The notes beneath the pieces are model-generated. The model searched no databases, was not told the DNA's origin, and saw only the letters and a list, made by a program, of their open reading frames with translations. The translations under genes were made by a program, and so were the position numbers. A stretch of 64,000 nucleotides of DNA from Roseimicrobium sp. ORNL1. GTDB lineage: Bacteria > Verrucomicrobiota > Verrucomicrobiia > Verrucomicrobiales > Verrucomicrobiaceae. The stretch spans positions 1,240,001-1,304,000 of the forward strand of contig NZ_CP049143.1 in the NCBI RefSeq assembly GCF_011044495.1, written 5' to 3'. Shown here piece by piece: positions 1-64,000 of the stretch (positions are counted from its first letter, which is position 1; each line of letters begins with the position of its first letter).

Positions 1-29
1 AAAGCAGACTGTTCTCTCAATCCAAGTTC

Positions 30-332
30 ATGAACACCAAGCTCTATATTGGAAACCTGTCTTTTGACACCTCTGAAACCGACCTTCGCGCCACGTGCGA
101 ACAGCACGGTTTGGTCACCGATATCCATTTCCCAATCGATCGCTCCACGAATCGCCCTCGAGGCTTTGCTTTCGTGACGATGGAAAACACGGAAGGGATG
201 AAGAAGGCCATTTCCGCCATGAATGGCAAACCTCTGGACGGCCGCCTTCTCAAGGTCAATGAGGCAGTCCCCCGTGACGATCGTCCCACCTTTTCCGGCG
301 GAGCCGGTGGCAGGTCACAAAGTCGCTATTAA
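30..332 (+). CDS. RRM-type RNA-binding protein
   Basis: This 100-residue protein is a single RNA recognition motif with a short glycine/serine/arginine tail. The RNP2 motif LYIGNL lies at residues 5-10 and the RNP1 motif RGFAFV at 44-49, each with the aromatic residues that stack on RNA bases. Length and layout match the small bacterial glycine-rich RRM proteins of cyanobacteria and PVC bacteria, which bind single-stranded RNA and are often cold- or stress-induced. It is monocistronic and is followed at once by a strong hairpin terminator. The family is certain; the RNA targets are unknown. Confidence 0.93.
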   Translation: MNTKLYIGNLSFDTSETDLRATCEQHGLVTDIHFPIDRSTNRPRGFAFVTMENTEGMKKAISAMNGKPLDGRLLKVNEAVPRDDRPTFSGGAGGRSQSRY

Positions 333-370
333 TTAGCGCTGCCAGAGCTGGCTCTTGCCAGTTGATTGTT

Positions 371-405
371 CGGCGGAGTCTCTTGCGAGATTCCGCCGTT
401 TTATT
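371..405 (+). terminator. Rho-independent terminator of the RRM gene
   Basis: A 12-base stem (371-382 with 387-398, one G-T wobble) around a TTGC loop is followed by TTTTATT. It ends transcription of the RRM gene and insulates the BlaI operon downstream. Confidence 0.85.
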
Positions 406-483
406 GCAGTCGAAGGGAAGGGGATGGGATGTGCCCTCACGCTGGCTTTGTGTGCAGCGACGGTGAACATTTTTGCGGGATCC

Positions 484-518
484 CTACGTTTGTAGTGGAC
501 AGAGCCCTACAAATGTAG
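484..518 (+). promoter_or_regulatory. Two BlaI-type operator palindromes
   Basis: Two dyads sit just upstream of the repressor gene: CTACGTTTGTAG at 484-495 and the perfect palindrome CTACAAATGTAG at 507-518. Both match the TACA-N2-TGTA core bound by BlaI/MecI dimers. Their centres are 23 bp apart, about two helical turns, and the second ends 15 bp before the start codon. This predicts autorepression of the BlaI-M56 operon. The sites are read directly; regulation is inferred from the family. Confidence 0.75.
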
Positions 519-533
519 TGAACTCGGCGAAAT

Positions 534-911
534 ATGTCGCTACCTGCCATTTCCGAATCCGAGTGGGCTGTCATGGAGGCCCTGTGGGACTCTGCTCCGC
601 AGACAGCCTCGGAGTTAACCAGGACACTCCGTCCCACGATGAACTGGGCGGAGAACACGGTGCGCACGCTGCTGACGCGGTTGCTTGAAAAGGGCGCGCT
701 TAAGACCAGTGAAAACAGCGCCGGTACCCGCACCTACCTGCCGGCAGTGAAGCGTGAGGCCTGCGTGCGGGCGGAGGGGGAGTCCTTTATGCAGCGCGTC
801 TTTGGCGGCGCGGCGAAGCCGTTGCTCATCCACTTCGCCCAAAACAACAAGCTCACCGCCGAGGAGGTACGTGAGTTGAAGAAGATTCTCGATCAATCAC
901 TCAAGTCCTGA
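534..911 (+). CDS. blaI: BlaI/MecI/CopY-family transcriptional repressor
   Basis: At 125 residues this is a normal-length BlaI/MecI-type repressor. The N-terminal winged helix (about residues 5-75, containing SESEWAVMEALW and the recognition region WAENTVRTLLTRLLEKG) is followed by a helical dimerisation tail. Such repressors sit on TACA/TGTA dyads and are inactivated by proteolysis triggered by a membrane M56 peptidase. That partner follows 11 bp downstream, and two matching dyads lie immediately upstream. The regulated genes cannot be read from sequence. A B3 beta-lactamase gene lies about 1.4 kb beyond the operon on the other strand, but no copy of the dyad was noticed there. Confidence 0.92.
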   Translation: MSLPAISESEWAVMEALWDSAPQTASELTRTLRPTMNWAENTVRTLLTRLLEKGALKTSENSAGTRTYLPAVKREACVRAEGESFMQRVFGGAAKPLLIHFAQNNKLTAEEVRELKKILDQSLKS

Positions 912-922
912 TTCGACCTGAC

Positions 923-2719
923 ATGAACACGCTCATGCCGCTCTTTGACTGGATGCTCGCCGCGAGTGCCCGTGCTTCGGCACTCGCCGTGGTGGTGCTC
1001 ATCGTTCAGGCGATGCTCCGGCATCGGGTGCCAGCGCGGTGGAGATATGCCTTATGGTTGCCGGTGCTCATCGTGTTGCTCATGCCGGTGTTTCCGGAGA
1101 GTTCGTGGAGTGTGAGTTCCATCACGCATCTGGAGCCGGTGAAGAAGACAGTGCTTCCGGCGATGGAGCGGAGCGTTTCATTGCCTGCGCCTTCTGTCCC
1201 TTCGGAAGGAGTGTCCAAGTCCGCACCCATGTCATGGAGACAGGTGTTGTGCGTGGTCTGGCTCGCTGGTGTGGCGAGCATGGCATTCATCGGCCTAATC
1301 TCTTATGGGGGCACGCTGCAGCGGTACAAATGCAACCGCCAGCCGCTGAGCGATGGCTTGCAGCGTGAGCTCGCCGCGATGGTGCAAGAGGTGGGGTTGC
1401 GCCGTGCTCCGCAAGTATGGTTGGCTGATGCGGTTCCCAGTCCTGCGGTCACGGGTATGCTGCGCCCTGTGTTGCTGCTTCCCTCGCAGTTCGAGCAGAC
1501 ACTCGGACAGCAGGAAGCGCGTCTCGTCCTGAAGCATGAACTCATGCACATCAAGCGTGGTGATCTTCTGCTCAATGCGCTGCTTTGTCTGTTGCTGGCA
1601 CTGCATTGGTTCAATCCCGTGCTGTGGTTCGCCTTCTTCAAAGCGCGACTCGATCGCGAAGCAGCGTGTGATGCCCAGGTGCTTGGCAATGAAGACCAGA
1701 TCCAGCGAGTCGCCTACGGCCACACCTTGCTAAAGGTGGAGAGTTCCTTCAGCCACCACGGACTCAGTCTCGGGTTTGTTGGCATCTTCCAGCGCGGCGC
1801 TGCCCTCCGTTCTCGTATTCGTTCCCTTGCCACCAAGCCCAGCCATCATCCCCTTATGAAAGCCACTCTCAGTCTCGGCATCGTGCTTTTGAGTTTCCTC
1901 GGCGTCACGCAGGCCGCTACTCCAGCGCCGGATCCGAAGGCTCCTCAGATTGAAATCGCGTCCAAGTTTGTGGAAATCACTGAGCGCAATCCAGGTGCTT
2001 TCGTTGACGCTCCGCTGCCTGCTCCACTTCCCGGTCCCCTTGATGGGGCGAAGATAGTGCCCACCCTGACCAAGACCTACACAGATCCTCAATTCCAAGT
2101 GGTAGTCAGGAATTTGAGCCAGCGCAAAGGTGTGGATCTCCTGTCCGCTCCCAGGGTGACGACAAGAGCAGGACAGCGGGCGAAAGTCGAGGTTGTTCGC
2201 GAGTTCGCCTACGCGAGCGAAACTGGCCAGCAGGAAACGGAGAACGTGGGTGTCACCCTCAACGTGATGCCCAAGATCACTGCTGAGCAAAAGATTGCCC
2301 TCGACCTCGCGCCGCAGGTCTCGGAGTTCGAAGGTTTTGCACCACCTGGAGGTGCCAAGGAAGGACCGGTATCTGCAAGGACGGTTCTGCATAGTGATGG
2401 CACCCGCACTGAGTCCGCCAGCAATGCGGAAAAGGGGGAACTGCGCGAGTCCAAATATGACGCACGTGGCGAGCTGCAGTCCCAGACAGTCGTACCCTAT
2501 AGAAAACCCATCTTCAGCAAGCGCAAAGCAGAAGTTCATGCCGTGATTGCTTCGGGGGAGACCGTGGTTTTGGAATTGGATCCAAGGACCGACAAGCAAC
2601 TCGTGGAAGAGACGGATGAAGCTGGCCGTGTCATCAAGTCGGAGACCATATCTTTTCAGCGACGGTGCTTTGTCTTTGTCACTGCTACCGTGGTGAAGCC
2701 TGCTGCGGAGAAGAAGTGA
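923..2719 (+). CDS. BlaR1/MecR1-type M56 metallopeptidase fused to a secretin-like domain
   Basis: The N-terminal half is a membrane M56 peptidase with hydrophobic segments near residues 18-37, 43-57, 107-128, 215-238 and 313-331. Its zinc motif HELMH is at 205-209, with a probable third ligand Glu near 246 (REAACD). In classical BlaR1/MecR1 the last segment leads to a penicillin-binding sensor domain. Here residues about 342-590 instead resemble the conserved core of bacterial type II/III secretins: DLLSAPRVTTRAGQRAKVEV, then NVGVTLNVMPKI, and later a repeat of the VVLEL type. The protein should cleave BlaI, encoded 11 bp upstream, after sensing an envelope signal. The sensor is unlike a beta-lactam acylation domain, since no SxxK penicillin-binding module is evident. 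The peptidase call is firm; the secretin-like call rests on motif resemblance. Confidence 0.85.
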   Translation: MNTLMPLFDWMLAASARASALAVVVLIVQAMLRHRVPARWRYALWLPVLIVLLMPVFPESSWSVSSITHLEPVKKTVLPAMERSVSLPAPSVPSEGVSKSAPMSWRQVLCVVWLAGVASMAFIGLISYGGTLQRYKCNRQPLSDGLQRELAAMVQEVGLRRAPQVWLADAVPSPAVTGMLRPVLLLPSQFEQTLGQQEARLVLKHELMHIKRGDLLLNALLCLLLALHWFNPVLWFAFFKARLDREAACDAQVLGNEDQIQRVAYGHTLLKVESSFSHHGLSLGFVGIFQRGAALRSRIRSLATKPSHHPLMKATLSLGIVLLSFLGVTQAATPAPDPKAPQIEIASKFVEITERNPGAFVDAPLPAPLPGPLDGAKIVPTLTKTYTDPQFQVVVRNLSQRKGVDLLSAPRVTTRAGQRAKVEVVREFAYASETGQQETENVGVTLNVMPKITAEQKIALDLAPQVSEFEGFAPPGGAKEGPVSARTVLHSDGTRTESASNAEKGELRESKYDARGELQSQTVVPYRKPIFSKRKAEVHAVIASGETVVLELDPRTDKQLVEETDEAGRVIKSETISFQRRCFVFVTATVVKPAAEKK

Positions 2720-2830
2720 GTGGGTGGAGGGGTCTCTGGGTTGTCAATCCGCATGCCAATACCTCGTAGTGGGAAGTCTCCCGCATAGCGCATGAACGTC
2801 AGGTGACTGATAGCGAAGTGGTGCCGAAGG

Positions 2831-3005
2831 CCTTGGACTGCGTGCAGCCCTGCTGCCGCTTTCCTCAGGTGCAGCCTGCTGTACGCCTCATTGCGACGAA
2901 GTCGCCAAGCCCTTCTGGATAGGTTACGTTGTGTGCGAGTGTCACCATCGCTGCAGCAGGCTGCAGACTCTTCAAAGCGGCAGCAGGGCTGCACGCAGTC
3001 CAAGG
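2831..3005. repeat. Family A inverted-repeat element, copy 1
   Basis: Arms at 2831-2862 and 2974-3005 are perfect 32-base reverse complements. Inside them an 11-base inverted pair (GCAGCCTGCTG / CAGCAGGCTGC) gives a nested hairpin. The outer flanks read GTGCCGAAGG on the left and GACGCTGCGCGTCAC on the right. The element fills most of the 367 bp gap between the M56 gene and the convergent hydrolase gene. Related copies lie near 27.6, 47.6 and 57.5 kb. No transposase or plausible gene lies inside. Confidence 0.9.
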
Positions 3006-3086
3006 ACGCTGCGCGTCACTGCTTCTGGATCATTCGTGTGTATCCCTTTTCACAACAATGTCGCAGTTCTGGTAGCGAAACGCTTA

Positions 3087-4094
3087 TCACGGCGGCAACG
3101 CTTCCAAAAAGAAGCGCCCCAACGTGGCATACACCTGGGCCGGAGTGACGAGGATGTTGTTGTGACCAGCACCAGGCACATTGAGAAACTGCTTCCGTGC
3201 GTTGGGCACGGCTTGAAAAAGCGCCTGTGCGTGATGTGGCTGGATGAAGGCATCGGCATCGCCGTGACCAATCAAGACTGGGATGGACGTCAGGCGCGCC
3301 GCAGCATCAATCGGACGAATGGCAGACGGCTCGAAGCCAGCGCGGTGTTTTACCAATGCATACACCATGGCTTCGGCAGGCTCGCGCAGAGGACCGAAGT
3401 AGTTCACCGCCTGGTCATGGATGACGTCCTGCAGCGAAGCGAAGCCGGAAAGTTCCGCGACTGCGAACCAGCCATCCTGAGGTCTTGCTGCCGCTTGGAT
3501 CGCGATCGCACCGCCTTGTGAAATGCCAAAGAGACCTGCGGGTGCGGGGTTGAACTGAAAACGTGTGGCCGCATCTTGAAACACCTCGCTGGGAAGACTC
3601 GCTTCTCCATGACCAAAGGTGGCAAACTTCGCGGGATGCTCGCCGTGGCCGGGAAGGTCCACGAGGATACAACGAAATCCTGCGGCACAGAGGCGCTCGG
3701 CTACGGGAAGGTAGTCTTCCTTGCGCCCCTTGTGTCCATGCAGGAGCACCAGCGTGGCTTTGATGGCGCCCCAAGGTTCCAGCTTCAGGCCCTGCGCTTG
3801 AAGTTCGCTGCGCACCTTCGTTCCTTTGGCGGCTGTATTTACCGGTGTAGCGAGAGGCTCGCACAAGAGGCAAGGCGTATCGAAACCATCACTAGTGCGG
3901 ACCTTGAATGGCTCCACCCGCACGCCATGAGCCGCAGGATTTGCCAGAAACTCCACATGGTAGTCTTGCAAAGGACGCCGCGCAGGTGTGATGAGCTTGC
4001 TGGAGGCATACCACACGAGTCCGAAAAATCCCGCGCAGGTGAGCAGCAGCACCGCGCCCAGTACCTTCAACCAACGCCAGCGTCTGCGTTTCAT
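3087..4094 (-). CDS. Membrane-anchored alpha/beta hydrolase
   Basis: An N-terminal Arg-rich patch and one transmembrane helix (about residues 9-29) anchor an alpha/beta hydrolase domain that faces the periplasm. The oxyanion-side strand ends in LLHGHKG, the nucleophile elbow is GISQGG, a GDADAF segment supplies the probable acid and GAGHNN the catalytic His. I chose the ATG at 4094; a GTG nine bases upstream is possible. The gene starts 18 bp after the metallo-beta-lactamase gene, so the two are probably co-transcribed. The substrate cannot be assigned beyond an ester or peptide-like bond. Confidence 0.85.
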   Translation of the reverse strand: MKRRRWRWLKVLGAVLLLTCAGFFGLVWYASSKLITPARRPLQDYHVEFLANPAAHGVRVEPFKVRTSDGFDTPCLLCEPLATPVNTAAKGTKVRSELQAQGLKLEPWGAIKATLVLLHGHKGRKEDYLPVAERLCAAGFRCILVDLPGHGEHPAKFATFGHGEASLPSEVFQDAATRFQFNPAPAGLFGISQGGAIAIQAAARPQDGWFAVAELSGFASLQDVIHDQAVNYFGPLREPAEAMVYALVKHRAGFEPSAIRPIDAAARLTSIPVLIGHGDADAFIQPHHAQALFQAVPNARKQFLNVPGAGHNNILVTPAQVYATLGRFFLEALPP

Positions 4095-4112
4095 GTGAGT
4101 CACGAGGAGAAC

Positions 4113-4991
4113 TCAGTTCTTCGCCGACTTCTGCTTCTCAAGCTCCTTCAGGAACGCTTGCTCACGGTCCTCCACATACCGCTTGTAGCCTTCCTTATCG
4201 ATGAACGGATTCGTGGTGGCGCCTTCGAGGTTCTTTACCTTGCTCTCCATGTCGTAGTAGCTGCCGTGGGCGCCGAGGAAGAGATCCACGGGCAGGGACT
4301 TCAGCACGCGGAAGGTTTTCTCATAGTCGGTGGCGATGCCGGGATAGTCCTTGTTGTTCACGAGAATGTAGCCGGGGTTCACATTCGGGCTGCCGATGAT
4401 CACGGCATCCAGCTTCTTGCCGTTCTCTTCCACCTGCAAAGTCCACGTGGTGCAGCCGGGGGTGTGACCGGGAGTGAGATGCGCGACAAGAGTACTGCCC
4501 CCCAGCTTCACTTCATCGCCATCCTTCAGCACACGATCCACCTTGGTGGTGGGAAAGGTGGCGTAGGCGGGCTTCAGGCGGGACTTGGGTTTGCCACCGG
4601 ATTCCACGGTGTCCTGGTCTTGCTCCATCACCATGTACTTCGCGCCGGTGGCCTTGAGGATGGCTGCGCTGCCCGCGCAGTGATCCCAGTGCGCGTGGCT
4701 GATGAGCAGGATCTTCACGTCGCTGAACTTGAAGCCCAACTGCTCCACGCTCTTTTGAATCAGCGGCAAGGAGTCCTCAAGGTTGCTGTTGATGAGGATG
4801 TGTCCTTCTGGCGTGGTGATAAGGTAGGTGGCCAGTCCCTTCGAGCCCACGTAGTACAGATTCCCCGCGACCTTGTGCGGAGGGAAGGGCTCGGACCATT
4901 CCGCCGTGTTCTGCGCGCTGGCAGTGGAGCTGAGGACAGTGGCGCTCAAGCCAAGGGCGAGCATGCCAGAGAGGAAGAGGGAACGAGTCAT
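4113..4991 (-). CDS. Subclass B3-like metallo-beta-lactamase-fold hydrolase
   Basis: A signal peptide ending near SSTASAQ leads into an MBL domain. Zinc ligands are visible in HAHWDHCAG (residues 99-107), in GHTPGCTTW (about 175) and in GAHGSYYDM (about 241). These motifs and the SPNVNPGY segment are those of subclass B3 beta-lactamases rather than of glyoxalases. The ATG at 4991 is preferred because a longer TTG-started frame would begin inside the upstream terminator. At 292 residues it has B3 length. It may hydrolyse beta-lactams, but environmental B3-like enzymes can have other roles. A hydrolase gene follows 18 bp downstream. Confidence 0.88.
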   Translation of the reverse strand: MTRSLFLSGMLALGLSATVLSSTASAQNTAEWSEPFPPHKVAGNLYYVGSKGLATYLITTPEGHILINSNLEDSLPLIQKSVEQLGFKFSDVKILLISHAHWDHCAGSAAILKATGAKYMVMEQDQDTVESGGKPKSRLKPAYATFPTTKVDRVLKDGDEVKLGGSTLVAHLTPGHTPGCTTWTLQVEENGKKLDAVIIGSPNVNPGYILVNNKDYPGIATDYEKTFRVLKSLPVDLFLGAHGSYYDMESKVKNLEGATTNPFIDKEGYKRYVEDREQAFLKELEKQKSAKN

Positions 4992-5021
4992 GGGGAGTGA
5001 GAAGAGCGAGCGCGAGAGAGC

Positions 5022-5061
5022 CAAAAAATTCGGGGAATGGGACTACGCCCATTCCCCGAAT
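5022..5061 (-). terminator. Terminator after dapL
   Basis: A perfect 14 bp stem (5028-5041 with 5048-5061) around the loop ACTACG is followed, on the minus strand, by a run of six T. It separates dapL from the metallo-beta-lactamase gene, which must therefore have its own promoter or depend on readthrough. Confidence 0.9.
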
Positions 5062-5093
5062 GTTGAAACGAGATTCTCGAATACTGAAAACGC

Positions 5094-6329
5094 TTACTTC
5101 AGCGCAGCGATGCGGCGGCAGACTTCCTCCACATTGGCGCGGCTGTTGAAGGCGCTGATGCGGAACCAGCCTTCACCAGCGCTGCCGAAGCCGCTGCCAG
5201 GGGTGATGACCACATTCGCTTCGTTCAGCATCTTGTCGAACATCTGCCAGCTCGACAGACCGTTCGGGCAACCAACCCACACGTAGGGGGCGTTTACACC
5301 ACCGTAGACGGGAAGGCCGGCGTTCTTGCAGGCTTCCACGAGCAGGGCGGCATTGCCCATGTAGTGCTCGATGAGTTCTTTCACCTGGGCCTTGCCTTCT
5401 TCGGTGTAGAGGGCTTCGGCGCCGCGCTGCACGATGTAGCTCGCACCGTTGAACTTGGTGCTGTGGCGGCGGCTCCAGAGGGGATGCAGCGGATGCTTGC
5501 TGCCGTCCTTCTTGCGGCCCATGAGGGTCTTCGGGATCACGATGAACGCACAGCGCACGCCGGTGAAACCACCGTTCTTGGAGAAGCTGCGGAACTCGAT
5601 GGCGCAGTCGCGCGCGCCTTCGATTTCATAGATGCTGCGGGGCAATTCCGGGTCGCGGATGAAGGCCTCATAGGCGGCATCGTAGAGAAGGGTGGTGCCG
5701 TTCTCCAGGCAGTACTTCACCCAGGCTTCGAGCTGCGCACGCGTGGCCACGGCGCCTGTGGGATTGTTCGGGTAGCAGAGGTAGACGAGGTCGACTTTCT
5801 CCTTGGGGATGTCGGCCACGAAGTTGTTTTCCGGGGTGCACTTCAGGTAAACGAGACCGCCGTACGCGCCGTTCTCGTCGGCGTCACCGGTGTTGCCATT
5901 CATCACGTTGGTGTCCACGTACACGGGATACACCGGGTCGGTGATGGCAATCTTGTTCCCGCTGCCAAAGATGTCGAGGATGTTGCCGGTGTCGCACTTG
6001 CTGCCGTCGGACACGAAGATTTCGTCCGCTTCGATGTTCAGGCCGCGAGCCTGGAAATCGTTCTTGGCGATCGCGGTGCGCAGGAACTCATAACCCTGCT
6101 CCGGGCCGTAGCCGTGGAAGCTCTCGCGCTTGCCCATCTCATCCACCGCCTCGTGCATGGCGTAGCGCACTGCCTCGGGGAGGGCTTCCGTCACGTCGCC
6201 GATGCCGCAGCGGATCAGCCGTTTCGCTGCATCAGGATTGGCTTCGGTGAAGGCCTTCACGCGCCGGGCGATCTCGGGGAAGAGGTAGCCGGCTTTGAGC
6301 TTGAGGTAGTTTTCGTTGATGAGTGCCAT
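5094..6329 (-). CDS. dapL: LL-diaminopimelate aminotransferase
   Basis: DapL is a PLP enzyme that converts tetrahydrodipicolinate directly to LL-diaminopimelate, bypassing the acylated DapD/C/E steps of lysine and peptidoglycan synthesis. The call rests on the exact family length (411 residues from the ATG at 6329), the [13 protein letters not shown] opening, [30 protein letters not shown] and the PLP-lysine segment [13 protein letters not shown]. The reading frame continues upstream to 6806 without homology, so that extension is not coding. DapL is known from plants, cyanobacteria, Chlamydiae and Verrucomicrobia, which supports the taxonomic placement. Confidence 0.95.
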
Positions 6330-6545
6330 GGTAAAAGGGGAGATGAGGAGCCCGTCATCATGCCGGAAAGGGGCGCAAATGCAACCGCCGCCGTGCCTCC
6401 TTGAGGTGGGTCGGTAGGCTCCGGGAACAGCCGCTTTTTCCACGCCCGAAAGGAAACTGGAAGTTTTTTGCAACCAAACCCCCGGATTTAGGTTAGTGCC
6501 CGCAGGGATTTCTTTCGAAATCAAGGAAATGCATTGCGAAGCATT

Positions 6546-6890
6546 ATGAAAACATTTATCATGCCTCCAATCACGTCGACCATGCACGTCACGATTCGGC
6601 GCTACAAAATCCACCCGGGTGCCACGCAGCAGCTGGTGGATTCCATCAACGAGCACTTTGTGCCGCTGATACGCGAGGCGCCACGCTTTCTGGCCTACTA
6701 CGCCGTTGACGAAGGCGATGGGGATGTGACCGCCATCAGCATCTTCGAGGACGAGGCGAGCGCGACGGCTTCCAACCAGCTGGCCTCCCAGTTTGTGATG
6801 AAGCATCTCTCAGCGCTGATCCCCTTCCCACCGAAGATCATCTCCGGGGATGTGGTGGCCACGGCCAACGCGGGTGAGGTGGCGGCGTAA
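6546..6890 (+). CDS. ABM-like dimeric alpha/beta-barrel protein
   Basis: This small protein of about 114 residues resembles antibiotic-biosynthesis-monooxygenase (ABM) domain proteins. It has an opening strand [12 protein letters not shown], a helix [21 protein letters not shown], a central strand FLAYYAVD and a [13 protein letters not shown] segment. Such proteins form ferredoxin-like dimers; many are small oxygenases or merely bind ligands. The start is uncertain: the ATG at 6546 is used, but the conserved domain begins at a Met encoded at 6582. It is divergent from dapL and convergent with the cyclase gene. Confidence 0.6.
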
Positions 6891-6913
6891 AAGGCAGCGT
6901 CCCCTACAGCCGC

Positions 6914-9100
6914 CTACTTCTTGGTCAGCACGTACACGCCGTCCCATTCATGGGGTGGCTCTGCCAGCAGGCGATCGCAGCGGTGGATGTATTCGTAGGT
7001 TAGCTGGTCACCCAAGCCTGCTTCCTCTGCCCGGAGGAGTGCCTCTTTGGCTTCGGGAAATTTCCCTTCGCGATACAATACGATCGCGGATTCGAAGTCA
7101 TCGAGCCCCGGTGGTTTGGAGTCTTCGCTGGTGCCGATGATGGTGTAGACCGCCACAGGTACCAGCTTGCCGGGAGGGCGCACCAGATCGGCGGTACGGC
7201 AAATGTAGTCATCGCCAAGGTGCTGGCGCACGGCATCGCTGATCAGCAGGTCCACCCCATACTGCTTGGAGGCACTCTCCAGACGCGAGGCTGTGTTCAC
7301 GCTGTCGCCGATGACGGTGATGTCCATTTTCTCATAGGGGAACTCACTGCCGATGTTCCCCACGACTGCCTGTCCTTGATGGATGCCAATGCCGAACTTC
7401 AGGTCCTTGAGGTCGCGTTTTCTTCGTTCGGCATTCAATTCCTCCAGGGACTTGCGCATCTCCAGGGCGGATTGCACTGCGCGACGGGCATCCTCGCGAG
7501 CGGTGCTTTCATCCTGGGCGCCTCGGATGCGGAACCACAGGGCCATCACGGCGTCGCCGATGAATTTGTCCACGAGACCGCGCTGTTTGAAGACTCGCTC
7601 CACCATTTTGCTTAGGTACTCGTTGAGCTGGGCCACCACCTCGGAGGGCTGCATGGCTTCCGACATGCTGGTGAAGCCGCGCAGGTCGGAGAACAGCACC
7701 GTCACGGTGCGATCCATGCCCCCGAGCATGTTGAAGAGATTATGGCGGTCGCGCACCATTTCCTTCGCCATTTCCGGGGAGGTGTAGCGCGCCAGCAGTC
7801 GGAGCGCGTACTGCTGCGCGCGGCGTTGCATGAGGTAGTTCCCCGCAAGGCCCATCACACCGCACAAACCTAACGCCAACACGAAAGGCACAGGGCTGGC
7901 CTCCAGATTGTGACGGTCAAACAACCAGTAGGTTCCCGCATACGCGCCCACGATGACCAAAACCAGAATGCCAATGGTGGCAAGGGGGTGGCGAACGAGG
8001 GATACCAGGGACCAAGCCAAGGCGGTGCCCAAAGTCAGGCTGGCCCATGGCCACCACCACGGCGCATCGTGCACAAATGAACCAGCTAGCAACGCCGTGA
8101 GGGCGTGAGCGTGAATACGCACCCCTTCGAAGCGCCCGAGAGTGGTATCCTGAAAGTCCTGCAGGTCCGAAGCGGTGGCGCCGACCATGACAATCTTGTC
8201 CTTGAAGACTGCGCCTTCACCGAAATTGTTTTTCCAGAAGTCATCCACGAAAAGCTGATGGATGGACAAGGGTGGATAGGCGCCCGGATCGCAAAAGCGT
8301 AGTCGCTCCAGTGTCCCGGCTTTGGCTGCAGCCTCGGGATTCACTTTGCGACCAAGTACCATGGCAATGGACGGCCGCGGGACCTCCGTCGGGTCCTTCT
8401 GTGCTTCAATCGTACCCTGCTCGATCAGCTGGTTTACGGATACCCAGTAGTCGGCGCTTCGCACCACACCGTCGATCTTCGCATCCCCGAAAAAGTTCAG
8501 GATGCCATACATGTCGCTAGTGCGAAAATCCTCCCCGACCACGGTGCTGCTGGGTTCCGTCAGCGGTACTATTTCCGTGGACTCCGCGATTCCCTTGGTC
8601 CCGGCAGCGGACTCGATTTCATATTTGCCTCCGATGACCACCTTCCCCTTGTGCCGCTCCAGCGCTTCCCGGAGGAGTCGATCATCTTCCTCATCGTGAG
8701 CCGGGGCTTTGAAGGTAAGGTCGAGGAAGACGTATTTTGCCCCGGCTTCGAAAAGGCGGTCCAGCACGGGAGCCCACACGCGGCGGCGCCACTGCCACTG
8801 CTTTTTCATTTCCTTGAGGGCAGGTGAGGCGTCGATTTCCTCTGGCCACAGGGTGTCCAGCTTTTGGCTGGCGTCGTCGATGCCGAGGATGACGATGTCG
8901 TCACGAGCGGGTGTTTTGCGCGAGCTTGCGTGAAACTCATCCAGGACGAGGCGATCCCTCGCATCCATGAGGGGGCGGGTATCCTTCAGACCGTATAGTA
9001 GCGCCAGTACCCCGAACGAACCCAGAATCAGCATCGCGAGCATCCGCTGGCGCACAGCGGATTCCGAACTCAGCAGATTCTTGAGGCGGTTGTTTGTCAC
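6914..9100 (-). CDS. CHASE2-domain adenylate/guanylate cyclase
   Basis: This 728-residue membrane receptor has an N-terminal helix (about 20-38), a periplasmic CHASE2 sensor (about 55-340, with the typical DDIVILGIDDASQ strand), three transmembrane helices (about 348-425) and a C-terminal class III nucleotidyl cyclase domain. The metal-binding aspartates lie in FSDLRGFT (470-477) and GDAVMALW (515-522), followed by IGDSVNTASRLE. It should make cAMP or cGMP in response to an envelope signal. The start is a GTG. It is transcribed divergently from the beta-barrel and FecR genes, a pairing that suggests one signalling unit. Confidence 0.93.
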   Translation of the reverse strand: MTNNRLKNLLSSESAVRQRMLAMLILGSFGVLALLYGLKDTRPLMDARDRLVLDEFHASSRKTPARDDIVILGIDDASQKLDTLWPEEIDASPALKEMKKQWQWRRRVWAPVLDRLFEAGAKYVFLDLTFKAPAHDEEDDRLLREALERHKGKVVIGGKYEIESAAGTKGIAESTEIVPLTEPSSTVVGEDFRTSDMYGILNFFGDAKIDGVVRSADYWVSVNQLIEQGTIEAQKDPTEVPRPSIAMVLGRKVNPEAAAKAGTLERLRFCDPGAYPPLSIHQLFVDDFWKNNFGEGAVFKDKIVMVGATASDLQDFQDTTLGRFEGVRIHAHALTALLAGSFVHDAPWWWPWASLTLGTALAWSLVSLVRHPLATIGILVLVIVGAYAGTYWLFDRHNLEASPVPFVLALGLCGVMGLAGNYLMQRRAQQYALRLLARYTSPEMAKEMVRDRHNLFNMLGGMDRTVTVLFSDLRGFTSMSEAMQPSEVVAQLNEYLSKMVERVFKQRGLVDKFIGDAVMALWFRIRGAQDESTAREDARRAVQSALEMRKSLEELNAERRKRDLKDLKFGIGIHQGQAVVGNIGSEFPYEKMDITVIGDSVNTASRLESASKQYGVDLLISDAVRQHLGDDYICRTADLVRPPGKLVPVAVYTIIGTSEDSKPPGLDDFESAIVLYREGKFPEAKEALLRAEEAGLGDQLTYEYIHRCDRLLAEPPHEWDGVYVLTKK

Positions 9101-9312
9101 AGAACTGTGGATGACGTTTGCTGCTTAAACGATGAAACTCAGACCCTGACAAGCCGGGATTCCATGTGTCTGGTTTCAAACATGTTTTACCAGCCCCGGA
9201 TTTGCCCGATGGGCTGCTGAGACTTGATTGAGCCTATCACTGGACTTTCCCCTAAAAAATCCTTATCCTCTGTTCGTTAGAGCTAGTCCGTCTCCCTGAG
9301 TTTTCCCGCCTC

Positions 9313-10287
9313 ATGACTGCCCTGTCCCGACACCTTCGGTCATTTTCTGCGTTCGCTTTGCTCGGCCTTGCTCTGCCACTGTCTGCGCAAACCCAGCTGG
9401 ACCCGGCCCGTGCCGCTGCTGCCACCCCCACGGATGATGCGGCCACCCGGGCGCTGAACCGTGCGCAGGAGGCCGCCCGCGCCGGATTCGATACGGAGAA
9501 CGACTACGCTCCCGCCACGCCTGGGGACAGAGACCTTGGAGACCAGCTCATTCTCAAGCGCCTGGATAAAGTGCAACCCTTCACCGCGTGGCTGGACAGC
9601 AGCGTCTTCTGGACGGACAACGCGGCCAACGTGGACCGGGGGAAGATTGACGATTGGTTCTACGTTGGGGGTGTGAACATCGCCTGGCAGAAGCAGCTCA
9701 AGGGCCGGTTCTTTGGAGATGCGTATCTCGGCCAGCACTGGTACGCCTATGACGAACTGGACGATCTGGACTACGAAAACGGCGAGGCGAGCGCCGGGAT
9801 TCTGGTGCTCGCGCCGGAACTGGCGAATTCAGTCTTCCACCTGCACTACTATTATCAGCGCATCACCCAGGGGCTGGATGAGTCTCCCATTTATGACACC
9901 CACAACATTCGTGTGGGCGGCCAGAAGACGTTCCTCATCGACCGCCTGAACAGTGTGAACCTGAGCCTGATGAGCTCCTTCTCCCTGGATGCCGAGCCGG
10001 ACGTGCTGCGCCGGCACGAGCACTCCGCCCATGTGGGATACAACCTGAAAATCACCCGGGAATTGATGTTTTCGCTTACCTACCGCCTGATTTACTATGA
10101 TTACTTCAACCTGGAGAACCGTGAGGATTGGTACCAAAATTTCGGTTCCTTTGTCACATGGCGCCCCAGAAAGTACATGGAACTCAGTGCAGGTTACAAT
10201 TTCACCCTGAACAAGAGCAACCTCGATGCCTTCGACTATGAGGCCCACCTTGCGGGCCCGTCCATCGTGCTGAAGTACCAGTTCTAG
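9313..10287 (+). CDS. Predicted outer-membrane beta-barrel protein
   Basis: A signal peptide (cleavage near ALPLSAQ) is followed by about 300 residues dominated by alternating aromatic/hydrophobic beta strands. The protein ends in Phe (VLKYQF), as is usual for Gram-negative outer-membrane barrels. I do not recognise a named family. It is 66 bp upstream of the FecR-domain gene and divergent from the CHASE2 cyclase. In that setting it may be the pore or assembly partner of the secreted FecR/beta-helix protein, which is an inference. Confidence 0.7.
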   Translation: MTALSRHLRSFSAFALLGLALPLSAQTQLDPARAAAATPTDDAATRALNRAQEAARAGFDTENDYAPATPGDRDLGDQLILKRLDKVQPFTAWLDSSVFWTDNAANVDRGKIDDWFYVGGVNIAWQKQLKGRFFGDAYLGQHWYAYDELDDLDYENGEASAGILVLAPELANSVFHLHYYYQRITQGLDESPIYDTHNIRVGGQKTFLIDRLNSVNLSLMSSFSLDAEPDVLRRHEHSAHVGYNLKITRELMFSLTYRLIYYDYFNLENREDWYQNFGSFVTWRPRKYMELSAGYNFTLNKSNLDAFDYEAHLAGPSIVLKYQF

Positions 10288-10353
10288 CCTCGCGCTCTTT
10301 TCTTTCCCCTGAAGTCGTTCCTTTCCGTTCGTTACCTGTCTCCCGATACTGTC

Positions 10354-12543
10354 ATGAAAGCGAAGCCCCTCCTTCTTGCGCTGCTTGCCGCTGGCGCAAT
10401 GCCAGGCGTGACGGCGAACAACCTGTTCGCCGCCGGCTACAGCAAGGCCGAATTCACCCGCCTGCACAATCAGGTGAATGTGCTCAAGGGTGAAGAGGCT
10501 CCCAAGCCCGCTGCCGTGGGCCAGGAAATCACGAATATCACTTCCGTGGCAACCGGGGCAGATTCCCGCGCGGAACTGCGCTTTCCAGACAATTCACTCA
10601 CCCGCATCGGCGCGAACTCGCGTTTCACGCTGAAGGGGGATGGGCGGACCCTGGATCTGGATGCCGGCGTGATGATGCTCCAGGTACCCAAGAAAATGGG
10701 CGGTGCCAAAGTCCGCACGGCGGCCGTGACTGCGGCGGTGACCGGGACGACGGTTCTGTTTGAGTATCTCCCCGGCGGCTTTGTGAAACTCATCTGCGTG
10801 GAGGGTTCCGTGGACCTGTCCATGAACAAGAATCCCAGCCAGTTCGTCACGCTCAATGCCGGGCAGATGATCATCATGAAGGATGTCCTCACTCAACCCG
10901 TGGACGTGGATATTGCCACAATCCTGAAGACCTCCAAGCTCATCAGCGGGGATGACCTTGGTCCCAATGCCAAGCAGATCAACCAGGCCATGCTGCAGCA
11001 GCAGAAGGAGATTCAAAAGGGGGATCTCGCGGTGACCAACATGGTTATTGAGGGACGTGGCACGCTGGTTTCCCTGAACAACAACACCGCCATCAACGTC
11101 ATCAAGGGCGTCACCATTACGGACAACAATCCGCCCCCGCCCAACCCCAATCCCAACCCTGGTGGAAACGGTGACAATCCGAATCCCAACCCAGGTCCGA
11201 ACGGTCCCACCTTCACTGGGATTGCTCCTCTGATCGCCGGCACCACGGTGCTGAACAACAACTCCACGGTGTTCACCAATCCCCATGTGGAGGCTTACAA
11301 TGTGCAGCAGGGCGGTGTGATCACCTCCGAGGGCATTGTGTACAACGGGCTCGCGGACGGACTGTTCCAGAACTTCACCTTTGGCGTCACGGACGTGATC
11401 AGCCCGACGCTGCAGCCGCTTTTGAATGCCCCTTCCGATGCCACGGGCAATCCCAGCAGCGGAGATTGGGCGCTCTTCAAGTTTGAGAGGCTCATCATCA
11501 ACGGCACTCCTTACTTTGAGTTTCCCTATACCTTCGCCTACACCGAGGTGCCGCCGCCGATTCGCGACGTGATCCTGGCCTCGCAGAATGGCATTCTTCT
11601 GGGCGAAGCCAACCAGTTCCCCGGTGAGGTGCCTGCGAATGCCGGCGGCGTTGTGGCGGACCAAACCAGTGAAGATAGCCTCCTCGATCTGGCGGATGAC
11701 ACCCTGATCGACAACCTGGTCCTCTACACCCAGAACGGCAACATCGACATCAAGACCTCCAAGGGCAACGCCATCCGCGGTTACAACCAGAATGTGACCC
11801 TCGTCGCCGCGAGTGCGACGAGTGATGTGAATGTTGGAGGGGACATTTTCTTGGAGTCCGGAGGTGACTACTATGAGGGCACCTTCACGGCGAATCTGAA
11901 TGTGATCGCCGGCCGCGATGTGAATTTCACCGAGGCGAAGGTCGTGGCAGATGCGGTGAACATCGAGGCAGGTCAGGATGCTAATTTCAATGGCGCCAAA
12001 GTCATCGCCAACAAGCGGAACCTCACGGTGACCGCCAAGCGCCATATCAACGTCAGCAACAGCTCCGAGCTCAAGGCGTTGTCCTTCGTCGAGCCGAGCA
12101 AGCTCGTGAAGTTGGTAGCGCAGCAGGGGGATATCAATATCTCCAACAGTCTGGTGGAAGCGCGGAACATTGAAATGGAGGCGCTGGCGGGGAACATCCA
12201 TCTCCTCAACACCCAGACCTCAGGGGACATCTTCAAGGCCACCACCTACGGAGCCAACGGGTGGATCAACGTTGGCGGAACCACCATCAATGCCGGGACC
12301 CTCATTCAGCTCTTTGCACAAGGCGCCAACGGTGGCGTGAGGTTTACCGATAACTCGCAGCTGAATTCCCCTGTGGTGAAGATCGTGGGCAAGACAGTGG
12401 AAGTCTTGAACGGCAAGACGGTGACGGTCCCGGAGAGTACGAGCAGCTTCAAGATCTTCTCTGACAATCACAAGTACAACATCTCGGGGCAGGGGACCTT
12501 CACCAAGGTGCCGCAGCAGCAGGCGTTTGGGCCGCCGGATTGA
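10354..12543 (+). CDS. Secreted FecR-domain protein with beta-helix tail
   Basis: A signal peptide is followed by a FecR domain (about residues 60-180; motifs DSRAELRFPDNSLTRIGANS and AVTGTTVLFEY), then a Pro/Asn/Gly linker of PNPNPG repeats near 258-285. The C-terminal 350 residues are made of repeated short strands such as NLNVIAGRDVNF and KLVAQQGDINIS, similar to filamentous-haemagglutinin-type right-handed beta-helices. FecR domains of this type are extracytoplasmic and often accompany CHASE2 receptors. It lies downstream of a beta-barrel gene and ends in a strong terminator. The protein is probably exported and surface or periplasmic; its ligand is unknown. Confidence 0.8.
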   Translation: MKAKPLLLALLAAGAMPGVTANNLFAAGYSKAEFTRLHNQVNVLKGEEAPKPAAVGQEITNITSVATGADSRAELRFPDNSLTRIGANSRFTLKGDGRTLDLDAGVMMLQVPKKMGGAKVRTAAVTAAVTGTTVLFEYLPGGFVKLICVEGSVDLSMNKNPSQFVTLNAGQMIIMKDVLTQPVDVDIATILKTSKLISGDDLGPNAKQINQAMLQQQKEIQKGDLAVTNMVIEGRGTLVSLNNNTAINVIKGVTITDNNPPPPNPNPNPGGNGDNPNPNPGPNGPTFTGIAPLIAGTTVLNNNSTVFTNPHVEAYNVQQGGVITSEGIVYNGLADGLFQNFTFGVTDVISPTLQPLLNAPSDATGNPSSGDWALFKFERLIINGTPYFEFPYTFAYTEVPPPIRDVILASQNGILLGEANQFPGEVPANAGGVVADQTSEDSLLDLADDTLIDNLVLYTQNGNIDIKTSKGNAIRGYNQNVTLVAASATSDVNVGGDIFLESGGDYYEGTFTANLNVIAGRDVNFTEAKVVADAVNIEAGQDANFNGAKVIANKRNLTVTAKRHINVSNSSELKALSFVEPSKLVKLVAQQGDINISNSLVEARNIEMEALAGNIHLLNTQTSGDIFKATTYGANGWINVGGTTINAGTLIQLFAQGANGGVRFTDNSQLNSPVVKIVGKTVEVLNGKTVTVPESTSSFKIFSDNHKYNISGQGTFTKVPQQQAFGPPD

Positions 12544-12569
12544 GGTTGGGGTAGACTTACATAATAAAA

Positions 12570-13016
12570 GCCTGGTCTCCTGATCGGGCTGGGGTTGGCG
12601 GGTTTCTCAACCCGCCAATTTTTTTGTGATGGTTGCCGGGCAGCGTGAATGTCCCCAGTTATCCTCACAGTCAGTCACAATGCGAAACGAATACTTGAGC
12701 CCCTGAGGCACCATTCGCGCTGAGTGATAGCGCCCCTCCACGCCAATGGGACGGTAGGGATGCGCTCCTGCGCGTCCGTAGATCGCGGGCGGAGGTGGAG
12801 GGAGATGCCACGTGGCGAGGCCGTTTGTCCCCCAGCTCCACACCGCCTCCGCCCACTTAAAGTGGGACGCGCACGAGCGCATCCCTGCCGCATCTTTGGT
12901 GGAAGGACGTTCGCCTTGAAGGGCTTGGTCCGCGGAACTGCTTCAACGTGCTGCATCGACTAGGTGAATGGCGGGTTGGAAAACCCGCCGGCCACTGTCC
13001 GGTCAGGAGACCCGAC
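12570..13016. repeat. Element C: nested long inverted repeat
   Basis: The outer arms (12570-12616 and 12970-13016) are reverse complements at about 37 of 47 positions by eye. Each arm contains its own short hairpin built from GGCGGGTT/AACCCGCC. A second inverted pair lies inside (12753-12777 and 12865-12889, 23 of 25 matching). The element fills the whole gap between the FecR gene and the convergent sulfatase gene. No credible coding sequence lies inside. Confidence 0.8.
12595..12625 (+). terminator. Terminator after the FecR-domain gene
   Basis: A perfect 10 bp stem (12595-12604 with 12609-12618) with a TCTC loop runs into seven T. It also forms part of the left arm of the surrounding inverted-repeat element. 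Confidence 0.9.
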
Positions 13017-13019
13017 TTC

Positions 13020-14453
13020 CTACTCTGCGTCGTCCTGCTTTTTCTTCTTGGCGGCTTTGCCCTTGCCCTTCTCCTTGCCTTCGCCCTTGGAGGTCACGGA
13101 TGGCTGGTTTTCCTTGGGCAACCACTTGGCGAATTCGGCTTTCTTCTCGGCGAAGTTGGAGTCGCCGGCGAGGTTCTTGTACTCCAGGGGGTCCTTGGTT
13201 TCGTCGTAGAGTTCCTCGTCGCCGTTCTCATAACGGATGTAGCGCCAGCCCTCGGAGCGCACTCCGTGGTTGCTGAACAGATGGGTCGTGAGCGCGGGGG
13301 TATCCCAGGCGGACTTGGGATCGGCCAGCAGGGACTTGATGCTCTTGCCTTCCACATGCGCCGGTGTCGGGATGCCTGCGAGGTCGCACAGGGTGGGGTA
13401 GATGGTCATGTAGTCCACGGTGCGCTCGCACAGGCTGTCCGGCTTGGTCAGGCCGGGGACGACCCAGAGCAGGGGAGCGCGGGTGGACTCCTCCCAGAGG
13501 GCGAATTTCCTCCAGTGCTGCTTCTCACCGAGGTGCCAGCCGTGGTCGCCCCAGAAGACGATGATGGTGTTGTCCTTCATCGGGGACTTGTCATAGGCCT
13601 CCATGAGACGGCCGATGTTCATGTCGGTGTAGCTGATGGCAGCGAGGTAGCCCTGCACGGCTTCCTTCCAGCGTCCGCTTTTCAGCATGGCGGCATGGTC
13701 GCCTTCGGGCTTGGCCATCCGCACCCCGGCAGGCGGGATGTCATCGAGATCGCTTTCGAGATGCGGGGGCAGCTCAATCTGGTCCAGCGGGTGCATGTCG
13801 TAGTACTTCTGCGGGACATTCCAGGGCATGTGCGGTTTGTGCAGGCCGCAGGCGATGAAGACGGGCTTGTCGTGCTTCTTGCCGAGCTGTTCGATGGCGT
13901 AGTCGGTGATGCCCCAGTCGGAGATATCGGAGTCTGCGCAGTCGAGCGGGGCGAACTTGATGCCGCCCACGCCATCGCTGCCCTGGGGTTTGGGTTCCTT
14001 GCCCTTCTCCTTGGGGTATTCTTCCCACTCGCTGGTCCGGTCGAAGCCGCCGTGGTAGATTTTGCCTGCGCCGCAGGTGAAGTAGCCGGCGTTGCGGAAG
14101 GTGGTGATGAGGGTCTTGTCCTCTGGGATGACCGTGCGCCAGTCGTCGTTGTTGCTATACACGCCTGTGGTGCTGGGGCGCATGCCGGACATGAGGGCCG
14201 CGCGAGAGGGATTGCAGACGGGGGCGGCGCAGTAGCTGCGGGTGAAACGCACGCCGCGAGCTGCGAGCTTGTCGATGTTGGGCGTGATGGTTTGCTTGTT
14301 ACGCCCCAGGTAGCCGACCCAGTGGTTCAGGTCATCGATGGCGATGAAGAGAATGTTGGGCTTGGCTTTCGAAGGCGGGGGAGTGGTCTCCGCTGCGGCA
14401 ACGGGAAGGATGCCGCTCGCCAGGAGCGCCAAGGTGGCAAGAATGCGTTTCAT
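13020..14453 (-). CDS. Exported sulfatase (iduronate-2-sulfatase-like)
   Basis: A 477-residue exported sulfatase of the alkaline-phosphatase superfamily. A signal peptide (about 1-20) precedes IAIDDLNHWVG with metal-binding aspartates. The modification motif CNPSR supplies the cysteine that an anaerobic or FGE-type maturase converts to formylglycine. HKPHMPW and GDHGWHLGEKQHW complete the active site and are closest to iduronate-2-sulfatase-type enzymes. The ATG at 14453 is chosen because the frame upstream runs into a family B repeat. The C-terminus is Lys/Glu-rich. It probably removes sulfate from a sulfated polysaccharide in the periplasm, as is common in Verrucomicrobia. Confidence 0.92.
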   Translation of the reverse strand: MKRILATLALLASGILPVAAAETTPPPSKAKPNILFIAIDDLNHWVGYLGRNKQTITPNIDKLAARGVRFTRSYCAAPVCNPSRAALMSGMRPSTTGVYSNNDDWRTVIPEDKTLITTFRNAGYFTCGAGKIYHGGFDRTSEWEEYPKEKGKEPKPQGSDGVGGIKFAPLDCADSDISDWGITDYAIEQLGKKHDKPVFIACGLHKPHMPWNVPQKYYDMHPLDQIELPPHLESDLDDIPPAGVRMAKPEGDHAAMLKSGRWKEAVQGYLAAISYTDMNIGRLMEAYDKSPMKDNTIIVFWGDHGWHLGEKQHWRKFALWEESTRAPLLWVVPGLTKPDSLCERTVDYMTIYPTLCDLAGIPTPAHVEGKSIKSLLADPKSAWDTPALTTHLFSNHGVRSEGWRYIRYENGDEELYDETKDPLEYKNLAGDSNFAEKKAEFAKWLPKENQPSVTSKGEGKEKGKGKAAKKKKQDDAE

Positions 14454-14547
14454 CCCTGCCAGACGAAGGGCGGGGAGGGGATGTTGCAGCAATCTTATAC
14501 TAGCAGGAGTGCAAAATGGGTCTTGTGCAGGGAGCGAAGGGCCCGGC

Positions 14548-14712
14548 AAAGGAGCGTGGACACTCTTGTCCGCCGTTCTGTAGCACAGCGATTTCCATCT
14601 TGTGGAAGCTGCGTGTGACATCTCTGAAGCAGCTGGTGGAATGCTGCCTTGCCTGCCGAATGAAAGAGGGTGGTGTATCAGGGGTAGCGGACAAGAGTGT
14701 CCGCGCTCCTTT
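14548..14712. repeat. Family B inverted-repeat element, copy 1
   Basis: Arms at 14548-14573 and 14687-14712 are reverse complements at 25 of 26 positions. Each contains GGACACTCTTGTCC or a close variant, itself a near-palindrome. The interior (CTCTGAAGCAGCTGGTGGAA region) is shared with copies near 32.0 and 43.6 kb. It occupies the 317 bp gap between the divergent sulfatase start and the end of proA, which otherwise shows nothing recognisable. Confidence 0.88.
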
Positions 14713-14770
14713 GGAAGCGCGGCGTCTCACCGCGAATCCAACTGCTCCATACGCAGACACAGCACCATTA

Positions 14771-16036
14771 CTACGCCCGCACCTGCCCAGTACCGGTCAC
14801 GAGGTACTTGTAGCTGCACAGCTCTGCGAGGCCCATGGGGCCGCGTGCGTGGAGCTTGTCGGTGCTGATGCCGATTTCCGCGCCGAAGCCGAACTCACCA
14901 CCGTCGTTGAAGCGCGTGCTGGCGTTCCAGAGCACCACGGCGCTGTCCACTTCGTGCATGAACTGTTTGGCCACGGACTCGGTTTCCGTCACCACGGTAT
15001 CCGTGTGGCGGGAACCGTGGGTGTTGATGTGGGCGATGGCTTCATCCACGCCCTTCACCGTTTTGGCGGAGAGGATTAGGTCGAGGTATTCCGTGTTCCA
15101 GTCCTCCTCGGTGGCAGCCTTGGCGCCGGGCCAGTATTTCTGCAGCGTGGCGTCAGCGCGCACTTCTACGCCCTGATGGCGCAGCAGGTCGGCGAGGGTG
15201 GCGGCGAAACCTTCGGCAATTGCCTCATGCACCAGCACGGATTCCACCGCGTTGCAGGCGCTCGGCTTCTGGACCTTGCCATTGATGATGAGGTCGGCGG
15301 CCATCTCGAAGCTGGCGTCCTCATGCACGTACACGTGGCACACGCCGTCGTAGTGCTTGATGACGGGCATGCGGGCCTCCTTCACCACACGCTCGATGAG
15401 CCCCTTGCCACCACGGGGGATGATGAGGTCGAGGTACTGGTCCATCTGGGCCAGGTGGGTCACGCTCTCGCGGTCCGTGAAGGGGATAAGCTGGATGCTG
15501 TCCGCAGGCAGGCCGGCGCGCTCGCCGCCCTTCTGCAGGGCATCGGCCAGCGCGGTGTTGGAGTGGATGGCCTCCGAGCCGCCGCGCAAAATGGTGGCAT
15601 TGCCCGTCTTGAAGCAGAGCACTGCGGCGTCGCTGGTCACATTGGGGCGGGATTCGTAGATGATGCCGATGACCCCGATGGGCACCCGCTCCTTGCGAAA
15701 CTTCAGGCCGTTGGGGCGGGTCCATTCGCCCAGCACCTCGCCCACGGGGTCGGGCAGGTCAGCCACCTGTTCGATGGCTATGGCGATGGCTTCCAAGGAC
15801 TTCGGGTTCAGCTCCAGGCGCTGCACCATGGGCTTGGAAAGGCCCTTCTGCTCTGCGGTGGCGATGTCCTTGGCATTGGCCTCCAGGATGGTCTTCTGGC
15901 GACTGCGCACCTCCGCTGCCATGGCGCGGAGCACGTTGTTCTTCTGCTCCGAGGTCAGCTTGACGAGTTCACGCGAGGCCGCCCGGGCGCGGGCACCCAT
16001 TTCGAGGATGCGGCTCTGGATTTCTTGGGAGGTCAT
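14771..16036 (-). CDS. proA: Gamma-glutamyl phosphate reductase
   Basis: ProA reduces gamma-glutamyl phosphate to glutamate-5-semialdehyde with NADPH, the second step of proline synthesis. The 421-residue length is standard. Diagnostic segments include RVPIGVIGIIYESRPNVT, LRGGSEAIHSN, and KVQKPSACNAVES carrying the catalytic cysteine. It follows proB by 102 bp in the same orientation, so the two form a proBA operon. Confidence 0.96.
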   Translation of the reverse strand: MTSQEIQSRILEMGARARAASRELVKLTSEQKNNVLRAMAAEVRSRQKTILEANAKDIATAEQKGLSKPMVQRLELNPKSLEAIAIAIEQVADLPDPVGEVLGEWTRPNGLKFRKERVPIGVIGIIYESRPNVTSDAAVLCFKTGNATILRGGSEAIHSNTALADALQKGGERAGLPADSIQLIPFTDRESVTHLAQMDQYLDLIIPRGGKGLIERVVKEARMPVIKHYDGVCHVYVHEDASFEMAADLIINGKVQKPSACNAVESVLVHEAIAEGFAATLADLLRHQGVEVRADATLQKYWPGAKAATEEDWNTEYLDLILSAKTVKGVDEAIAHINTHGSRHTDTVVTETESVAKQFMHEVDSAVVLWNASTRFNDGGEFGFGAEIGISTDKLHARGPMGLAELCSYKYLVTGTGQVRA

Positions 16037-16104
16037 GACTGTTCGTGAAGACGGGCTGGTGGGCAGGAAAAGAAAGGGGATAAAGCTGGGAAGGATACGT
16101 GCCG

Positions 16105-16130
16105 TGGGCGCTCCCGGAGCAGAGCGCCCA
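16105..16130 (-). other. Intercistronic stem-loop between proB and proA
   Basis: TGGGCGCTC (16105-16113) and GAGCGCCCA (16122-16130) form a perfect 9 bp stem in the 102 bp proB-proA gap. No T-run follows on the minus strand, so it looks like an mRNA-stability or partial-attenuation hairpin rather than a full terminator. Confidence 0.55.
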
Positions 16131-16138
16131 TCGGTTGG

Positions 16139-16912
16139 TTACGCAGGAAGCGGGAAGCGCGTGCCCACGCCGCCACCTTCCACCAAGTCCGCAAGCTGCT
16201 CCGGGTGACGGCCGCTCGCGATGATGCAGGGAATGCCCCCCTGCACGGCATCTTGCACGGCGCGCAGCTTGGAGGTCATTCCGCCGACGGAGAGCGAGCC
16301 CTTGACTTCCTCAGCCAGGTGCAGGCAGTCCTCCACGTTCGCCACCACCGGCACGATTTCCACGGAGCCGCTGTCCTTCAGGTTCATGAGGCCGGGCACG
16401 CTGGTCAGCAGGATGAGCAAGTCCGCCTTCCAGAGCAGGGCCACGCGGGCGGAGAGTTTGTCATTGTCGCCAAAGCGCAGTTCCTCGACCGCCACGGAGT
16501 CATTTTCATTAATGATGGGAATCACATTATCGGACTCCAGCAGCCGGAGGAGGGTGGCTTTCACCTTTTCTGCACGGTCCTGACTCTCAAGATCTGCATG
16601 GGTGAGAAGCAGTTGTCCCACGTTCAATCCGTGTCCACGGAGGAAACTTTGATACGTGTGCATGAGCATCGTTTGTCCCACAGCGGCACAGGCTTGCAGG
16701 GTGACCATGTCCTGGGGACGCTCCTTGAAGCCCATGGCTTTCAGGCCCGAGGCGACCGCGCCGCTGCTCACCACCACGACATCGTGCCCGCGCCGCTTCA
16801 GTTCCGCGATGGCCTGCACCAGTTTGCAGAGCTGTTCTTCATCCGTTTCCGCGCGATCGGTGCGCGTGAGAATGCCACTGCCGAACTTCAGGATGATCTT
16901 CTTGCTGCTCAT
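16139..16912 (-). CDS. proB: Glutamate 5-kinase lacking the PUA domain
   Basis: ProB phosphorylates glutamate to start proline synthesis. The amino-acid kinase fold is clear: KKIILKFGSGIL near the start, VVVSSGAVASGLKAMG, INENDSVAVEELRFGDNDKLSA and GSLSVGGMTSKLRA. From the ATG at 16912 the protein is 257 residues. The usual C-terminal PUA domain (giving about 370 residues in E. coli) is absent, a known shorter architecture that may alter proline feedback. It is the first gene of proBA and is divergent from the TPR gene. Confidence 0.94.
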   Translation of the reverse strand: MSSKKIILKFGSGILTRTDRAETDEEQLCKLVQAIAELKRRGHDVVVVSSGAVASGLKAMGFKERPQDMVTLQACAAVGQTMLMHTYQSFLRGHGLNVGQLLLTHADLESQDRAEKVKATLLRLLESDNVIPIINENDSVAVEELRFGDNDKLSARVALLWKADLLILLTSVPGLMNLKDSGSVEIVPVVANVEDCLHLAEEVKGSLSVGGMTSKLRAVQDAVQGGIPCIIASGRHPEQLADLVEGGGVGTRFPLPA

Positions 16913-17184
16913 GATTTGGGAAAAGGGGCTACAGCATGACAAGCGCAGCCTTATTTGCAACCTTTCGCCGAATCCGTGTCTAAGGTTCTGTCGGCTACTT
17001 CGTTGTGCCTCGTTTAGCCAAACCAGGCCCTAAAATCGTATCCACCGAGCTGTTTATTTTTTTCTCGCCAAACCAATGCTTGGTGGTTAAAAAACCGGCC
17101 CCCGCCATAAAAATTGCCTTGCTGATCCAATGCCCGTCCCGTCAGAATGACACCCTACGCCCTTGTCTTCTGACAGAGTGCTCT

Positions 17185-18993
17185 ATGAGAACGCTTTTCT
17201 TCTTTGCCTTCAGTCTTTGTCTTACCGGTTCGCTTGTAGGACAAGCAACTCCTCCGAAGCCGCCGGCCACGCCAGCGGCACCGGCAACTCCGGCTGCGCC
17301 TGCAGCACCCGGTACAGCGCTGAATCCGGAGCAGGAAATGGAGCAGATGTTCAACGACATCCAGAGCTCCTTCTCCAAGGGCATGTATGACGTGGCCCTG
17401 CAAAAGATTGGGGCCTTCCATACGAAGACCAACAACAAGGACTTCCCCCAGGTGATTTTCATGGAGGGGGCCTGCCACTTCAATCTCAAGCAGTTCGACA
17501 AGGCGGCGACCTTCTTCGAGAAGTTTGTCACCACGTATCCTGAGGAGGGAGCTGTGAACGACGCCATGATGGCGCTTGGTGAGTCCTACCTCAGCGCCGG
17601 CATGGCGGAGAAGGGCATCGAGGCGCTCAAGAAAGCTGCCGCGGTGGATGAGTTGCGCGACCGCGCCGGGTTGATGATCGCCAACCACCACAAGAAGGCA
17701 GGCCAGCCGGATGAGGCGCTGCAGATTCTCGAGGTGGTGCTGAAGGACCAGCAGGGCGCGCCCACGCAGGAGCAGCAGCAGGCCATCTTGCTTGCGGCGG
17801 ACATCTATGTGGCCAAGGGCCAGTCGGACAAGGCTTCCGCGTTGATGGAGCGTCTCCGCAGCGGTACCAGCGGTGCCGAGAGCATCGTGGAACTCAACAT
17901 CCTCGCCCAAAAGGTGGGGGATGCGATGCTGGAGTCGAGCAACTTCGGGGAGGCGCTGCGTGCCTACCAGAGCATGCGCCGCCACTCGGAACTGGTGCGC
18001 CTGCAGAAGGAGCGCCTCGCTGTCATCGAGGGCTGGGTCTCGTCCATCGCCGCGGGCGGACGTGTGCAGTTCATGGGCAAGCTTCTCTCGAAGGAAGAGG
18101 CGGACGCGCTTCTCGCCCAGAACAAGAAGGTGCTGGAAGACATCGAAGCGGTGAAGGACTACGACGCGAACATCTACTACCGCCTCGGCCAGTGCTTCTA
18201 TGAGATGCAGCGCATGCACGAGGCCATCCTCGCGTTCAAGGAAGTCTACGAGAACTACAGGGAATTCCCCGGTCGTGATGGCGCCCTGTTCGGCATGATT
18301 GCCGCCAACCAGCGGATCGAACGCGCTGGCCGCGCCTACAAGCTGTGCGAGGTCTACATGAAGGATTTTCCGGATGGGAAGTTCATCAACGAAGTGACGC
18401 AGATGTTTGGCTCGCTGGCCTACGAGAGCGGCAACCTGGAAGCGGCGGAAGAATCGCTGCAGCGCGTGGTCGCTGCCACCAAGGACCCCGAGCAGAAGGT
18501 CTCGCTCATGTTCCTGCTGGGAGTGGTCCAGTTTGAAGGTCAGAAGTTCGACGCCGCCCGCGGCACCTTCCAGACCATCGTGTCCGAGCACAAGACCTCG
18601 GTGCAGCGTCCGATGGCCCAGTACTACATTGCGCTTTCGTATTTCTTCCAGAACGACTCCGTGAAGGCCCGTCGCGCTCTCCGTGATTACATCGCGGATA
18701 ATCCGAAGGGCGAAAACGTCGTGGACGCGCGCTACCGTCTCGCCTTCATCGAAGTGCAGGCGCAGACAAACCTGAAGGAGGCCCTCGCGGACCTGGAGAA
18801 GCTGACGGTGGACCATCCCAATGACCAGAACATCGGTCAGGTCTGGTCCCTGCTTGGGGACGTGTATGCCCAGCGCCAGCCCACGGAAGAAGAAGCCAAG
18901 AAGGGTGTGGACTATGTGCTCAAGACCCTGGAGGCCTACCGCAACGCGGTGGGACAAGGCCAAGTCTCCGGACGTGATCAACTACGCCATTGA
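17185..18993 (+). CDS. Exported TPR protein, N-terminal part before an apparent frameshift
   Basis: The ATG at 17185 gives a signal peptide (RTLFFFAFSLCLTGSLVGQ) and an Ala/Pro linker. A long series of tetratricopeptide-like helices follows, such as YDVALQKIGAFHTK, FNLKQFDKAATFFEKF and QKFDAARGTFQTI. After residue about 588 the frame loses TPR character and stops at 18993. The same TPR pattern resumes at once in the next frame. Removing one G from GGTGGGA at 18949-18955 would join the parts into one protein of 1015 residues. It opens the ExbB/ExbD cluster and probably acts as a periplasmic scaffold. The cause may be a base-calling error or a real mutation. Confidence 0.75.
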   Translation: MRTLFFFAFSLCLTGSLVGQATPPKPPATPAAPATPAAPAAPGTALNPEQEMEQMFNDIQSSFSKGMYDVALQKIGAFHTKTNNKDFPQVIFMEGACHFNLKQFDKAATFFEKFVTTYPEEGAVNDAMMALGESYLSAGMAEKGIEALKKAAAVDELRDRAGLMIANHHKKAGQPDEALQILEVVLKDQQGAPTQEQQQAILLAADIYVAKGQSDKASALMERLRSGTSGAESIVELNILAQKVGDAMLESSNFGEALRAYQSMRRHSELVRLQKERLAVIEGWVSSIAAGGRVQFMGKLLSKEEADALLAQNKKVLEDIEAVKDYDANIYYRLGQCFYEMQRMHEAILAFKEVYENYREFPGRDGALFGMIAANQRIERAGRAYKLCEVYMKDFPDGKFINEVTQMFGSLAYESGNLEAAEESLQRVVAATKDPEQKVSLMFLLGVVQFEGQKFDAARGTFQTIVSEHKTSVQRPMAQYYIALSYFFQNDSVKARRALRDYIADNPKGENVVDARYRLAFIEVQAQTNLKEALADLEKLTVDHPNDQNIGQVWSLLGDVYAQRQPTEEEAKKGVDYVLKTLEAYRNAVGQGQVSGRDQLRH

Positions 18994-20233
18994 AAACGCC
19001 ACCAATCTCATGGTGGAAAAGGGCATGTGGAAGGAGCTCCAGGACATGTGGAGCAAGTACTACAATGCGGAAAAGGGCAAACCCGGAGCGCTGAAGGCCA
19101 TCTACTGGATCACCCGCGCCAACGAACGTGAGGCCAAGGAGCTTCAGAGCCAGGGCAAGCTGGACGAAGCCAGGGCCGCAGAGCAGTCCGCACGCAAGCT
19201 GGTAGCCCAAGAGATGGCCCCCCACCTTGGCAATCCTGGCAATGAACAGGTAGAAGTACTCATCCAGCAGCTCACGACCATGATGGTGCCCAAGCGCCGT
19301 CCCCGCGCCGTGGTAGCTGCTGCTCCTGCCCCCGCACCTGCTGCTACTCCTGACGGCGCGGCAGCCACGCCTCCGCCTGATGGCGCTGCCGCTACTGGCG
19401 CCGCACCTGCTGCGGCCCCTGCACCTGCCGCCCCTGAGCTCACGTTTGAGCAAGTGGAAGAGGAGTTCAAACAACTCGTCACGCCGGAAGGTGGCAACAT
19501 GAATGGAACCGCCGCCGCCCGCATCCTCTACGGACGCGCGCTTATCGCCCGCCTCTTCAAAGATGTGACCAAGTTTGAGAATCTCATCAACCTCATCCCA
19601 GATGCTGCCAAGGCGGAGGAACTGAGCCCGCTGCTTCTCGCGACTCTTGGCGATCTGATGTTCAAGAAGGGTGACGTCGACAAGGCTGGTCAGTACTACG
19701 AGCAGATCCGCTTGAAGTATCCCACCAGCGAGTTCGGGGACAAGGCGCCCACCGGTCTCGGTGAAATCGCCTACCAGAAGAAGGACTACGAGAACGCCCT
19801 GACCCTGTTCACGGAGGCCGTTGAGAAGTATGGCTTCAGCCCGGACAGCATCCTGAACGGTACCCTTGGTCGTGCGAAGACCCTCCTGGCGATGGGCAAG
19901 CATGATGAGGCGCTGAAGCTGTACGAGACCGTCATCAACACCCGCGACTGGCGTCCTGCCATGCCAGAGGGCCTCTTTGGCGCCGGCCAGTCCTACGAAG
20001 CCAAGGGCGAACCGAAGAAGGCCATCGACTTCTACCGGAAAATCATCATCGCCAACCGCAAGAACAAGCCCATTCTGGCCAAAGCCTACCTGCGTGCAGC
20101 CGAGTGCTACATCCAGATCAAGGACAACGCGAGCGCCCGTACCGTGCTCGAAGAGATGTTGCGCCAGAAGGACATCACGGACCAGCCTGAGTTCGAGCAG
20201 GGCAGAACGCTTATCAATTCCGTCGGCCCCTAG
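18974..20233 (+). CDS. TPR protein, C-terminal part after the apparent frameshift
   Basis: This continues the TPR protein in the frame shifted by one base. Recognisable coding begins at about 18951 with DKAKSPDVINYAIENATN. If it is translated separately, a GTG at 18974 or the ATG at 19010 could serve as the start. An Ala/Pro/Thr-rich linker (about 19320-19435) separates two TPR blocks; the second has GDLMFKKGDVDKAGQYYEQI and AKTLLAMGKHDEALKLYETV. The sharp switch of frame with no loss of family character argues for one interrupted gene rather than two genes. The next gene starts 40 bp downstream. Confidence 0.7.
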   Translation: MINYAIENATNLMVEKGMWKELQDMWSKYYNAEKGKPGALKAIYWITRANEREAKELQSQGKLDEARAAEQSARKLVAQEMAPHLGNPGNEQVEVLIQQLTTMMVPKRRPRAVVAAAPAPAPAATPDGAAATPPPDGAAATGAAPAAAPAPAAPELTFEQVEEEFKQLVTPEGGNMNGTAAARILYGRALIARLFKDVTKFENLINLIPDAAKAEELSPLLLATLGDLMFKKGDVDKAGQYYEQIRLKYPTSEFGDKAPTGLGEIAYQKKDYENALTLFTEAVEKYGFSPDSILNGTLGRAKTLLAMGKHDEALKLYETVINTRDWRPAMPEGLFGAGQSYEAKGEPKKAIDFYRKIIIANRKNKPILAKAYLRAAECYIQIKDNASARTVLEEMLRQKDITDQPEFEQGRTLINSVGP

Positions 20234-20272
20234 TCCAGTCTATAGTATTTTGAGCAGCTTCCGCTTCGCTTC

Positions 20273-21187
20273 ATGAAAGCCGCAATCATCTTTTCATTCC
20301 TCTGCCTTTTCACCGCTGGCCTGCATGCCCAGGCGCTGGTGCTCAAGGACGGCAGCCGCATTCCGGGAGGCCAGTTCTCCATCGAGGGGGGCAAAATCCA
20401 GCAGAAAAAGACCCTCTCCAACGGCCAGTCCGCTGTGGTGATGGTGCCCGTGGAGAACATTGACCGCCTCGAGTGGCCGGAAGTCACCCAGGTCCTGGAG
20501 GCGCACACGCTGATGTCCGAGGGCAAATCGAAGGAGGCTATTGAGACCCTGCAGAAGGCCAAGGACTTCTTCAAGCCCCTGAAGTCGGTGAAAGGCAGCC
20601 CCTATAATGAGGTGGCCTTCGCCCTCGTCGAGACGATGGACCAGGCGGGCGACTTCGATGGACTGCTGCGTGCGCTGCCTGAAGTGGAAGGCATGAAGTG
20701 GGACAAGACGAAGGAGTTCAAACTCCGCATCGTGAAGCTCAACATGGACCGCCGCACCTCGTCGGATCTGGAGGCGATCCTGGGTCGTGCCGAGAGCCTG
20801 CTCCGCGATACGGACGACTCCAACGTGGCGGCCCGCCTGTGGATCACCATTGCGGAGATTCACACCCGCCAGGAGCGCTGGGAGCAGGCCTTTGAGGCCT
20901 ATCTCCACGTGCCTGTCTTCTACGGCAGCCAGGGCGCCCTGGTTCCGCAGGCCGAGTTGTCCGCCGCCCGCATGCTGGCGAAGATGGAACTTTTCAAAGA
21001 CGCCGTCGGTTATTATCAGAGAATTCAGGAACTCTATGCTGGGTCGGAGATCGCGGAGACCGCGAAGAAGGAAATGCTGCCCATCAACGGTCTGCCCAAC
21101 AAGGCGGACAAGGTTCCTGGCTCCAAGAACAAGGAGAAGGACAAGCAAGAATCACCAAAGACCGCCGCAAACCCAGATTCAAAGTAA
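20273..21187 (+). CDS. Secreted TPR-like protein
   Basis: A 304-residue protein with a signal peptide ending near AGLHAQ. A short beta-rich start follows (LVLKDGSRIPGGQFSIEGGKI), resembling small SHD1/SLAP-type modules seen in PVC proteins. Helical TPR-like repeats make up the rest (AARLWITIAEIHTRQERWEQAFEAYLHV), with a Lys-rich C-terminus. No enzyme motif is visible. It lies between the large TPR gene and exbB with 40 bp and 10 bp gaps, so it is almost certainly an operon member and probably a periplasmic adaptor. Confidence 0.7.
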   Translation: MKAAIIFSFLCLFTAGLHAQALVLKDGSRIPGGQFSIEGGKIQQKKTLSNGQSAVVMVPVENIDRLEWPEVTQVLEAHTLMSEGKSKEAIETLQKAKDFFKPLKSVKGSPYNEVAFALVETMDQAGDFDGLLRALPEVEGMKWDKTKEFKLRIVKLNMDRRTSSDLEAILGRAESLLRDTDDSNVAARLWITIAEIHTRQERWEQAFEAYLHVPVFYGSQGALVPQAELSAARMLAKMELFKDAVGYYQRIQELYAGSEIAETAKKEMLPINGLPNKADKVPGSKNKEKDKQESPKTAANPDSK

Positions 21188-21196
21188 TCAGATACC

Positions 21197-22065
21197 ATGC
21201 ACATCACATCCCCGAATCGTACCCGTTCCCGAACAACCCAATGGATTGGACGACTGCTCGTCTGTGGCACGTTGCTTTGCGGCTCCATCAATGCGTTTGC
21301 GGAGGAGGCGACTGCGCCTGCTGCAGCGGGTGAGGCGGGCAAGGCTGCGGTGCACAGGAAGACGATGCTGCAAAAGTTCCAGGAAGGTGGATGGGTGATG
21401 TACCCCATCCTTGGCTTCTCGGTGCTCACCATCTGGCTGTCCGTGGACCTCTGGATCCGCACGGGCAAGAAGAAGCTGGCTCCGGATGCGCACGTGAATG
21501 GCGCGAAGGACCTCTTCCGCATGGGGGACTACGTGGGAGCGTACCAGCACTGCAAGAACAACCCCTCCGCCTTCAGCGACGCCACCCGCGTGGCTCTCAG
21601 CTTCATCGGCGACGGCCAGCAGGCCACGGAAGACGCCATGATCGGTGAACTGAACAAGTTCAACGCCGCGACCACCACCCGAATCAACTACCTCTCCGTT
21701 ATCGGTGTGTGCACACCGATGGTGGGGCTGCTGGGTACGGTAACGGGCATGGTGACGGCGTTCGAACACCTCGGTACCGCCGGCGTGGGCGACCCCTCTG
21801 GTCTGTCCGCAGCCATCGGTGAAGTGCTCATCGCCACGGCGTCCGGTCTGGCCATCGCTATTCCGGCGTTCATGATGTTCTACGTGTGCTGCGCAACCGC
21901 CTGCAGGGTTCCATCCACTACGCCCAGGAAATCGTGGTCTCCTTGTTCCGCAAGATGCCGTACGAAGACCTCAAGGACTGCCACGTGGGTGAGGAAGAGT
22001 TCTTCGCTGCTCGCCCGAACTGGGTGGCGGACGACGCCGGTGCGGCCCATGCGGTGCCTGCCTAA
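21197..22065 (+). CDS. exbB: ExbB/TolQ/MotA proton-channel protein with an apparent frameshift
   Basis: ExbB-type stators use the proton gradient to drive periplasmic partners. A signal-like helix is followed by GWVMYPILGFSVLTIWLSVDLWI, then the conserved pair TTRINYLSVIGVCTPMVGLLGTVTGM and IGEVLIATASGLAIAIPAFMMFYV. At 21881-21890 (TACGTGTGCT) the frame is lost. The matching continuation (VLRNRLQGSIHYAQEIVV and a tail ending AAHAVPA at 22065) lies in another frame. A two-base GT gain or one-base loss would explain this. Read literally, the frame runs to 22210 with a nonsense tail overlapping exbD. A full protein would have about 288 residues. Confidence 0.82.
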
Positions 22066-22149
22066 GAGGCAAATTGAACGGAGCCTGCGTCTGCAGGCTC
22101 CAATCTCCCAAGAATCAAGTTTCAAACAATCTCTTACCTTTTCTGACTT

Positions 22150-22584
22150 ATGGGCGGCGGCGGCGGTAGTATGGAAAGCGGCGAACCGGAGTTTCAAATT
22201 GCTCCGATGATCGACTGCTTGCTCGTGTTGCTCATTTTCTTCATGAGCATCACCACGGCGTCGGTCTTGCAGATCGACAAGGACATTGTCCTGCCCGTGG
22301 CCCCAGACGCGAAAAAGGCGGAGAAGGCCAAGGTCCAGGAAGGCGCCATCAATGTGAAGTGGGATCCGAAGACCCAGAAGGGAGTATTCTCGTTCGAGGG
22401 TGCCACCTTTGATGACACCGCGTTGCTGGTGGAGCGGCTGAAGCAACGCAAGGAGACCATTGAAGGCTACCGCCTCATCATTCGCGGTGACAGTCGCCTG
22501 CCTGCCGTCGAGATCCAGCGGACCATGAGCATCCTGGCTAATGCGGGGTACTCGGATCTTTCCTTCTCGGCGTTGAATCAGTAG
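22150..22584 (+). CDS. exbD: ExbD/TolR-family protein 1
   Basis: A 144-residue ExbD with a Gly-rich start, one transmembrane helix and a periplasmic domain. The motif FQIAPMIDCLLVLLIFFM carries the conserved membrane aspartate (D22) that binds the proton in the ExbB-ExbD channel. The C-terminal RLIIRGDSRLPAVEIQRTMSI matches the ExbD periplasmic fold. It lies directly downstream of exbB and 49 bp upstream of a second exbD. Confidence 0.92.
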   Translation: MGGGGGSMESGEPEFQIAPMIDCLLVLLIFFMSITTASVLQIDKDIVLPVAPDAKKAEKAKVQEGAINVKWDPKTQKGVFSFEGATFDDTALLVERLKQRKETIEGYRLIIRGDSRLPAVEIQRTMSILANAGYSDLSFSALNQ

Positions 22585-22633
22585 TCCAGTCAGACAGACA
22601 GACAGTTTCCAGTTCTTCTTCCTAATTCCTCAA

Positions 22634-23116
22634 ATGAGCAGTCACGGACACCGTCGGCGCAGAGAGATTGAAACTGAGAATCCCAACGCCGGATTCCAGA
22701 TCGCACCCATGATCGACGTGGTGTTCGTGATCATGCTTTTCTTCATGGTCATGGCCAACAGCGTGAAGGTGGAGTACGAGCTGAAGACAGCGCTCCCCGG
22801 CGTGGCCACCACTACCAACGACGACGTGGTGCTGCCGGATGAAATCACCATCGAAGTGGCTGAGGACGACCTCGTCACCATGAATGAAGAGGTGTATGAC
22901 GCCGGTCTGCCTCCCGACCAGGCCAAGAAGTTGCCGACCCTCACCGACAGCCTCATCCGCCTGAAAAAGGATGCGGATGACCGGGGCAGCAAAGTCCTCG
23001 TGACCCTGGTGACCGAGGAGCAGGCCAAGTACGGTCGCATCATTGACGTGATGAACGCCCTCGCCAAGGCCAAGATTTCCAACGTGACCTTCACCGTCGG
23101 CTCTGAAGAATTTTAG
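22634..23116 (+). CDS. exbD: ExbD/TolR-family protein 2
   Basis: A second ExbD of 160 residues. A basic cytoplasmic tail (HGHRRRRE) precedes FQIAPMIDVVFVIMLFFMVM with the proton-binding aspartate D28. The periplasmic part includes SKVLVTLVTEEQAKYGRIID, analogous to the usual ExbD segment. Two different ExbDs after one ExbB suggest a heteromeric ExbD dimer in the stator. The first toroid gene follows 77 bp downstream. Confidence 0.92.
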   Translation: MSSHGHRRRREIETENPNAGFQIAPMIDVVFVIMLFFMVMANSVKVEYELKTALPGVATTTNDDVVLPDEITIEVAEDDLVTMNEEVYDAGLPPDQAKKLPTLTDSLIRLKKDADDRGSKVLVTLVTEEQAKYGRIIDVMNALAKAKISNVTFTVGSEEF

Positions 23117-23193
23117 GAGTTTGTGCTACAAGTTTTTTTACCGCATGTGCTAATATCGCGGTGTCATGGTCGTTATTTGGCCACTTCCCGCTC

Positions 23194-24954
23194 ATGAGTG
23201 AACAGCAATCATCCAGTGGCAATCCCGTGCCACCGCCGAATCCCGGCGTGCCGCCCGTCCAGATCCAGTCTCTGACCCCTGGTGGGAGCAGCTCTTCTGC
23301 CGTGCCGATTCCGGCTGCGCCCGTGATTCCGCCTCCCACGGCATCCTCCGCGGTGCAGCTCGAGACGGCTGCCTATGAAGAAGGCGCACCCGTCTATGCC
23401 GAGGGGCACCCTGAGTTTCAGCAGCCGCACTACGCTCCGGCCCCCAAGAAGAATATCTTTGTCCAGTACTGGAACAAGGTGGGTGGCGGTTCCTTCCTCA
23501 TCAGCTTGCTCATCCACGCCGGCCTGCTCATTGGTGCCTTCTTCATTGTGAAGGAGTACAGCACGGAGAAGAAGGTCGACTTCCTCCCCGGTGGCGGCAA
23601 CAAGGAAGGGCAGCAGGCTAGCCAGCAGCTCTCCCAGAAGGTGCAGAACAAAAAGCGCAGCTCGCTGAACAAGAGCAATCCCATGCGCAAGGTGGTGTCC
23701 ATGAGTGCCACGAGCGCCATTTCGCTTCCGGAAGTGCCGATGGAGTCCATCGACATGCCGGAAATGAGCAGCCTCATGGGCGGCTCGATGGGCAGTGGTG
23801 GTTTCGGCAGCGGCGGTGCGGGTGGTGGATTTGGCAAGGGTACCGGCATCGGTGGCAATACCGGCTTCGTGAGCCTGCCTCCCTCCATGAGAAGCCGCTG
23901 CAGCAGCGCGGAACGTCTTCAGAAGCTCAAGGAAAGCGGTGGCACTGCCGAGTGTGAGCGCGCCGTGAGCAATGCCTTGGAATATCTCAAGAGCAAGCAG
24001 AAGCCGGATGGCAGCTGGGGCACCAACTCCAAGGGCGCCATGACTGGCTTTGCCCTCCTGTGTTTCCTCGGCCGCTGCGAGACGCCGGAGTCCATCTACT
24101 ACGGCGACAATGTGATGAAGGGCATTCTCTTCCTCATTGAGATGCAGAAGAAGAATCCCTACAAGATGTTCAGCCAGGCCACCTCGGGCAACGCTCCAGT
24201 GTACGAGCACGGCATCGCGACCTACGCCCTCGGCGAGATGTACACGCTGGCTCGTATGGGCAGCAAGTCGCTCCCGGGCATGCGCGAGGCATTTGAGGAC
24301 GGCGTGAAGGTCATCATCGACAACCAGCAAGCTGGCGGCAGCTGGGTGTATGACACGGAGAAGGGCTTCTACTCTCCCAGCCGCGAGGACCTTTCCGTCA
24401 CGGGCTGGCAATACCAGGCGCTCAAGGCCGCCAAGCTCACCAGCCTGAAGATCAATGGCCTGGGTCCTGCCATCGACAAGACCGTGAAGTACATCGAGGG
24501 CAAGCAGACCAAGGACGGCGGCATCGGCAACCCCAACCGTGAAGGTGGCTACAACCAGTGGAACCTGACCGGCGCCGGCACTCTGGGTCTCCAGACGCTC
24601 GCCCATGGTGGCAAGAAGACGGAAATCAAGAAGGCCATCGGCTTCGCACACGAACTCTTCAAGAAGGAGCCGCCGGAATTCACCACGGGCGACATGTACG
24701 GCTGGTACTACTACCACCAGTGCTTCTTCCAGTATGGCGGTGAGGAATGGAAATACTGGAACGAGCTTGTGCTTCCGCAGCTCCTCAAGGCCCAGCAGCC
24801 GGATGGCAGCTGGAAGCCCAATGGCGCCGCGCACAATCCTTCCGCCGGTGGCGACAATGTCTACTCCACTGCCCTGTGCACCCTCATGCTGGAGGTGTAC
24901 TACCGCTACCTGAAGGTCGGCGACCGCGAGCAGAAGTCGATGTTCGACCGGTAA
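23194..24954 (+). CDS. TM-anchored alpha/alpha toroid protein 1 (squalene-cyclase fold)
   Basis: From the ATG at 23194 the protein has 586 residues. A Pro-rich cytoplasmic N-terminus contains VQIQSLTPGG. One transmembrane helix follows (about 99-120, LISLLIHAGLLIGAFFIV), then a Gly/Met-rich periplasmic linker and a prenyltransferase/squalene-oxidase-repeat toroid (about 230-586). QW-like repeats are visible as QKPDGSWGT, QQAGGSWVYD, QTKDGGIG and QQPDGSWKPN. No DxDD or DCTAE cyclase motif is seen, so binding is more likely than catalysis. The anchor looks like TonB but no TonB C-terminal domain is present. It follows ExbB-ExbD-ExbD, which points to a force-driven partner. Confidence 0.85.
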   Translation: MSEQQSSSGNPVPPPNPGVPPVQIQSLTPGGSSSSAVPIPAAPVIPPPTASSAVQLETAAYEEGAPVYAEGHPEFQQPHYAPAPKKNIFVQYWNKVGGGSFLISLLIHAGLLIGAFFIVKEYSTEKKVDFLPGGGNKEGQQASQQLSQKVQNKKRSSLNKSNPMRKVVSMSATSAISLPEVPMESIDMPEMSSLMGGSMGSGGFGSGGAGGGFGKGTGIGGNTGFVSLPPSMRSRCSSAERLQKLKESGGTAECERAVSNALEYLKSKQKPDGSWGTNSKGAMTGFALLCFLGRCETPESIYYGDNVMKGILFLIEMQKKNPYKMFSQATSGNAPVYEHGIATYALGEMYTLARMGSKSLPGMREAFEDGVKVIIDNQQAGGSWVYDTEKGFYSPSREDLSVTGWQYQALKAAKLTSLKINGLGPAIDKTVKYIEGKQTKDGGIGNPNREGGYNQWNLTGAGTLGLQTLAHGGKKTEIKKAIGFAHELFKKEPPEFTTGDMYGWYYYHQCFFQYGGEEWKYWNELVLPQLLKAQQPDGSWKPNGAAHNPSAGGDNVYSTALCTLMLEVYYRYLKVGDREQKSMFDR

Positions 24955-24990
24955 ACAACGGCAGACGGTAGACAGCCATAAAAGTTTTGT

Positions 24991-25019
24991 GAAGGGCCTC
25001 CGCGGAGGCCCTTCATTGT
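24991..25019 (+). terminator. Terminator after toroid gene 1
   Basis: A perfect 12 bp stem (24991-25002 with 25003-25014, minimal loop from the CGCG centre) is followed by ATTGTTT. It separates the main ExbB/ExbD operon from the second toroid gene. Confidence 0.8.
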
Positions 25020-25157
25020 TTACGGGGGGGCGTGGGGTTTGTGCCAGCGGCAGTGTGTTCCTGTATTACCTGCCTGCCGACGGCATCATGGTGTATCATA
25101 TCCGGATTCCACAAGACGCATGTCCGTCAAGAGTAAGAACTCCAGAACGTTTTAGGC

Positions 25158-25497
25158 ACGTCTCGTGATGTGTCCGGCACGAACCAGCCTGGAGTCTCCA
25201 TGAGCGGACACGCACCTTGCGCGCAGCGCTTTGGAGTGCGCGTACGAAGTACCGCTTTGGGAGGAGGCGCCACGAGGTGGTTGACGCAGAAGCTATCCAT
25301 AACTTCAAGCGGAGGTCGCGGGTCACTGCGTTCTTGTGATGTAAAACTACCTGGTGGGAGCGTGCCTGCAGGAAGCTCTTCACCACAAAGCTTCCCACCA
25401 AAGCGGTGCTTCGCACACGCACTCCAAGGCGCTGCGCGCAAGGTGGTTCGTCGCAGAGTTGCGTCTCGCCGCGAGGGCTGTTCAGATCACGAGACGT
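25158..25497. repeat. Element D: long inverted repeat between the toroid genes
   Basis: The outer 12-base arms ACGTCTCGTGAT (25158-25169) and ATCACGAGACGT (25486-25497) are perfect reverse complements. Inside, about 52-base arms (25213-25264 and 25393-25445) also pair with a few mismatches and a small gap. Together they could fold into one large hairpin. The rest of the 783 bp gap between the toroid genes, including 25500-25737 just before toroid gene 2, shows nothing I can name. Confidence 0.85.
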
Positions 25498-25737
25498 TTC
25501 TGATTTGCTTCATGTCTATGTTAACCGGACGCAGATGCGCTTTGCGGGATCCTTCCCCCCTTTCAGGGCGCAATACAACGGCTGAGCATGATGCTATCGC
25601 AGTGAGTTGTTATACAAGCCTCAATAACATCAGCCAAGGCGCGCACCATCACTACGCGGCGGCGGGGCTTTTCTTGGAAGATTCAGCAAGTGACTCTCCA
25701 CTCTCGTCATGCCGGGCGAACTCAAGACGCCTCTGCC

Positions 25738-27507
25738 ATGAACGAACCATCATCGTCTCCGCAACGCCACGAGGACCGGCCATCTGGGGAAGTGGCCAGG
25801 ACCGTCCAGATACAGTCTCTTACCCCGGGTGGGGGCCATCCACCTGACCAAGCTGCACCTCAGTCCTCCGTCGCACCTTCTGGGAAGGGGATGAAACCGG
25901 CGCTCGTGCAAGTCGCTGCGGTTGACTACGGGTCCGAGCCATCTGGCGGGCTGCATGCATCATCAGCAGGAATATCGGGCGGCGTCGTGAAAAGGAATCT
26001 CCTTGAGGTCTATTGGGAGAAGGTGGGCGGTGGGTCGTTTCTCGTCAGCCTGGTGATTCACGCTGGGCTCTTGATTGGGGCCTTCTTCGTGGTGAAGGAA
26101 TACCAGCAGGAACCCGAAGTGGACTTCATGCCTCACGGAGAGGGTGCGGCAATGCATCAAGCAAATGTCAATCTCACGAAGACGGTTCAGAACTCAAAGA
26201 CCAGCAGACTGAAAGATTCTCTCAGGCCACAGAGGCTTGTGGTTCCCGGGCCGTCAAACCATCTGATGTTGCCTGAGTCCCCCATGGACGTCGAGTTGCC
26301 GGACGTGTCTCCCGACCTCGGGAGCGGCGGCCCCATGGGTGTGCCCGGTCCAGGTACAGGGAAGTTTGGGCCAGGTGGTCAACCGGGTGGGAGCACAGGT
26401 CAGGGAACTGCTTCCCGCTGGGTGCAACTCCCCATTTCCATGCGGGGCCGCTGCGGCAGCGCAGAACGTCTTCAGAAACTCAAGGAGAGCGGCGGCTCCG
26501 CCGAGTGTGAGCGCGCGGTGAGCAACGCGCTGGAATACCTCAAGAGCAAGCAGAAGCCCGATGGCAGTTGGGGCACCAATTCCAAGGGGGCCATGACCGG
26601 CTTTGCTCTCTTGTGCTATCTCGGTCGCTGCGAGACGCCGGAGTCCATCTACTACGGGGACAATGTGATGAAGGGCATTTTGTTTCTCGTCGAGATGCAG
26701 AAAAAGAATCCCTACAAGATGTTCAGCCAGGCGACCTCGGGGAATGGGCCGGTGTATGAGCATGGCATCGCGACGTATGCCTTGGGTGAGATGTACGCGC
26801 TAGCTCGCATGGGAGGCAAATCGCTGCCGGGGATGCGCGAGGCTTTTGAGGACGGCGTGAAGGTCATCATCGACAACCAGCAGCCAGGAGGAAGCTGGGT
26901 GTATGATACGGAGAAGGGATTCTACTCACCGGGTCGTGAGGACCTCTCCGTCACTGGATGGCAATATCAGGCGCTCAAATCAGCGAAGCTCTCCGGCTTG
27001 CAGATTGAGGGTCTGAACGGCGCGATTGAGAAGACGGTGAAATATCTCGAAGGCAAGCAGACCAAGGATGGTGGTATCGGCACGATGAATCGCGAAGGCA
27101 GCTACAATCAGTGGAACCTCACGGGTGCCGGCACCTTGGGACTCCAGACACTCGCGCATGGTGGGAAGAAGACGGAAATCAAGAAGGCCATTGCGTTTGC
27201 CCATGACCTTTTCAAAAAGGAACCGCCGGCCTTCGAGACGGGCGACATGTACGGCTGGTACTACTATCACCAGGCGTTCTTCCAGAACGGTGGTGAGGAG
27301 TGGAAGTATTGGAATGAGGCGGTGCTGCCGCAGATTCTGAAGGCGCAACAGGCGGATGGCAGTTGGAAGCCCAATGGGGCGGCGCACAATCCCTCGGCGG
27401 GTGGGGATAACGTTTATTCGACCGCGCTATGCACGCTCATGCTGGAGGTGTACTACCGGTATCTGAAGGTGGGGGACAGGGAGCGGGGGTCGTTGTTTGA
27501 TCGGTGA
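25738..27507 (+). CDS. TM-anchored alpha/alpha toroid protein 2
   Basis: A 589-residue paralogue of the upstream toroid protein. It keeps the VQIQSLTPGG motif, the KVGGGSFLVSLVIHAG transmembrane entry and a Gly/Pro linker (GVPGPGTGKFGPGGQPGG). The toroid, with QKPDGSWGT, QQPGGSWVYD, QTKDGGIG and QQADGSWKPN, is about 90% identical to copy 1 by eye, while the cytoplasmic region and linkers have diverged strongly. It probably has its own promoter because a terminator and a large inverted repeat separate it from copy 1. The two may mix in one complex or serve different ligands. Confidence 0.85.
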   Translation: MNEPSSSPQRHEDRPSGEVARTVQIQSLTPGGGHPPDQAAPQSSVAPSGKGMKPALVQVAAVDYGSEPSGGLHASSAGISGGVVKRNLLEVYWEKVGGGSFLVSLVIHAGLLIGAFFVVKEYQQEPEVDFMPHGEGAAMHQANVNLTKTVQNSKTSRLKDSLRPQRLVVPGPSNHLMLPESPMDVELPDVSPDLGSGGPMGVPGPGTGKFGPGGQPGGSTGQGTASRWVQLPISMRGRCGSAERLQKLKESGGSAECERAVSNALEYLKSKQKPDGSWGTNSKGAMTGFALLCYLGRCETPESIYYGDNVMKGILFLVEMQKKNPYKMFSQATSGNGPVYEHGIATYALGEMYALARMGGKSLPGMREAFEDGVKVIIDNQQPGGSWVYDTEKGFYSPGREDLSVTGWQYQALKSAKLSGLQIEGLNGAIEKTVKYLEGKQTKDGGIGTMNREGSYNQWNLTGAGTLGLQTLAHGGKKTEIKKAIAFAHDLFKKEPPAFETGDMYGWYYYHQAFFQNGGEEWKYWNEAVLPQILKAQQADGSWKPNGAAHNPSAGGDNVYSTALCTLMLEVYYRYLKVGDRERGSLFDR

Positions 27508-27550
27508 GGTTTCATTGGCTCACAAAACATTTGATGCTCTGACGCGAAGC

Positions 27551-27731
27551 GTCCCTGGACTGCGGCAACCTGTTGCCGCTTTGAAGAGTCCACAGCTTGC
27601 TGTGGCGATGGTGGCGCTTGCTCGTAGTGTGATGTGCCCAGGAATATTTGGCGACTCCGTCGCGGCACAGCGCGCAGTAGGCTGCGCTGAGAGAAAGCGG
27701 CAGCAGGCTGCACGCAGTCCAAGGCCTTCGG
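27551..27731. repeat. Family A inverted-repeat element, copy 2 (inverted)
   Basis: The same design as copy 1 but in the opposite orientation and more diverged. Arms lie at about 27551-27582 and 27694-27725, with interior hairpin segments CCACAGCTTGCTGTGG and CGCAGTAGGCTGCG. Outer flanks are GACGCGAAGCGTCC on the left and GGCCTTCGG on the right. It fills the gap between toroid gene 2 and the convergent aroE. Confidence 0.8.
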
Positions 27732-27740
27732 CTCCGGCTG

Positions 27741-28667
27741 CTATCTCACTTGCTCTCCCGTCAGCCCCCGCCGCATGTCTTCCAGCGGAACAGGTTCGCC
27801 GAACCAGTGGCCGAAGGAGATGGCTCCCTGGTGTAGCAGCAGCACGAGGCCGTCGCAGGTCTTGGAACCGGCAGCCTTGGCAGCTTCAATCAAAGGCGTG
27901 GTGCCATTGGCGCGATACACCATATCATATACCAGGTGTGCGGGGCGAATGAGTCCGGCATCGAACAGGGGTTCATCGCCTGGCTTCATGCCGCGCGGGG
28001 TGGCATTCACAATCAGGTCAGTGCGGGTGAGTGCGTCGGTGAGGGAGGCATCATCCCACTTCACGGCTTCGAGCTTGGTGGTGGGGGAGATGGCGGCGCA
28101 CTCTTCCATCAGAGGTTGCAGCTTCTCCACGGTGCGGTTTACCAGCAAGAGGGAGGGACATTTCTCCAGCGCGCTCTGCACAGCGACGGCGCGACCGGCA
28201 CCGCCACCGGCGCCGATGATGAGCACGCGCAGGTCACGCACCTCGCGGCCAAAGGCCTCGGCCACGGAACGCAGAAAGCCGGGGCCGTCCGTGTTGTAGC
28301 CGGTGAACTTGCCATCTTCGATGTGCACCGTGTTCACCGCTCCGAGCTGACGGGCGAGGGGAGAGACCTCATGCATCGCCTCCAGCGCCTCGAACTTGTG
28401 CGGGATGGTGCAGTTCACGCCGACAAAGCCGTGCTTCGCAAACAAGCCGAGCGCCTCCGCCACATTTCCCGGAGGCACCTGCACGCGGATGTACTGCGCA
28501 TCGATACCCCGGGCGATGAGAGCCGGGTTATGCATCTGCGGCGAGCGTGAGTGCGCGATGGGATCGCCAATGACGGCGACGCGGGCACGAGGAGACAGCG
28601 TGGGTGCAATGTCCTCCCACCGACGCAGCTCGTCGAGCGTGTAGTGATTCTTGCTGGTGCTCTCCAT
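27741..28667 (-). CDS. aroE: Shikimate dehydrogenase
   Basis: AroE reduces 3-dehydroshikimate to shikimate with NADPH in chorismate synthesis. The substrate motif IGDPIAHSRSPQMHN, NCTIPHK with the catalytic lysine, GAVNT, NTDGPGF, the dinucleotide loop GAGGGAGRAVA, NRT, and the C-terminal GLVLLLHQGAISF are all present. The ATG at 28667 gives 308 residues; a GTG 15 bases upstream is also possible. It follows gltX by 18 bp and is probably co-transcribed with it. Confidence 0.94.
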   Translation of the reverse strand: MESTSKNHYTLDELRRWEDIAPTLSPRARVAVIGDPIAHSRSPQMHNPALIARGIDAQYIRVQVPPGNVAEALGLFAKHGFVGVNCTIPHKFEALEAMHEVSPLARQLGAVNTVHIEDGKFTGYNTDGPGFLRSVAEAFGREVRDLRVLIIGAGGGAGRAVAVQSALEKCPSLLLVNRTVEKLQPLMEECAAISPTTKLEAVKWDDASLTDALTRTDLIVNATPRGMKPGDEPLFDAGLIRPAHLVYDMVYRANGTTPLIEAAKAAGSKTCDGLVLLLHQGAISFGHWFGEPVPLEDMRRGLTGEQVR

Positions 28668-28685
28668 GACGGTGAACGACACGAA

Positions 28686-30002
28686 CTAAGCGGCGAGCAA
28701 TGCCTGAGCACGTGCCAGACGGGCGAGCACGCGGTCCTTGCCAAGTACGAGCATCATCGCTTTCACATCGGGTCCGCGAGTTTGGCCACTCAGGGAGAAG
28801 CGGAGCAGCGGCATGAAGGCGCCGGCCTTCACCTTGAGCTCGGCGGCGAGGGCATTGATGATGGCGGTGATGCCGGCTTCGCTCCAGTCGGAGGTGGCTT
28901 CGAGAGCAGGACGCAAAGCGGTGAGCAGCGCAGGATGTTGCGCATTGCCTTTGAGTTTCGTGAGCGCTTCGTCTTCAAAGGCGAAGTCCTCGCGGAAGAA
29001 GAAGTGCACCCAGCCGGGGAACTCCGTGGCGATGCTGACCTTTTCCTTCACGGTTTCCAGCGCACGAGCGGCGTAGTCTTCATCCGTGACTTGCAGGCCA
29101 GCCTGCTCCAGCCAGTGGCGGGCATGCGCCACGAGGGCGGCGCCAGTGAGGTCGCGCAGGTGCTGCTGATTCAGCCAGGTGCACTTCGCCATGTCGAAGC
29201 GCGCATTGCTGTGGTGAATCTCGCTCACGTCAAAGAGGTCCACTGCTTCCTGCGCGGAGAACTTTTCGCGGTCCAGCTTCGGCGTCCAGCCGAGCAGGCA
29301 GAGGTAGTTGAAGACAGCTTCGGGGAGGAAGCCCGCGTTCTGATAGCTCTCGATGCTGGCGCCTTCGTCGCGCTTGCTCATCTTCGAGCCACCGGGATTC
29401 AGGATAAGCGGGATGTGGCCGAACTTCGGCGGCTCCGCATCGAGCGCGCGATAGAGGTCGATGTGTTTCCAGGTGTTCGGCAGATGGTCCTCGCCGCGGA
29501 TCACGTGGGTCATCTTCATCTCGATGTCATCCACCACATTCACGAAGTGGAAGATGTAGCCACCGTCCGGGCGACGGATGGTCATGTCCGGCTCATCCGT
29601 CGCGGCGAACTGGACATCGCCACACACGAGGTCAGGCACGAGAATGGGCACGCGGCTGAACTTGAAACGCACGGCGCCATTTTCTTCCGTGTAGACGCGA
29701 CCGGCGGCTTCGAGCTTGGCCAGGTAGGCATCGTAGATGTGTTTCCGCTGGCTCTGGAAGTAGGGGCCGGTATCGCCGCCTTTCTCCGGGCCTTCGTCCC
29801 AGTCGAGGCCGAGCCACTTGAGGCCGTCATAGATGGCCTGGCGGGCAGGTTCCGTGTTGCGAGCCTCGTCGGTGTCCTCAATGCGCAGGATGAAGGTGCC
29901 GCATGACTTGCGGGCCAGGAGCCAGTTGAAGAGGGCAGTACGGGCGCCACCGACATGGAGGTAGCCGGTGGGGGAGGGGGCGAAGCGAACACGAATGGAC
30001 AT
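28686..30002 (-). CDS. gltX: Glutamyl-tRNA synthetase
   Basis: A class I aminoacyl-tRNA synthetase charging tRNA-Glu. The start at the ATG at 30002 places RVRFAPSPTGYLHVGGA (the HIGH-type motif as HVGG) at the N-terminus, as is standard. The second signature SKMSKRDEG, HVIRGEDHLPNTW and GYIFHFVNVVDD are also present. Length is 438 residues, slightly short for the family. It is the first gene of a gltX-aroE pair. Confidence 0.95.
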   Translation of the reverse strand: MSIRVRFAPSPTGYLHVGGARTALFNWLLARKSCGTFILRIEDTDEARNTEPARQAIYDGLKWLGLDWDEGPEKGGDTGPYFQSQRKHIYDAYLAKLEAAGRVYTEENGAVRFKFSRVPILVPDLVCGDVQFAATDEPDMTIRRPDGGYIFHFVNVVDDIEMKMTHVIRGEDHLPNTWKHIDLYRALDAEPPKFGHIPLILNPGGSKMSKRDEGASIESYQNAGFLPEAVFNYLCLLGWTPKLDREKFSAQEAVDLFDVSEIHHSNARFDMAKCTWLNQQHLRDLTGAALVAHARHWLEQAGLQVTDEDYAARALETVKEKVSIATEFPGWVHFFFREDFAFEDEALTKLKGNAQHPALLTALRPALEATSDWSEAGITAIINALAAELKVKAGAFMPLLRFSLSGQTRGPDVKAMMLVLGKDRVLARLARAQALLAA

Positions 30003-30158
30003 CCCCGGCATGTAACGAAGGAATGCCCCCGCCTCAAGCCCCAAGCGGCCCCGGAAAGAATTTGAACTTTGTTCCGCGGGTGGACACCAATTGCAGGGTC
30101 CCCGGCGTTAATCCCTAAAGTGCTTGGAACTTAAGACTTCCCCCGTATCCTCCCGCGC

Positions 30159-31904
30159 ATGAAGAACCTGAAAAAGAAGGCGCTCATCCTGTTTCTCTCC
30201 CTCTCGGCGCTGCTCGTAGGGGTGGGCACTGGCGGCTACTTCTGGGTCGCCGGGAAGCTGGAGAAGGAATCCCTCATCGCGCAGATGGAGAACGCCTGGG
30301 ACTGCCGGGTGCAACTCGACCGGACGGAGGTGAACCTGCTCAGCTCCCCCGCCTCGGTGAAGCTGATTGGCCTGAAGATGATTCCCCGGGATGATGAAGT
30401 GGAAAAGCCGCAGGCCCAGCGCACGCCCATCAAGGACGAGGAAGTGCTGGTCGGCGCGTCTGAAGCCGTGCTCTCCATGGAACTCATGGACCTGCTGAGG
30501 GGCACGCTGAAGGTGGAGAAGCTGCACCTGGAGAAGGCGCTCGTGCGCATGCTCATCGACGAGTACGGCGACAGCAGCCTGGATGAACTCTTCGACTCGC
30601 CCTACGAGAAGGACGAGGACAAATATGAATACGTCGAGGTGCCGAAAGCGACGGCAACTCCCGCACCCGCGCCTGCGCCCAACGCTGCCTCTCCGGCGGT
30701 GAATCCTGCTCCTGCTCCTGCTCCGAGCCCTGAGAATGCTGCGCCGGTGCCTCCTGCTCCAGTGCCACCTGTTCCTGCACCTTCACCCACGCCAGCACCC
30801 ACTCCCCAGCCGACTCCCGACCCGGTGGCCACGCCTACACCGCCGGCTGGCACCGCGCCTGCGGCACCTGTTGCGCCATCTCCTGCCGCTCCCGCGCCTG
30901 ATGCAGCACCCGCACCCGCAGCGACACACACCATTGTGGTGACCAATCCGGATGGCACGAAGGTGACACTGGTCAGAAAGAAGAAGACCAAGAAGAAGAA
31001 AAAGAAGCGCGACAAGAAGGAGATGTACGCGAATGAGCTGAAGCTCAATCTCGACATCAAAGAGGTGTCCATCTCCAACGGTCTCTTTGAGAACATCGAC
31101 ATGGAGAAGGGCACGTACCTCACCTTCAGCGACCTGAATGTGGCGCTCAAGGACATCGACATTGTGCCGACGGCGCTGGCCACGCACAACTCCTGCCAGC
31201 TCGACATGAAGTCGGCCATCAAGTTTGTGAAGACGGAGAAGAAGAAGGAAGTCACCGTCGCGGACTTCGCCTTCGAGGGCAAGGGCCGGGCGGCTCCCTT
31301 CGATGCGGCCACCGGCTTGTGGAGTCCTGACCTGAAGTTGGAGATTCTCCTGAAGAAAGGCGGCCTGCTGGGTGGTCTTCCTTTGGGCAAGCAACTGGGC
31401 AAGAAGGATGCGAAGAAGGTCGCCGAGTACGGCATCAGCCTGGACGACGTGGCAATTGGTGGCGTGCTGACGGAGGAGACGAAGACGGGCATTCACGTGG
31501 TACGCGGCAGCAAGCTCATGCTGGAGGGCGATACCCGCTTCGCCTTCCCGCAGTATGAGATCACGATGCTGGACAACAGCTGGTTCAACGCACCCGAGGA
31601 TTTGATCAATGCACGTGCCAAGCTGGTGGTGAGCCCCGAGCTCACCCAGAAGATTGTGGAGGATGCGAAGAAGGTGCTCGAGAAGGAGCTTGGTGCGAAG
31701 GAGGCTGTGAGTGTGGTCGTGGATTTGCTCGTGATCGCCCTCATGGATGAGCAGAAACGGCTCGCCGTGCCCTTCCGTGCCAAGGGGCAGATGTCCAAGC
31801 CTGATGTGAGCCTGGATACCGCGCTCACGGATGTGAAGGACAAGCTCAAGGACGCCGGGAAGAACTTCCTGAAGGGGTTGTTTGATGGGGAGGAGAAGAA
31901 GTAG
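30159..31904 (+). CDS. AsmA-like membrane-anchored protein with Pro/Ala linker
   Basis: A 581-residue protein with one N-terminal transmembrane helix (about 8-28) and a periplasmic region. Segments such as VQLDRTEVNLLSSPASVKLIG and VEKLHLEKALVRMLID resemble AsmA/DUF748-type proteins, which shape the outer membrane or move lipids. An inserted run of about 100 Pro/Ala residues (about 165-265) is followed by a striking cluster of lysines (about 275-292). The AsmA-like pattern then resumes with NLDIKEVSISNGLFENIDM. I find no catalytic motif. Family assignment is by pattern only. Confidence 0.6.
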   Translation: MKNLKKKALILFLSLSALLVGVGTGGYFWVAGKLEKESLIAQMENAWDCRVQLDRTEVNLLSSPASVKLIGLKMIPRDDEVEKPQAQRTPIKDEEVLVGASEAVLSMELMDLLRGTLKVEKLHLEKALVRMLIDEYGDSSLDELFDSPYEKDEDKYEYVEVPKATATPAPAPAPNAASPAVNPAPAPAPSPENAAPVPPAPVPPVPAPSPTPAPTPQPTPDPVATPTPPAGTAPAAPVAPSPAAPAPDAAPAPAATHTIVVTNPDGTKVTLVRKKKTKKKKKKRDKKEMYANELKLNLDIKEVSISNGLFENIDMEKGTYLTFSDLNVALKDIDIVPTALATHNSCQLDMKSAIKFVKTEKKKEVTVADFAFEGKGRAAPFDAATGLWSPDLKLEILLKKGGLLGGLPLGKQLGKKDAKKVAEYGISLDDVAIGGVLTEETKTGIHVVRGSKLMLEGDTRFAFPQYEITMLDNSWFNAPEDLINARAKLVVSPELTQKIVEDAKKVLEKELGAKEAVSVVVDLLVIALMDEQKRLAVPFRAKGQMSKPDVSLDTALTDVKDKLKDAGKNFLKGLFDGEEKK

Positions 31905-31954
31905 TACCAGCAACAGCTGAAGAAGGGGTGTTGTGCCGGGTGCGAAGGCCTGGG

Positions 31955-32116
31955 CAAGGAGCGTGGACACTCTTGTCCGCCGTTCTGTTGCGCAGCGACC
32001 TCCAGCATATGAAAGCGACAGGTGACGCCTCTGGAGCAGTTGGTGGCATGTGGCCTTGCCTGCTAGACGAAAGAGCGTGGTACATCAGGGGCGGCGGACA
32101 AGAGTGTCCACGCTCC
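31955..32116. repeat. Family B inverted-repeat element, copy 2
   Basis: Perfect 24-base arms lie at 31958-31981 and 32093-32116. The interior shares GACGCCTCTGGAGCAG and TGGTGGCATGTGGCCTTGCCTG with the other copies. It begins about 50 bp after the AsmA-like gene. The remaining leader to the receptor start at 32527 is AT-rich near 32195-32240 and includes the imperfect dyad ATATGATGTACTATGTCATG. I could not recognise a cobalamin riboswitch in it. Confidence 0.88.
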
Positions 32117-32526
32117 CTTGAAGAGCCCGGTGCTTCTCCCCTGGGACGAATGGTCCCTTTTCATGTCTCGCCCCAGGAACTGCTTTCAGCGGCGATATGA
32201 TGTACTATGTCATGATATATAATAAGATGTTCTATCGAGGACAACGCTAAGGTCAGATTAGGTGTTTAGCCTCGCGTTGACTTGCCTGGATTTGTAGAGC
32301 CGTGTCTTGCTCGCGATTGTTTGGGCAATGGCTGTTCATGGGGTGCCGTTTCGGGGGACAGGGGTTGTTCATTGTGTAGTGAAGCGGGGGCTCTGGCGGC
32401 TGAAGGTCGTGCCGTTTTGCGTTGCGAGGGGTGACTTGCCCAAGGATGCACGGGGCGCAGCAAACTCCCCACGGCGACGCCAGCAGAACTGGAGGTCGCC
32501 GCGCATGCGCCGTCCACCACACTCCC

Positions 32527-34785
32527 ATGAATATCACATCCTCTCACACTACCACCGAGGGGCGATTCACACGCTTCGGGCTGGCCGTTTTGGCTGGCTT
32601 GACTTGCGGAGGTCTTGCCCTGGCACAGTCACCATCACAAACTTCGCCCCCGGCGAAACCAGCTCCTCCGGAGGCTGCCATCACCCTGCCGCCGGTCACG
32701 GTCACGGCAGAGACACCGCTGCGTACGAAGGAAGATTTGTTGAATCTGCCCCAAGCTATCACCGTCATTGAGCGGGAGGATCTCGTCCGCAGGCAACCTC
32801 GCACGCCCATTGAGGCGCTGCAGGAGGAGCCCGGCATCTGGGCTGTGAGCGTCGCTGCGCAAGGCTCGCCAATCATTCGCGGCCAGCTTGGCAATCGCAA
32901 TCTCTACCTCTGGGATGGAGTGAGAATCAACAACGGCGCCGGTTTTGGTGGCCCCAGTCCCTTCTTCAATCAGTACCCCATCGGCGCATTGGATCGCGTG
33001 GAAGTGATTCGCGGGTCGGGCTCGGTGCAGTATGGCAGCGATGCTATCGGTGGCGTGGTGAACCTCCTCACCCGTCGCGCCTCGTTCTCGGATACGGTGG
33101 ATGTGGGTGGTGAATTGTATGGACGCTATGGCTCCAACGACGACGAGTTCACCGAGACACTCGATGTGCACGCCACTGGCCCCACGCTTGCCTTCTCCGC
33201 AGGCATCACGCGACAGGATGTGGATGACTACCGTGGACCCGGTGAAGGGACGCTGAGTCCCACGAGTTATGAAGCGACCGGTGGCTATGCCAACCTGGCC
33301 TTCCGCCCGGCGGAGGGACACACCTTCCGACTCTCGTGGATTCACAACCGTCGTGACGACGTTGAAACGTATGTGCAGTCCAAGCTGAATGCGAATGGCG
33401 TGCCGCGCATCTTCACACCCGATGAGACGCGGGGGATTGTGAAGTTCGACTACACCGCGGAGAACCTTGGTTCCTGGAGTGATGAGCTGAAAATCTACGG
33501 CTACTACCACTACTATGACCAGCTCTCTGAGCGCCGCCGTCAGAATGATACCAGCTTCAGCAACACCGCGACGACCACGGACCAGGAGGTGCTCGGCGTG
33601 GGTATCCAGAATGCCGTCTCGTTTGAGAGGAACTCCGCCCGCCTCATCTACGGCGTGGACTATCGCTATGAGATGCTGGACTCTTCCATCAGCCAGTCCA
33701 TCCGCGACTTTGCCTCGGGAAACACCCGCGTGGTGGAGCCCTATGGCAATGTGCCAGATGGTACCTACGACGTGTTCGATGCGTTTGCCACGTTTGAGTT
33801 TCGCCCCACCCAGCGACTGCTCCTCACCGTGGGAGCCCGCTTTGAGAACTCGCATATCAATTCGGATCCTTCGCAGAGTGATGTGATCCCTGATGCCGGA
33901 TATGACATCAATGACCTCTCGATTGATGAGAGCTGGCAGTCCGTCACCTGGAATGCCGGTGCCATCTATAATGTCACGGACAACTGGGATCTCGTGGGCA
34001 ATATTGGCAGCGGATTCCGTGCGCCTGGCTATTGGGACTTGTTGAGTGCGGGTACGCCCACGTTCTCCAGCCGCATCGCCTACCTGCCCAGCCCCAATCT
34101 GGACCCGGAGAAGTCCATCACCTTTGAGTTCGGTCCGCGCTACCATTCGTCGCGCACGAACTTCTCGCTGGTGGGCTTCTATACGAAACTGGATGATCTC
34201 ATCGGTTCGCAGACGGAAGGCACCGTAACGCTTCCCGGACAGGGAACCTTCGCCGCCACGCATGAGGCGAACATTGGAGAGGGTTATGTCACCGGTGCCG
34301 AGCTCGCGCTGGCGTATGAGCTGGCGGATGACTGGACAGTCTTCGGCAATGCCACCTACACGTATGGGAAGGACACCGCGAGCGGCTATCCACCGCGGTT
34401 CATTCCGCCCTTCTTCGGCACGGTGGGTCTGCGCTATGAGCATCCCTCCGGTCGCTGGTGGGTGGAGGTGGTGGAGGTCTTCTCGGACCGCCTGCGCAGA
34501 CACGCGCCGGATGATGAGCAGGATGCGGGCTTCTCCAAGGACCCTGCCTATGGTTCACCGAATGATACAAACAATCCGCCTCTGCGTGATGATTTCACCA
34601 TCCCCGGATGGGCCATCACGAATGTGCGTGGTGGGGTGAATGTGTGGCGTGAGGGAGACCGGGCACTGGATCTGACCCTGGCCTTCAACAACATCTTCGA
34701 CACGCGCTACCGCGAAGCTTATGCCCAGCGGCAGAAAGTGGCTCCGGGGTTCGGCATTGTCGTGGGTGCGCGACTGACGTTCTAA
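32527..34785 (+). CDS. TonB-dependent outer-membrane receptor
   Basis: A 752-residue receptor starting at the ATG at 32527, with a signal peptide ending near GLALAQ. It has a TonB-box-like LPPVTVTAE and a plug domain (LNLPQAITVIEREDLVRRQ, IIRGQLGNRNLYLWDGVRINN, DRVEVIRGSGSVQYGSDAIGGVVNL). The 22-strand barrel ends in Phe (GARLTF). It is 6 bp upstream of a CobN/HmuS-like chelatase gene, which suggests that it imports haem, a cobalamin-like corrinoid or another metal-tetrapyrrole. Barrel sequence alone does not reveal the ligand. Confidence 0.93.
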   Translation: MNITSSHTTTEGRFTRFGLAVLAGLTCGGLALAQSPSQTSPPAKPAPPEAAITLPPVTVTAETPLRTKEDLLNLPQAITVIEREDLVRRQPRTPIEALQEEPGIWAVSVAAQGSPIIRGQLGNRNLYLWDGVRINNGAGFGGPSPFFNQYPIGALDRVEVIRGSGSVQYGSDAIGGVVNLLTRRASFSDTVDVGGELYGRYGSNDDEFTETLDVHATGPTLAFSAGITRQDVDDYRGPGEGTLSPTSYEATGGYANLAFRPAEGHTFRLSWIHNRRDDVETYVQSKLNANGVPRIFTPDETRGIVKFDYTAENLGSWSDELKIYGYYHYYDQLSERRRQNDTSFSNTATTTDQEVLGVGIQNAVSFERNSARLIYGVDYRYEMLDSSISQSIRDFASGNTRVVEPYGNVPDGTYDVFDAFATFEFRPTQRLLLTVGARFENSHINSDPSQSDVIPDAGYDINDLSIDESWQSVTWNAGAIYNVTDNWDLVGNIGSGFRAPGYWDLLSAGTPTFSSRIAYLPSPNLDPEKSITFEFGPRYHSSRTNFSLVGFYTKLDDLIGSQTEGTVTLPGQGTFAATHEANIGEGYVTGAELALAYELADDWTVFGNATYTYGKDTASGYPPRFIPPFFGTVGLRYEHPSGRWWVEVVEVFSDRLRRHAPDDEQDAGFSKDPAYGSPNDTNNPPLRDDFTIPGWAITNVRGGVNVWREGDRALDLTLAFNNIFDTRYREAYAQRQKVAPGFGIVVGARLTF

Positions 34786-34791
34786 GCGGCG

Positions 34792-37700
34792 ATGTTGCCT
34801 GGCATCACCAAGTTGATTAAAACCATTGCGACCACCACAGCGCTTCTGCTGTGGTGGTCTGCAGCTGTATTGATGGCTCAACAAACGACGCAGCCCTCTG
34901 CGAAGCTGGCCTTCGTGGGGGTGTGGGAGCGCTCCATGCCGCTGCTGGACCAGGCGTGTCGTGAGCATGGGGTGGCAGCGGGATTCTATTCCGCCGGTGA
35001 GTTTGCCAAGTTGGACAGCAAGGAGGCATCGGCATTTCCCGTCGTGCTTGTGCTCAACATTGATGCCTCAAGCACCTCAGCGCTTACGACGAAGCTGAAG
35101 GAGGCTCATGAGGGCAATGCCGCCCAGAAGGTGCTCTCACTCGATACACGCGACAGCCAGGTAGATCTGGAGAAGCAGGGCCTGCTGATCCAGGATCCGG
35201 CACTGCGCAGCTATTGGCGTGGGAATGGACCCACCAATGTCACCCGCATGATTGGCTACTGTGGGAAGACCTATCTTGGATTGGAGAAAGAAGTGCTGCC
35301 TCCCATCATCATTCCTGAGTTCGGTTATTATGCTCCAGGACACGAGGATGCTTTCACAGACATCGAGCACTATCGTGAATTTCAAAAGTCGAAGCAGCGC
35401 TGGAAGGATGATGTGCCCGTGGCGGTGCTTGTGATTCAGCAGTCCTTCTGGATTACCCGGGACCTGAAAGTGGTGAACGCGCAAATGGAGGCCCTTGAGC
35501 GACACGGCCTGAATCCCGTGGTCATCTTCGGCGACAGTGCGGACAAGGTGAATGGCCTCATTCGTGCGGCGAAGCCGGCGATTCTCATCGAGGACCGTCA
35601 TGGCTCGAACTGGAACAACGGGGAGTTCCTCAAGGAGCTCGACATTCCCTATCTACGGCCCGTGTCCATGCTGGCCTCTACGGTGGACGAGTGGCAGAAG
35701 AATCCGCGCGGTCTTTCCTATCAGGACGTGGGCCTCTTCATGTCGCTGCAGGAGTACTGGGGCACGATTGAGCCGATGGTTGTGGGTGGATTGCAGGCGA
35801 GCATCCAGGGATTCCGTCTGCATGAGCCCATCCCGGACCGCGTGGAGGCCTTTGCGGCACGCGCCGCGAAGCTGGTGGCCCTGCGCACGAAGAAGAATGC
35901 GGAGAAGAAGGTAGCCATCATCTATTACAACAAGGGGCTCGGGCAGGATGACCTGATGCGCGGCAGTCCCACCGGTGCGTTTCTGGATGGGCCGGAGAGT
36001 CTGGTGCGTTTCCTGCCACGCCTGCAGGCGGCGGGCTACATGATGGAGAAGCTGCCAGCCACGGCTGCGGCTTTGATAGAGGACCTGAAAAAGAGGGGGC
36101 GGAACATCGGACCCTGGGCGCAGGGCGATTTAGAAAAGCTCGCGGATGAAGGAGAGCCAGCCCTGATTCCTCTCAGAGTGTATCAGAAGTGGTTTGATAC
36201 CCGTCTCAGTGAAGAGGGACGCAAGGCAGTGGTCGACAAATATGGTCCGCCACCCGGGCGCCTCATGGTGGTGAAGCGCAATGGTGAACCGCATCTGGTA
36301 ATACCGCGCATCCAGATGGGGAATGTCATTCTCACGCCGCAACCCGAGCGCGGGCACAAGCAGGACGACAAGCTGCTGCACTCACGTGATGTGCCGCCGC
36401 CGCACTGCTATCTCGCCTTCTACTGGTGGCTGGAGGAGGAGTTCGGGGCGGATGCGATTCTGCACTGGGGCACGCATGGTTCGCTGGAACTGCTGCCGGG
36501 AAAGGAGAACGGACTCTCCAAGGATTGCTGGAGTGATGTGTGCGTCAGCAGGATGCCGGTGATCAATCTCTGGATCACGGATAACCTCGCCGAGGCCACC
36601 GTGTCGCGCCGCCGCTCCTATGCCACGCTGGTGGATCACCGCGTGCCGCCGGCGCTGACCGCAGGGCTCTCGGAGGAGTTCAAGACGCTGCATGATGACA
36701 TTCACAAGTTCAACACGCTGGAGCCTGGGTTGTTGAGGGAGGAATTTCGCAAGGGCATCAGCGAGCAAATCACACGTGAGGATATGGAGCTCGTGGCGCG
36801 TGCTCCAGAGGGCAAGAAGCCCTTCCCGGATGAAGCGATTGCGCGTGTCGATGACCATTTGCATCATCTGTATGACTCGCAGACGCCCACGAGGCTGCAC
36901 ATCCTCGGACAGCCGCCCACGGAGCAGGAGCGGCTTCCGTATCTGACTTCCATCCTTGGGTCGAGGTATCTGAAGCATCTCAGTGAGGCCGCGCCCTTCA
37001 TCAAGAACATGGAGCATGACAAGCAGATGCAGCGCGATGCGGCCGCACGATTGCTGGGGGATGCGCTCGAGGGCAAGGTGGACACCGCCATGCCGCGTAC
37101 GCCGGAGATAGAGAAGGATGTGGCCTTCGCCCGGGACGTGCAGGAGAGACTCATGAATGCGGACTCGGAGATTACCGGGCTCATCCACGCGCTGGACGGT
37201 GGCTACACGCTGCCCGGACCCGGGCCGGACCCGATTCGCAATTCCGGTTCATTGCCCACGGGACGAAACTTGTACTCGCTCAATCCGGAGGAGATACCCA
37301 ATCGCGCGGCATGGGAGGTGGGCTGCCGCTTGGTGAATGACTTGCTGCGCGATCGCAAGCCGAAGAAGATAGGCATGGACCTCACGGGCATGGAGACCAT
37401 GTGCGACTACGGCGTTATGGAGGCGCAGATTCTCTTCCTGCTGGGCGTGCGCCCCGTGTGGGACCACAACAACCTGGTGAATGACGTCGAACTCATTCCG
37501 ATGGAAGAGTTGAAGCGTCCGCGAGTGGATGTCTTCATTGCGGTGGGAGGCGATTACAAGGAAACCTTCGGCTCCCGTATGGTGCTGCTGGATAAGGCCG
37601 TGCGGCTGGCAGCGGCTGCGAAGGAGGAGAAGAATCCCGTGCGTGATGCCGTGACGGAGATGGAATCACGACTGCATCGCCGCGGATTCTCCAGCGCACG

Positions 37701-38784
37701 TGCCTCGCAGTTCTCACTGGCACGCATCTTCGGCACAAAGCCGGGAAACATGACCGGCACCCACATCCTCTATCTCGTGCCGCGCTCGGGTGTCTGGGAG
37801 AATCGGGACGAAATCACCGGCGTATACACGGACAACATGAGCTATGTGTACAGCGGTGAGGTGTGGGGTGAGAAAGTGGACGGTCTCTATGAAGAAGCCA
37901 TCCAGGGCACGGACACAGTCTTGCGCGTGTGGGCTTCCAACATGACGAGCCAGCTCACCAATCACCATTCGTACGAGTATTTCGGCGGGCTCAGCATGGC
38001 GGTGAAGAAGTTGACGGGGATCACCCCGCAGGCCTTGATTGCTGACGTACGCAGCCCTGATGGCGCTAGCATCCGCGACCTTGAGGAGGTGCTGGCCACA
38101 AACCTGCGCTCTGAGCTACTGGGCAAGAAGTGGCTGCAGGGCATGAAGAGCCATGACTACGCTGGCGCGGGCCACATCGCGGAGATGGTGAAGAACACCT
38201 TTGGCTGGTCCGTCACGCGGCCTGAGAGTATTTCCCAGCAGACGTGGACGGATATCTACGAAGTGGTGCTGAAGGACCGGCACAAGCTGGGACTGGAGGA
38301 ATGGTTCGAGAAGGTGTCACCGCATGCCAAGCAGGAGATTGCGGCCACGTTGTTGGAGGCGGCGAGGAAGGGCATGTGGCAGGCGAGTGAGGCGCAGATT
38401 GCGGATATCACGCGCATGTATGCAGACTCCATCGCGCGGCATGGGGACTCCGGCGGACTCGTGAGTGGAGGCAATGTGAAGCTCGCCAGCTATGCGGCCA
38501 AGACCTTGGTTTCCGGAGGCGTGTCCAAAGATCAGGAGCTGGCGAAAGCGATGCAGGAATCCCTCGCAAAATCCTCGGCCGCAGGAGCGGAGGAGAAGGT
38601 GGTGGGGCAGAAGCTGGAGAACGTCACCGAGCAGAAAAACAAGCAGAAGGCGGAGGAAGAGAAGGCGGCTGAGGAGCAGGCACAGGCGGCCGGGAAGCCG
38701 ACCTTCAACTGGACTTATCTCGCGGGCGCCTTCGTTCTGGCGCTGCTCATCGTGGGATTCTTCAGGAAGTCGGGCTCGGTATGA
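34792..38784 (+). CDS. Periplasmic membrane-anchored CobN/HmuS-family chelatase subunit
   Basis: A 1330-residue CobN/ChlH-superfamily protein. The signature HWGTHGSLELLPGKENGLS and AEATVSRRRSYATLVDHR is diagnostic. Unlike cytoplasmic CobN it begins with a signal-like hydrophobic helix (TALLLWWSAAVLMAQ) and ends with an Ala/Glu/Lys-rich stalk and a C-terminal transmembrane helix (AGAFVLALLIVGFF). It should therefore face the periplasm. This layout, with a TonB receptor upstream and ExbB-like and DUF2149 genes downstream, matches Bacteroidota hmuRSTU-type loci, in which HmuS is implicated in removing iron from haem. Cobalt insertion is less likely because CobS/CobT are absent. The family is certain; the haem role is inferred. 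Confidence 0.88.
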   Translation: MLPGITKLIKTIATTTALLLWWSAAVLMAQQTTQPSAKLAFVGVWERSMPLLDQACREHGVAAGFYSAGEFAKLDSKEASAFPVVLVLNIDASSTSALTTKLKEAHEGNAAQKVLSLDTRDSQVDLEKQGLLIQDPALRSYWRGNGPTNVTRMIGYCGKTYLGLEKEVLPPIIIPEFGYYAPGHEDAFTDIEHYREFQKSKQRWKDDVPVAVLVIQQSFWITRDLKVVNAQMEALERHGLNPVVIFGDSADKVNGLIRAAKPAILIEDRHGSNWNNGEFLKELDIPYLRPVSMLASTVDEWQKNPRGLSYQDVGLFMSLQEYWGTIEPMVVGGLQASIQGFRLHEPIPDRVEAFAARAAKLVALRTKKNAEKKVAIIYYNKGLGQDDLMRGSPTGAFLDGPESLVRFLPRLQAAGYMMEKLPATAAALIEDLKKRGRNIGPWAQGDLEKLADEGEPALIPLRVYQKWFDTRLSEEGRKAVVDKYGPPPGRLMVVKRNGEPHLVIPRIQMGNVILTPQPERGHKQDDKLLHSRDVPPPHCYLAFYWWLEEEFGADAILHWGTHGSLELLPGKENGLSKDCWSDVCVSRMPVINLWITDNLAEATVSRRRSYATLVDHRVPPALTAGLSEEFKTLHDDIHKFNTLEPGLLREEFRKGISEQITREDMELVARAPEGKKPFPDEAIARVDDHLHHLYDSQTPTRLHILGQPPTEQERLPYLTSILGSRYLKHLSEAAPFIKNMEHDKQMQRDAAARLLGDALEGKVDTAMPRTPEIEKDVAFARDVQERLMNADSEITGLIHALDGGYTLPGPGPDPIRNSGSLPTGRNLYSLNPEEIPNRAAWEVGCRLVNDLLRDRKPKKIGMDLTGMETMCDYGVMEAQILFLLGVRPVWDHNNLVNDVELIPMEELKRPRVDVFIAVGGDYKETFGSRMVLLDKAVRLAAAAKEEKNPVRDAVTEMESRLHRRGFSSARASQFSLARIFGTKPGNMTGTHILYLVPRSGVWENRDEITGVYTDNMSYVYSGEVWGEKVDGLYEEAIQGTDTVLRVWASNMTSQLTNHHSYEYFGGLSMAVKKLTGITPQALIADVRSPDGASIRDLEEVLATNLRSELLGKKWLQGMKSHDYAGAGHIAEMVKNTFGWSVTRPESISQQTWTDIYEVVLKDRHKLGLEEWFEKVSPHAKQEIAATLLEAARKGMWQASEAQIADITRMYADSIARHGDSGGLVSGGNVKLASYAAKTLVSGGVSKDQELAKAMQESLAKSSAAGAEEKVVGQKLENVTEQKNKQKAEEEKAAEEQAQAAGKPTFNWTYLAGAFVLALLIVGFFRKSGSV

Positions 38785-38800
38785 TGTGATGTAACAGGAT

Positions 38801-39460
38801 ATGATGGATGCCATTCAGCACGCACTTTATGTGCTCTCCAATGCCCTGCTGCTGCCCACACTGCTGGGCATCCTGGCCATGGCCGCGTGGACCATGCTGC
38901 TGCTGGGTGGCTTGGTGAGGGAGTGGTTCACCCGGCCAGCCATCAAGCGTGTGTTGCGTGAGGCTCGCCATCTCGCGAAGCAGGCACAGGCGCACGGAAA
39001 GTTGTCGGGAGGTGTGAATGACGAAGCGCTGGTCCATGCCTTGCGTGGGTGTGCCTTCGGTCTTCCTGCGCGGCTCATGGTGCTGCTGGAGCGCGATGCT
39101 CCCGGCGTGCCTGACTATGTGAAGAGTTTGGATGACCTGGAGGGAGACGTGGCTGCTTCGCTGGCACAGCTCTCCTGGCTCACGCGGGTGGCACCGATGC
39201 TGGGCCTGATGGGCACGCTCATCCCCCTGGGACCCGCGCTCACCGGGCTGGCCTCTGGAGATGTGGGGGTGCTCTCCAGCCATCTCGTGGTGGCGTTTAC
39301 GGCCACGGTGATTGGCGTGCTCATTGGTTGTTGTTCCTTCACCATGGGGCTTGTGCGGAAGCACTGGTACCAGCATGACATGGGAGAGCTGGAGTACATC
39401 TTCGCCCACGTCATCGCGAACCCGGCTTCTAACCCCACGCGCACCGGCACCCACTCATGA
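38801..39460 (+). CDS. MotA/TolQ/ExbB-family proton channel (HmuT-like)
   Basis: A 219-residue membrane protein with three main hydrophobic regions and the conserved pair LSWLTRVAPMLGLMGTLIPLGPAL and LSSHLVVAFTATVIGVLIGCCSF. It starts 16 bp after the chelatase gene and overlaps the DUF2149 gene by four bases (ATGA), indicating translational coupling. It probably forms the stator that energises the chelatase or the receptor rather than a general TonB system. Confidence 0.88.
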   Translation: MMDAIQHALYVLSNALLLPTLLGILAMAAWTMLLLGGLVREWFTRPAIKRVLREARHLAKQAQAHGKLSGGVNDEALVHALRGCAFGLPARLMVLLERDAPGVPDYVKSLDDLEGDVAASLAQLSWLTRVAPMLGLMGTLIPLGPALTGLASGDVGVLSSHLVVAFTATVIGVLIGCCSFTMGLVRKHWYQHDMGELEYIFAHVIANPASNPTRTGTHS

Positions 39461-39798
39461 GGCGGAAACGGAGAAAATGGGACGAAGGTTCCGAGGATGA
39501 TCCCGCAGCGGGCCTGCTGAATCTCTTCGATGTGTGGATTGCCTTCGCCGTGGCACTCCTGCTGGCCATCCTGAGTCACGAAGTGATGGAGCGAAGTTCT
39601 GCTGGCACCACCGCCACCGTGATCAAGAACGAAGGCACACCCGAGATGGAAATCATCAAGCGGGATGGGATGAAGATTGAGCGCTTCCGCGCGAGTCCGG
39701 AATCCCTCGGCGGCGACGGCGAGCGCCTCGGCACCGCCTACCGGTTGAAATCCGGCGAGGTGATCTATGTGCCGGAGAAGAAGAGTGCGGGGAAGTGA
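39457..39798 (+). CDS. DUF2149-family single-helix membrane protein (HmuU-like)
   Basis: A 113-residue protein with a basic N-terminus, one transmembrane helix (NLFDVWIAFAVALLLAIL) and a small periplasmic tail with GERLGTAYRLKSGEVIYVPE, typical of DUF2149. Asp25 at the start of the helix sits where ExbD/MotB have their proton-binding aspartate. The protein is therefore likely to be the ExbD-like half of the stator encoded with it. The gene overlaps the upstream channel gene by four bases. Confidence 0.82.
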   Translation: MRRKRRKWDEGSEDDPAAGLLNLFDVWIAFAVALLLAILSHEVMERSSAGTTATVIKNEGTPEMEIIKRDGMKIERFRASPESLGGDGERLGTAYRLKSGEVIYVPEKKSAGK

Positions 39799-39871
39799 GA
39801 GTGGGGTGAATGCGGTGGTGCCTCGTGGGAATGCTTGCGAGCCCGCGGCTTTGTGTGCACGATGACATGAA

Positions 39872-40600
39872 ATGAATCTCGAAATGGTCCTCTGCATCCC
39901 CGGTCCGTGGGCGGACAGGAAGGAGTTTTTACAGCGGGTGGTCGCGTTTGAACCGAAGGGTCGCTACCTCTGGGCGGGCATGGTGCTCAGGGATACGAAG
40001 ACTCAGGAACAGGTGCCCCTGGAGTTCTGTGACGCCGATGCGCGCATGACCGAATCGTTTAAGGTCGCGGGGCAGGGCAAGGTGCCGGCAGAAACGCTGG
40101 ATCGCATTCGGGAGCACCGGAGTGTGGTGTACCTGCATTTCCCGCTCGACCTGCCTGACCAGCTGGAGCGCGTGTTGAAGTACAGTGCGTTGCTGCGCGA
40201 CATGGGTGGCATCGCGGTGAAGGTGGAGAGCTGTGGGAAGGCTCACGACTGGGAGCCATGGTTCTCCCTGCTCACGGGCTCTTCGTTTCAGAAATACACG
40301 GCCGTCATCACACTGGTGGCGGACGCGGATCACTACTACTCCTGCGGCATGCACCACTTCGGCCTGCCGGATTCCGAGGTGTCTCGTGCGCTGCCGTTGA
40401 CGGATGCCGCACACTTGATGAACGTCTTCAATCACTTCCTGTTGGTCGATGAACCAACGCTCGATACTGGGCACACCTTCGGTATTGATGACGGTGCGCC
40501 ACGCTATCGGCTTACACATCACCAGGACGAGCGACATGTCCCCGAGGGGGATGACCTCTTCTGGAATCCATATGGTGTGTGGAGGCTGGATGCGGTGTGA
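39872..40600 (+). CDS. Conserved protein, possible DUF4261 family
   Basis: A 242-residue soluble protein without signal or membrane segments. SVVYLHFPLDLPDQLERVLKY, GGIAVKVESCGKAHDWEPW and YYSCGMHHFGLPDSEVS resemble DUF4261-type proteins of unknown function. It starts 73 bp after the DUF2149 gene and may be a passenger of that operon or independent. No catalytic motif can be named. Confidence 0.6.
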   Translation: MNLEMVLCIPGPWADRKEFLQRVVAFEPKGRYLWAGMVLRDTKTQEQVPLEFCDADARMTESFKVAGQGKVPAETLDRIREHRSVVYLHFPLDLPDQLERVLKYSALLRDMGGIAVKVESCGKAHDWEPWFSLLTGSSFQKYTAVITLVADADHYYSCGMHHFGLPDSEVSRALPLTDAAHLMNVFNHFLLVDEPTLDTGHTFGIDDGAPRYRLTHHQDERHVPEGDDLFWNPYGVWRLDAV

Positions 40601-40637
40601 GCCGTGAGTTGTATGGGGACCATTCGCTTCCGTCCAT

Positions 40638-41066
40638 ATGCATCGAGAAAAGCAAAACATCACCCCGCTTCACCGCCTCGCCCTCATTCTGCTGGCTATC
40701 ACGGCTGGCTGGAATCTCCTGAGTGTGGTGACGGAGCCTGCGCCGCATTGGTCATCGCGTGAGCATCTCGGTCTGGTGATTTTCGTGAGTTGCCTCTGGT
40801 CGCTCTTCATCTGGAAAGTGTGGACGCGCCCTCGCTCCTGGGGAAAAGGGGTGGGCATTGTGATGGTGTGTGTGGTCCTCCTCCATGGGTGGATGTGGTA
40901 TCGCGGCGTGCAGAATTTCAAGCGCATGGGACAGGAGCTGGAATTTGTCCCGGGGTTGGTAAAGTTCCTGCCGTATGAGGTGCTCTTCCTCACTACGGGC
41001 ATCGTTTGCCTGGTGCTGGCGAAGCAGTTGGCCGTCGGGGAAAAGGAAAAGTGCGGGGCTGAGTAG
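40638..41066 (+). CDS. Small four-helix membrane protein
   Basis: A 142-residue protein of unrecognised family. Four hydrophobic segments are visible (LALILLAITAGWNLLSVV, LGLVIFVSCLWSLFIW, GIVMVCVVLLHGWMWY, VLFLTTGIVCLVLA). It follows the preceding gene by 37 bp and ends just before the direct-repeat region. Confidence 0.6.
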   Translation: MHREKQNITPLHRLALILLAITAGWNLLSVVTEPAPHWSSREHLGLVIFVSCLWSLFIWKVWTRPRSWGKGVGIVMVCVVLLHGWMWYRGVQNFKRMGQELEFVPGLVKFLPYEVLFLTTGIVCLVLAKQLAVGEKEKCGAE

Positions 41067-41076
41067 GCGTGGCGAA

Positions 41077-41416
41077 CGTCAGGCCGGAGGCCTAACGCCC
41101 GCTGTCAGGCGGGACGCCTAACCTCCGTCGTGCTGGGTGCTGCTTTGCCCCTTTGTGATGAAAGCCTATGCAGGCAAATTCCATCCACGACGCGACCTGT
41201 GCGTCTCTGCCTCCTGTGCAACGAAAGGCCACCACGCCTTTTCACGAGCGCCATCCCTGCGACCAACCCCTCTCGCTCCTCTGCGTCCTTTGCTGCTTTG
41301 CCCCTTTGCGGTGAACCGGAGTCGTTCCTATGGCGTGAAGAGCGAGTGGTGCGCTGCTCCACCCGTCAGGCCGGAGGCCTAACGACCGCTGTCAGGCGGG
41401 ACGCCTAACCTCCGTC
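41077..41416. repeat. Pair of 53 bp direct repeats bracketing non-coding DNA
   Basis: The copies at 41077-41129 and 41364-41416 match at 52 of 53 positions. Each contains the hairpin GGCCGGAGGCC and a GTCAGGCGGGACGCC segment. A shorter direct repeat, GCTGCTTTGCCCCTTTG, occurs twice between them. The 371 bp gap between two convergent genes holds nothing else I can identify. Confidence 0.88.
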
Positions 41417-41437
41417 TCGCTGCTGCGGGCGGGCGAC

Positions 41438-42331
41438 CTACTCCCGCATCGTGATCTTGTTCACGAAGATGGTCATCTTCTGGAACTCGGGCACGGGATG
41501 CTTTTCGGGTTTCCAGCTGAAGACTTCAATGGTGGGGCGCTTCTGGTCTCCGGTGAGGATCACGGCGTTGATTTCCAGGCTGCGTTGTTCGCCTTCGGGG
41601 ACGGGAAGCTGGCGGGTTTCCACCACCATGGGGTTGTCGCCGTTTTTCAGGCCGCCAATCACCAGATGCTCCTCGGCGTTGTCCTGCACCATGGCTACGT
41701 CGAAGCCATTGACGGTAGCCTTGGTGGCGTAGCCGAAGGACGCAATCTGGAGCACGCCGATGCGGTCCGGTATCGGGCAGGCCTTGGGCACGGGGGGCAC
41801 ATCGCCGGTGGGGGCAAAGGCGGGATCGTCCAGGAAGTTGGCCTGGCCGCCATTTTTGAGGGTCGCCTGGATGGACGGCGGGGCACCGGCGAGGTTGAAG
41901 AGCCGGGTGGTGTCGAATTTCCAGCCGGTGCTTTCGCGTACAAACTTCAGGAGGAGCAGGCTCTCCGGCACTTCCGCGGGGTCCACGAGGCCCAGGTCCA
42001 CCTTGCCAAAGTATACCAGGTTGGCGGTGTTTCCCTTTTCCGCGAGACCGACGAAGCGCAGAGTCGCGATTTCCGGGGGGCGCATCGGGATGGCAAAGAG
42101 GGCGTGGGGAAACTCCTGTTTCTGGCTCACAATGAGGTTCCTGGTGGCCATCTGCCGGTGGGTGGCGGTGTTCTGCTGCCACCGGGTCAGGTCCTGCGCG
42201 ATGAGGGCCTGCTTCCAGCCACCGTAGGCGCGCTCCAGGGTCCGCCGCAGTTCCGGGTCCTGCCCCCGCAGGGCGGTGGTGCCAGCGCCGATGATGAGGG
42301 CTGCGAGGACAAGGAGGCGCAGGGGGTTCAT
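41438..42331 (-). CDS. Secreted protein of unknown function
   Basis: From the ATG at 42331 the protein is 297 residues with a clear signal peptide (LLVLAALIIGAGTTALRGQ). The mature part begins with a helical LERAYGGWKQALIAQDLTRW segment and continues as mixed alpha/beta. I recognise no family or active-site motif. It is divergent from the esterase gene, with about 200 bp between the starts. Confidence 0.65.
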   Translation of the reverse strand: MNPLRLLVLAALIIGAGTTALRGQDPELRRTLERAYGGWKQALIAQDLTRWQQNTATHRQMATRNLIVSQKQEFPHALFAIPMRPPEIATLRFVGLAEKGNTANLVYFGKVDLGLVDPAEVPESLLLLKFVRESTGWKFDTTRLFNLAGAPPSIQATLKNGGQANFLDDPAFAPTGDVPPVPKACPIPDRIGVLQIASFGYATKATVNGFDVAMVQDNAEEHLVIGGLKNGDNPMVVETRQLPVPEGEQRSLEINAVILTGDQKRPTIEVFSWKPEKHPVPEFQKMTIFVNKITMRE

Positions 42332-42532
42332 GGGAAATTCATCGTAGCAGCGCACCCGGCGGATGCAAAACGTTGCGGCGGGTCCACTCATTAAAATTGC
42401 CCATGGAACCAAAAACTGGCAGGATTGGTGCTTGTTTTCCGCACCGCCCCACCATCTCAATACTCACCCTCGTAAAAGTATTTGCCGACATTGAGAATCT
42501 CTTGATTGTCCGCGCCTGCTTTTTCCCACTAC

Positions 42533-43402
42533 ATGCTTTCCCAAGATGACAGCCTGTCCAAGCCAGCTCCGATAGATCGGAATCGTGAGCTACTGAAGAC
42601 CGCGCGCGAAGAGATCTACAAGACCGTGGGAGGAGTGAACCTCCCGGTGTACATCTGGGAACCGGAGGCCAGCAAGGCCCCTCCCTACCCGAAGAGCGTC
42701 ATTGCCTTTTTCTACAGCAGCGGTTGGGACAATGGGCAGGTGAGCCAGTTTGCGCCTCATTGTGTGTACTTTGCGTCCCGTGGCATGCTGGCCATGGCCT
42801 TCGACTACCGCGTGAGCGCGAAGCACGGCTCCACCCCGGTGGATGCCATGGCGGATGCCCGCTCGGCCTTCCGCTGGCTGCGTCTGAATGCCGTGGAGCT
42901 GGGCATCAGCCCGGGGAAAATCGTCGGAGCCGGTGGCAGTGGCGGAGCGCACATCGCAGCTGCAGCCGCCATGGTGCCCGGATTTGATGAGGCGGGTGAG
43001 GACCTGTCCATCCCGTGTGCGCCGAACGCCCTCGCCCTGTTCAATCCGGTGCTGGACACCTCGAAGAAGGGTTTCGGCTTTGACCGTTTCACCACCCCGG
43101 ACCAGGCGAAGCGCGCAAACCTCGCCGGGGCCATTGCTGCGGGATTGCCGCCCACCTTGATTTTCCACGGCACGCACGACCGCGTGGTGTCGTTTGACTC
43201 CTCCTTCGACTTCGCGAAGCGGATGAAAAAGAAGAAGAACATCTGCGAGCTGGTCATCTATGAGGGCCAGGGCCACGGGTTCTTCAATTTCAACGTGTCG
43301 TTCGATATCTACCAGGCCACGCTGAACGTCCTGGATGACTTCCTCGTTGGCCAGGGTTTCATCGAGCCCGACCCGGATGCAGGGCTGGGAGATGTGCTGT
43401 AA
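42533..43402 (+). CDS. Alpha/beta hydrolase, esterase/lipase type
   Basis: A cytoplasmic alpha/beta hydrolase of 289 residues from the ATG at 42533; an upstream TTG is less likely. The nucleophile motif is GAGGSGGAHIA, the acid is probably in HGTHDRVV and the His in GQGHGFFNF. The YSSGWDNG region sits where BD-FAE/HSL-like enzymes carry the oxyanion HGG. It resembles acetyl-xylan or feruloyl-type esterases, but the substrate is not determined. Confidence 0.82.
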   Translation: MLSQDDSLSKPAPIDRNRELLKTAREEIYKTVGGVNLPVYIWEPEASKAPPYPKSVIAFFYSSGWDNGQVSQFAPHCVYFASRGMLAMAFDYRVSAKHGSTPVDAMADARSAFRWLRLNAVELGISPGKIVGAGGSGGAHIAAAAAMVPGFDEAGEDLSIPCAPNALALFNPVLDTSKKGFGFDRFTTPDQAKRANLAGAIAAGLPPTLIFHGTHDRVVSFDSSFDFAKRMKKKKNICELVIYEGQGHGFFNFNVSFDIYQATLNVLDDFLVGQGFIEPDPDAGLGDVL

Positions 43403-43490
43403 GGTAAGGAGCTGCGGCTGAGGGAATATGATACTTGGCAGCAGCTCAGGCTCTCGTGACAACGTAAGGCGCGTCGCCGGGCATTTCAAA

Positions 43491-43649
43491 AGGAGCGCGG
43501 ACACTTTTGTCCGCCACTCCTGACACACTACCCTCTTTTATCTGGCAGGTAAGGCCACCTTCCACCAGCTGCTCCAGAGGCGTCGCCGGTCGCTTCCACC
43601 TTGAGGGAGGTCGCTGCACGTCAGAAGGCGGACAAGACTGTCCACGCTC
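43491..43649. repeat. Family B inverted-repeat element, copy 3 (inverted)
   Basis: Arms at 43491-43514 and 43626-43649 pair over 24 bases with two or three mismatches. The interior is the reverse complement of that in copies 1 and 2 (AGCTGCTCCAGAGGCGTC). It lies in the 430 bp gap between the esterase gene and the LURP-one gene; the rest of that gap has no recognisable feature. Confidence 0.85.
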
Positions 43650-43832
43650 CATTCGTAGGTCGTTGCTCCGCGACTAAGCTTTCGAGCAGCCACAGGCTCA
43701 ATGAAACGCTCTGGCCGCCCGTTTCGCGCTCACCCTGAAGGGGCACCGGTGGGAATGCTACCCCACCTTCCGGCCAAGGGATTGCGCAACAGCTGCTTGC
43801 GCCGTGCCGGGAACCGTCCAACATCCCGCCCC

Positions 43833-44420
43833 ATGATGAAGTACCCTCTGCAGTTGAGCTTCAAGATACTCGCCCTGGCCCCCCAGGTTTATGTGCAGGA
43901 TGCGGATGGGCAGGAGGTCTGCTATGTGAAGCAGAAGCTCTTCAAGCTCCGCGAAGCCGTGGAGGTCTTCACCAACTCCTCCCGCCAGAGCCTGCTGGCC
44001 ACCATCCAGGCCGACCGCGTCCTCGATTTCAATGCGAACTATACCTTCCGCACACCGGAGGGTACCCCGATTGGCAGCGTCCGCCGCCGGGGCATGCGCT
44101 CCATCTGGAGTGCGCACTACGAGATTCTGGATGGCCACGGCCAGGTGGCCTATGACATCCGGGAGGAGAACCCCTGGACGAAGATTGTGGACTCGGTCCT
44201 CGGGGACATACCTGTGGTGGGCTTCTTCTCGGGCATGTTTTTCAATCCTCGGTACACCATCTCCCGACAGGGCGTGCCGGCCATGCGCTTTACGAAGCGG
44301 CGCGCCTTTCTGGAGGGCCGGTTTGATATTGAAAAGCTCGGCGAGGTGCCGGTGCAGGATGAACTGCCCATCATCCTCTCCCTGTTGATGTTCGGTCTCT
44401 TGGAAAGGTCGCGCGGCTAG
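43833..44420 (+). CDS. LURP-one-related (Tubby-like fold) protein
   Basis: From the ATG at 43833 the protein is 195 residues. YPLQLSFKILALAPQVYVQD, CYVKQKLFKLREAVEVF and GSVRRRGMRSIWSAHYEILD match bacterial LURP-one-related/scramblase-like proteins. These fold as a beta-barrel round a central hydrophobic helix and may bind membranes or lipid. A longer upstream frame extends toward a family B repeat and is not convincing. It is monocistronic. Confidence 0.75.
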   Translation: MMKYPLQLSFKILALAPQVYVQDADGQEVCYVKQKLFKLREAVEVFTNSSRQSLLATIQADRVLDFNANYTFRTPEGTPIGSVRRRGMRSIWSAHYEILDGHGQVAYDIREENPWTKIVDSVLGDIPVVGFFSGMFFNPRYTISRQGVPAMRFTKRRAFLEGRFDIEKLGEVPVQDELPIILSLLMFGLLERSRG

Positions 44421-44549
44421 GACCGTAAGTGACCCGGCCAACGTGCAGGTTGCGAAAGTTTTGAACGGGTAGGGGCGCGATGCCTCTATTTTCCTACCGG
44501 TTTGCGCCGTATACATATCATAGTTTCATACACGCCATTCCATTCCATC

Positions 44550-47381
44550 ATGCGCTTCTGTCTATTTGCCGCCTTGTGCGTCTCCCTGTTACCCATCACT
44601 TCCCGGGCTGAAGTCTGGCCCCAAGAGGTCAGTGATCTCAAACCCGACTCCAAGGCCGTCTTCGGACGGCTTGAAAACGGTCTCCGCTACATTATCTACC
44701 CGAACAAGTTTCCCGTCGCCGGCCGCGCGAGCGTGCGCCTGTACATGGATGCGGGTTCGCTGATGGAAGAGGATGACCAGCAGGGCATGGCCCACTTCTT
44801 GGAGCACATGGCCTTCAATGGGTCCAAGCGCTTCGCGGCTGGCACCATGGTGGAGCGTTTCCAGCGCCTGGGCATGGGCTTCGGCGCGGATACGAATGCA
44901 CACACCTCTTTCAAGGAGACGGTGTACAAACTCGAACTGCCCCGCGTGGACGAGAAGATGTTCACGGAGGCCTTTGACCTCTTCCGCGATGACCTGGACG
45001 GCATGCTGCTGGGCCAGGAGGAAATCGACAAGGAACGCGGCGTCATCCTAAGCGAAAAGCTCGCGCGCGACAGCGTGGACACCCGCACCATGGAGGCCGG
45101 GTACAAGTTCTCCCTGCCCGAGTCGCTCATTCCCTTCCGCATGCCCATCGGTGTCGAGGAGACACTGAACAAGATGGCCCGCCCGCGTTTCGCAGACTTC
45201 TATGAGAAGTGGTACACGCCGAAGCGTGCCGTGGTCGTCGTGGTGGGTGACGTGGACATTCCCCTGGTGGAAGGTCTCATCAAGAAGAACTTCAGCGATG
45301 CCAAGGCCCGCCGTGGGGAGTCGGAAGACCCCAGCTTCGGCAAGGTGACGAAGGGTCGTGGACTCCAGGCCATGCTGCACACCGAGATGGAAGCAGCCGC
45401 CACCGAGATCAGCATCGAAGTGCCGCGTGAAGCGAGCAGGGCGAACGACAGCGCCGGGAAGCGCCGTGAGAAGATGATCCGCACCCTGGCGGACAACATG
45501 CTGAACCAGCGCCTCAGCGAGCTGGCCAAGGCGGAGAACTCGCCCATCCTGGAAGGACAGGCCTACAACTTCGACATGTTCAAGTTCGTCGAGAGCAACG
45601 GCATCTATGCGAAGAGCAAGCCGGAGCAGTGGCAGGCCGCCCTCTCGCTGGCGGAGCAGGAGCTGCGCCGCGCGGTGCAGCATGGCTTCACCGAGGCTGA
45701 GTTCGCCGAGGCCACCAGTTCCTTCCTGAAGGGCGTGCGCCTGCGCGCTGAGCAGAAGGACACGCGCAAGAACAGCGACCTCGCGGATGGCTTTGTGCGC
45801 CAGCTCGGCAGCGAGCAGGTCATCACCGACCCGGATGCAGACCTCAAACGCGTGACGGCAGATCTCGCTGGCATCAAAGCGGAAGATTGTCATAAGTCCC
45901 TGCAGGAAGTCTGGAAGAATCCGGATGTGCAGGTCTTCATTGGTGGCAACCTGAAGCTCGAAAATGCTCCTGAGACGATCCTCGCTGCTTTCCGCGAAAG
46001 CCAGAAGCAGGAAGTGAAGGCACCGGAACAGGCGAAGGCACTGGAGTTCGCCTATACGAACTTCGGTGAAGCGGGCAAGATTGCCTCACGCAAGGAAGTG
46101 AAGGACCTGGAAATCACGCAGGCCGTCTTCGGCAACGAAGTGCGCGCGAATGTGAAGAAGACCGACTTCGAAAAGAACGGCGTGCGCATCATGGTGACCT
46201 TTGGTGGTGGCAAGCTGGAAGTGCCCAAGGACAAGCCGGGCATGATTCCCTTTGCCCAGAGCGTGTTCCCCCTGGCCGGTCTGGAGAAGCACAGCGTGGA
46301 TGACCTGCGCCGTATCTTCGCCAGCAAGACGGTGAGCACGGAGTTTGCGATCAATGATGACTCCTTCGTTCTCTCCGGGCGCACTACGCCGCAGGACTTC
46401 GAGGCCCAGTGCCAGCGTCTCGCCGCGAACCTCGTTGCCCCCGGCTGGCGCGATGAAGCCGAGCGTCAGTTCAAGAAGAACCTCGACGCGCTCTACACTG
46501 CCATTGACCACACCGACGAAGGTGTGATGCAGGACAAGGTGGAAGCTTTCATCCGCAGTGGTGATGCCCGCTTCGGCTACCCCGACCGCAAGGTCATGGA
46601 CGAGCGCAGCCTCGCCGAGCTCAAGGCCTGGCTCACGCCTGCGCTGCAGAATGGCTACATGGAAGTCTCCGTGGTGGGTGACATCGACCCGGACAAGGCA
46701 CTTGAAGTCATTAGCAAGACTTTCGGTGCCCTGCCGAAGCGCCAGGACAAGAAGCCAGAGTTCGCGGATGCGCGGAAGATTGCCTTCCCCAAGGATGTGC
46801 ATAACAAGGACTTCTCCTTTGTCTCGGAAATCACCCGCTCCTGGGCGCTGGCCTACTGGCCCACGGCGGATATGATGGACATCAAGCGCACGCGCAGGCT
46901 CATCCTGCTCGGCCAGATTCTGGATGACCGTCTGCGTCTGAAGATTCGCGAAGAGCTTGGCGAGACCTACAGCCCCATGGCCCACCACCTGGCGAATGAT
47001 ACCTTCACCGACTACGGCTACATGTTTGCCGCTGCCACCTTGAAGCCTGACCAGGTGGAGAAGGTGAAGCCCATGTTCAAGGAAATCGGTGCCAACATCG
47101 AGAAGGGCATCACGGCTGATGAATTCGAGCGCGCGCGTGAGCCGATGCTCCAGCAGCTCATCCAGACCCGCCGTGATAATCGCTATTGGCTCGCCCGTAC
47201 GCTGATGAACTGCCAGGCACAGCCCTATCGCCTCGACTGGTCCCGCTCGCTGATGGATGACTTCTCCAGCATCAAGAAGGAAGACCTCGAAGCGCTGGCC
47301 AAGCAGTACCTCGGCGAAGGCCAGGTGCTCACCGTCGGCCTCGTGCCCGCCACGAAGCAAATCGAGGCAAGGTCAGAATAG
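44550..47381 (+). CDS. Secreted M16 family zinc peptidase
   Basis: A 943-residue, two-repeat M16 (pitrilysin) peptidase. A signal peptide ends near ITSRA. The inverted zinc motif HFLEH is at 82-86, and the distal glutamate lies in EEIDKERGVILSE. The C-terminal repeat (about 480 onward) lacks the metal site, as is normal for the non-catalytic half, and has the RY-type substrate-clamp region RLKIREELGETYSPM. It should degrade peptides in the periplasm. The ATG at 44550 is chosen because it begins the signal peptide; an upstream TTG is possible. A terminator follows. Confidence 0.93.
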   Translation: MRFCLFAALCVSLLPITSRAEVWPQEVSDLKPDSKAVFGRLENGLRYIIYPNKFPVAGRASVRLYMDAGSLMEEDDQQGMAHFLEHMAFNGSKRFAAGTMVERFQRLGMGFGADTNAHTSFKETVYKLELPRVDEKMFTEAFDLFRDDLDGMLLGQEEIDKERGVILSEKLARDSVDTRTMEAGYKFSLPESLIPFRMPIGVEETLNKMARPRFADFYEKWYTPKRAVVVVVGDVDIPLVEGLIKKNFSDAKARRGESEDPSFGKVTKGRGLQAMLHTEMEAAATEISIEVPREASRANDSAGKRREKMIRTLADNMLNQRLSELAKAENSPILEGQAYNFDMFKFVESNGIYAKSKPEQWQAALSLAEQELRRAVQHGFTEAEFAEATSSFLKGVRLRAEQKDTRKNSDLADGFVRQLGSEQVITDPDADLKRVTADLAGIKAEDCHKSLQEVWKNPDVQVFIGGNLKLENAPETILAAFRESQKQEVKAPEQAKALEFAYTNFGEAGKIASRKEVKDLEITQAVFGNEVRANVKKTDFEKNGVRIMVTFGGGKLEVPKDKPGMIPFAQSVFPLAGLEKHSVDDLRRIFASKTVSTEFAINDDSFVLSGRTTPQDFEAQCQRLAANLVAPGWRDEAERQFKKNLDALYTAIDHTDEGVMQDKVEAFIRSGDARFGYPDRKVMDERSLAELKAWLTPALQNGYMEVSVVGDIDPDKALEVISKTFGALPKRQDKKPEFADARKIAFPKDVHNKDFSFVSEITRSWALAYWPTADMMDIKRTRRLILLGQILDDRLRLKIREELGETYSPMAHHLANDTFTDYGYMFAAATLKPDQVEKVKPMFKEIGANIEKGITADEFERAREPMLQQLIQTRRDNRYWLARTLMNCQAQPYRLDWSRSLMDDFSSIKKEDLEALAKQYLGEGQVLTVGLVPATKQIEARSE

Positions 47382-47413
47382 TTACTGCGAAGTCAGGTTT
47401 AGAAGAATCACAG

Positions 47414-47452
47414 AAACACCCGGATGAAGCGCTGCTTTATCCGGGTGTTTTG
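47414..47452 (+). terminator. Terminator after the M16 peptidase gene
   Basis: A stem of about 12 bp (47414-47425 with 47439-47450) ends in TTTT. It lies 33 bp after the stop codon. Confidence 0.85.
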
Positions 47453-47552
47453 CGTTCCAGTTCCCTGCGCGTGAGGTTTAAGAGAACTGAGGGGGTGCCA
47501 GAGGAGGCAAGAATAACACACACGGCCCGGATACTGTGACGCGGAGCGTCCC

Positions 47553-47720
47553 TGGACTGCGTGCAGCCCTGCTGCCGCTTTCCCTCAGTGCAGCCTGCTG
47601 CACGCTTCACCGCGACGAAGTCGCCAAACCTTCAGTGCGCATTGCCTTACCAGCATGTGTCACCAACGCCGCAGCAGGCTGCGGACTCTTCAAAGCGGCA
47701 GCAGGGCTGCACGCAGTCCA
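47553..47720. repeat. Family A inverted-repeat element, copy 3
   Basis: Perfect 29-base arms lie at 47553-47581 and 47692-47720, with the same interior as copy 1 (GTGCAGCCTGCTGCACGC ... GCCGCAGCAGGCTGCGGAC). The outer flanks are exchanged relative to copies 1 and 4: here the left flank is GTGACGCGGAGCGTCC and the right flank ends in GGCCTTCGGCACCG. The remaining sequence to 47882 is AT-rich with no clear gene. Confidence 0.9.
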
Positions 47721-47882
47721 AGGCCTTCGGCACCGCTTCGATATCTTTGCCCTCACGTTCATGCGTAAAATGCACCCCACAGGAAATAATCCTGCATTTT
47801 GTATCATGGTATATCATTCGCACATTCTTGTGACGGATGATTTTCCATTCGTGACGAAAGATGCACGCCGGCGGCATGTGAT

Positions 47883-48845
47883 GTGCTTGGCAGGTTCAAA
47901 AACATCACCGAACCCCCCATTCGCGTGCCCCCCATTCTTTCCACTGGATTCGTCCCATCCCTCGAAGCCATGCCGCTGCTTGCCCACACGAAGGGCAACG
48001 AGGCCTGGCGCATGCTGCCGTGTCCCAGTTACGGACGCATCATCCGCCAGCTGCTCACGGGAGAGCTGGCTGCTGGCCTGCTGCCTTGGGAACTGGGCAT
48101 CACGGAGCTTGTGAACAAGCCAGCGCAGAAGGGCGTGTGGAGTGTGCCCATGGTGCTGCACGCCTGTCCCACAGAGCTGGTGCTCACGAGCAAGGCTGCA
48201 AAGCTGGCACAGCCCCCGAAGGCGGCAAACAAGAAGGGAGAAACCAAGCGCCTGGTGTTTGGCATCGAGGGACGATGCTCCCTCACGCGCTACCAGATTC
48301 TCACGTGGCAGCTTCATGTGGCGAAGAAACATCTGGACCCTCCCGCCTTCAAGGTGCTGCCCATGGAACTCATGCGCAAGGGGCTCGAAGCGGGCACGCT
48401 GGATGGCATGGTGGCACCTACTCCCTGGGGCATGCAGGCGCAGGTGGAGGGGAATGGGAAACTTGATCCACGATTTGAGCCCGGGAAGTATGCCCAGCAG
48501 TTGGTTATCTTCTGCAGAAGGGAACTCGTGGCCGAACACGAGGAAGAGTTCGCCTTGCTGCCACTCGCGCTGGCTGGCATGCACAAGCGCTTGGAGGATG
48601 ATGCGGAATTCCTGAAGGTCGCGGATCAAATGGCACGCATGGGTGCGCCGCGCTGTGATGCTTCTGTCTTGCTGCAAGCAGCGAAGCGTCATCTCGCGGG
48701 AGTAGAACAAAAGGATTTTCAACCCGACAAGGAGTGGCTCGCGACAGAATTGCAACTCCTCGCCGAACGCGTGCCGCTGGGCGAGGGTGTGTTCAATGCC
48801 GAGGAACTCGGGGCTGCATTGGCGCCGCAATGTTTGGCAGCCTGA
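47883..48845 (+). CDS. Soluble NrtA/NasS-like periplasmic-binding-fold protein
   Basis: A protein of about 320 residues resembling NrtA/CmpA/SsuA-type binding proteins. An opening RVPPILSTGFVPSLEAMPLL strand, SYGRIIRQLLTGELAAGLLPWELGI, and GLEAGTLDGMVAPTPWGMQAQVEG follow the family plan. No signal peptide or lipobox is visible, so it is probably cytoplasmic. In that respect it is like NasS, the nitrate sensor that holds back the antiterminator NasT. No NasT-like gene is in the window. The start is a GTG; an ATG at 47970 is internal to the domain. Its position beside the LysR/urt locus suggests a nitrogen-sensing role, which is inferred. Confidence 0.65.
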   Translation: MLGRFKNITEPPIRVPPILSTGFVPSLEAMPLLAHTKGNEAWRMLPCPSYGRIIRQLLTGELAAGLLPWELGITELVNKPAQKGVWSVPMVLHACPTELVLTSKAAKLAQPPKAANKKGETKRLVFGIEGRCSLTRYQILTWQLHVAKKHLDPPAFKVLPMELMRKGLEAGTLDGMVAPTPWGMQAQVEGNGKLDPRFEPGKYAQQLVIFCRRELVAEHEEEFALLPLALAGMHKRLEDDAEFLKVADQMARMGAPRCDASVLLQAAKRHLAGVEQKDFQPDKEWLATELQLLAERVPLGEGVFNAEELGAALAPQCLAA

Positions 48846-48874
48846 GTCACCGTCGTGACAAACCCACCCATGAT

Positions 48875-49113
48875 GTCGCAGTATGTCCAAGGAGTGGGGG
48901 CATTCCTGCCCCCATTTGCGTTGCAAGTCTCCTGACTCCATTCGCCATGCAATCTCGCGCCTACGACAGGTGCGCGCACCTCTCCCAACAGCACGTTGTT
49001 GCTTCGTTGCTCTGTTGCTTTGCGGTTCATCTCAATTGGTGATGCCGTATTCCGCCGGCATGTCGCATCTCCATGGGGGCAGGAATGCCCCCACTCCTTG
49101 GGCATGCTGCGAC
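48875..49113. repeat. Element E: long inverted repeat
   Basis: Arms at 48875-48915 and 49073-49113 are reverse complements over about 41 bases; the inner 29 bases (48887-48915 and 49073-49101) are a perfect match. Each arm also contains GGGGGCATTCCTGCCCCC, which can hairpin on its own. The element lies between the convergent NasS-like and LysR genes and could act as a bidirectional terminator. No other copy was seen here. Confidence 0.9.
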
Positions 49114-49127
49114 GCCAAATACCAGCC

Positions 49128-50084
49128 TCACGCTCCCGCGCCCCCCTCATCCCCCTCCTGCGCCACCATTGCCACGAGACTCACAAACACCTCCGCCGCC
49201 CAGCTCAGCTCCACGCGGCCAGACCAATGAATGGCGCATGACCACTGCGCGCTCACGCCCGCGCTGCTCAGCGGCATGAGATGTCCCTGGCTGACTGCCT
49301 TCGCTGCAAGACGCAATGGCAGCAGCGCCACGGCCTGGCCCACGCGAGCCAGTTCGCGCGCACTCTCCACACTTGGCATTTGCCAGACACGTGTCTTTCC
49401 AAAATCACCACTGAAGAGCCGCTCCTTTGCCAGCTTCACCAGCGCTCCGTTGGCCAGCGCGAGCGGGTGATGCTCCAGCATGCTCAGTTCAAACGGCGCC
49501 TTCCGCGCGAGAGAATGGAAGGGCGCGACATAGAGCGAGAGCGGCTCATGAAAGAGATCTCGCCGCACCACATCGCGACCCGGTCGAGCATGATATGAGA
49601 TCAGCAGATCGAGTTCACCGGCGAGCAGTGCTTCCACGGCACTGTCATCATCCGTGTCTCCCGGCACGATTTCGAAGAGCGCGAGAGGAAAGCACTCCAT
49701 GAAATCAGGCAGCACCTTGGGCAGCATGGAAGAGGCAAAGCACTCCGGCATCATCACGCGCAGGGAACGTGGGTTCCCCTGGATGGTGGTCACTTCCTGA
49801 CGCAGGCGCGCCATGCGTGTAAGCAGCTCTTCCGCGAGTGGCATGAGACGGATGCCAGCACGCGTAAGCGTGACGCGAGGGCCGTGACGCTTGAAGAGAT
49901 TGCAATCAAACTCTTCCTCCAGCGCCTTGATGGCATGACTCACGGCAGAGGGCGTGAGACTCAACCGCTCTGCAGCCGCCGCGAAGCTGGAAGTCTGCGC
50001 TGCCGCGAGAAACATCTGCAGCCGCCGTGAATCGATGGCTCCGGGCTCAGTTTGAATCAAAGTCGTGTTCGCGGGAGTGATCAT
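49128..50084 (-). CDS. LysR-family transcriptional regulator
   Basis: A 318-residue LysR regulator. The winged helix (about 18-78) contains LQMFLAAAQTSSFAAAAERL and PSAVSHAIKALEEEF, followed by a linker helix and a periplasmic-binding-like effector domain (LRVMMPECFASSMLPKVLPDF). It is divergent from the urtA-like gene, the usual arrangement for a LysR regulator controlling its neighbour. The likely effector is an amide, urea or a nitrogen signal, inferred from context. Confidence 0.92.
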   Translation of the reverse strand: MITPANTTLIQTEPGAIDSRRLQMFLAAAQTSSFAAAAERLSLTPSAVSHAIKALEEEFDCNLFKRHGPRVTLTRAGIRLMPLAEELLTRMARLRQEVTTIQGNPRSLRVMMPECFASSMLPKVLPDFMECFPLALFEIVPGDTDDDSAVEALLAGELDLLISYHARPGRDVVRRDLFHEPLSLYVAPFHSLARKAPFELSMLEHHPLALANGALVKLAKERLFSGDFGKTRVWQMPSVESARELARVGQAVALLPLRLAAKAVSQGHLMPLSSAGVSAQWSCAIHWSGRVELSWAAEVFVSLVAMVAQEGDEGGAGA

Positions 50085-50110
50085 GAATCCGAAAATTCAT
50101 CTTGAATTCG
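50084..50110. promoter_or_regulatory. Candidate LysR operator in the lysR-urtA divergent region
   Basis: TGAAT-N6-ATTCA (50084-50099) is a 16-base dyad overlapping the LysR start codon, with GAATTC directly beside it at 50104. This fits an autoregulatory LysR recognition site. The remaining 344 bp gap to urtA holds no gene I can support. Confidence 0.45.
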
Positions 50111-50276
50111 CAACTCGCGCGGAACGGACAGGACGTGGGGGACACATGCTGAAACAGGACAAAGCATGATCCATTCCTGCGATGCACTGGGAATGACGCT
50201 ATTTCCAGATCACTCACGCCACGGCAAGCGTGGGCAAAAGGCAGGGTGAATTCTTTTCATCATGACCCAGTTCGGC

Positions 50277-50292
50277 TGGCATACCTGCGGCA
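50277..50292 (+). promoter_or_regulatory. Weak candidate sigma-54 promoter for the urt operon
   Basis: TGGCATACCTGCGGCA keeps the invariant GG-N10-GC spacing of sigma-54 promoters but misses three consensus positions. It lies about 137 bp before urtA. Nitrogen-scavenging operons are often sigma-54 dependent, but the match is weak. Confidence 0.22.
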
Positions 50293-50428
50293 CGGGCGGT
50301 GCTTTAGCTGGTTTCGCAAATCCAAGCGATCCGATCAGCCATGCTGAAAAGAGAGCGGAGAGATGCCGCAGCACACCGAACGAACGGCGCGCTGATGACC
50401 ACCGCCAACCGTCATCACAGAAACACCA

Positions 50429-51658
50429 ATGAAAAAACGAGCTCCAATATTCAAAAGCAAGCTGCGCACCATGGCCGCGCTGCTTGCCATCACAGGGCTT
50501 ACAGCCCAGGCCAAGCCACCCACCTCTGAAGTGAATACCACCGGCCTCGCGGTGACGGATGATACGGTGACGGTTGGTCAGCTCCACTCTGCCACGGGAA
50601 CCATGGCCATCAGCGAGACGGGTTCCATCCAGGCGGAGCAGCTCGCGATTGACCAGATCAATGCTGCTGGTGGCGTGTTGGGTAGACAGATCAAGGTCAT
50701 CAAGGAGGACGGCGCCAGTGACTGGCCCACCTTCGCTGAAAAGGCGAAGAAGCTCCTCGTGAGTGACAAGGTCGGTACCGTCTTCGGCTGCTGGACATCC
50801 GCATCACGCAAGGCCGTGCTGCCCGTCTTCGAGAAGGAGAACGGCATGCTCTACTACCCGACCTTCTATGAAGGCCTGGAGCAGTCCAAGAACGTGATCT
50901 ACACCGGGCAGGAAGCCACGCAGCAGATCCTTGCCGGTCTCGACTGGATCGTGAAGGAGAAGAAGGCCAAGACCTTCTACCTCATCGGCTCGGACTACAT
51001 CTGGCCGCGTACCTCTGCGAAGATTGCCCGCAAGCACATTGAGAATGTGATCAAGGGCACCGTCGTGGGTGAGGAATACTACGCGCTCGGTCACACGCAG
51101 TTCGGCTCCCTGATCAACAAGATCAAGCTCAAGAAGCCGGACGTGATCTACGCCATCGTCGTGGGTGGCTCGAACGTGTCCTTCTACAAGCAGCTCAAGG
51201 CCGCGGGCATCACCAGCGCCAAGCAGACACTCCTCACCATCTCGGTGACTGAGGACGAAGTGCTCGGCATCGGCGGTGAAAACCTCGTCGGCTTCTACTC
51301 TGCTATGAAGTACTTCCAGAGCCTCGACAACGATAACAACAAGACCTTCGTGAAGGCCTTCAAGGAGAAGTACGGCGCCAACAGCGTGATCGGTGACGTG
51401 ACGCAGGCGGGCTACCTCGGACCCTGGCTGTGGAAGGCCGCGGTGGAGAAGGCCAACAGCTTCGACATCGACAAGATTGCAGCCGCCTCACCAGACCTTG
51501 AGCTCAAGACGGCTCCTGAAGGTTACGTGAAGGTCCACCCCAACCACCACCTGTGGAGCAAGCTCCGCATCGGCCAGTGGCAGGATGATGGCCAGGCGAA
51601 GGTTCTCTACGAATCCGAGCTCATTGAGCCCGATCCGTTCCCCAAGGGTTATCAATAA
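50429..51658 (+). CDS. urtA: Urea/short-chain amide ABC transporter substrate-binding protein
   Basis: A 409-residue periplasmic binding protein of the UrtA/FmdD/AmiC type. After a signal peptide (AALLAITGLTAQA) come VGQLHSATGTMAISETGSIQ, AIDQINAAGGVLGRQIKVI, GCWTSASRKAVLPVFEKENGMLYYPTFYEG and YLIGSDYIWPRTS, which form the urea/amide pocket of this family. It is first in an operon with two permeases and two ATPases. A formamidase follows, so formamide or similar amides are as likely as urea; no urease genes are in the window. Confidence 0.9.
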   Translation: MKKRAPIFKSKLRTMAALLAITGLTAQAKPPTSEVNTTGLAVTDDTVTVGQLHSATGTMAISETGSIQAEQLAIDQINAAGGVLGRQIKVIKEDGASDWPTFAEKAKKLLVSDKVGTVFGCWTSASRKAVLPVFEKENGMLYYPTFYEGLEQSKNVIYTGQEATQQILAGLDWIVKEKKAKTFYLIGSDYIWPRTSAKIARKHIENVIKGTVVGEEYYALGHTQFGSLINKIKLKKPDVIYAIVVGGSNVSFYKQLKAAGITSAKQTLLTISVTEDEVLGIGGENLVGFYSAMKYFQSLDNDNNKTFVKAFKEKYGANSVIGDVTQAGYLGPWLWKAAVEKANSFDIDKIAAASPDLELKTAPEGYVKVHPNHHLWSKLRIGQWQDDGQAKVLYESELIEPDPFPKGYQ

Positions 51659-51684
51659 ACCCATCTGACAATTTCCCCCTACCA

Positions 51685-51764
51685 CTCCCGCGACGTGGCC
51701 AACCGGCGATGTGCCGCGCTCGCGGGAGGGGCGGGAGGACCCGGACACAAACACTGGGTCCTCC
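51685..51764 (+). other. Two intercistronic stem-loops after the binding-protein gene
   Basis: CTCCCGCGA/TCGCGGGAG (51685-51693 with 51720-51728) and GGAGGACCC/GGGTCCTCC (51734-51742 with 51756-51764) form two perfect 9 bp stems. They lie in the 216 bp gap between binding-protein and permease genes. Such hairpins commonly protect the upstream message and reduce downstream expression, giving more binding protein than permease. No T-run follows. Confidence 0.65.
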
Positions 51765-51874
51765 ATTCTCCAGACAAGTAGACAGAGAGCTCTGCAGTTT
51801 CAGCTTCCCGCACCTCATCAACACTTCGACCGCTTCGGTCCCACTCACACCCGCCACCCACACCCCCACCAGTC

Positions 51875-52798
51875 ATGGAATATAGTTGGGAAGACCTACA
51901 AAACATTTTCCTCATGCAGGGCTTCGCAGGCATCAGCCTGTTCAGCGTGCTGCTCCTCATGGGCCTCGGCCTGGCTGTGATCTTCGGCCAGATGGGCGTC
52001 ATCAATATGGCACACGGCGAGTTCATGGCGCTCGGTGCCTACACCGTGTACCTCTGCTCCACGCTCACACACGAGTACGCTCCTTCCTTCGGTCCCTACT
52101 ATTTCGTTGCTGCCATCTTCATCGCCTTCTTCATCTGCGCCATCGTGGGCGCATTGGTCGAGTGGGGCTTGATACGACATCTCTATCATCGACCTCTTGA
52201 TACCTTGCTCGCTACCTGGGGCCTGAGCCTCATCATGCAGCAGGGATTCCGCTCCATCTTCGGAGCGCGTGAAGTGACTCCCACATTGCCTGAGTGGCTC
52301 ATGGGTTCCTACTCACCGAAAGAAGGTCTCGATATTCCCATCAACGGCATGTTCGTGCTGGGGCTCGCCATTGCAGTCTCCATGGGACTGTTGCTCTTCA
52401 TGTTCAAGTCCTCCTTCGGTCTGCGCCTCCGAGCAACGGTGCAGAATCGCAAGATGAGCGCTGCCGTCGGCATCAATACCGAGCGTGTGGACCGTCTCGC
52501 ATTTGCACTCGGTTGCGGTATTGCAGGCATCGCAGGTGCGGCCTTCACCACCATCGGCTCCACCGGTCCGGACAGCGGCAGCCGCTACATTGTGGATGCC
52601 TTCCTCGTGGTCGTCTTCGGTGGTGCCGCCAGCCTCATGGGCTCGCTTGCCTCTGCCTTTGGCATCGCCCAGGCGCAGTCGATTCTCGAGTTCTTCCTGG
52701 AGGGCACGAAGGGCAAGGTCGCCACGCTGCTGGTCATCGTCATCGCGCTGATGTTCCGTCCGCAGGGTCTCTTCCCAAGCAAGGTCCGCGCACACTGA
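51875..52798 (+). CDS. urtB: Urea/amide ABC transporter permease UrtB
   Basis: A 307-residue LivH/UrtB-type permease with about eight membrane helices. Family segments include AVIFGQMGVINMAHGEFMALGAY, LATWGLSLIMQQ, AATVQNRKMS-like LRATVQNRKMSAAVGINTER and GGAASLMGSLASAFGIAQ. It pairs with the following permease to form the channel. Confidence 0.92.
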   Translation: MEYSWEDLQNIFLMQGFAGISLFSVLLLMGLGLAVIFGQMGVINMAHGEFMALGAYTVYLCSTLTHEYAPSFGPYYFVAAIFIAFFICAIVGALVEWGLIRHLYHRPLDTLLATWGLSLIMQQGFRSIFGAREVTPTLPEWLMGSYSPKEGLDIPINGMFVLGLAIAVSMGLLLFMFKSSFGLRLRATVQNRKMSAAVGINTERVDRLAFALGCGIAGIAGAAFTTIGSTGPDSGSRYIVDAFLVVVFGGAASLMGSLASAFGIAQAQSILEFFLEGTKGKVATLLVIVIALMFRPQGLFPSKVRAH

Positions 52799-52851
52799 GT
52801 GTCATCTCATCAATCAACGCTGATTCACCTCACCCCCCCCCATCTGATGCC

Positions 52852-54045
52852 ATGACTGCTGCGTTTCGAACCCTGTTTAAAAATCGAGGAGAGGCCGTTG
52901 CCTTCGCGCTCTTTGCGGCCCTCATTTTGGTTGTCCTTCCGCTGGTGCTTCCCATCTTCCGCCTGAACCTGGTCGGCAAGTACCTGACCTTTGGCTTCGT
53001 CGCCATCGGCCTCGTCCTGCTGTGGGGCCGCTGCGGGATTCTGAGCCTGGGCCAGGGCGTATTCTTCGGTCTCGGAGGATACGCCATGGCCATGTTCCTG
53101 AAGCTGGAGGCGTCTGACCCGCAGAGCACGGCGATTCAGAGCACGCCGGGCATCCCTGACTTCATGGACTGGAACCAACTCACCGCGCTGCCGTGGTTCT
53201 GGGAGCCCTTCAAGAGTTTTACCTTCACCACCTTTGCGGTCTTCCTGCTGCCAGGCATCATCGCCTTCGTCATCGGCTGGGCCATGTTCCGCAGAAGGGT
53301 GGGGGGCGTGTACTTCGCCATCATCACCCAGGCCATCGCGCTCATTATGTCGCTCGGCATTGATGGAAACCAGGGCTACACCGGGGGAAGAAACGGCATC
53401 ACGGACTTGAGGACGCTGATGGGCTGGGACATCCGGTCCACGGGCGCGCAGTACACCCTCTACTTCGTCTGCGTGGCGCTGCTTATCCTCGCCGCACTCT
53501 TCGCCAAGTACATCATCAACACCCGCACAGGTCGTGTGCTCATGGCCATTCGCGACCGTGAGGAGCGTGTGCGCTTCTCGGGATACAACGTAGCCATCTT
53601 CCGCACGTTCGTATTCACGATTGCGGCCATGCTCGCCGGCTTGGGCGGTGCGCTCTTCGTCCTGCAGGTGGGCTTCATGTCCCCCTCCATCATCGGCATC
53701 GTGCCTTCGATTGAGATGGTCATCTTCACCGCGGTGGGCGGCAGGCTTTCCGTGATTGGCGCCATCCTCGGGTGCTTGATTGTGAACTTCGGCAAGACGG
53801 CCTTCTCGGAGGCTTATCCCGATGCCTGGCTCTACCTCATGGGTGGCACCTTCATCGCGGTAGTGATGTTCTTCCCGGATGGACTGGCGGGCATTCTCGA
53901 CAAGTCCAAAGGGGCCAAGGAAAAGCTCATCGCACTCGGTGGCAAGACCGCCGGACTCATCCGCGGTCTGAAAGCGAAGACTACTCCCGCCACCGCTGGC
54001 GCTGCTCCTGCAGTCACCACTGACATCCCCAACCGCGCAGATTGA
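52852..54045 (+). CDS. urtC: Urea/amide ABC transporter permease UrtC
   Basis: A 397-residue LivM/UrtC-type permease starting at the ATG at 52852; a longer open frame upstream overlaps urtB and is not coding. GLVLLWGRCGILSLGQGVFFGLGGY, YFAIITQAIALIMS, GYTGGRNGITDLRTL and RDREERVRFSGYNV are typical. The C-terminus carries an extra Ala/Thr-rich tail. It lies 53 bp after urtB and 9 bp before urtD. Confidence 0.93.
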   Translation: MTAAFRTLFKNRGEAVAFALFAALILVVLPLVLPIFRLNLVGKYLTFGFVAIGLVLLWGRCGILSLGQGVFFGLGGYAMAMFLKLEASDPQSTAIQSTPGIPDFMDWNQLTALPWFWEPFKSFTFTTFAVFLLPGIIAFVIGWAMFRRRVGGVYFAIITQAIALIMSLGIDGNQGYTGGRNGITDLRTLMGWDIRSTGAQYTLYFVCVALLILAALFAKYIINTRTGRVLMAIRDREERVRFSGYNVAIFRTFVFTIAAMLAGLGGALFVLQVGFMSPSIIGIVPSIEMVIFTAVGGRLSVIGAILGCLIVNFGKTAFSEAYPDAWLYLMGGTFIAVVMFFPDGLAGILDKSKGAKEKLIALGGKTAGLIRGLKAKTTPATAGAAPAVTTDIPNRAD

Positions 54046-54054
54046 TTTACCCCT

Positions 54055-54801
54055 ATGATGCCGAACGAAAACTTTGTGCTGGAGGTGGAAGACCTCGGCG
54101 TGTCCTTCGATGGATTCAAGGCGGTGGATGGGTTCAACTTCTACCTGAACCGCAACTCTGTACACGTCATCATCGGCCCGAACGGTGCCGGCAAGACCAC
54201 AGTGCTGGATCTCATCTGTGGCAAGACGAGAGCCACCTCGGGCAGCGTGAAGTTCAAGGACAAGAACATCCGCGGCAACCGTGAGTACCGCATCGTGCGC
54301 CAGGGTATCGGGAGAAAATTCCAGACACCCTCCATCTACGAAAATCTCACCGTGTTGGAGAATCTGGAACTCTCCCACCCGAAGGGGCGAGGCATCTTCA
54401 GTTGCCTCTTCTACCGGCGCAAACCGGAGATCATGCAGGTGTGCCTGGATGTCGCGAAGGAAATTGGTCTGGATGACAAGCTGGATACGGAGGGCGGCAT
54501 TCTCAGCCACGGGCAGAAGCAATGGCTGGAGATTGGCATGCTGCTCATGCAGAACCCGGAGATCATCATGCTGGATGAACCGGTGGCCGGCATGAGTGTG
54601 AAGGAACGCGAGGCCACCTCCAGGCTCATCCGCAAAATCTGCCAGAACCGCTCGGTCATCGTCATCGAGCATGACATGGAGTTCGTGAAGGAAATCGCCG
54701 ACCGCGTCACGGTCATGCACATGGGCAAGGTCCTCTCCGAGGGCTCCATGGAGACCGTGCAGAACGACCCGAAGGTCATCGAGGTCTACATCGGCCACTG
54801 A
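54055..54801 (+). CDS. urtD: Urea/amide ABC transporter ATPase UrtD
   Basis: A 248-residue LivG/UrtD ATPase. Walker A is GPNGAGKTT (41-49), the signature is LSHGQKQWLEIG, and Walker B is IIMLDEPVAGMS, followed by VIVIEHDMEFV with the switch His. It energises import with the second ATPase, encoded 31 bp downstream. Confidence 0.94.
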   Translation: MMPNENFVLEVEDLGVSFDGFKAVDGFNFYLNRNSVHVIIGPNGAGKTTVLDLICGKTRATSGSVKFKDKNIRGNREYRIVRQGIGRKFQTPSIYENLTVLENLELSHPKGRGIFSCLFYRRKPEIMQVCLDVAKEIGLDDKLDTEGGILSHGQKQWLEIGMLLMQNPEIIMLDEPVAGMSVKEREATSRLIRKICQNRSVIVIEHDMEFVKEIADRVTVMHMGKVLSEGSMETVQNDPKVIEVYIGH

Positions 54802-54832
54802 CACATCATCTTATCCTATAAACCATCCCATC

Positions 54833-55522
54833 ATGTTTGATGTCAAAAATCTCAAGGTAGCCTACGGGCAGAGCGTGGTGATTCCGGATTTGAGCTTTAG
54901 CGCCGCTGAAAGCGAAATCTTGGGCATCGTGGGACGCAACGGCATGGGGAAGACGACGCTTTTCCGCAGCCTCATCGGCATGATTCCCACGGCGGATGGC
55001 TCGGTCTCCATCAAGGGCAAAGAAATCACCCACAAGCCCTCCTACAAGCGCGTGTCCGAGGGAGTGGCCTTCGTGCCGCAGGGCCGCATGATCTTCCCCT
55101 ACCTCTCGGTGTATGAGAATCTCATCTCCGGGGTGAAGGGCAGCGTGAGTGAGGAGGCGGTGAATGAAATCTACTCCCTCTTCCCCGTGCTGCGCGACAT
55201 GAAGAACCGCAAGGGCGGCAACCTCTCCGGCGGCCAGCAGCAGCAGCTCGCCATCGGTCGCGCGCTGATGACGAATCCCAGTGTGCTGCTCCTCGATGAG
55301 CCGACCGAGGGTATCCAGCCCTCCATCATCAAGGACATCTCCCGCAGCCTGCGCGAGATCCGCGACATGAAGAAGCTCACCATCATCGTGAGCGAGCAGG
55401 TGCTCTCCTTCGTCCTCGATACCTGCGACCGCATCGCGGTGATCGACAAGGGCAAGCTCATTCGCGAGGACAAACGCGACGCCGTCGATGCCGCCAAGAT
55501 CAAGGCCATGCTCGCGGTGTGA
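54833..55522 (+). CDS. urtE: Urea/amide ABC transporter ATPase UrtE
   Basis: A 229-residue LivF/UrtE ATPase. Walker A is GRNGMGKTT (34-42), the signature is LSGGQQQQLAIGRAL and Walker B is VLLLDEPTEGIQPS, a run typical of UrtE. It is the last transporter gene and lies 87 bp before formamidase. Confidence 0.94.
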   Translation: MFDVKNLKVAYGQSVVIPDLSFSAAESEILGIVGRNGMGKTTLFRSLIGMIPTADGSVSIKGKEITHKPSYKRVSEGVAFVPQGRMIFPYLSVYENLISGVKGSVSEEAVNEIYSLFPVLRDMKNRKGGNLSGGQQQQLAIGRALMTNPSVLLLDEPTEGIQPSIIKDISRSLREIRDMKKLTIIVSEQVLSFVLDTCDRIAVIDKGKLIREDKRDAVDAAKIKAMLAV

Positions 55523-55609
55523 TGAGGGCAGTGATGCCTCATCCCAGGACTCGTCTGGGCGCCGCCATCCCAATTTGCCAAACCAAAAACCACAACGTCT
55601 GCACACGCT

Positions 55610-56830
55610 ATGAAAACACTGATCAAAGTTGACCTCAACGCTTCTCCCGAATCCCAGGAATACCTTCACAACCGCTGGCACCCGGATATTCCCATGGTCG
55701 CCACCGTCAAGCCTGGCGACGAGTTCCGGGTTGAATGCATTGACTGGACGGGCAGCCAGATTCTGAACGACGACAACGCCAAGGACGTGGAGGTCGTCGA
55801 CCTTTCCAAGGTACACTATCTCAGCGGCCCAATCGGTGTGGAAGGCGCGGAGCCCGGAGACCTTCTCGTGGTGGATATCCTGGACGTGGGTGTCCTCGAA
55901 GAATCCGCGTGGGGCTTCACCGGCATTTTCGCCAAGACCAATGGTGGTGGCTTCCTCACGGAGCACTATCCAGATGCGCGCAAGGCGTGCTGGGATTTCC
56001 ACGGCATCTACACCTCCTCCCGCCACATTCCCAAGGTGGAATTCGCCGGCGTCATGCACCCTGGTCTCATCGGCTGCCTTCCTTCCAAGGAGATGCTTGA
56101 GACGTGGAACACTCGTGAAAAGGAACTCTACGACACCAACCCGGATCGCGTCCCCGCTCTCGCGGCTCTGCCCTACGCTCCCACGGCGCACATGGGCAAG
56201 CTGACCGGCGAAGCCAAGGAGAAGGCCGCTGCCGAGGGAGCCCGTACCGTGCCACCCCGTGAACATGGTGGTAACTGCGACATCAAGAACCTGACAAAGG
56301 GTTCCAAGGTGTATTTCCCTGTCTATGTGAAGGATGGCGGACTCTCCATGGGGGACATCCATTTCAGCCAGGGCGATGGTGAAATCACCTTCTGCGGCGC
56401 CATTGAAATGGCTGGTTACCTCGACCTGCGCGTCAGCCTCATCAAGGGCGGCGTGGCGAAGTATGGCATCGTGAATCCCATCTTCGAACCGAGCCCGCTC
56501 TCCCCTGAGTACAAGCGCCACCTCATCTTCGAAGGCATCTCCGTGGATGAGACCGGCAAGCAGCACTACCTGGATCCGCATGTCTCGTACCGCATGGCGT
56601 GTCTCAACGCCATCGAGTACATGAAGAAGTTCGGCTACACGGGTGAGCAGGCTTATGCCATCCTTGGCACCGCTCCGGTAGAGGGACGAATCAGCGGCAT
56701 TGTGGATATCCCGAACGCCTGCGCCACGCTTTGGCTGCCGACGGAGATCTTCGACTTCGACATCCGGCCCAATGCCGATGGACCCACCATCAAGGTGGAG
56801 CCCGGCACGGACCTCGCCGTGGTTTCATAA
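55610..56830 (+). CDS. fmdA: Formamidase
   Basis: A 406-residue enzyme of the FmdA/AmdA acetamidase/formamidase family, nearly the same length as Methylophilus FmdA. It hydrolyses formamide to formate and ammonia. Conserved segments include HNRWHPDIP, YLSGPIGVEGAEPGDLLVVDI, FAGVMHPGLIGCLPS, PPREHGGNCDIKNLTKGS and GDIHFSQGDGEITFCGAIEM. It follows the urt genes, so imported amides can be split at once to supply ammonium. Confidence 0.95.
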   Translation: MKTLIKVDLNASPESQEYLHNRWHPDIPMVATVKPGDEFRVECIDWTGSQILNDDNAKDVEVVDLSKVHYLSGPIGVEGAEPGDLLVVDILDVGVLEESAWGFTGIFAKTNGGGFLTEHYPDARKACWDFHGIYTSSRHIPKVEFAGVMHPGLIGCLPSKEMLETWNTREKELYDTNPDRVPALAALPYAPTAHMGKLTGEAKEKAAAEGARTVPPREHGGNCDIKNLTKGSKVYFPVYVKDGGLSMGDIHFSQGDGEITFCGAIEMAGYLDLRVSLIKGGVAKYGIVNPIFEPSPLSPEYKRHLIFEGISVDETGKQHYLDPHVSYRMACLNAIEYMKKFGYTGEQAYAILGTAPVEGRISGIVDIPNACATLWLPTEIFDFDIRPNADGPTIKVEPGTDLAVVS

Positions 56831-56927
56831 AACAACCCCACTCCCATCACTCCCGAGAGCTCCAGAGTCCAATCCTCGGAGCTCCTCGTGGAGGGGGCAG
56901 AACCTTCAACGTCCATCTTCCTTCCTC

Positions 56928-57323
56928 ATGCCTGTTTACAATTATTCCTGCGAGGACTGCGGTGCCTTCGAACTTTTCCGCAGCATTGAAGAGCGCAATC
57001 ACGCCGCGACGTGTCCTGTATGCAGTGGACTCGCGGAGCGCTTCATCGTCGCGCCGAATCTCGCGCTCATGAATCGCAACGTCCGATTCGCCCACACCAC
57101 CAACGAGCGCAGCCGCCATGAGCCCCGCTTCAGCACCGGCGGCCCCGCTGCGATGGAGGCGGAGATGTCTCCCAAACGCCGACGCGGACACACCTGCAGC
57201 AGTGGCTGCAATCACGGCCCCGCCGGCTCTAAAGGTGTGCGGCAGAAACGCTACGTGGAAACCAAGCTCGGCAAGCTCCAGGCGCAGAAGCAAAGCGCGC
57301 GGCCTTGGATGCTGGGGCACTAA
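56928..57323 (+). CDS. fmdB: FmdB-family zinc-ribbon protein
   Basis: A 131-residue protein starting MPVYNYSCEDCG, the standard FmdB opening. Cysteine pairs at 8/11 and 29/32 (CPVC) form a zinc ribbon. A second Cys/His cluster (CSSGCNH) lies near residue 85 in an otherwise basic tail. FmdB is a putative regulator associated with formamidase operons, and this one follows fmdA by 97 bp. The exact role of the family is not settled. Confidence 0.85.
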   Translation: MPVYNYSCEDCGAFELFRSIEERNHAATCPVCSGLAERFIVAPNLALMNRNVRFAHTTNERSRHEPRFSTGGPAAMEAEMSPKRRRGHTCSSGCNHGPAGSKGVRQKRYVETKLGKLQAQKQSARPWMLGH

Positions 57324-57448
57324 GGGAGGAGCATTTTGGTCAAGGCATCATGTGACCGAGAGAGGGGCAGGCAACGCCAGTCCTCAACGAGGCATTAGAC
57401 AAGGGATGCATTGGCGTCAGGTTGAGGATGCGGAAGTGGTGCCGAGGG

Positions 57449-57623
57449 CCTTGGACTGCGCGCAGCCCTGCCGCCGCTTTCCCTCAGTGCAGCCTGCTGC
57501 ACGCCTCACCGCGACGAAGTAGCCAAGCTCTTCTGGACACGTCACCCTATGAGCGGGTGTCACCATCGCCACAGCAGGCTGTGGACTCTGGAAAGCGGCA
57601 GCAGGGCTGCGCGCAGTCCAAGG
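57449..57623. repeat. Family A inverted-repeat element, copy 4
   Basis: Arms of 34 bases lie at 57449-57482 and 57590-57623 and pair with one or two mismatches. Interior and outer flanks match copy 1, including GGACGCTGCGCGTCAC on the right and a shared GGATCATTCGTGTG just beyond it. It fills the gap between fmdB and the convergent hypothetical gene, whose last codons overlap this flank. Confidence 0.9.
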
Positions 57624-57647
57624 ACGCTGCGCGTCACAGCATCCGGA

Positions 57648-58148
57648 TCATTCGTGTGCATTCCCCTCCTGCTCCACCACCACCACCCGCGCAGGCAGCA
57701 CCTCATTGCTATAGACCTTCTCCGTTTTCTTCCCAAATCGATTCCAAAAGAACACGCCAGAGGTGTTTTCACTCACCCACTTCCCATCCTCGAAATTCTC
57801 AAGAGTCCACTTGTAAGGCGTCTCGTTGGAAAGCCTCTCCCGGATGCGCATGGAGGGACTGAGCAAGTCTCGCAGCAGGCCCAGCATGCTGGCCACGAAC
57901 TCGGTCTTCGGATCCTCGCTCAGGCAGTGGCCGTGCCAGCCCTCGCCACGGAAGGTGATCTCGTCCGTATCAATCTGGATCATGATATCAAAACCGGCAT
58001 CACCCTTTCCTGCGATTTCGAGGATCGCATGATCCTCATCACCATCAATCGACCATGTGTGCTGGATCTCCGGGTGCCCGGCAAGGAACCTCCTGGCCTG
58101 CGAAACAAAGAGGCGGCATAGCTCGGCGTCGCGTTCATGTTCGGTCAC
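57648..58148 (-). CDS. Hypothetical cytoplasmic protein
   Basis: A 166-residue protein of unrecognised family, starting with GTG. It is mixed alpha/beta (FDIMIQIDTDEITFRGEGWHGHC) without signal or membrane segments. Its stop codon falls in the flank of a family A repeat, so the last residues may derive from the repeat insertion. Confidence 0.55.
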   Translation of the reverse strand: MTEHERDAELCRLFVSQARRFLAGHPEIQHTWSIDGDEDHAILEIAGKGDAGFDIMIQIDTDEITFRGEGWHGHCLSEDPKTEFVASMLGLLRDLLSPSMRIRERLSNETPYKWTLENFEDGKWVSENTSGVFFWNRFGKKTEKVYSNEVLPARVVVVEQEGNAHE

Positions 58149-58218
58149 CGCATTACCTTGGAGGGTGTGCGGCCTCCGGCAATTGCCGCTTTATTCACTG
58201 TGTGCATTCCATTCATGC

Positions 58219-58293
58219 AATTCGCCGGCTGCCGATGGTTGCGTTTTAAGAATAGCTTTGCTGCACTCGCCATCTGAAGCACGGTCTTATGCC
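58219..58293. repeat. Diverged 75 bp direct repeat, copy 1
   Basis: This stretch matches 59164-59238 at about 60 of 75 positions by eye, including AATTCGCCG, GCTTTGCT, CACTCGC and TCTGAAGCA. The two copies flank the NTF2-fold gene. Confidence 0.7.
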
Positions 58294-58346
58294 GACAATC
58301 TCATCTCGCAGTCGCAATGAGTTGTCAGCTGTTCATTGAATAAGCA

Positions 58347-59114
58347 TTAACTAACCTTCAGATTCGTGGAAGCCATCCCCGTCACCATGTTGAAGGGGAC
58401 TGACGCGTGTGAGTGAGTGACTTTCCACACGCCGTCCAGCTTCTGGAAACCCAGCGTGGATCTCCACGTCATGTCGATTTCTTCTCCGTCGTCTTTCTTT
58501 GTGCCGATCACATGGTTCAGGCAGTGGCAGAAGGCAACCTCGTCATCAATGGTGATGTCCACGTCTTTGAGTTCGTATTGAATCGGTCCCTCAAATGAAG
58601 AGAGCCACTGAGCCGCGCGCTCACCGACTTCTTTGGAAGACACATATCGGAGAGGTTCCAGGACGTCGAACACGATCATGTCCTCCGCATAGTCCTTGAG
58701 CAAGGCCTGGGCGTCCCTGGCGCGGATGGCTTCGATGGTGCCATCAAGAATGGCCTGGATGGCCTCTTCGTTTACTTCGCTCGCTATATCGCTGCCGAAG
58801 TACACATCCACATGACGCACCTTGCCAGCGTGAGTTTTGAAGAATTCGGTGTTGCGAAAGGCACTGCCGTCAGCTCGCTCGCAGCGATAGGTTACAAAAC
58901 CTTCGTCGCCATCGGTGAAGAGCTTTTCGATGAGAAAGTTCTGATGCTCAGTTCCATTCGGCCAGCAGCGCTCCATGTACGCCGCCTTGTCGATATTGTC
59001 ATCAAGAGGGCTGCTGAAGGTGAAATCATCCGCGAGCAGGCTTTCGAAGGCCTTGCGGTCCCGTGATTGGTAGGCGCCATAGCAGGCGTGGATGAGGGTG
59101 GCGGTGTCGTTCAT
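58347..59114 (-). CDS. Tandem NTF2-fold (SnoaL/DUF4440-like) protein
   Basis: A 255-residue protein made of two NTF2-fold domains. The first (about 1-115) starts ACYGAYQSRDRKAFESLLADDFTF and resembles SnoaL-like domains. The second (about 118-250) has ILDGTIEAIRARDAQALLKDYAEDMIVFDVLEPL and a typical ending WKVTHSHASVPFNM, close to ketosteroid-isomerase-like DUF4440/SnoaL_3 proteins. Single-domain proteins are usual, so a fusion is less common. Function is unassigned; binding of a small ligand is likely. It is flanked by diverged direct repeats. Confidence 0.75.
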   Translation of the reverse strand: MNDTATLIHACYGAYQSRDRKAFESLLADDFTFSSPLDDNIDKAAYMERCWPNGTEHQNFLIEKLFTDGDEGFVTYRCERADGSAFRNTEFFKTHAGKVRHVDVYFGSDIASEVNEEAIQAILDGTIEAIRARDAQALLKDYAEDMIVFDVLEPLRYVSSKEVGERAAQWLSSFEGPIQYELKDVDITIDDEVAFCHCLNHVIGTKKDDGEEIDMTWRSTLGFQKLDGVWKVTHSHASVPFNMVTGMASTNLKVS

Positions 59115-59163
59115 GGCGGTCTCCCTTTACTTTCAATCGCCTGTGGGGGAGGGGAGTGGAGAG

Positions 59164-59238
59164 AATTCGCCGACTGCCGGTGGTGGCGTTTTTGGGAGGG
59201 CTTTGCTACACTCGCTGTCTGAAGCATTGCCTCATGCC
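59164..59238. repeat. Diverged 75 bp direct repeat, copy 2, overlapping the gpsA start
   Basis: The counterpart of 58219-58293. Its last bases include the gpsA start codon (59234), so copy 1 may be a duplicate of the gpsA leader. Confidence 0.7.
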
Positions 59239-60295
59239 CACCAGCACCTCACCGTCTTCCTCTTCTTTTTCTTCCGAAAGTGTCCCTCCACTCAAGTCCG
59301 CCCTCGTTCTGGGCGCGGGGAGCTGGGGCACGGCATTGGCAGATATGCTCGCGCGTCGTGGGCTCGACGTTGTCTTCTGGGGCCGCGATGAAGCGCTGAT
59401 GAGTGGCATGGCCAGCACGCGGCACAATGAGCGCTACCTGCCGGAATTGGAAATTCACGAGCGTGTCGTGCCCACGCATGATTTCGCCGTGCTCAAGGAG
59501 GCTCAGTTTGATCTCGTAGTCTTCGTAGTGCCTTCCAAGGGCTTGCGCGCCGTGTCCGCACAGCTTCACGACGCAGGCGTGTTTCACGGAAACGAACTCC
59601 TCCTTTCTTGCACGAAGGGCATTGAAATGAGCACGGGCAAGACCATGTCCGGCGTGTTGGGGGATGTTTTTCCCCAGCATCGGCATGCGGCACTCTCCGG
59701 ACCGAATCACGCCGAGGAAATCTCCCGCCAGATGCCGAGTGCCGGTGTCGTGGCGTGTGATGACGCCGCCTCCGGGCTGGCTCTACAGGGCTGCTTCACG
59801 CTCCCGTGGTTCCGCTGCTACACGAGTGAGGATGTGTTGGGCGTCGAATGGGCCGGTGCGATGAAAAACGTCTATGCCATCGCTGCAGGCATCGCGCGCG
59901 GGTTGAACTTGGGGGACAACGCCATCGCCGCGCTCGTCACACGTGGCCTCGCTGAAATGGTGCGTCTGGGTGTCGCGCGCGGGGGGCAGGTGGAGACCTT
60001 TTACGGTCTCAGTGGGGTGGGGGATCTGGTGGCCACCTGTTACTCCGAACACAGCCGCAACAACCGCGTGGGCAAGCTTCTCGGCCAGGGCATGCCCCTT
60101 CCTGAAATCATCGCCAGCACCCGCATGGTCGCTGAGGGTGTGCCTAATACAGAGAGCCTGTGGCACTCCGCCCGTGAGGCCGGCGTGCGCACCCCGCTGA
60201 TGGATGCTGTCTATGGCGTGCTCTACGAGAACAAGCCGCCCAAACGCGCCTTGCAGGAGCTTCTTGGCCGCGACCCGCGACCGGAGAACGACTGA
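59234..60295 (+). CDS. gpsA: Glycerol-3-phosphate dehydrogenase [NAD(P)+]
   Basis: GpsA reduces dihydroxyacetone phosphate to sn-glycerol-3-phosphate for phospholipid synthesis. From the ATG at 59234 the protein has 353 residues with a Ser-rich start of about 20 residues. The NAD loop GAGSWGTALA, CTKGIE, SGPNHAEEIS, EWAGAMKNVYAIAAG with the catalytic Lys, LGDNAIAALVTRGLAEM and GLSGVGDLVATC are all present. It is monocistronic. Confidence 0.95.
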   Translation: MPTSTSPSSSSFSSESVPPLKSALVLGAGSWGTALADMLARRGLDVVFWGRDEALMSGMASTRHNERYLPELEIHERVVPTHDFAVLKEAQFDLVVFVVPSKGLRAVSAQLHDAGVFHGNELLLSCTKGIEMSTGKTMSGVLGDVFPQHRHAALSGPNHAEEISRQMPSAGVVACDDAASGLALQGCFTLPWFRCYTSEDVLGVEWAGAMKNVYAIAAGIARGLNLGDNAIAALVTRGLAEMVRLGVARGGQVETFYGLSGVGDLVATCYSEHSRNNRVGKLLGQGMPLPEIIASTRMVAEGVPNTESLWHSAREAGVRTPLMDAVYGVLYENKPPKRALQELLGRDPRPEND

Positions 60296-60581
60296 ATCAA
60301 GCCAGCAGCGCCGTACGGAAGAACGAGGGTGCGCATGACATCCGAATTTCCCTTCGGAACTCGACGTCCATTTTCATGAGGCGCATTTTGCGCTCTTACC
60401 ACCATGGAGGCGCGCTCAAAAAATGCCCGGGTGTGCCAGAAAGATGACCCAAATGAATGTTTTTCTTAAAAAATCAAAGAAAACGGGTTGAGTGCCGTGA
60501 AGCGGGGGTGTTACCCTACACGCCCTCCTCACCCGGAGTCCCCCCACCCCCTCGTGAAATCTTAAACCAAGGAGAACGCCT

Positions 60582-62018
60582 GTGAAGTTCAAGTGCCCAA
60601 CGTGCGGAATGAGTCTGAAAGCAGAGCCAGAAATGGCGGGCAAGGTTGTCCGCTGCCCTGGCTGCAACACCAAGCTCCAGATTCCGGAGAGCGCGGCGGC
60701 GACTACGCCTTCCAGCGCCGTGGGTGGTGCACCGAGCGCTCCCGCTGCCGGTGGCCTTCCACTTCCTGATGCCGCTGGTGGCCTGCCGCCCAGCAGCAGC
60801 AGCGCTCCTCAGGAGCAATTGAGTTTCCAGCAAGAGAAGCCCCAGCGCACTGGCTGGAAGGAGACGGACCCCACGAACCCCAATGGCTTCGTCACCTTCG
60901 GCATCGGTCTCGTGCTCACGCTTACTTGGTTCGGTATCGTGTTCCCCTTCCAGGCTGAGGCCGGCAAGGACATGTCCAAGTTCACCTCCATGGAGTTCGT
61001 GGCGAACGTGTTCTACAAGCACCTTGAGGTCAGCTTCATCAATACGCTCTTCTTCTTCTGGGCGATGGCCATCTTGTACCTCAAGTTCCAGAAGCTGCGC
61101 CACCAGCGCGAGGCGCTCCTGCTGGACGTGCTGCCCCAAGAACTGGGCCAGCAGATCAATTCCCAGAACGTGGGCACCTTCATCGACCACGTGTACAACC
61201 TTCCCCACCGCCTGCGGGACAGCCTCATGGTGAACCGCATTCGCAAGGCGCTCGAGCTCTTCGAAGTGAAGACCTCCACTTCCGAGGTGAGCAACATGAT
61301 GACCAGCCAGTCTGGCATCGATGCCGCGCGCATCGGGGGCAGCTACATCATGACCCGTGCGTTCCTCTGGGCCATTCCGCTCATGGGCTTCATCGGAACG
61401 GTTATCGGTCTTTCTCACGCCATCTCGGGCATGAGCTTCCGTGACATGGGCAACGTGGACGCCATCATCAACTCTCTCGGTGCGGTGACGAGCGGCCTGG
61501 GTACCGCGTTCGACGCGACGCTCCTCGGTCTTATCTTCGCCGTTGTTCTCAACTTCCCCATGAACTCGCTGGCGAAGGCGGAAGACGAAACGCTGAACGA
61601 GATCGACGCCTTCTGCAACGAAGTGCTCCTGCCGCGTCTGCATGACGGTGCTGGCGCCGCCAACGGCGACATCGGCGCCATCGCGGACTCCGTCATCAAG
61701 GGCCTGTCCACCACCCAGCGAGAGTTCCTCACGGACCTGAACGAGCTCTCCAAGCGTATGAATGAGTACGCCACCAATCTGGACCGTCGCTCGGACGCCT
61801 TCCAGGCCGTGGTGCAGAAGGAATTCATCAACAACATGACCACGATGCGTGGAGAAGTGGAGGGTGCGCTGCGCGACTCCATGAAGATGACCTCGCAGTA
61901 CATCGCGGCGCTGGAGACCGGCATCCGCGGCCTGAATACCGTGCTCAAGGAGCTCGGCGAAAAGCAGATCATCATCCAGCAGACCAAGAAAAAGGGCTGG
62001 TTCAGCCGCGGAGAGTAA
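60582..62018 (+). CDS. Zinc-ribbon fused ExbB/MotA-family proton channel
   Basis: A 478-residue protein starting at a GTG with a good AAGGAG site 7 bases upstream. An MJ0042-type zinc ribbon (CPTC 5-8, CPGC 25-28) and a Pro/Ser-rich linker precede four membrane helices (about 103-123, 150-170, 260-283, 303-330). The last two, in IPLMGFIGTVIGLSHAI and GLGTAFDATLLGLIFAVVLN, carry the MotA/TolQ/ExbB signature. A C-terminal cytoplasmic coiled coil follows (about 345-470). Two single-helix proteins with ExbD-like aspartates are encoded next, so the cluster should form a stator with an unusual cytoplasmic zinc module. Confidence 0.88.
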   Translation: MKFKCPTCGMSLKAEPEMAGKVVRCPGCNTKLQIPESAAATTPSSAVGGAPSAPAAGGLPLPDAAGGLPPSSSSAPQEQLSFQQEKPQRTGWKETDPTNPNGFVTFGIGLVLTLTWFGIVFPFQAEAGKDMSKFTSMEFVANVFYKHLEVSFINTLFFFWAMAILYLKFQKLRHQREALLLDVLPQELGQQINSQNVGTFIDHVYNLPHRLRDSLMVNRIRKALELFEVKTSTSEVSNMMTSQSGIDAARIGGSYIMTRAFLWAIPLMGFIGTVIGLSHAISGMSFRDMGNVDAIINSLGAVTSGLGTAFDATLLGLIFAVVLNFPMNSLAKAEDETLNEIDAFCNEVLLPRLHDGAGAANGDIGAIADSVIKGLSTTQREFLTDLNELSKRMNEYATNLDRRSDAFQAVVQKEFINNMTTMRGEVEGALRDSMKMTSQYIAALETGIRGLNTVLKELGEKQIIIQQTKKKGWFSRGE

Positions 62019-62103
62019 CTCTGGACCGCCTGCGCCGGGATGGGCTTGCCTTCCCTCCCGGCGGTGAAGTACACTTGCCCCGTCCCCGCCCCCGTCTTCT
62101 TCC

Positions 62104-63156
62104 ATGTCCCGCTCCCGCCACAAGAGAACTGACGAGCTTCTCCTGATTCCGTTCCTGGACATTCTGTGTTCCTTGATCGGGATTCTGGTGCTGATCATCG
62201 TCGTCCTTTGCGTGGCCCAGTCCCAGCAGACCAACGGCCGTACCCCGGAGGAAATCGAGCGCTCCAAACAGTATGTGGAGGCCCTGAAGAAGGAAAAGGA
62301 AGTCCAGAAGGACGATGTGAAGCAGAAGGAGCAGCTCGCCAAGCTGGAGGAAAAGAAGAAGGTGGCTGAGGAAAAATCCCAGCGTCTGGCCAAGCTGCGC
62401 AAGCTGCTCTCCACCTCCGCGAACATCCAGGAGATGAACAAGGAGCTCAGCCAGAACCTCATCAAGGAACTGGACAACCTGATTCTCGAAATCGAAGGCC
62501 TGACCAAGCAGGACAGCGTGCTGCGGAAGGAAATCGAGACCCTCATGGCCGAACTCAAGGCCCGCCAGGCCCCGCTGGAGAAGAAGCTGCCCCCTGTGAT
62601 GGTGCAGCCCAGCGGCTCCGGCCTTGCCCAGGGGACCAAGCTTTACTTTGTGGAAGCGACCGGCGGCAAGCTCACCGTCTTTTGGGACCAGGAGAAGAAG
62701 AGCGTGCTTACCGCTGCAGATGAAGTCGTCGCTGCCGATGTGGGCTTCAATCACTTCCTCAAGGAGGTCATCAAGATTCCGCAGTCGAAGGTCATCTTCC
62801 TCCTGCGTGATGATGGCATGGGCGCCTACAACAAGGCGGCCGGCTGGGCTCAGGCCACCTACGGCTACCGTGTGGACCAGATTGGCAAGTTGTTGCTGCC
62901 TGGTCGCGGTGAAGTGGACCTCAAAATGTTCAAGGACTACCTCGGCATCATGCCCCCTCCGCCAGAGGTGAAGCTGGTGCCTGTGGGCGGTACTGCGGCG
63001 AAGCCTGCCGCTGCGGCTCCCGCGCCTGCCCCTGCACCCGGAGCTGCACCGGCTGCGGCCCCTGCCGCCAAGCCTGCTCCTGCAGGCACTCCGGCTCCTC
63101 CTGCGGCTCCCACTCCTCCCCCCGCGCCAGCGGCTGCTGCTGCTACCAAAGCTTAG
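62104..63156 (+). CDS. ExbD/MotB-like coiled-coil membrane protein
   Basis: A 350-residue protein with one N-terminal helix, LLIPFLDILCSLIGILVLIIVV, with Asp19 at the ExbD/MotB proton-binding position. A long periplasmic coiled coil follows (about 48-155), then a globular part with KLYFVEATGGKLTVFWDQ and VIFLLRDDGMGAY, and an Ala/Pro-rich tail. No OmpA-type peptidoglycan-binding domain is visible. It starts 85 bp after the zinc-ribbon ExbB gene. Confidence 0.78.
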   Translation: MSRSRHKRTDELLLIPFLDILCSLIGILVLIIVVLCVAQSQQTNGRTPEEIERSKQYVEALKKEKEVQKDDVKQKEQLAKLEEKKKVAEEKSQRLAKLRKLLSTSANIQEMNKELSQNLIKELDNLILEIEGLTKQDSVLRKEIETLMAELKARQAPLEKKLPPVMVQPSGSGLAQGTKLYFVEATGGKLTVFWDQEKKSVLTAADEVVAADVGFNHFLKEVIKIPQSKVIFLLRDDGMGAYNKAAGWAQATYGYRVDQIGKLLLPGRGEVDLKMFKDYLGIMPPPPEVKLVPVGGTAAKPAAAAPAPAPAPGAAPAAAPAAKPAPAGTPAPPAAPTPPPAPAAAAATKA

Positions 63157-63168
63157 CCCAAGTTACCC

Positions 63169-64000
63169 ATGGCAAAACGTAGAGAGCATCACGAAGAGGA
63201 GCTGCCGTTTGTGGCCCTCATGGATACGATGACGAACGTCGTTGGCGTTCTCATCATCGTGCTCGTCATGATCGGGGTCAGCCTGGCCAACTCGGTGAAG
63301 AAGATCTTCTCCGAGCTGCCGGACGTCACCGTGGCCCAGTTGGAACAGCTCCTGAAGAAGATCGCGGACAATACTCCCAAGGAGGATCCGAAGAAGATCG
63401 ACGAAGAGCTCAAGAAGCTGGAGCAGCAGCTCAAGAAGGACACTGAGGATCTCAAGACCATGGACCTCAGCGCCGAGAAGCAGAACGTGAAGCTGATCGA
63501 CCTCGACGACCTGCAGAAGCAGCTCGCGGAACGCAAGCGGCAGCGCAACGTCAGGAAGGAAGAGACCGACAAGCTGCTGACCGAGGTGGACAAGCTCAAG
63601 GCCCTGCTCGACACCACGCCGGTCTACCAGCCGCCACCCGCCACTGTGGTCCGGCTGCCGAATCCCAAGGAGATTCCCCAAAACGCCGTGATGCACCGCT
63701 TCCTGGTGACCGGCGGTCGCGTGTACTATCTCAATGACGAAAGCTTCATGAAGTCCGTCGTGACTGAGATCGACAAAAACTTCAAGCAGCTCATCCATTC
63801 CGAAGTCGAAGTAAAGGATGCGAACGGCTTCCCCGTCATGGTGAAGGAACGTGGCAAGGACGTGCCCAAGATGAAGACGGTGCTCGATCAGACGAAGCTG
63901 GTGGATCTCTTCACCAAGCGTCCTGTCCAGAATCGCGATCTCAAAGTGGAGCTGGTGCCTTCGCCCAATGCGGCGCGCATGCCCATGAGGCTCGTGCCGA
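63169..64000 (+). CDS. Second ExbD/MotB-like coiled-coil protein (partial)
   Basis: The gene starts at the ATG at 63169 and is open to the window end (277 codons seen). One helix, LPFVALMDTMTNVVGVLIIVLVMIG, has Asp19 where ExbD/MotB bind the proton. It is followed by charged coiled-coil segments (about 45-145) and a domain with HRFLVTGGRVYYLNDESFM that parallels KLYFVEATGGKL in the preceding protein. The two are probably paralogues forming a hetero-dimer in one stator. The C-terminus is missing. Confidence 0.78.
   Translation, partial: MAKRREHHEEELPFVALMDTMTNVVGVLIIVLVMIGVSLANSVKKIFSELPDVTVAQLEQLLKKIADNTPKEDPKKIDEELKKLEQQLKKDTEDLKTMDLSAEKQNVKLIDLDDLQKQLAERKRQRNVRKEETDKLLTEVDKLKALLDTTPVYQPPPATVVRLPNPKEIPQNAVMHRFLVTGGRVYYLNDESFMKSVVTEIDKNFKQLIHSEVEVKDANGFPVMVKERGKDVPKMKTVLDQTKLVDLFTKRPVQNRDLKVELVPSPNAARMPMRLVP

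Follow-up and report, generated by a model that had tools for sequence, protein, structure and literature searches.

Introduction

The MUL1 locus reportedly goes back to a study by Davey et al. from 2023. According to a review (PMC12418764), MUL genes are required for mucin products to accumulate in internal compartments. Aquatic Akkermansiaceae lack MUL1 synteny, which has been read as a mucin-specific adaptation (PMC13174399). Transducers with a VWA head, encoded beside genes like those described here, have been published for the PVC group (Williams-Jones et al., 2025, PMC12204202), and VWA transducers of this gene context were proposed to act in gliding. The words "toroid" and "PA14" are absent from the main text of that paper. 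Our literature search found no report of toroid heads, PA14 heads or a link to MUL1, and toroid or PA14 transducers appeared in no title or abstract among the literature matches listed. The combination of ExbB, "squalene oxidase repeat" and Planctomycetes gave no literature match.

Here we analyze an operon of Roseimicrobium sp. ORNL1 encoding two such toroid proteins. We read them as force transducers that would be driven by the proton motive force on a MUL1-related ExbB/ExbD machine, probably for the uptake of macromolecular glycans.

Results

An ExbB/ExbD operon with two anchored toroid proteins

Positions 17185-27507 of the window, i.e., of the whole stretch of 64,000 nucleotides that was analyzed, form one operon, in which open reading frames and Pfam matches identified TPR1, TPR2, ExbB, two ExbDs and two anchored toroid proteins (Table 1). 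The initial annotation had listed two TPR proteins, an ExbB, two ExbDs and two toroids on TonB-like anchors. This inventory was confirmed by the reading frames, Pfam, AlphaFold2 and structural matches, with the correction that the reading frames of TPR1 and ExbB are each broken once. ExbB scored above the Pfam gathering score of MotA_ExbB (73.5 versus 22.9 bits), as did both ExbDs for their family (58.2 and 66.8 versus 25.4 bits). Foldseek searches with TPR2 retrieved generic TPR proteins with BamD on top.

The anchor helices of Tor1 and Tor2 both carry the TonB-type S-x3-H (S104 and H108 in Tor1), and Pfam detected no TonB C-terminal domain (PF03544) in either protein at E 0.05. The same genome encodes nine ExbB homologues and a paralogue (L036) in which this anchor bears a VWA head. 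Matches to canonical TonB_C (four) and to receptor plugs (ten) lie outside the operon; since the TonB_C genes sit elsewhere in the genome, we rejected the operon as a canonical TonB system for receptor plugs.

Table 1. Features of the operon, in window positions.
Feature	Position	Strand	Remarks
TPR1, large TPR protein	17185..20233	+	start signal-peptide-like; frame broken near 18955-18975
TPR2, Mul1B-like	20273..21187	+	N-terminal beta region, then TPR helices
ExbB/TolQ-like motor subunit	21197..22065	+	frame broken near 21888
ExbD/TolR-like subunit 1	22150..22584	+	PF02472, 58.2 bits
ExbD/TolR-like subunit 2	22634..23116	+	PF02472, 66.8 bits
Tor1, anchored toroid, putative force transducer	23194..24954	+	
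Tor1 anchor helix, residues 98-122, S104-x3-H108	23485..23559	+	
Tor1 periplasmic stalk	23560..23880	+	VDFLPGGG and KKR...IxLPE common to PA14- and VWA-headed paralogues
Tor1 alpha/alpha toroid head, residues 230-575	23881..24918	+	
Tor2, second anchored toroid	25738..27507	+	identity to Tor1: toroid 91%, anchor-stalk 49%
Tor2 anchor helix with SLVIH	26035..26094	+	

Three heads share one anchor and one slot

After merging of identical sequences, 98 distinct anchor proteins were obtained, whose heads are toroids (30), PA14 (35) or VWA domains (33). BLAST between the head classes at E 1e-4 gave zero matches among these proteins. In a further search, 24 of the 29 rows (those with loci) belonged to the same three classes. 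Of the 96 anchors readable in the main set, 95 have the TonB-type His, two proteins (L102, L103) being excluded because their contigs end before the anchor helix; the His is also invariant across a 36-row alignment. Among the anchored proteins inspected from Akkermansia-like and Roseibacillus-like genomes SxxxH is absent, making motor coupling doubtful there.

The operon is also found in other families. Among 80 regions selected around anchor matches, 23 have the anchor gene next to an ExbB-ExbD-ExbD operon with TPR genes; in two of the 80 (L087, L096) the simple, purpose-made caller used for the fetched regions gave no anchor gene. The association of operon and anchor gene thus exceeds chance. 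In 22 regions the slot 3' of the last ExbD gene is occupied by a toroid (16), PA14 (5) or VWA (1) gene, and in one further region a VWA anchor gene lies directly upstream of TPR1.

Linkage to exbB/exbD, whose lack in other genomes the initial annotation had named as grounds against its proposal, is conserved: 22 of the 30 anchored toroid genes, spread over 18 of 22 genomes, have exbB/exbD within 4 kb. The remaining 8 of 30 toroid genes, 27 of 35 PA14 genes and 32 of 33 VWA genes do not, although one of these VWA genes (in L147) still adjoins TPR1. Such orphan transducers might use another motor, as they lie away from exbB/exbD and the window genome holds several further ExbB homologues.

An anchor was detected in 55 of 384 genomes, all of them within the 66 genomes with a strong TPR2 match (E 1e-30, a threshold picked after the list was seen). 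A broader anchor profile picked up 10 of the 11 remaining strong-TPR2 genomes and matched 27 more genomes that lack a strong TPR2. These co-occurrence counts are of species, which are non-independent, and some of the same genomes had also gone into building the profiles.

The initial annotation had proposed the toroids as the force-transducing element. The nearly invariant anchor His, the three heads in one slot and the co-occurrence with the operon support this part of the proposal by comparison.

TPR1 and TPR2 are related to proteins of MUL1-type loci

Mul1B is defined by the NCBIfam model NF052542 with a cut-off of 75 bits, under which TPR2 remains (22.8 bits). In profile-profile comparison with hhalign, TPR2 and Mul1B aligned with a score of 157 over 261 columns, compared to 34-99 for five TPR controls. 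The TPR1 proteins of relatives, aligned without one other long protein of L154, scored 584 over 856 columns against the large TPR protein encoded in MUL1-type loci; the controls gave 167 and 93. We quote scores since TPR families match one another anyway, with control probabilities of 87 to 99. A first TPR control (A8, 3 rows) reached probabilities of 37 and 15% against Mul1B and was too easy; richer controls reached 87-97.5%. The kinship of these core genes with MUL1-type loci suggests a role in macromolecular glycan uptake.

In one MUL1-type operon (L271), a gene for an anchored toroid lies between those for ExbD and TPR1. It is the sole case: neither profile nor BLAST detected a transducer gene in 17 MUL1-type regions, and the upstream genes inspected look unrelated, so a transducer beside the motor was rejected for MUL1-type loci. 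A common ExbB clade was also rejected, since the tree does not join the two kinds of locus. TPR-first operons form one clade and MUL1-type loci another (support 97/95 and 95/96), and other ExbBs are placed in the same open fork. The tree was calculated without L079 (DNA identical to L009) and L046 (identical to the window gene); the window ExbB and L085 entered it with only their first 230 and last 290 residues, respectively.

The same genes could also belong to a force transducer serving envelope maintenance, adhesion or gliding, in the manner of Tol-Pal or AglZ/CglB, rather than glycan uptake. The first piece of TPR1 scores above the YbgF cut-off (107 versus 90 bits), and TolR is the top NCBIfam model for both ExbDs, although with scores under its cut-off. 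The gliding function proposed for VWA transducers of such context (PMC12204202) points the same way. We nevertheless regard this assignment as unlikely, because the MUL1-type proteins are a better match for TPR1 and TPR2 than the control TPR sets are, and because MUL genes reportedly have a part in mucin accumulation (PMC12418764).

Frame breaks in TPR1 and ExbB

The two frame breaks of the window lie within about 3 kb, and both genes are unbroken in Verrucomicrobium sp. BvORR034 and BvORR106, where TPR1 has 1025-1026 amino acids as called and ExbB 297-298. A decaying, non-functional locus in the window strain would show this pattern; so would sequencing errors, and the genes for ExbD1, ExbD2, TPR2, Tor1 and Tor2 are all open and well conserved, which makes decay improbable.

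The window toroids lack cyclase motifs

In the AlphaFold2 model of Tor1, the head is an alpha/alpha toroid with a few low-confidence loops, and the stalk is of low confidence. Matches to SQHop_cyclase_C are borderline in both toroid proteins (26.6 and 25.5 bits, cut-off 26.1). Squalene-hopene cyclases were the top matches in the second structural comparison (8paj_B, Z 25.1, 290 residues, 3.3 A). DxDD is the catalytic motif of squalene-hopene and terpene cyclases. A motif search verified the earlier observation that neither window toroid contains DxDD or DCTAE; the DxDD pattern occurs anywhere in the protein in 3 of the 30 anchored toroid proteins.

Anchor-less toroid versions that look secreted also exist. 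The toroid-domain relatives of planctomycetes (L012-L021) were rejected as part of the system: among those inspected, most have signal-peptide-like starts, none has an anchor match, and a large protein is encoded beside them, which we take to be a DUF4175/MoxR-type neighbor.

We give little credence to the toroid being a sugar- or isoprenoid-acting enzyme that is anchored near ExbB/ExbD and transmits no force. In its favor, the fold recurs in cyclases and in numerous sugar enzymes (Z 21-25); Y337, H339, W384, D399, S401 and Y506 are among the residues conserved across anchored toroids, several of them also in secreted relatives; and the secreted-looking versions themselves would suit an enzyme. 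Against this, PA14 and VWA heads sit on this anchor and in this slot, the TonB-type His of the anchor is retained, and the window toroids lack both cyclase motifs. The lipid or hopanoid partner proposed in the initial annotation found no support, and a cyclase-type function was rejected given the missing motifs, scores far under the NCBIfam cyclase cut-offs and the other heads in the slot.

Discussion

Comparison between genomes demonstrates, at the level of sequence, a recurring operon, a shared anchor with the TonB-type His, three heads in one slot, co-occurrence, and kinship of TPR1 and TPR2 with MUL1 proteins. We favor, with somewhat more confidence than doubt, a machine consisting of a proton-driven ExbB/ExbD motor, transducers with exchangeable heads, and TPR1 and TPR2, most likely for the uptake or handling of large glycans. 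The motor would supply the force, which TonB-like transducers would carry across the periplasm, and TPR1 and the Mul1B-like TPR2, both periplasmic, would work with the motor. Toroid proteins would represent one head type; proteins with PA14 or VWA heads, which share the anchor and are mostly encoded elsewhere in the genome, probably plug into this motor too. At the outer membrane the machine would most likely energize large-glycan uptake or handling, a reading that stems from the kinship of its core genes with MUL1-type loci. Force transmission, the use of this motor by orphan transducers, a partner of the toroid and the glycan cargo are what we infer.

More tentatively, and leaning slightly against it ourselves, we raise the possibility of a general machine of Verrucomicrobiota. 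It would comprise one ExbB/ExbD motor, several transducers with swappable heads mostly encoded far away, TPR1 and a Mul1B-like protein, and would import polysaccharides or glycoproteins; the MUL1 locus of Akkermansia would then be a lineage version and not a mucin-specific invention.

If the favored model holds, toroid and PA14 would be two additional head types among the few TonB-like force transducers known, and the heads would appear to be interchangeable modules on one motor. MUL1-type loci would acquire transducer candidates, and their kinship would reach further within Verrucomicrobiae, in contrast to the mucin-specific reading of absent MUL1 synteny (PMC13174399). Candidate genes can also be named for the entry of whole polysaccharides into the periplasm of these bacteria.

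With squalene-hopene cyclases, the window toroids share the alpha/alpha toroid and QxxDGSW repeats; they differ in lacking DxDD and DCTAE, in being membrane-anchored and in their low scores against the cyclase models. TonB and TolA with ExbBD or TolQR resemble the system in motor family, in a single anchor helix with SxxxH and in the linker, whereas the window proteins end in a toroid instead of a TonB C-terminal domain. MUL1-type loci likewise have a large TPR protein and a Mul1B-like one alongside ExbB and two ExbDs, but there the motor genes lead. The VWA force transducers (PMC12204202) have a transmembrane helix with a SHLS-type motif, a disordered linker and a non-TonB head, and their genes neighbor a TPR gene, a tolQ-like gene and two tolR-like genes, as in the window. 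In contrast to these, the window heads are toroids, PA14 heads also exist, and the window operon contains a second, Mul1B-like TPR gene.

The toroid operon and its surroundings

The source genome is a single contig of 7,957,748 bases. Our own gene calls place seven genes in the operon, which is flanked on the left by two minus-strand genes that we take from their sequence to be proA and proB and on the right by two more, presumably aroE and gltX. ExbB, ExbD1 and ExbD2 all scored well above the Pfam cut-offs, and Tor1 and Tor2 gave only a borderline squalene-cyclase match. Gene calls and Pfam agree with the gene content proposed in the initial annotation: two TPR proteins (the large TPR1 and the smaller TPR2), one ExbB, two ExbDs and two anchored toroids. 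TPR1 and ExbB each contain one reading-frame change, which may be a sequencing error or recent decay, two alternatives that look the same in the sequence. Verrucomicrobium sp. BvORR034 and BvORR106 carry the same operon with an extra third ExbD between the same kind of flanking genes, and their TPR1 and ExbB are both intact.

Two other regions of the window encode ExbB-like proteins. The one containing the CobN-like chelatase is a second energised import cluster that looks unrelated to the toroid operon. The two helix proteins of the other resemble ExbD/MotB by eye; Pfam gave no match to ExbD there.

Features of the window discussed in the text
Feature	Coordinates	Strand	Content
Toroid operon	17185-27507	+	TPR1, TPR2, ExbB, ExbD1, ExbD2, Tor1, Tor2
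Tor1 toroid	23896-24948		
Inverted repeat	25213-25445		between Tor1 and Tor2; 56-nt arms, 88% complementary, 121 nt apart
Tor2 toroid	26461-27501		
Import cluster	32422-39798		consecutive genes: TonB-dependent receptor, CobN-like chelatase, ExbB-like protein, DUF2149 protein
Third ExbB-like region	60582-64000		ExbB-like protein with N-terminal zinc-ribbon-like stretch; after it, two proteins with N-terminal hydrophobic helix

Structure of the toroid proteins

In the predicted model of Tor1 the N-terminus is disordered; the anchor helix spans residues 98-122 and carries S104-x3-H108, the stalk is modelled with low confidence, and the toroid (~230-575) is mostly well predicted. In VIA-align the toroid matched squalene-hopene cyclases best (Z 25.1), with many sugar-acting alpha/alpha-barrel enzymes barely below, and the sugar enzyme AprG and a squalene-hopene cyclase held the top Foldseek ranks. 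Scanning both proteins for DxDD and DCTAE found neither motif in Tor1 or Tor2, as had been noted initially. The residues conserved among the anchored toroid proteins leave room for an enzymatic role. Tor1 and Tor2 are 91% identical in the toroid and 49% in anchor and stalk, a contrast in sequence that looks like gene conversion.

One anchor carries three kinds of head

Three more proteins of this genome share the Tor anchor and stalk. Two have PA14-like heads (63% and 53% anchor-stalk identity), and the third, whose head is VWA-like, is 48% identical along a longer alignment; match positions across the genome placed no ExbB or ExbD near their genes. An anchor profile built from seven sequences matched 55 of the 384 genomes of the class. 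From the listed matches we chose and fetched 80 regions, which together with this genome and three named genomes yielded 98 distinct anchor proteins, 35 with PA14, 33 with VWA and 30 with toroid heads. BLAST between the head classes at E 1e-4 gave no match among them. Pfam (E <=0.05) was run on ten representatives of the PA14 and VWA types and detected a PA14 domain in five of them and a VWA domain in another two, some of these matches lying below the curated cut-off; the three representatives without a match include this genome's own VWA-like protein. The VWA motif DxSxS was present in 32/33 VWA-class proteins. The anchor histidine was found in 95 of the 96 proteins with a readable helix (82 by the SxxxH pattern and, by inspection, 13 in which another residue replaces the serine), the sole exception being a Roseibacillus protein.

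The operon recurs with a shared slot

An ExbB-ExbD-ExbD operon with TPR genes adjoins the anchor gene in 23 of the 80 fetched regions. The anchor gene follows the last ExbD in 22 of these (toroid 16, PA14 5, VWA 1); in the remaining one (L147) a VWA anchor gene lies just upstream of TPR1. Linkage of toroids to exbB/exbD in other genomes, a check suggested at the outset, proved to be conserved: 22/30 anchored toroid genes, in 18/22 genomes, lie within 4 kb of exbB/exbD, as do 8/35 PA14 and 1/33 VWA anchor genes.

In three genomes of genus g8 (L112, L114, L121) a second ExbB-ExbD-TPR set (TPR of ~800 aa) lies directly 3' of the toroid gene. Planctomycete relatives of the toroid (L012-L021) are mostly secreted-looking and gave no anchor match; most adjoin a conserved protein of ~800-870 aa and one of ~1400-1550 aa.

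Anchor and TPR2 co-occur in the class

The TPR2 profile matched 257/384 genomes at E 1e-5 or better and 66 strongly (E <=1e-30, a cut set after the list had been inspected). All 55 anchor genomes are among these 66, leaving 11 with TPR2 only. A broader anchor profile (36 rows, E 1e-4) matched 92/384 genomes, including 65 of the 66; the one missed is 76% complete. It also matched 27 genomes without strong TPR2, five of them at E 1e-7 or better. Genera g7, g8 and g10 each contain genomes with both anchor and TPR2 and genomes with neither. Related species are not independent observations in any of these counts, and some of the genomes scanned had also supplied sequences for both profiles, so the Fisher value for the co-occurrence of anchor and TPR2 is not to be taken as a probability.

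Applied further to 22 chosen genomes, the broader profile gave 29 rows; all 24 rows with loci were anchored proteins bearing a toroid, PA14 or VWA head, spread over families f4 and f5, other f2 genera and two further families. In family f4, the membrane helix of anchored toroid proteins (L211, L212, L215, L272, L276) is preceded by a long stretch that looks TPR-like.

Kinship with MUL1-type loci

MUL1-type loci combine ExbB/ExbD, a large TPR and Mul1B genes. The Mul1B model (NCBIfam NF052542) matched TPR2 of the window weakly (22.8 bits, cut-off 75). Across 56 genomes of the order it matched 41, in 20 above the cut-off; in this genome and in G071, G152, G171, G398 and G410, position comparison identified the single match as TPR2 of the toroid-type operon. 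The strongest matches came from genus g6 of family f2 (genomes of 2.2-3.5 Mb), which we take to be Akkermansia. Thirteen of 17 fetched MUL1-type regions have the order ExbB-ExbD-ExbD-large TPR-Mul1B, two of them with three ExbDs; of the other four, two end at contig ends and two, from family f5, lack ExbB by profile.

Profile comparison of TPR2 with Mul1B scored 157 over 261 columns (probability 99.4), covering the N-terminal region, versus 34-99 for five TPR controls, whose probabilities were 37 and 15 for the two with a 3-row family and 87-97.5 for the rest. Three of these controls, and one more comparison scoring 57, set TPR2 or Mul1B against TPR1 sets. TPR1 and the large TPR of MUL1-type loci scored 584 over 856 columns, versus controls of 167 (probability 99.2) and 93. 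Since both scores exceed their controls, the MUL1-type relative is the best match each time, though the TPR background is high.

In G408 a MUL1-type operon holds an anchored toroid between ExbD and TPR1. A toroid search in g6 genomes found anchored toroids in several, up to three in tandem, with a helix lacking SxxxH, and none in the others searched; six such Akkermansia-like regions (L263-L268) contain one to three each, some broken or cut, again without SxxxH. The broader anchor profile had no match in the four g6 genomes searched with it, and none of the 17 MUL1-type regions contains a recognisable transducer gene. In the ExbB tree, the 28 TPR-first rows and the 13 MUL1-type rows each form a well-supported clade, and the two clades were not united to the exclusion of other ExbBs.

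Interpretation and comparison with known systems

The operon represents a real, recurring system. It is best read as a force transducer that is driven by an ExbBD motor, has interchangeable heads and is kin to MUL1-type loci. The initial proposal that the toroids are the force-transducing element stands as the best reading on the anchor histidine, the common slot and the recurrence; against it are the unjoined ExbB clades and the Akkermansia-like and Roseibacillus-like anchors without histidine, for which the transducer reading gives no explanation. This genome encodes nine ExbB homologues, so orphan transducers, those encoded away from motor genes, need not use the operon's motor.

PMC12204202 describes VWA force transducers with an SHLS motif in the PVC group, whose gene neighbours are one TPR gene, one tolQ-like gene and two tolR-like genes, and assigns them no function; they are direct prior art for systems of this kind. 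Aquatic Akkermansiaceae are reported to lack MUL1 synteny (PMC13174399). Of two further papers, one states that MUL genes are required for mucin products to accumulate in internal compartments (PMC12418764) and the other mentions a Mul1A association (PMC11790493); PMC10540074 and PMC12862857 contributed nothing further. Judging by our literature searches, three things are new beside the VWA class already in print: the toroid and PA14 heads, the pattern of three head types, and the kinship with MUL1-type loci.
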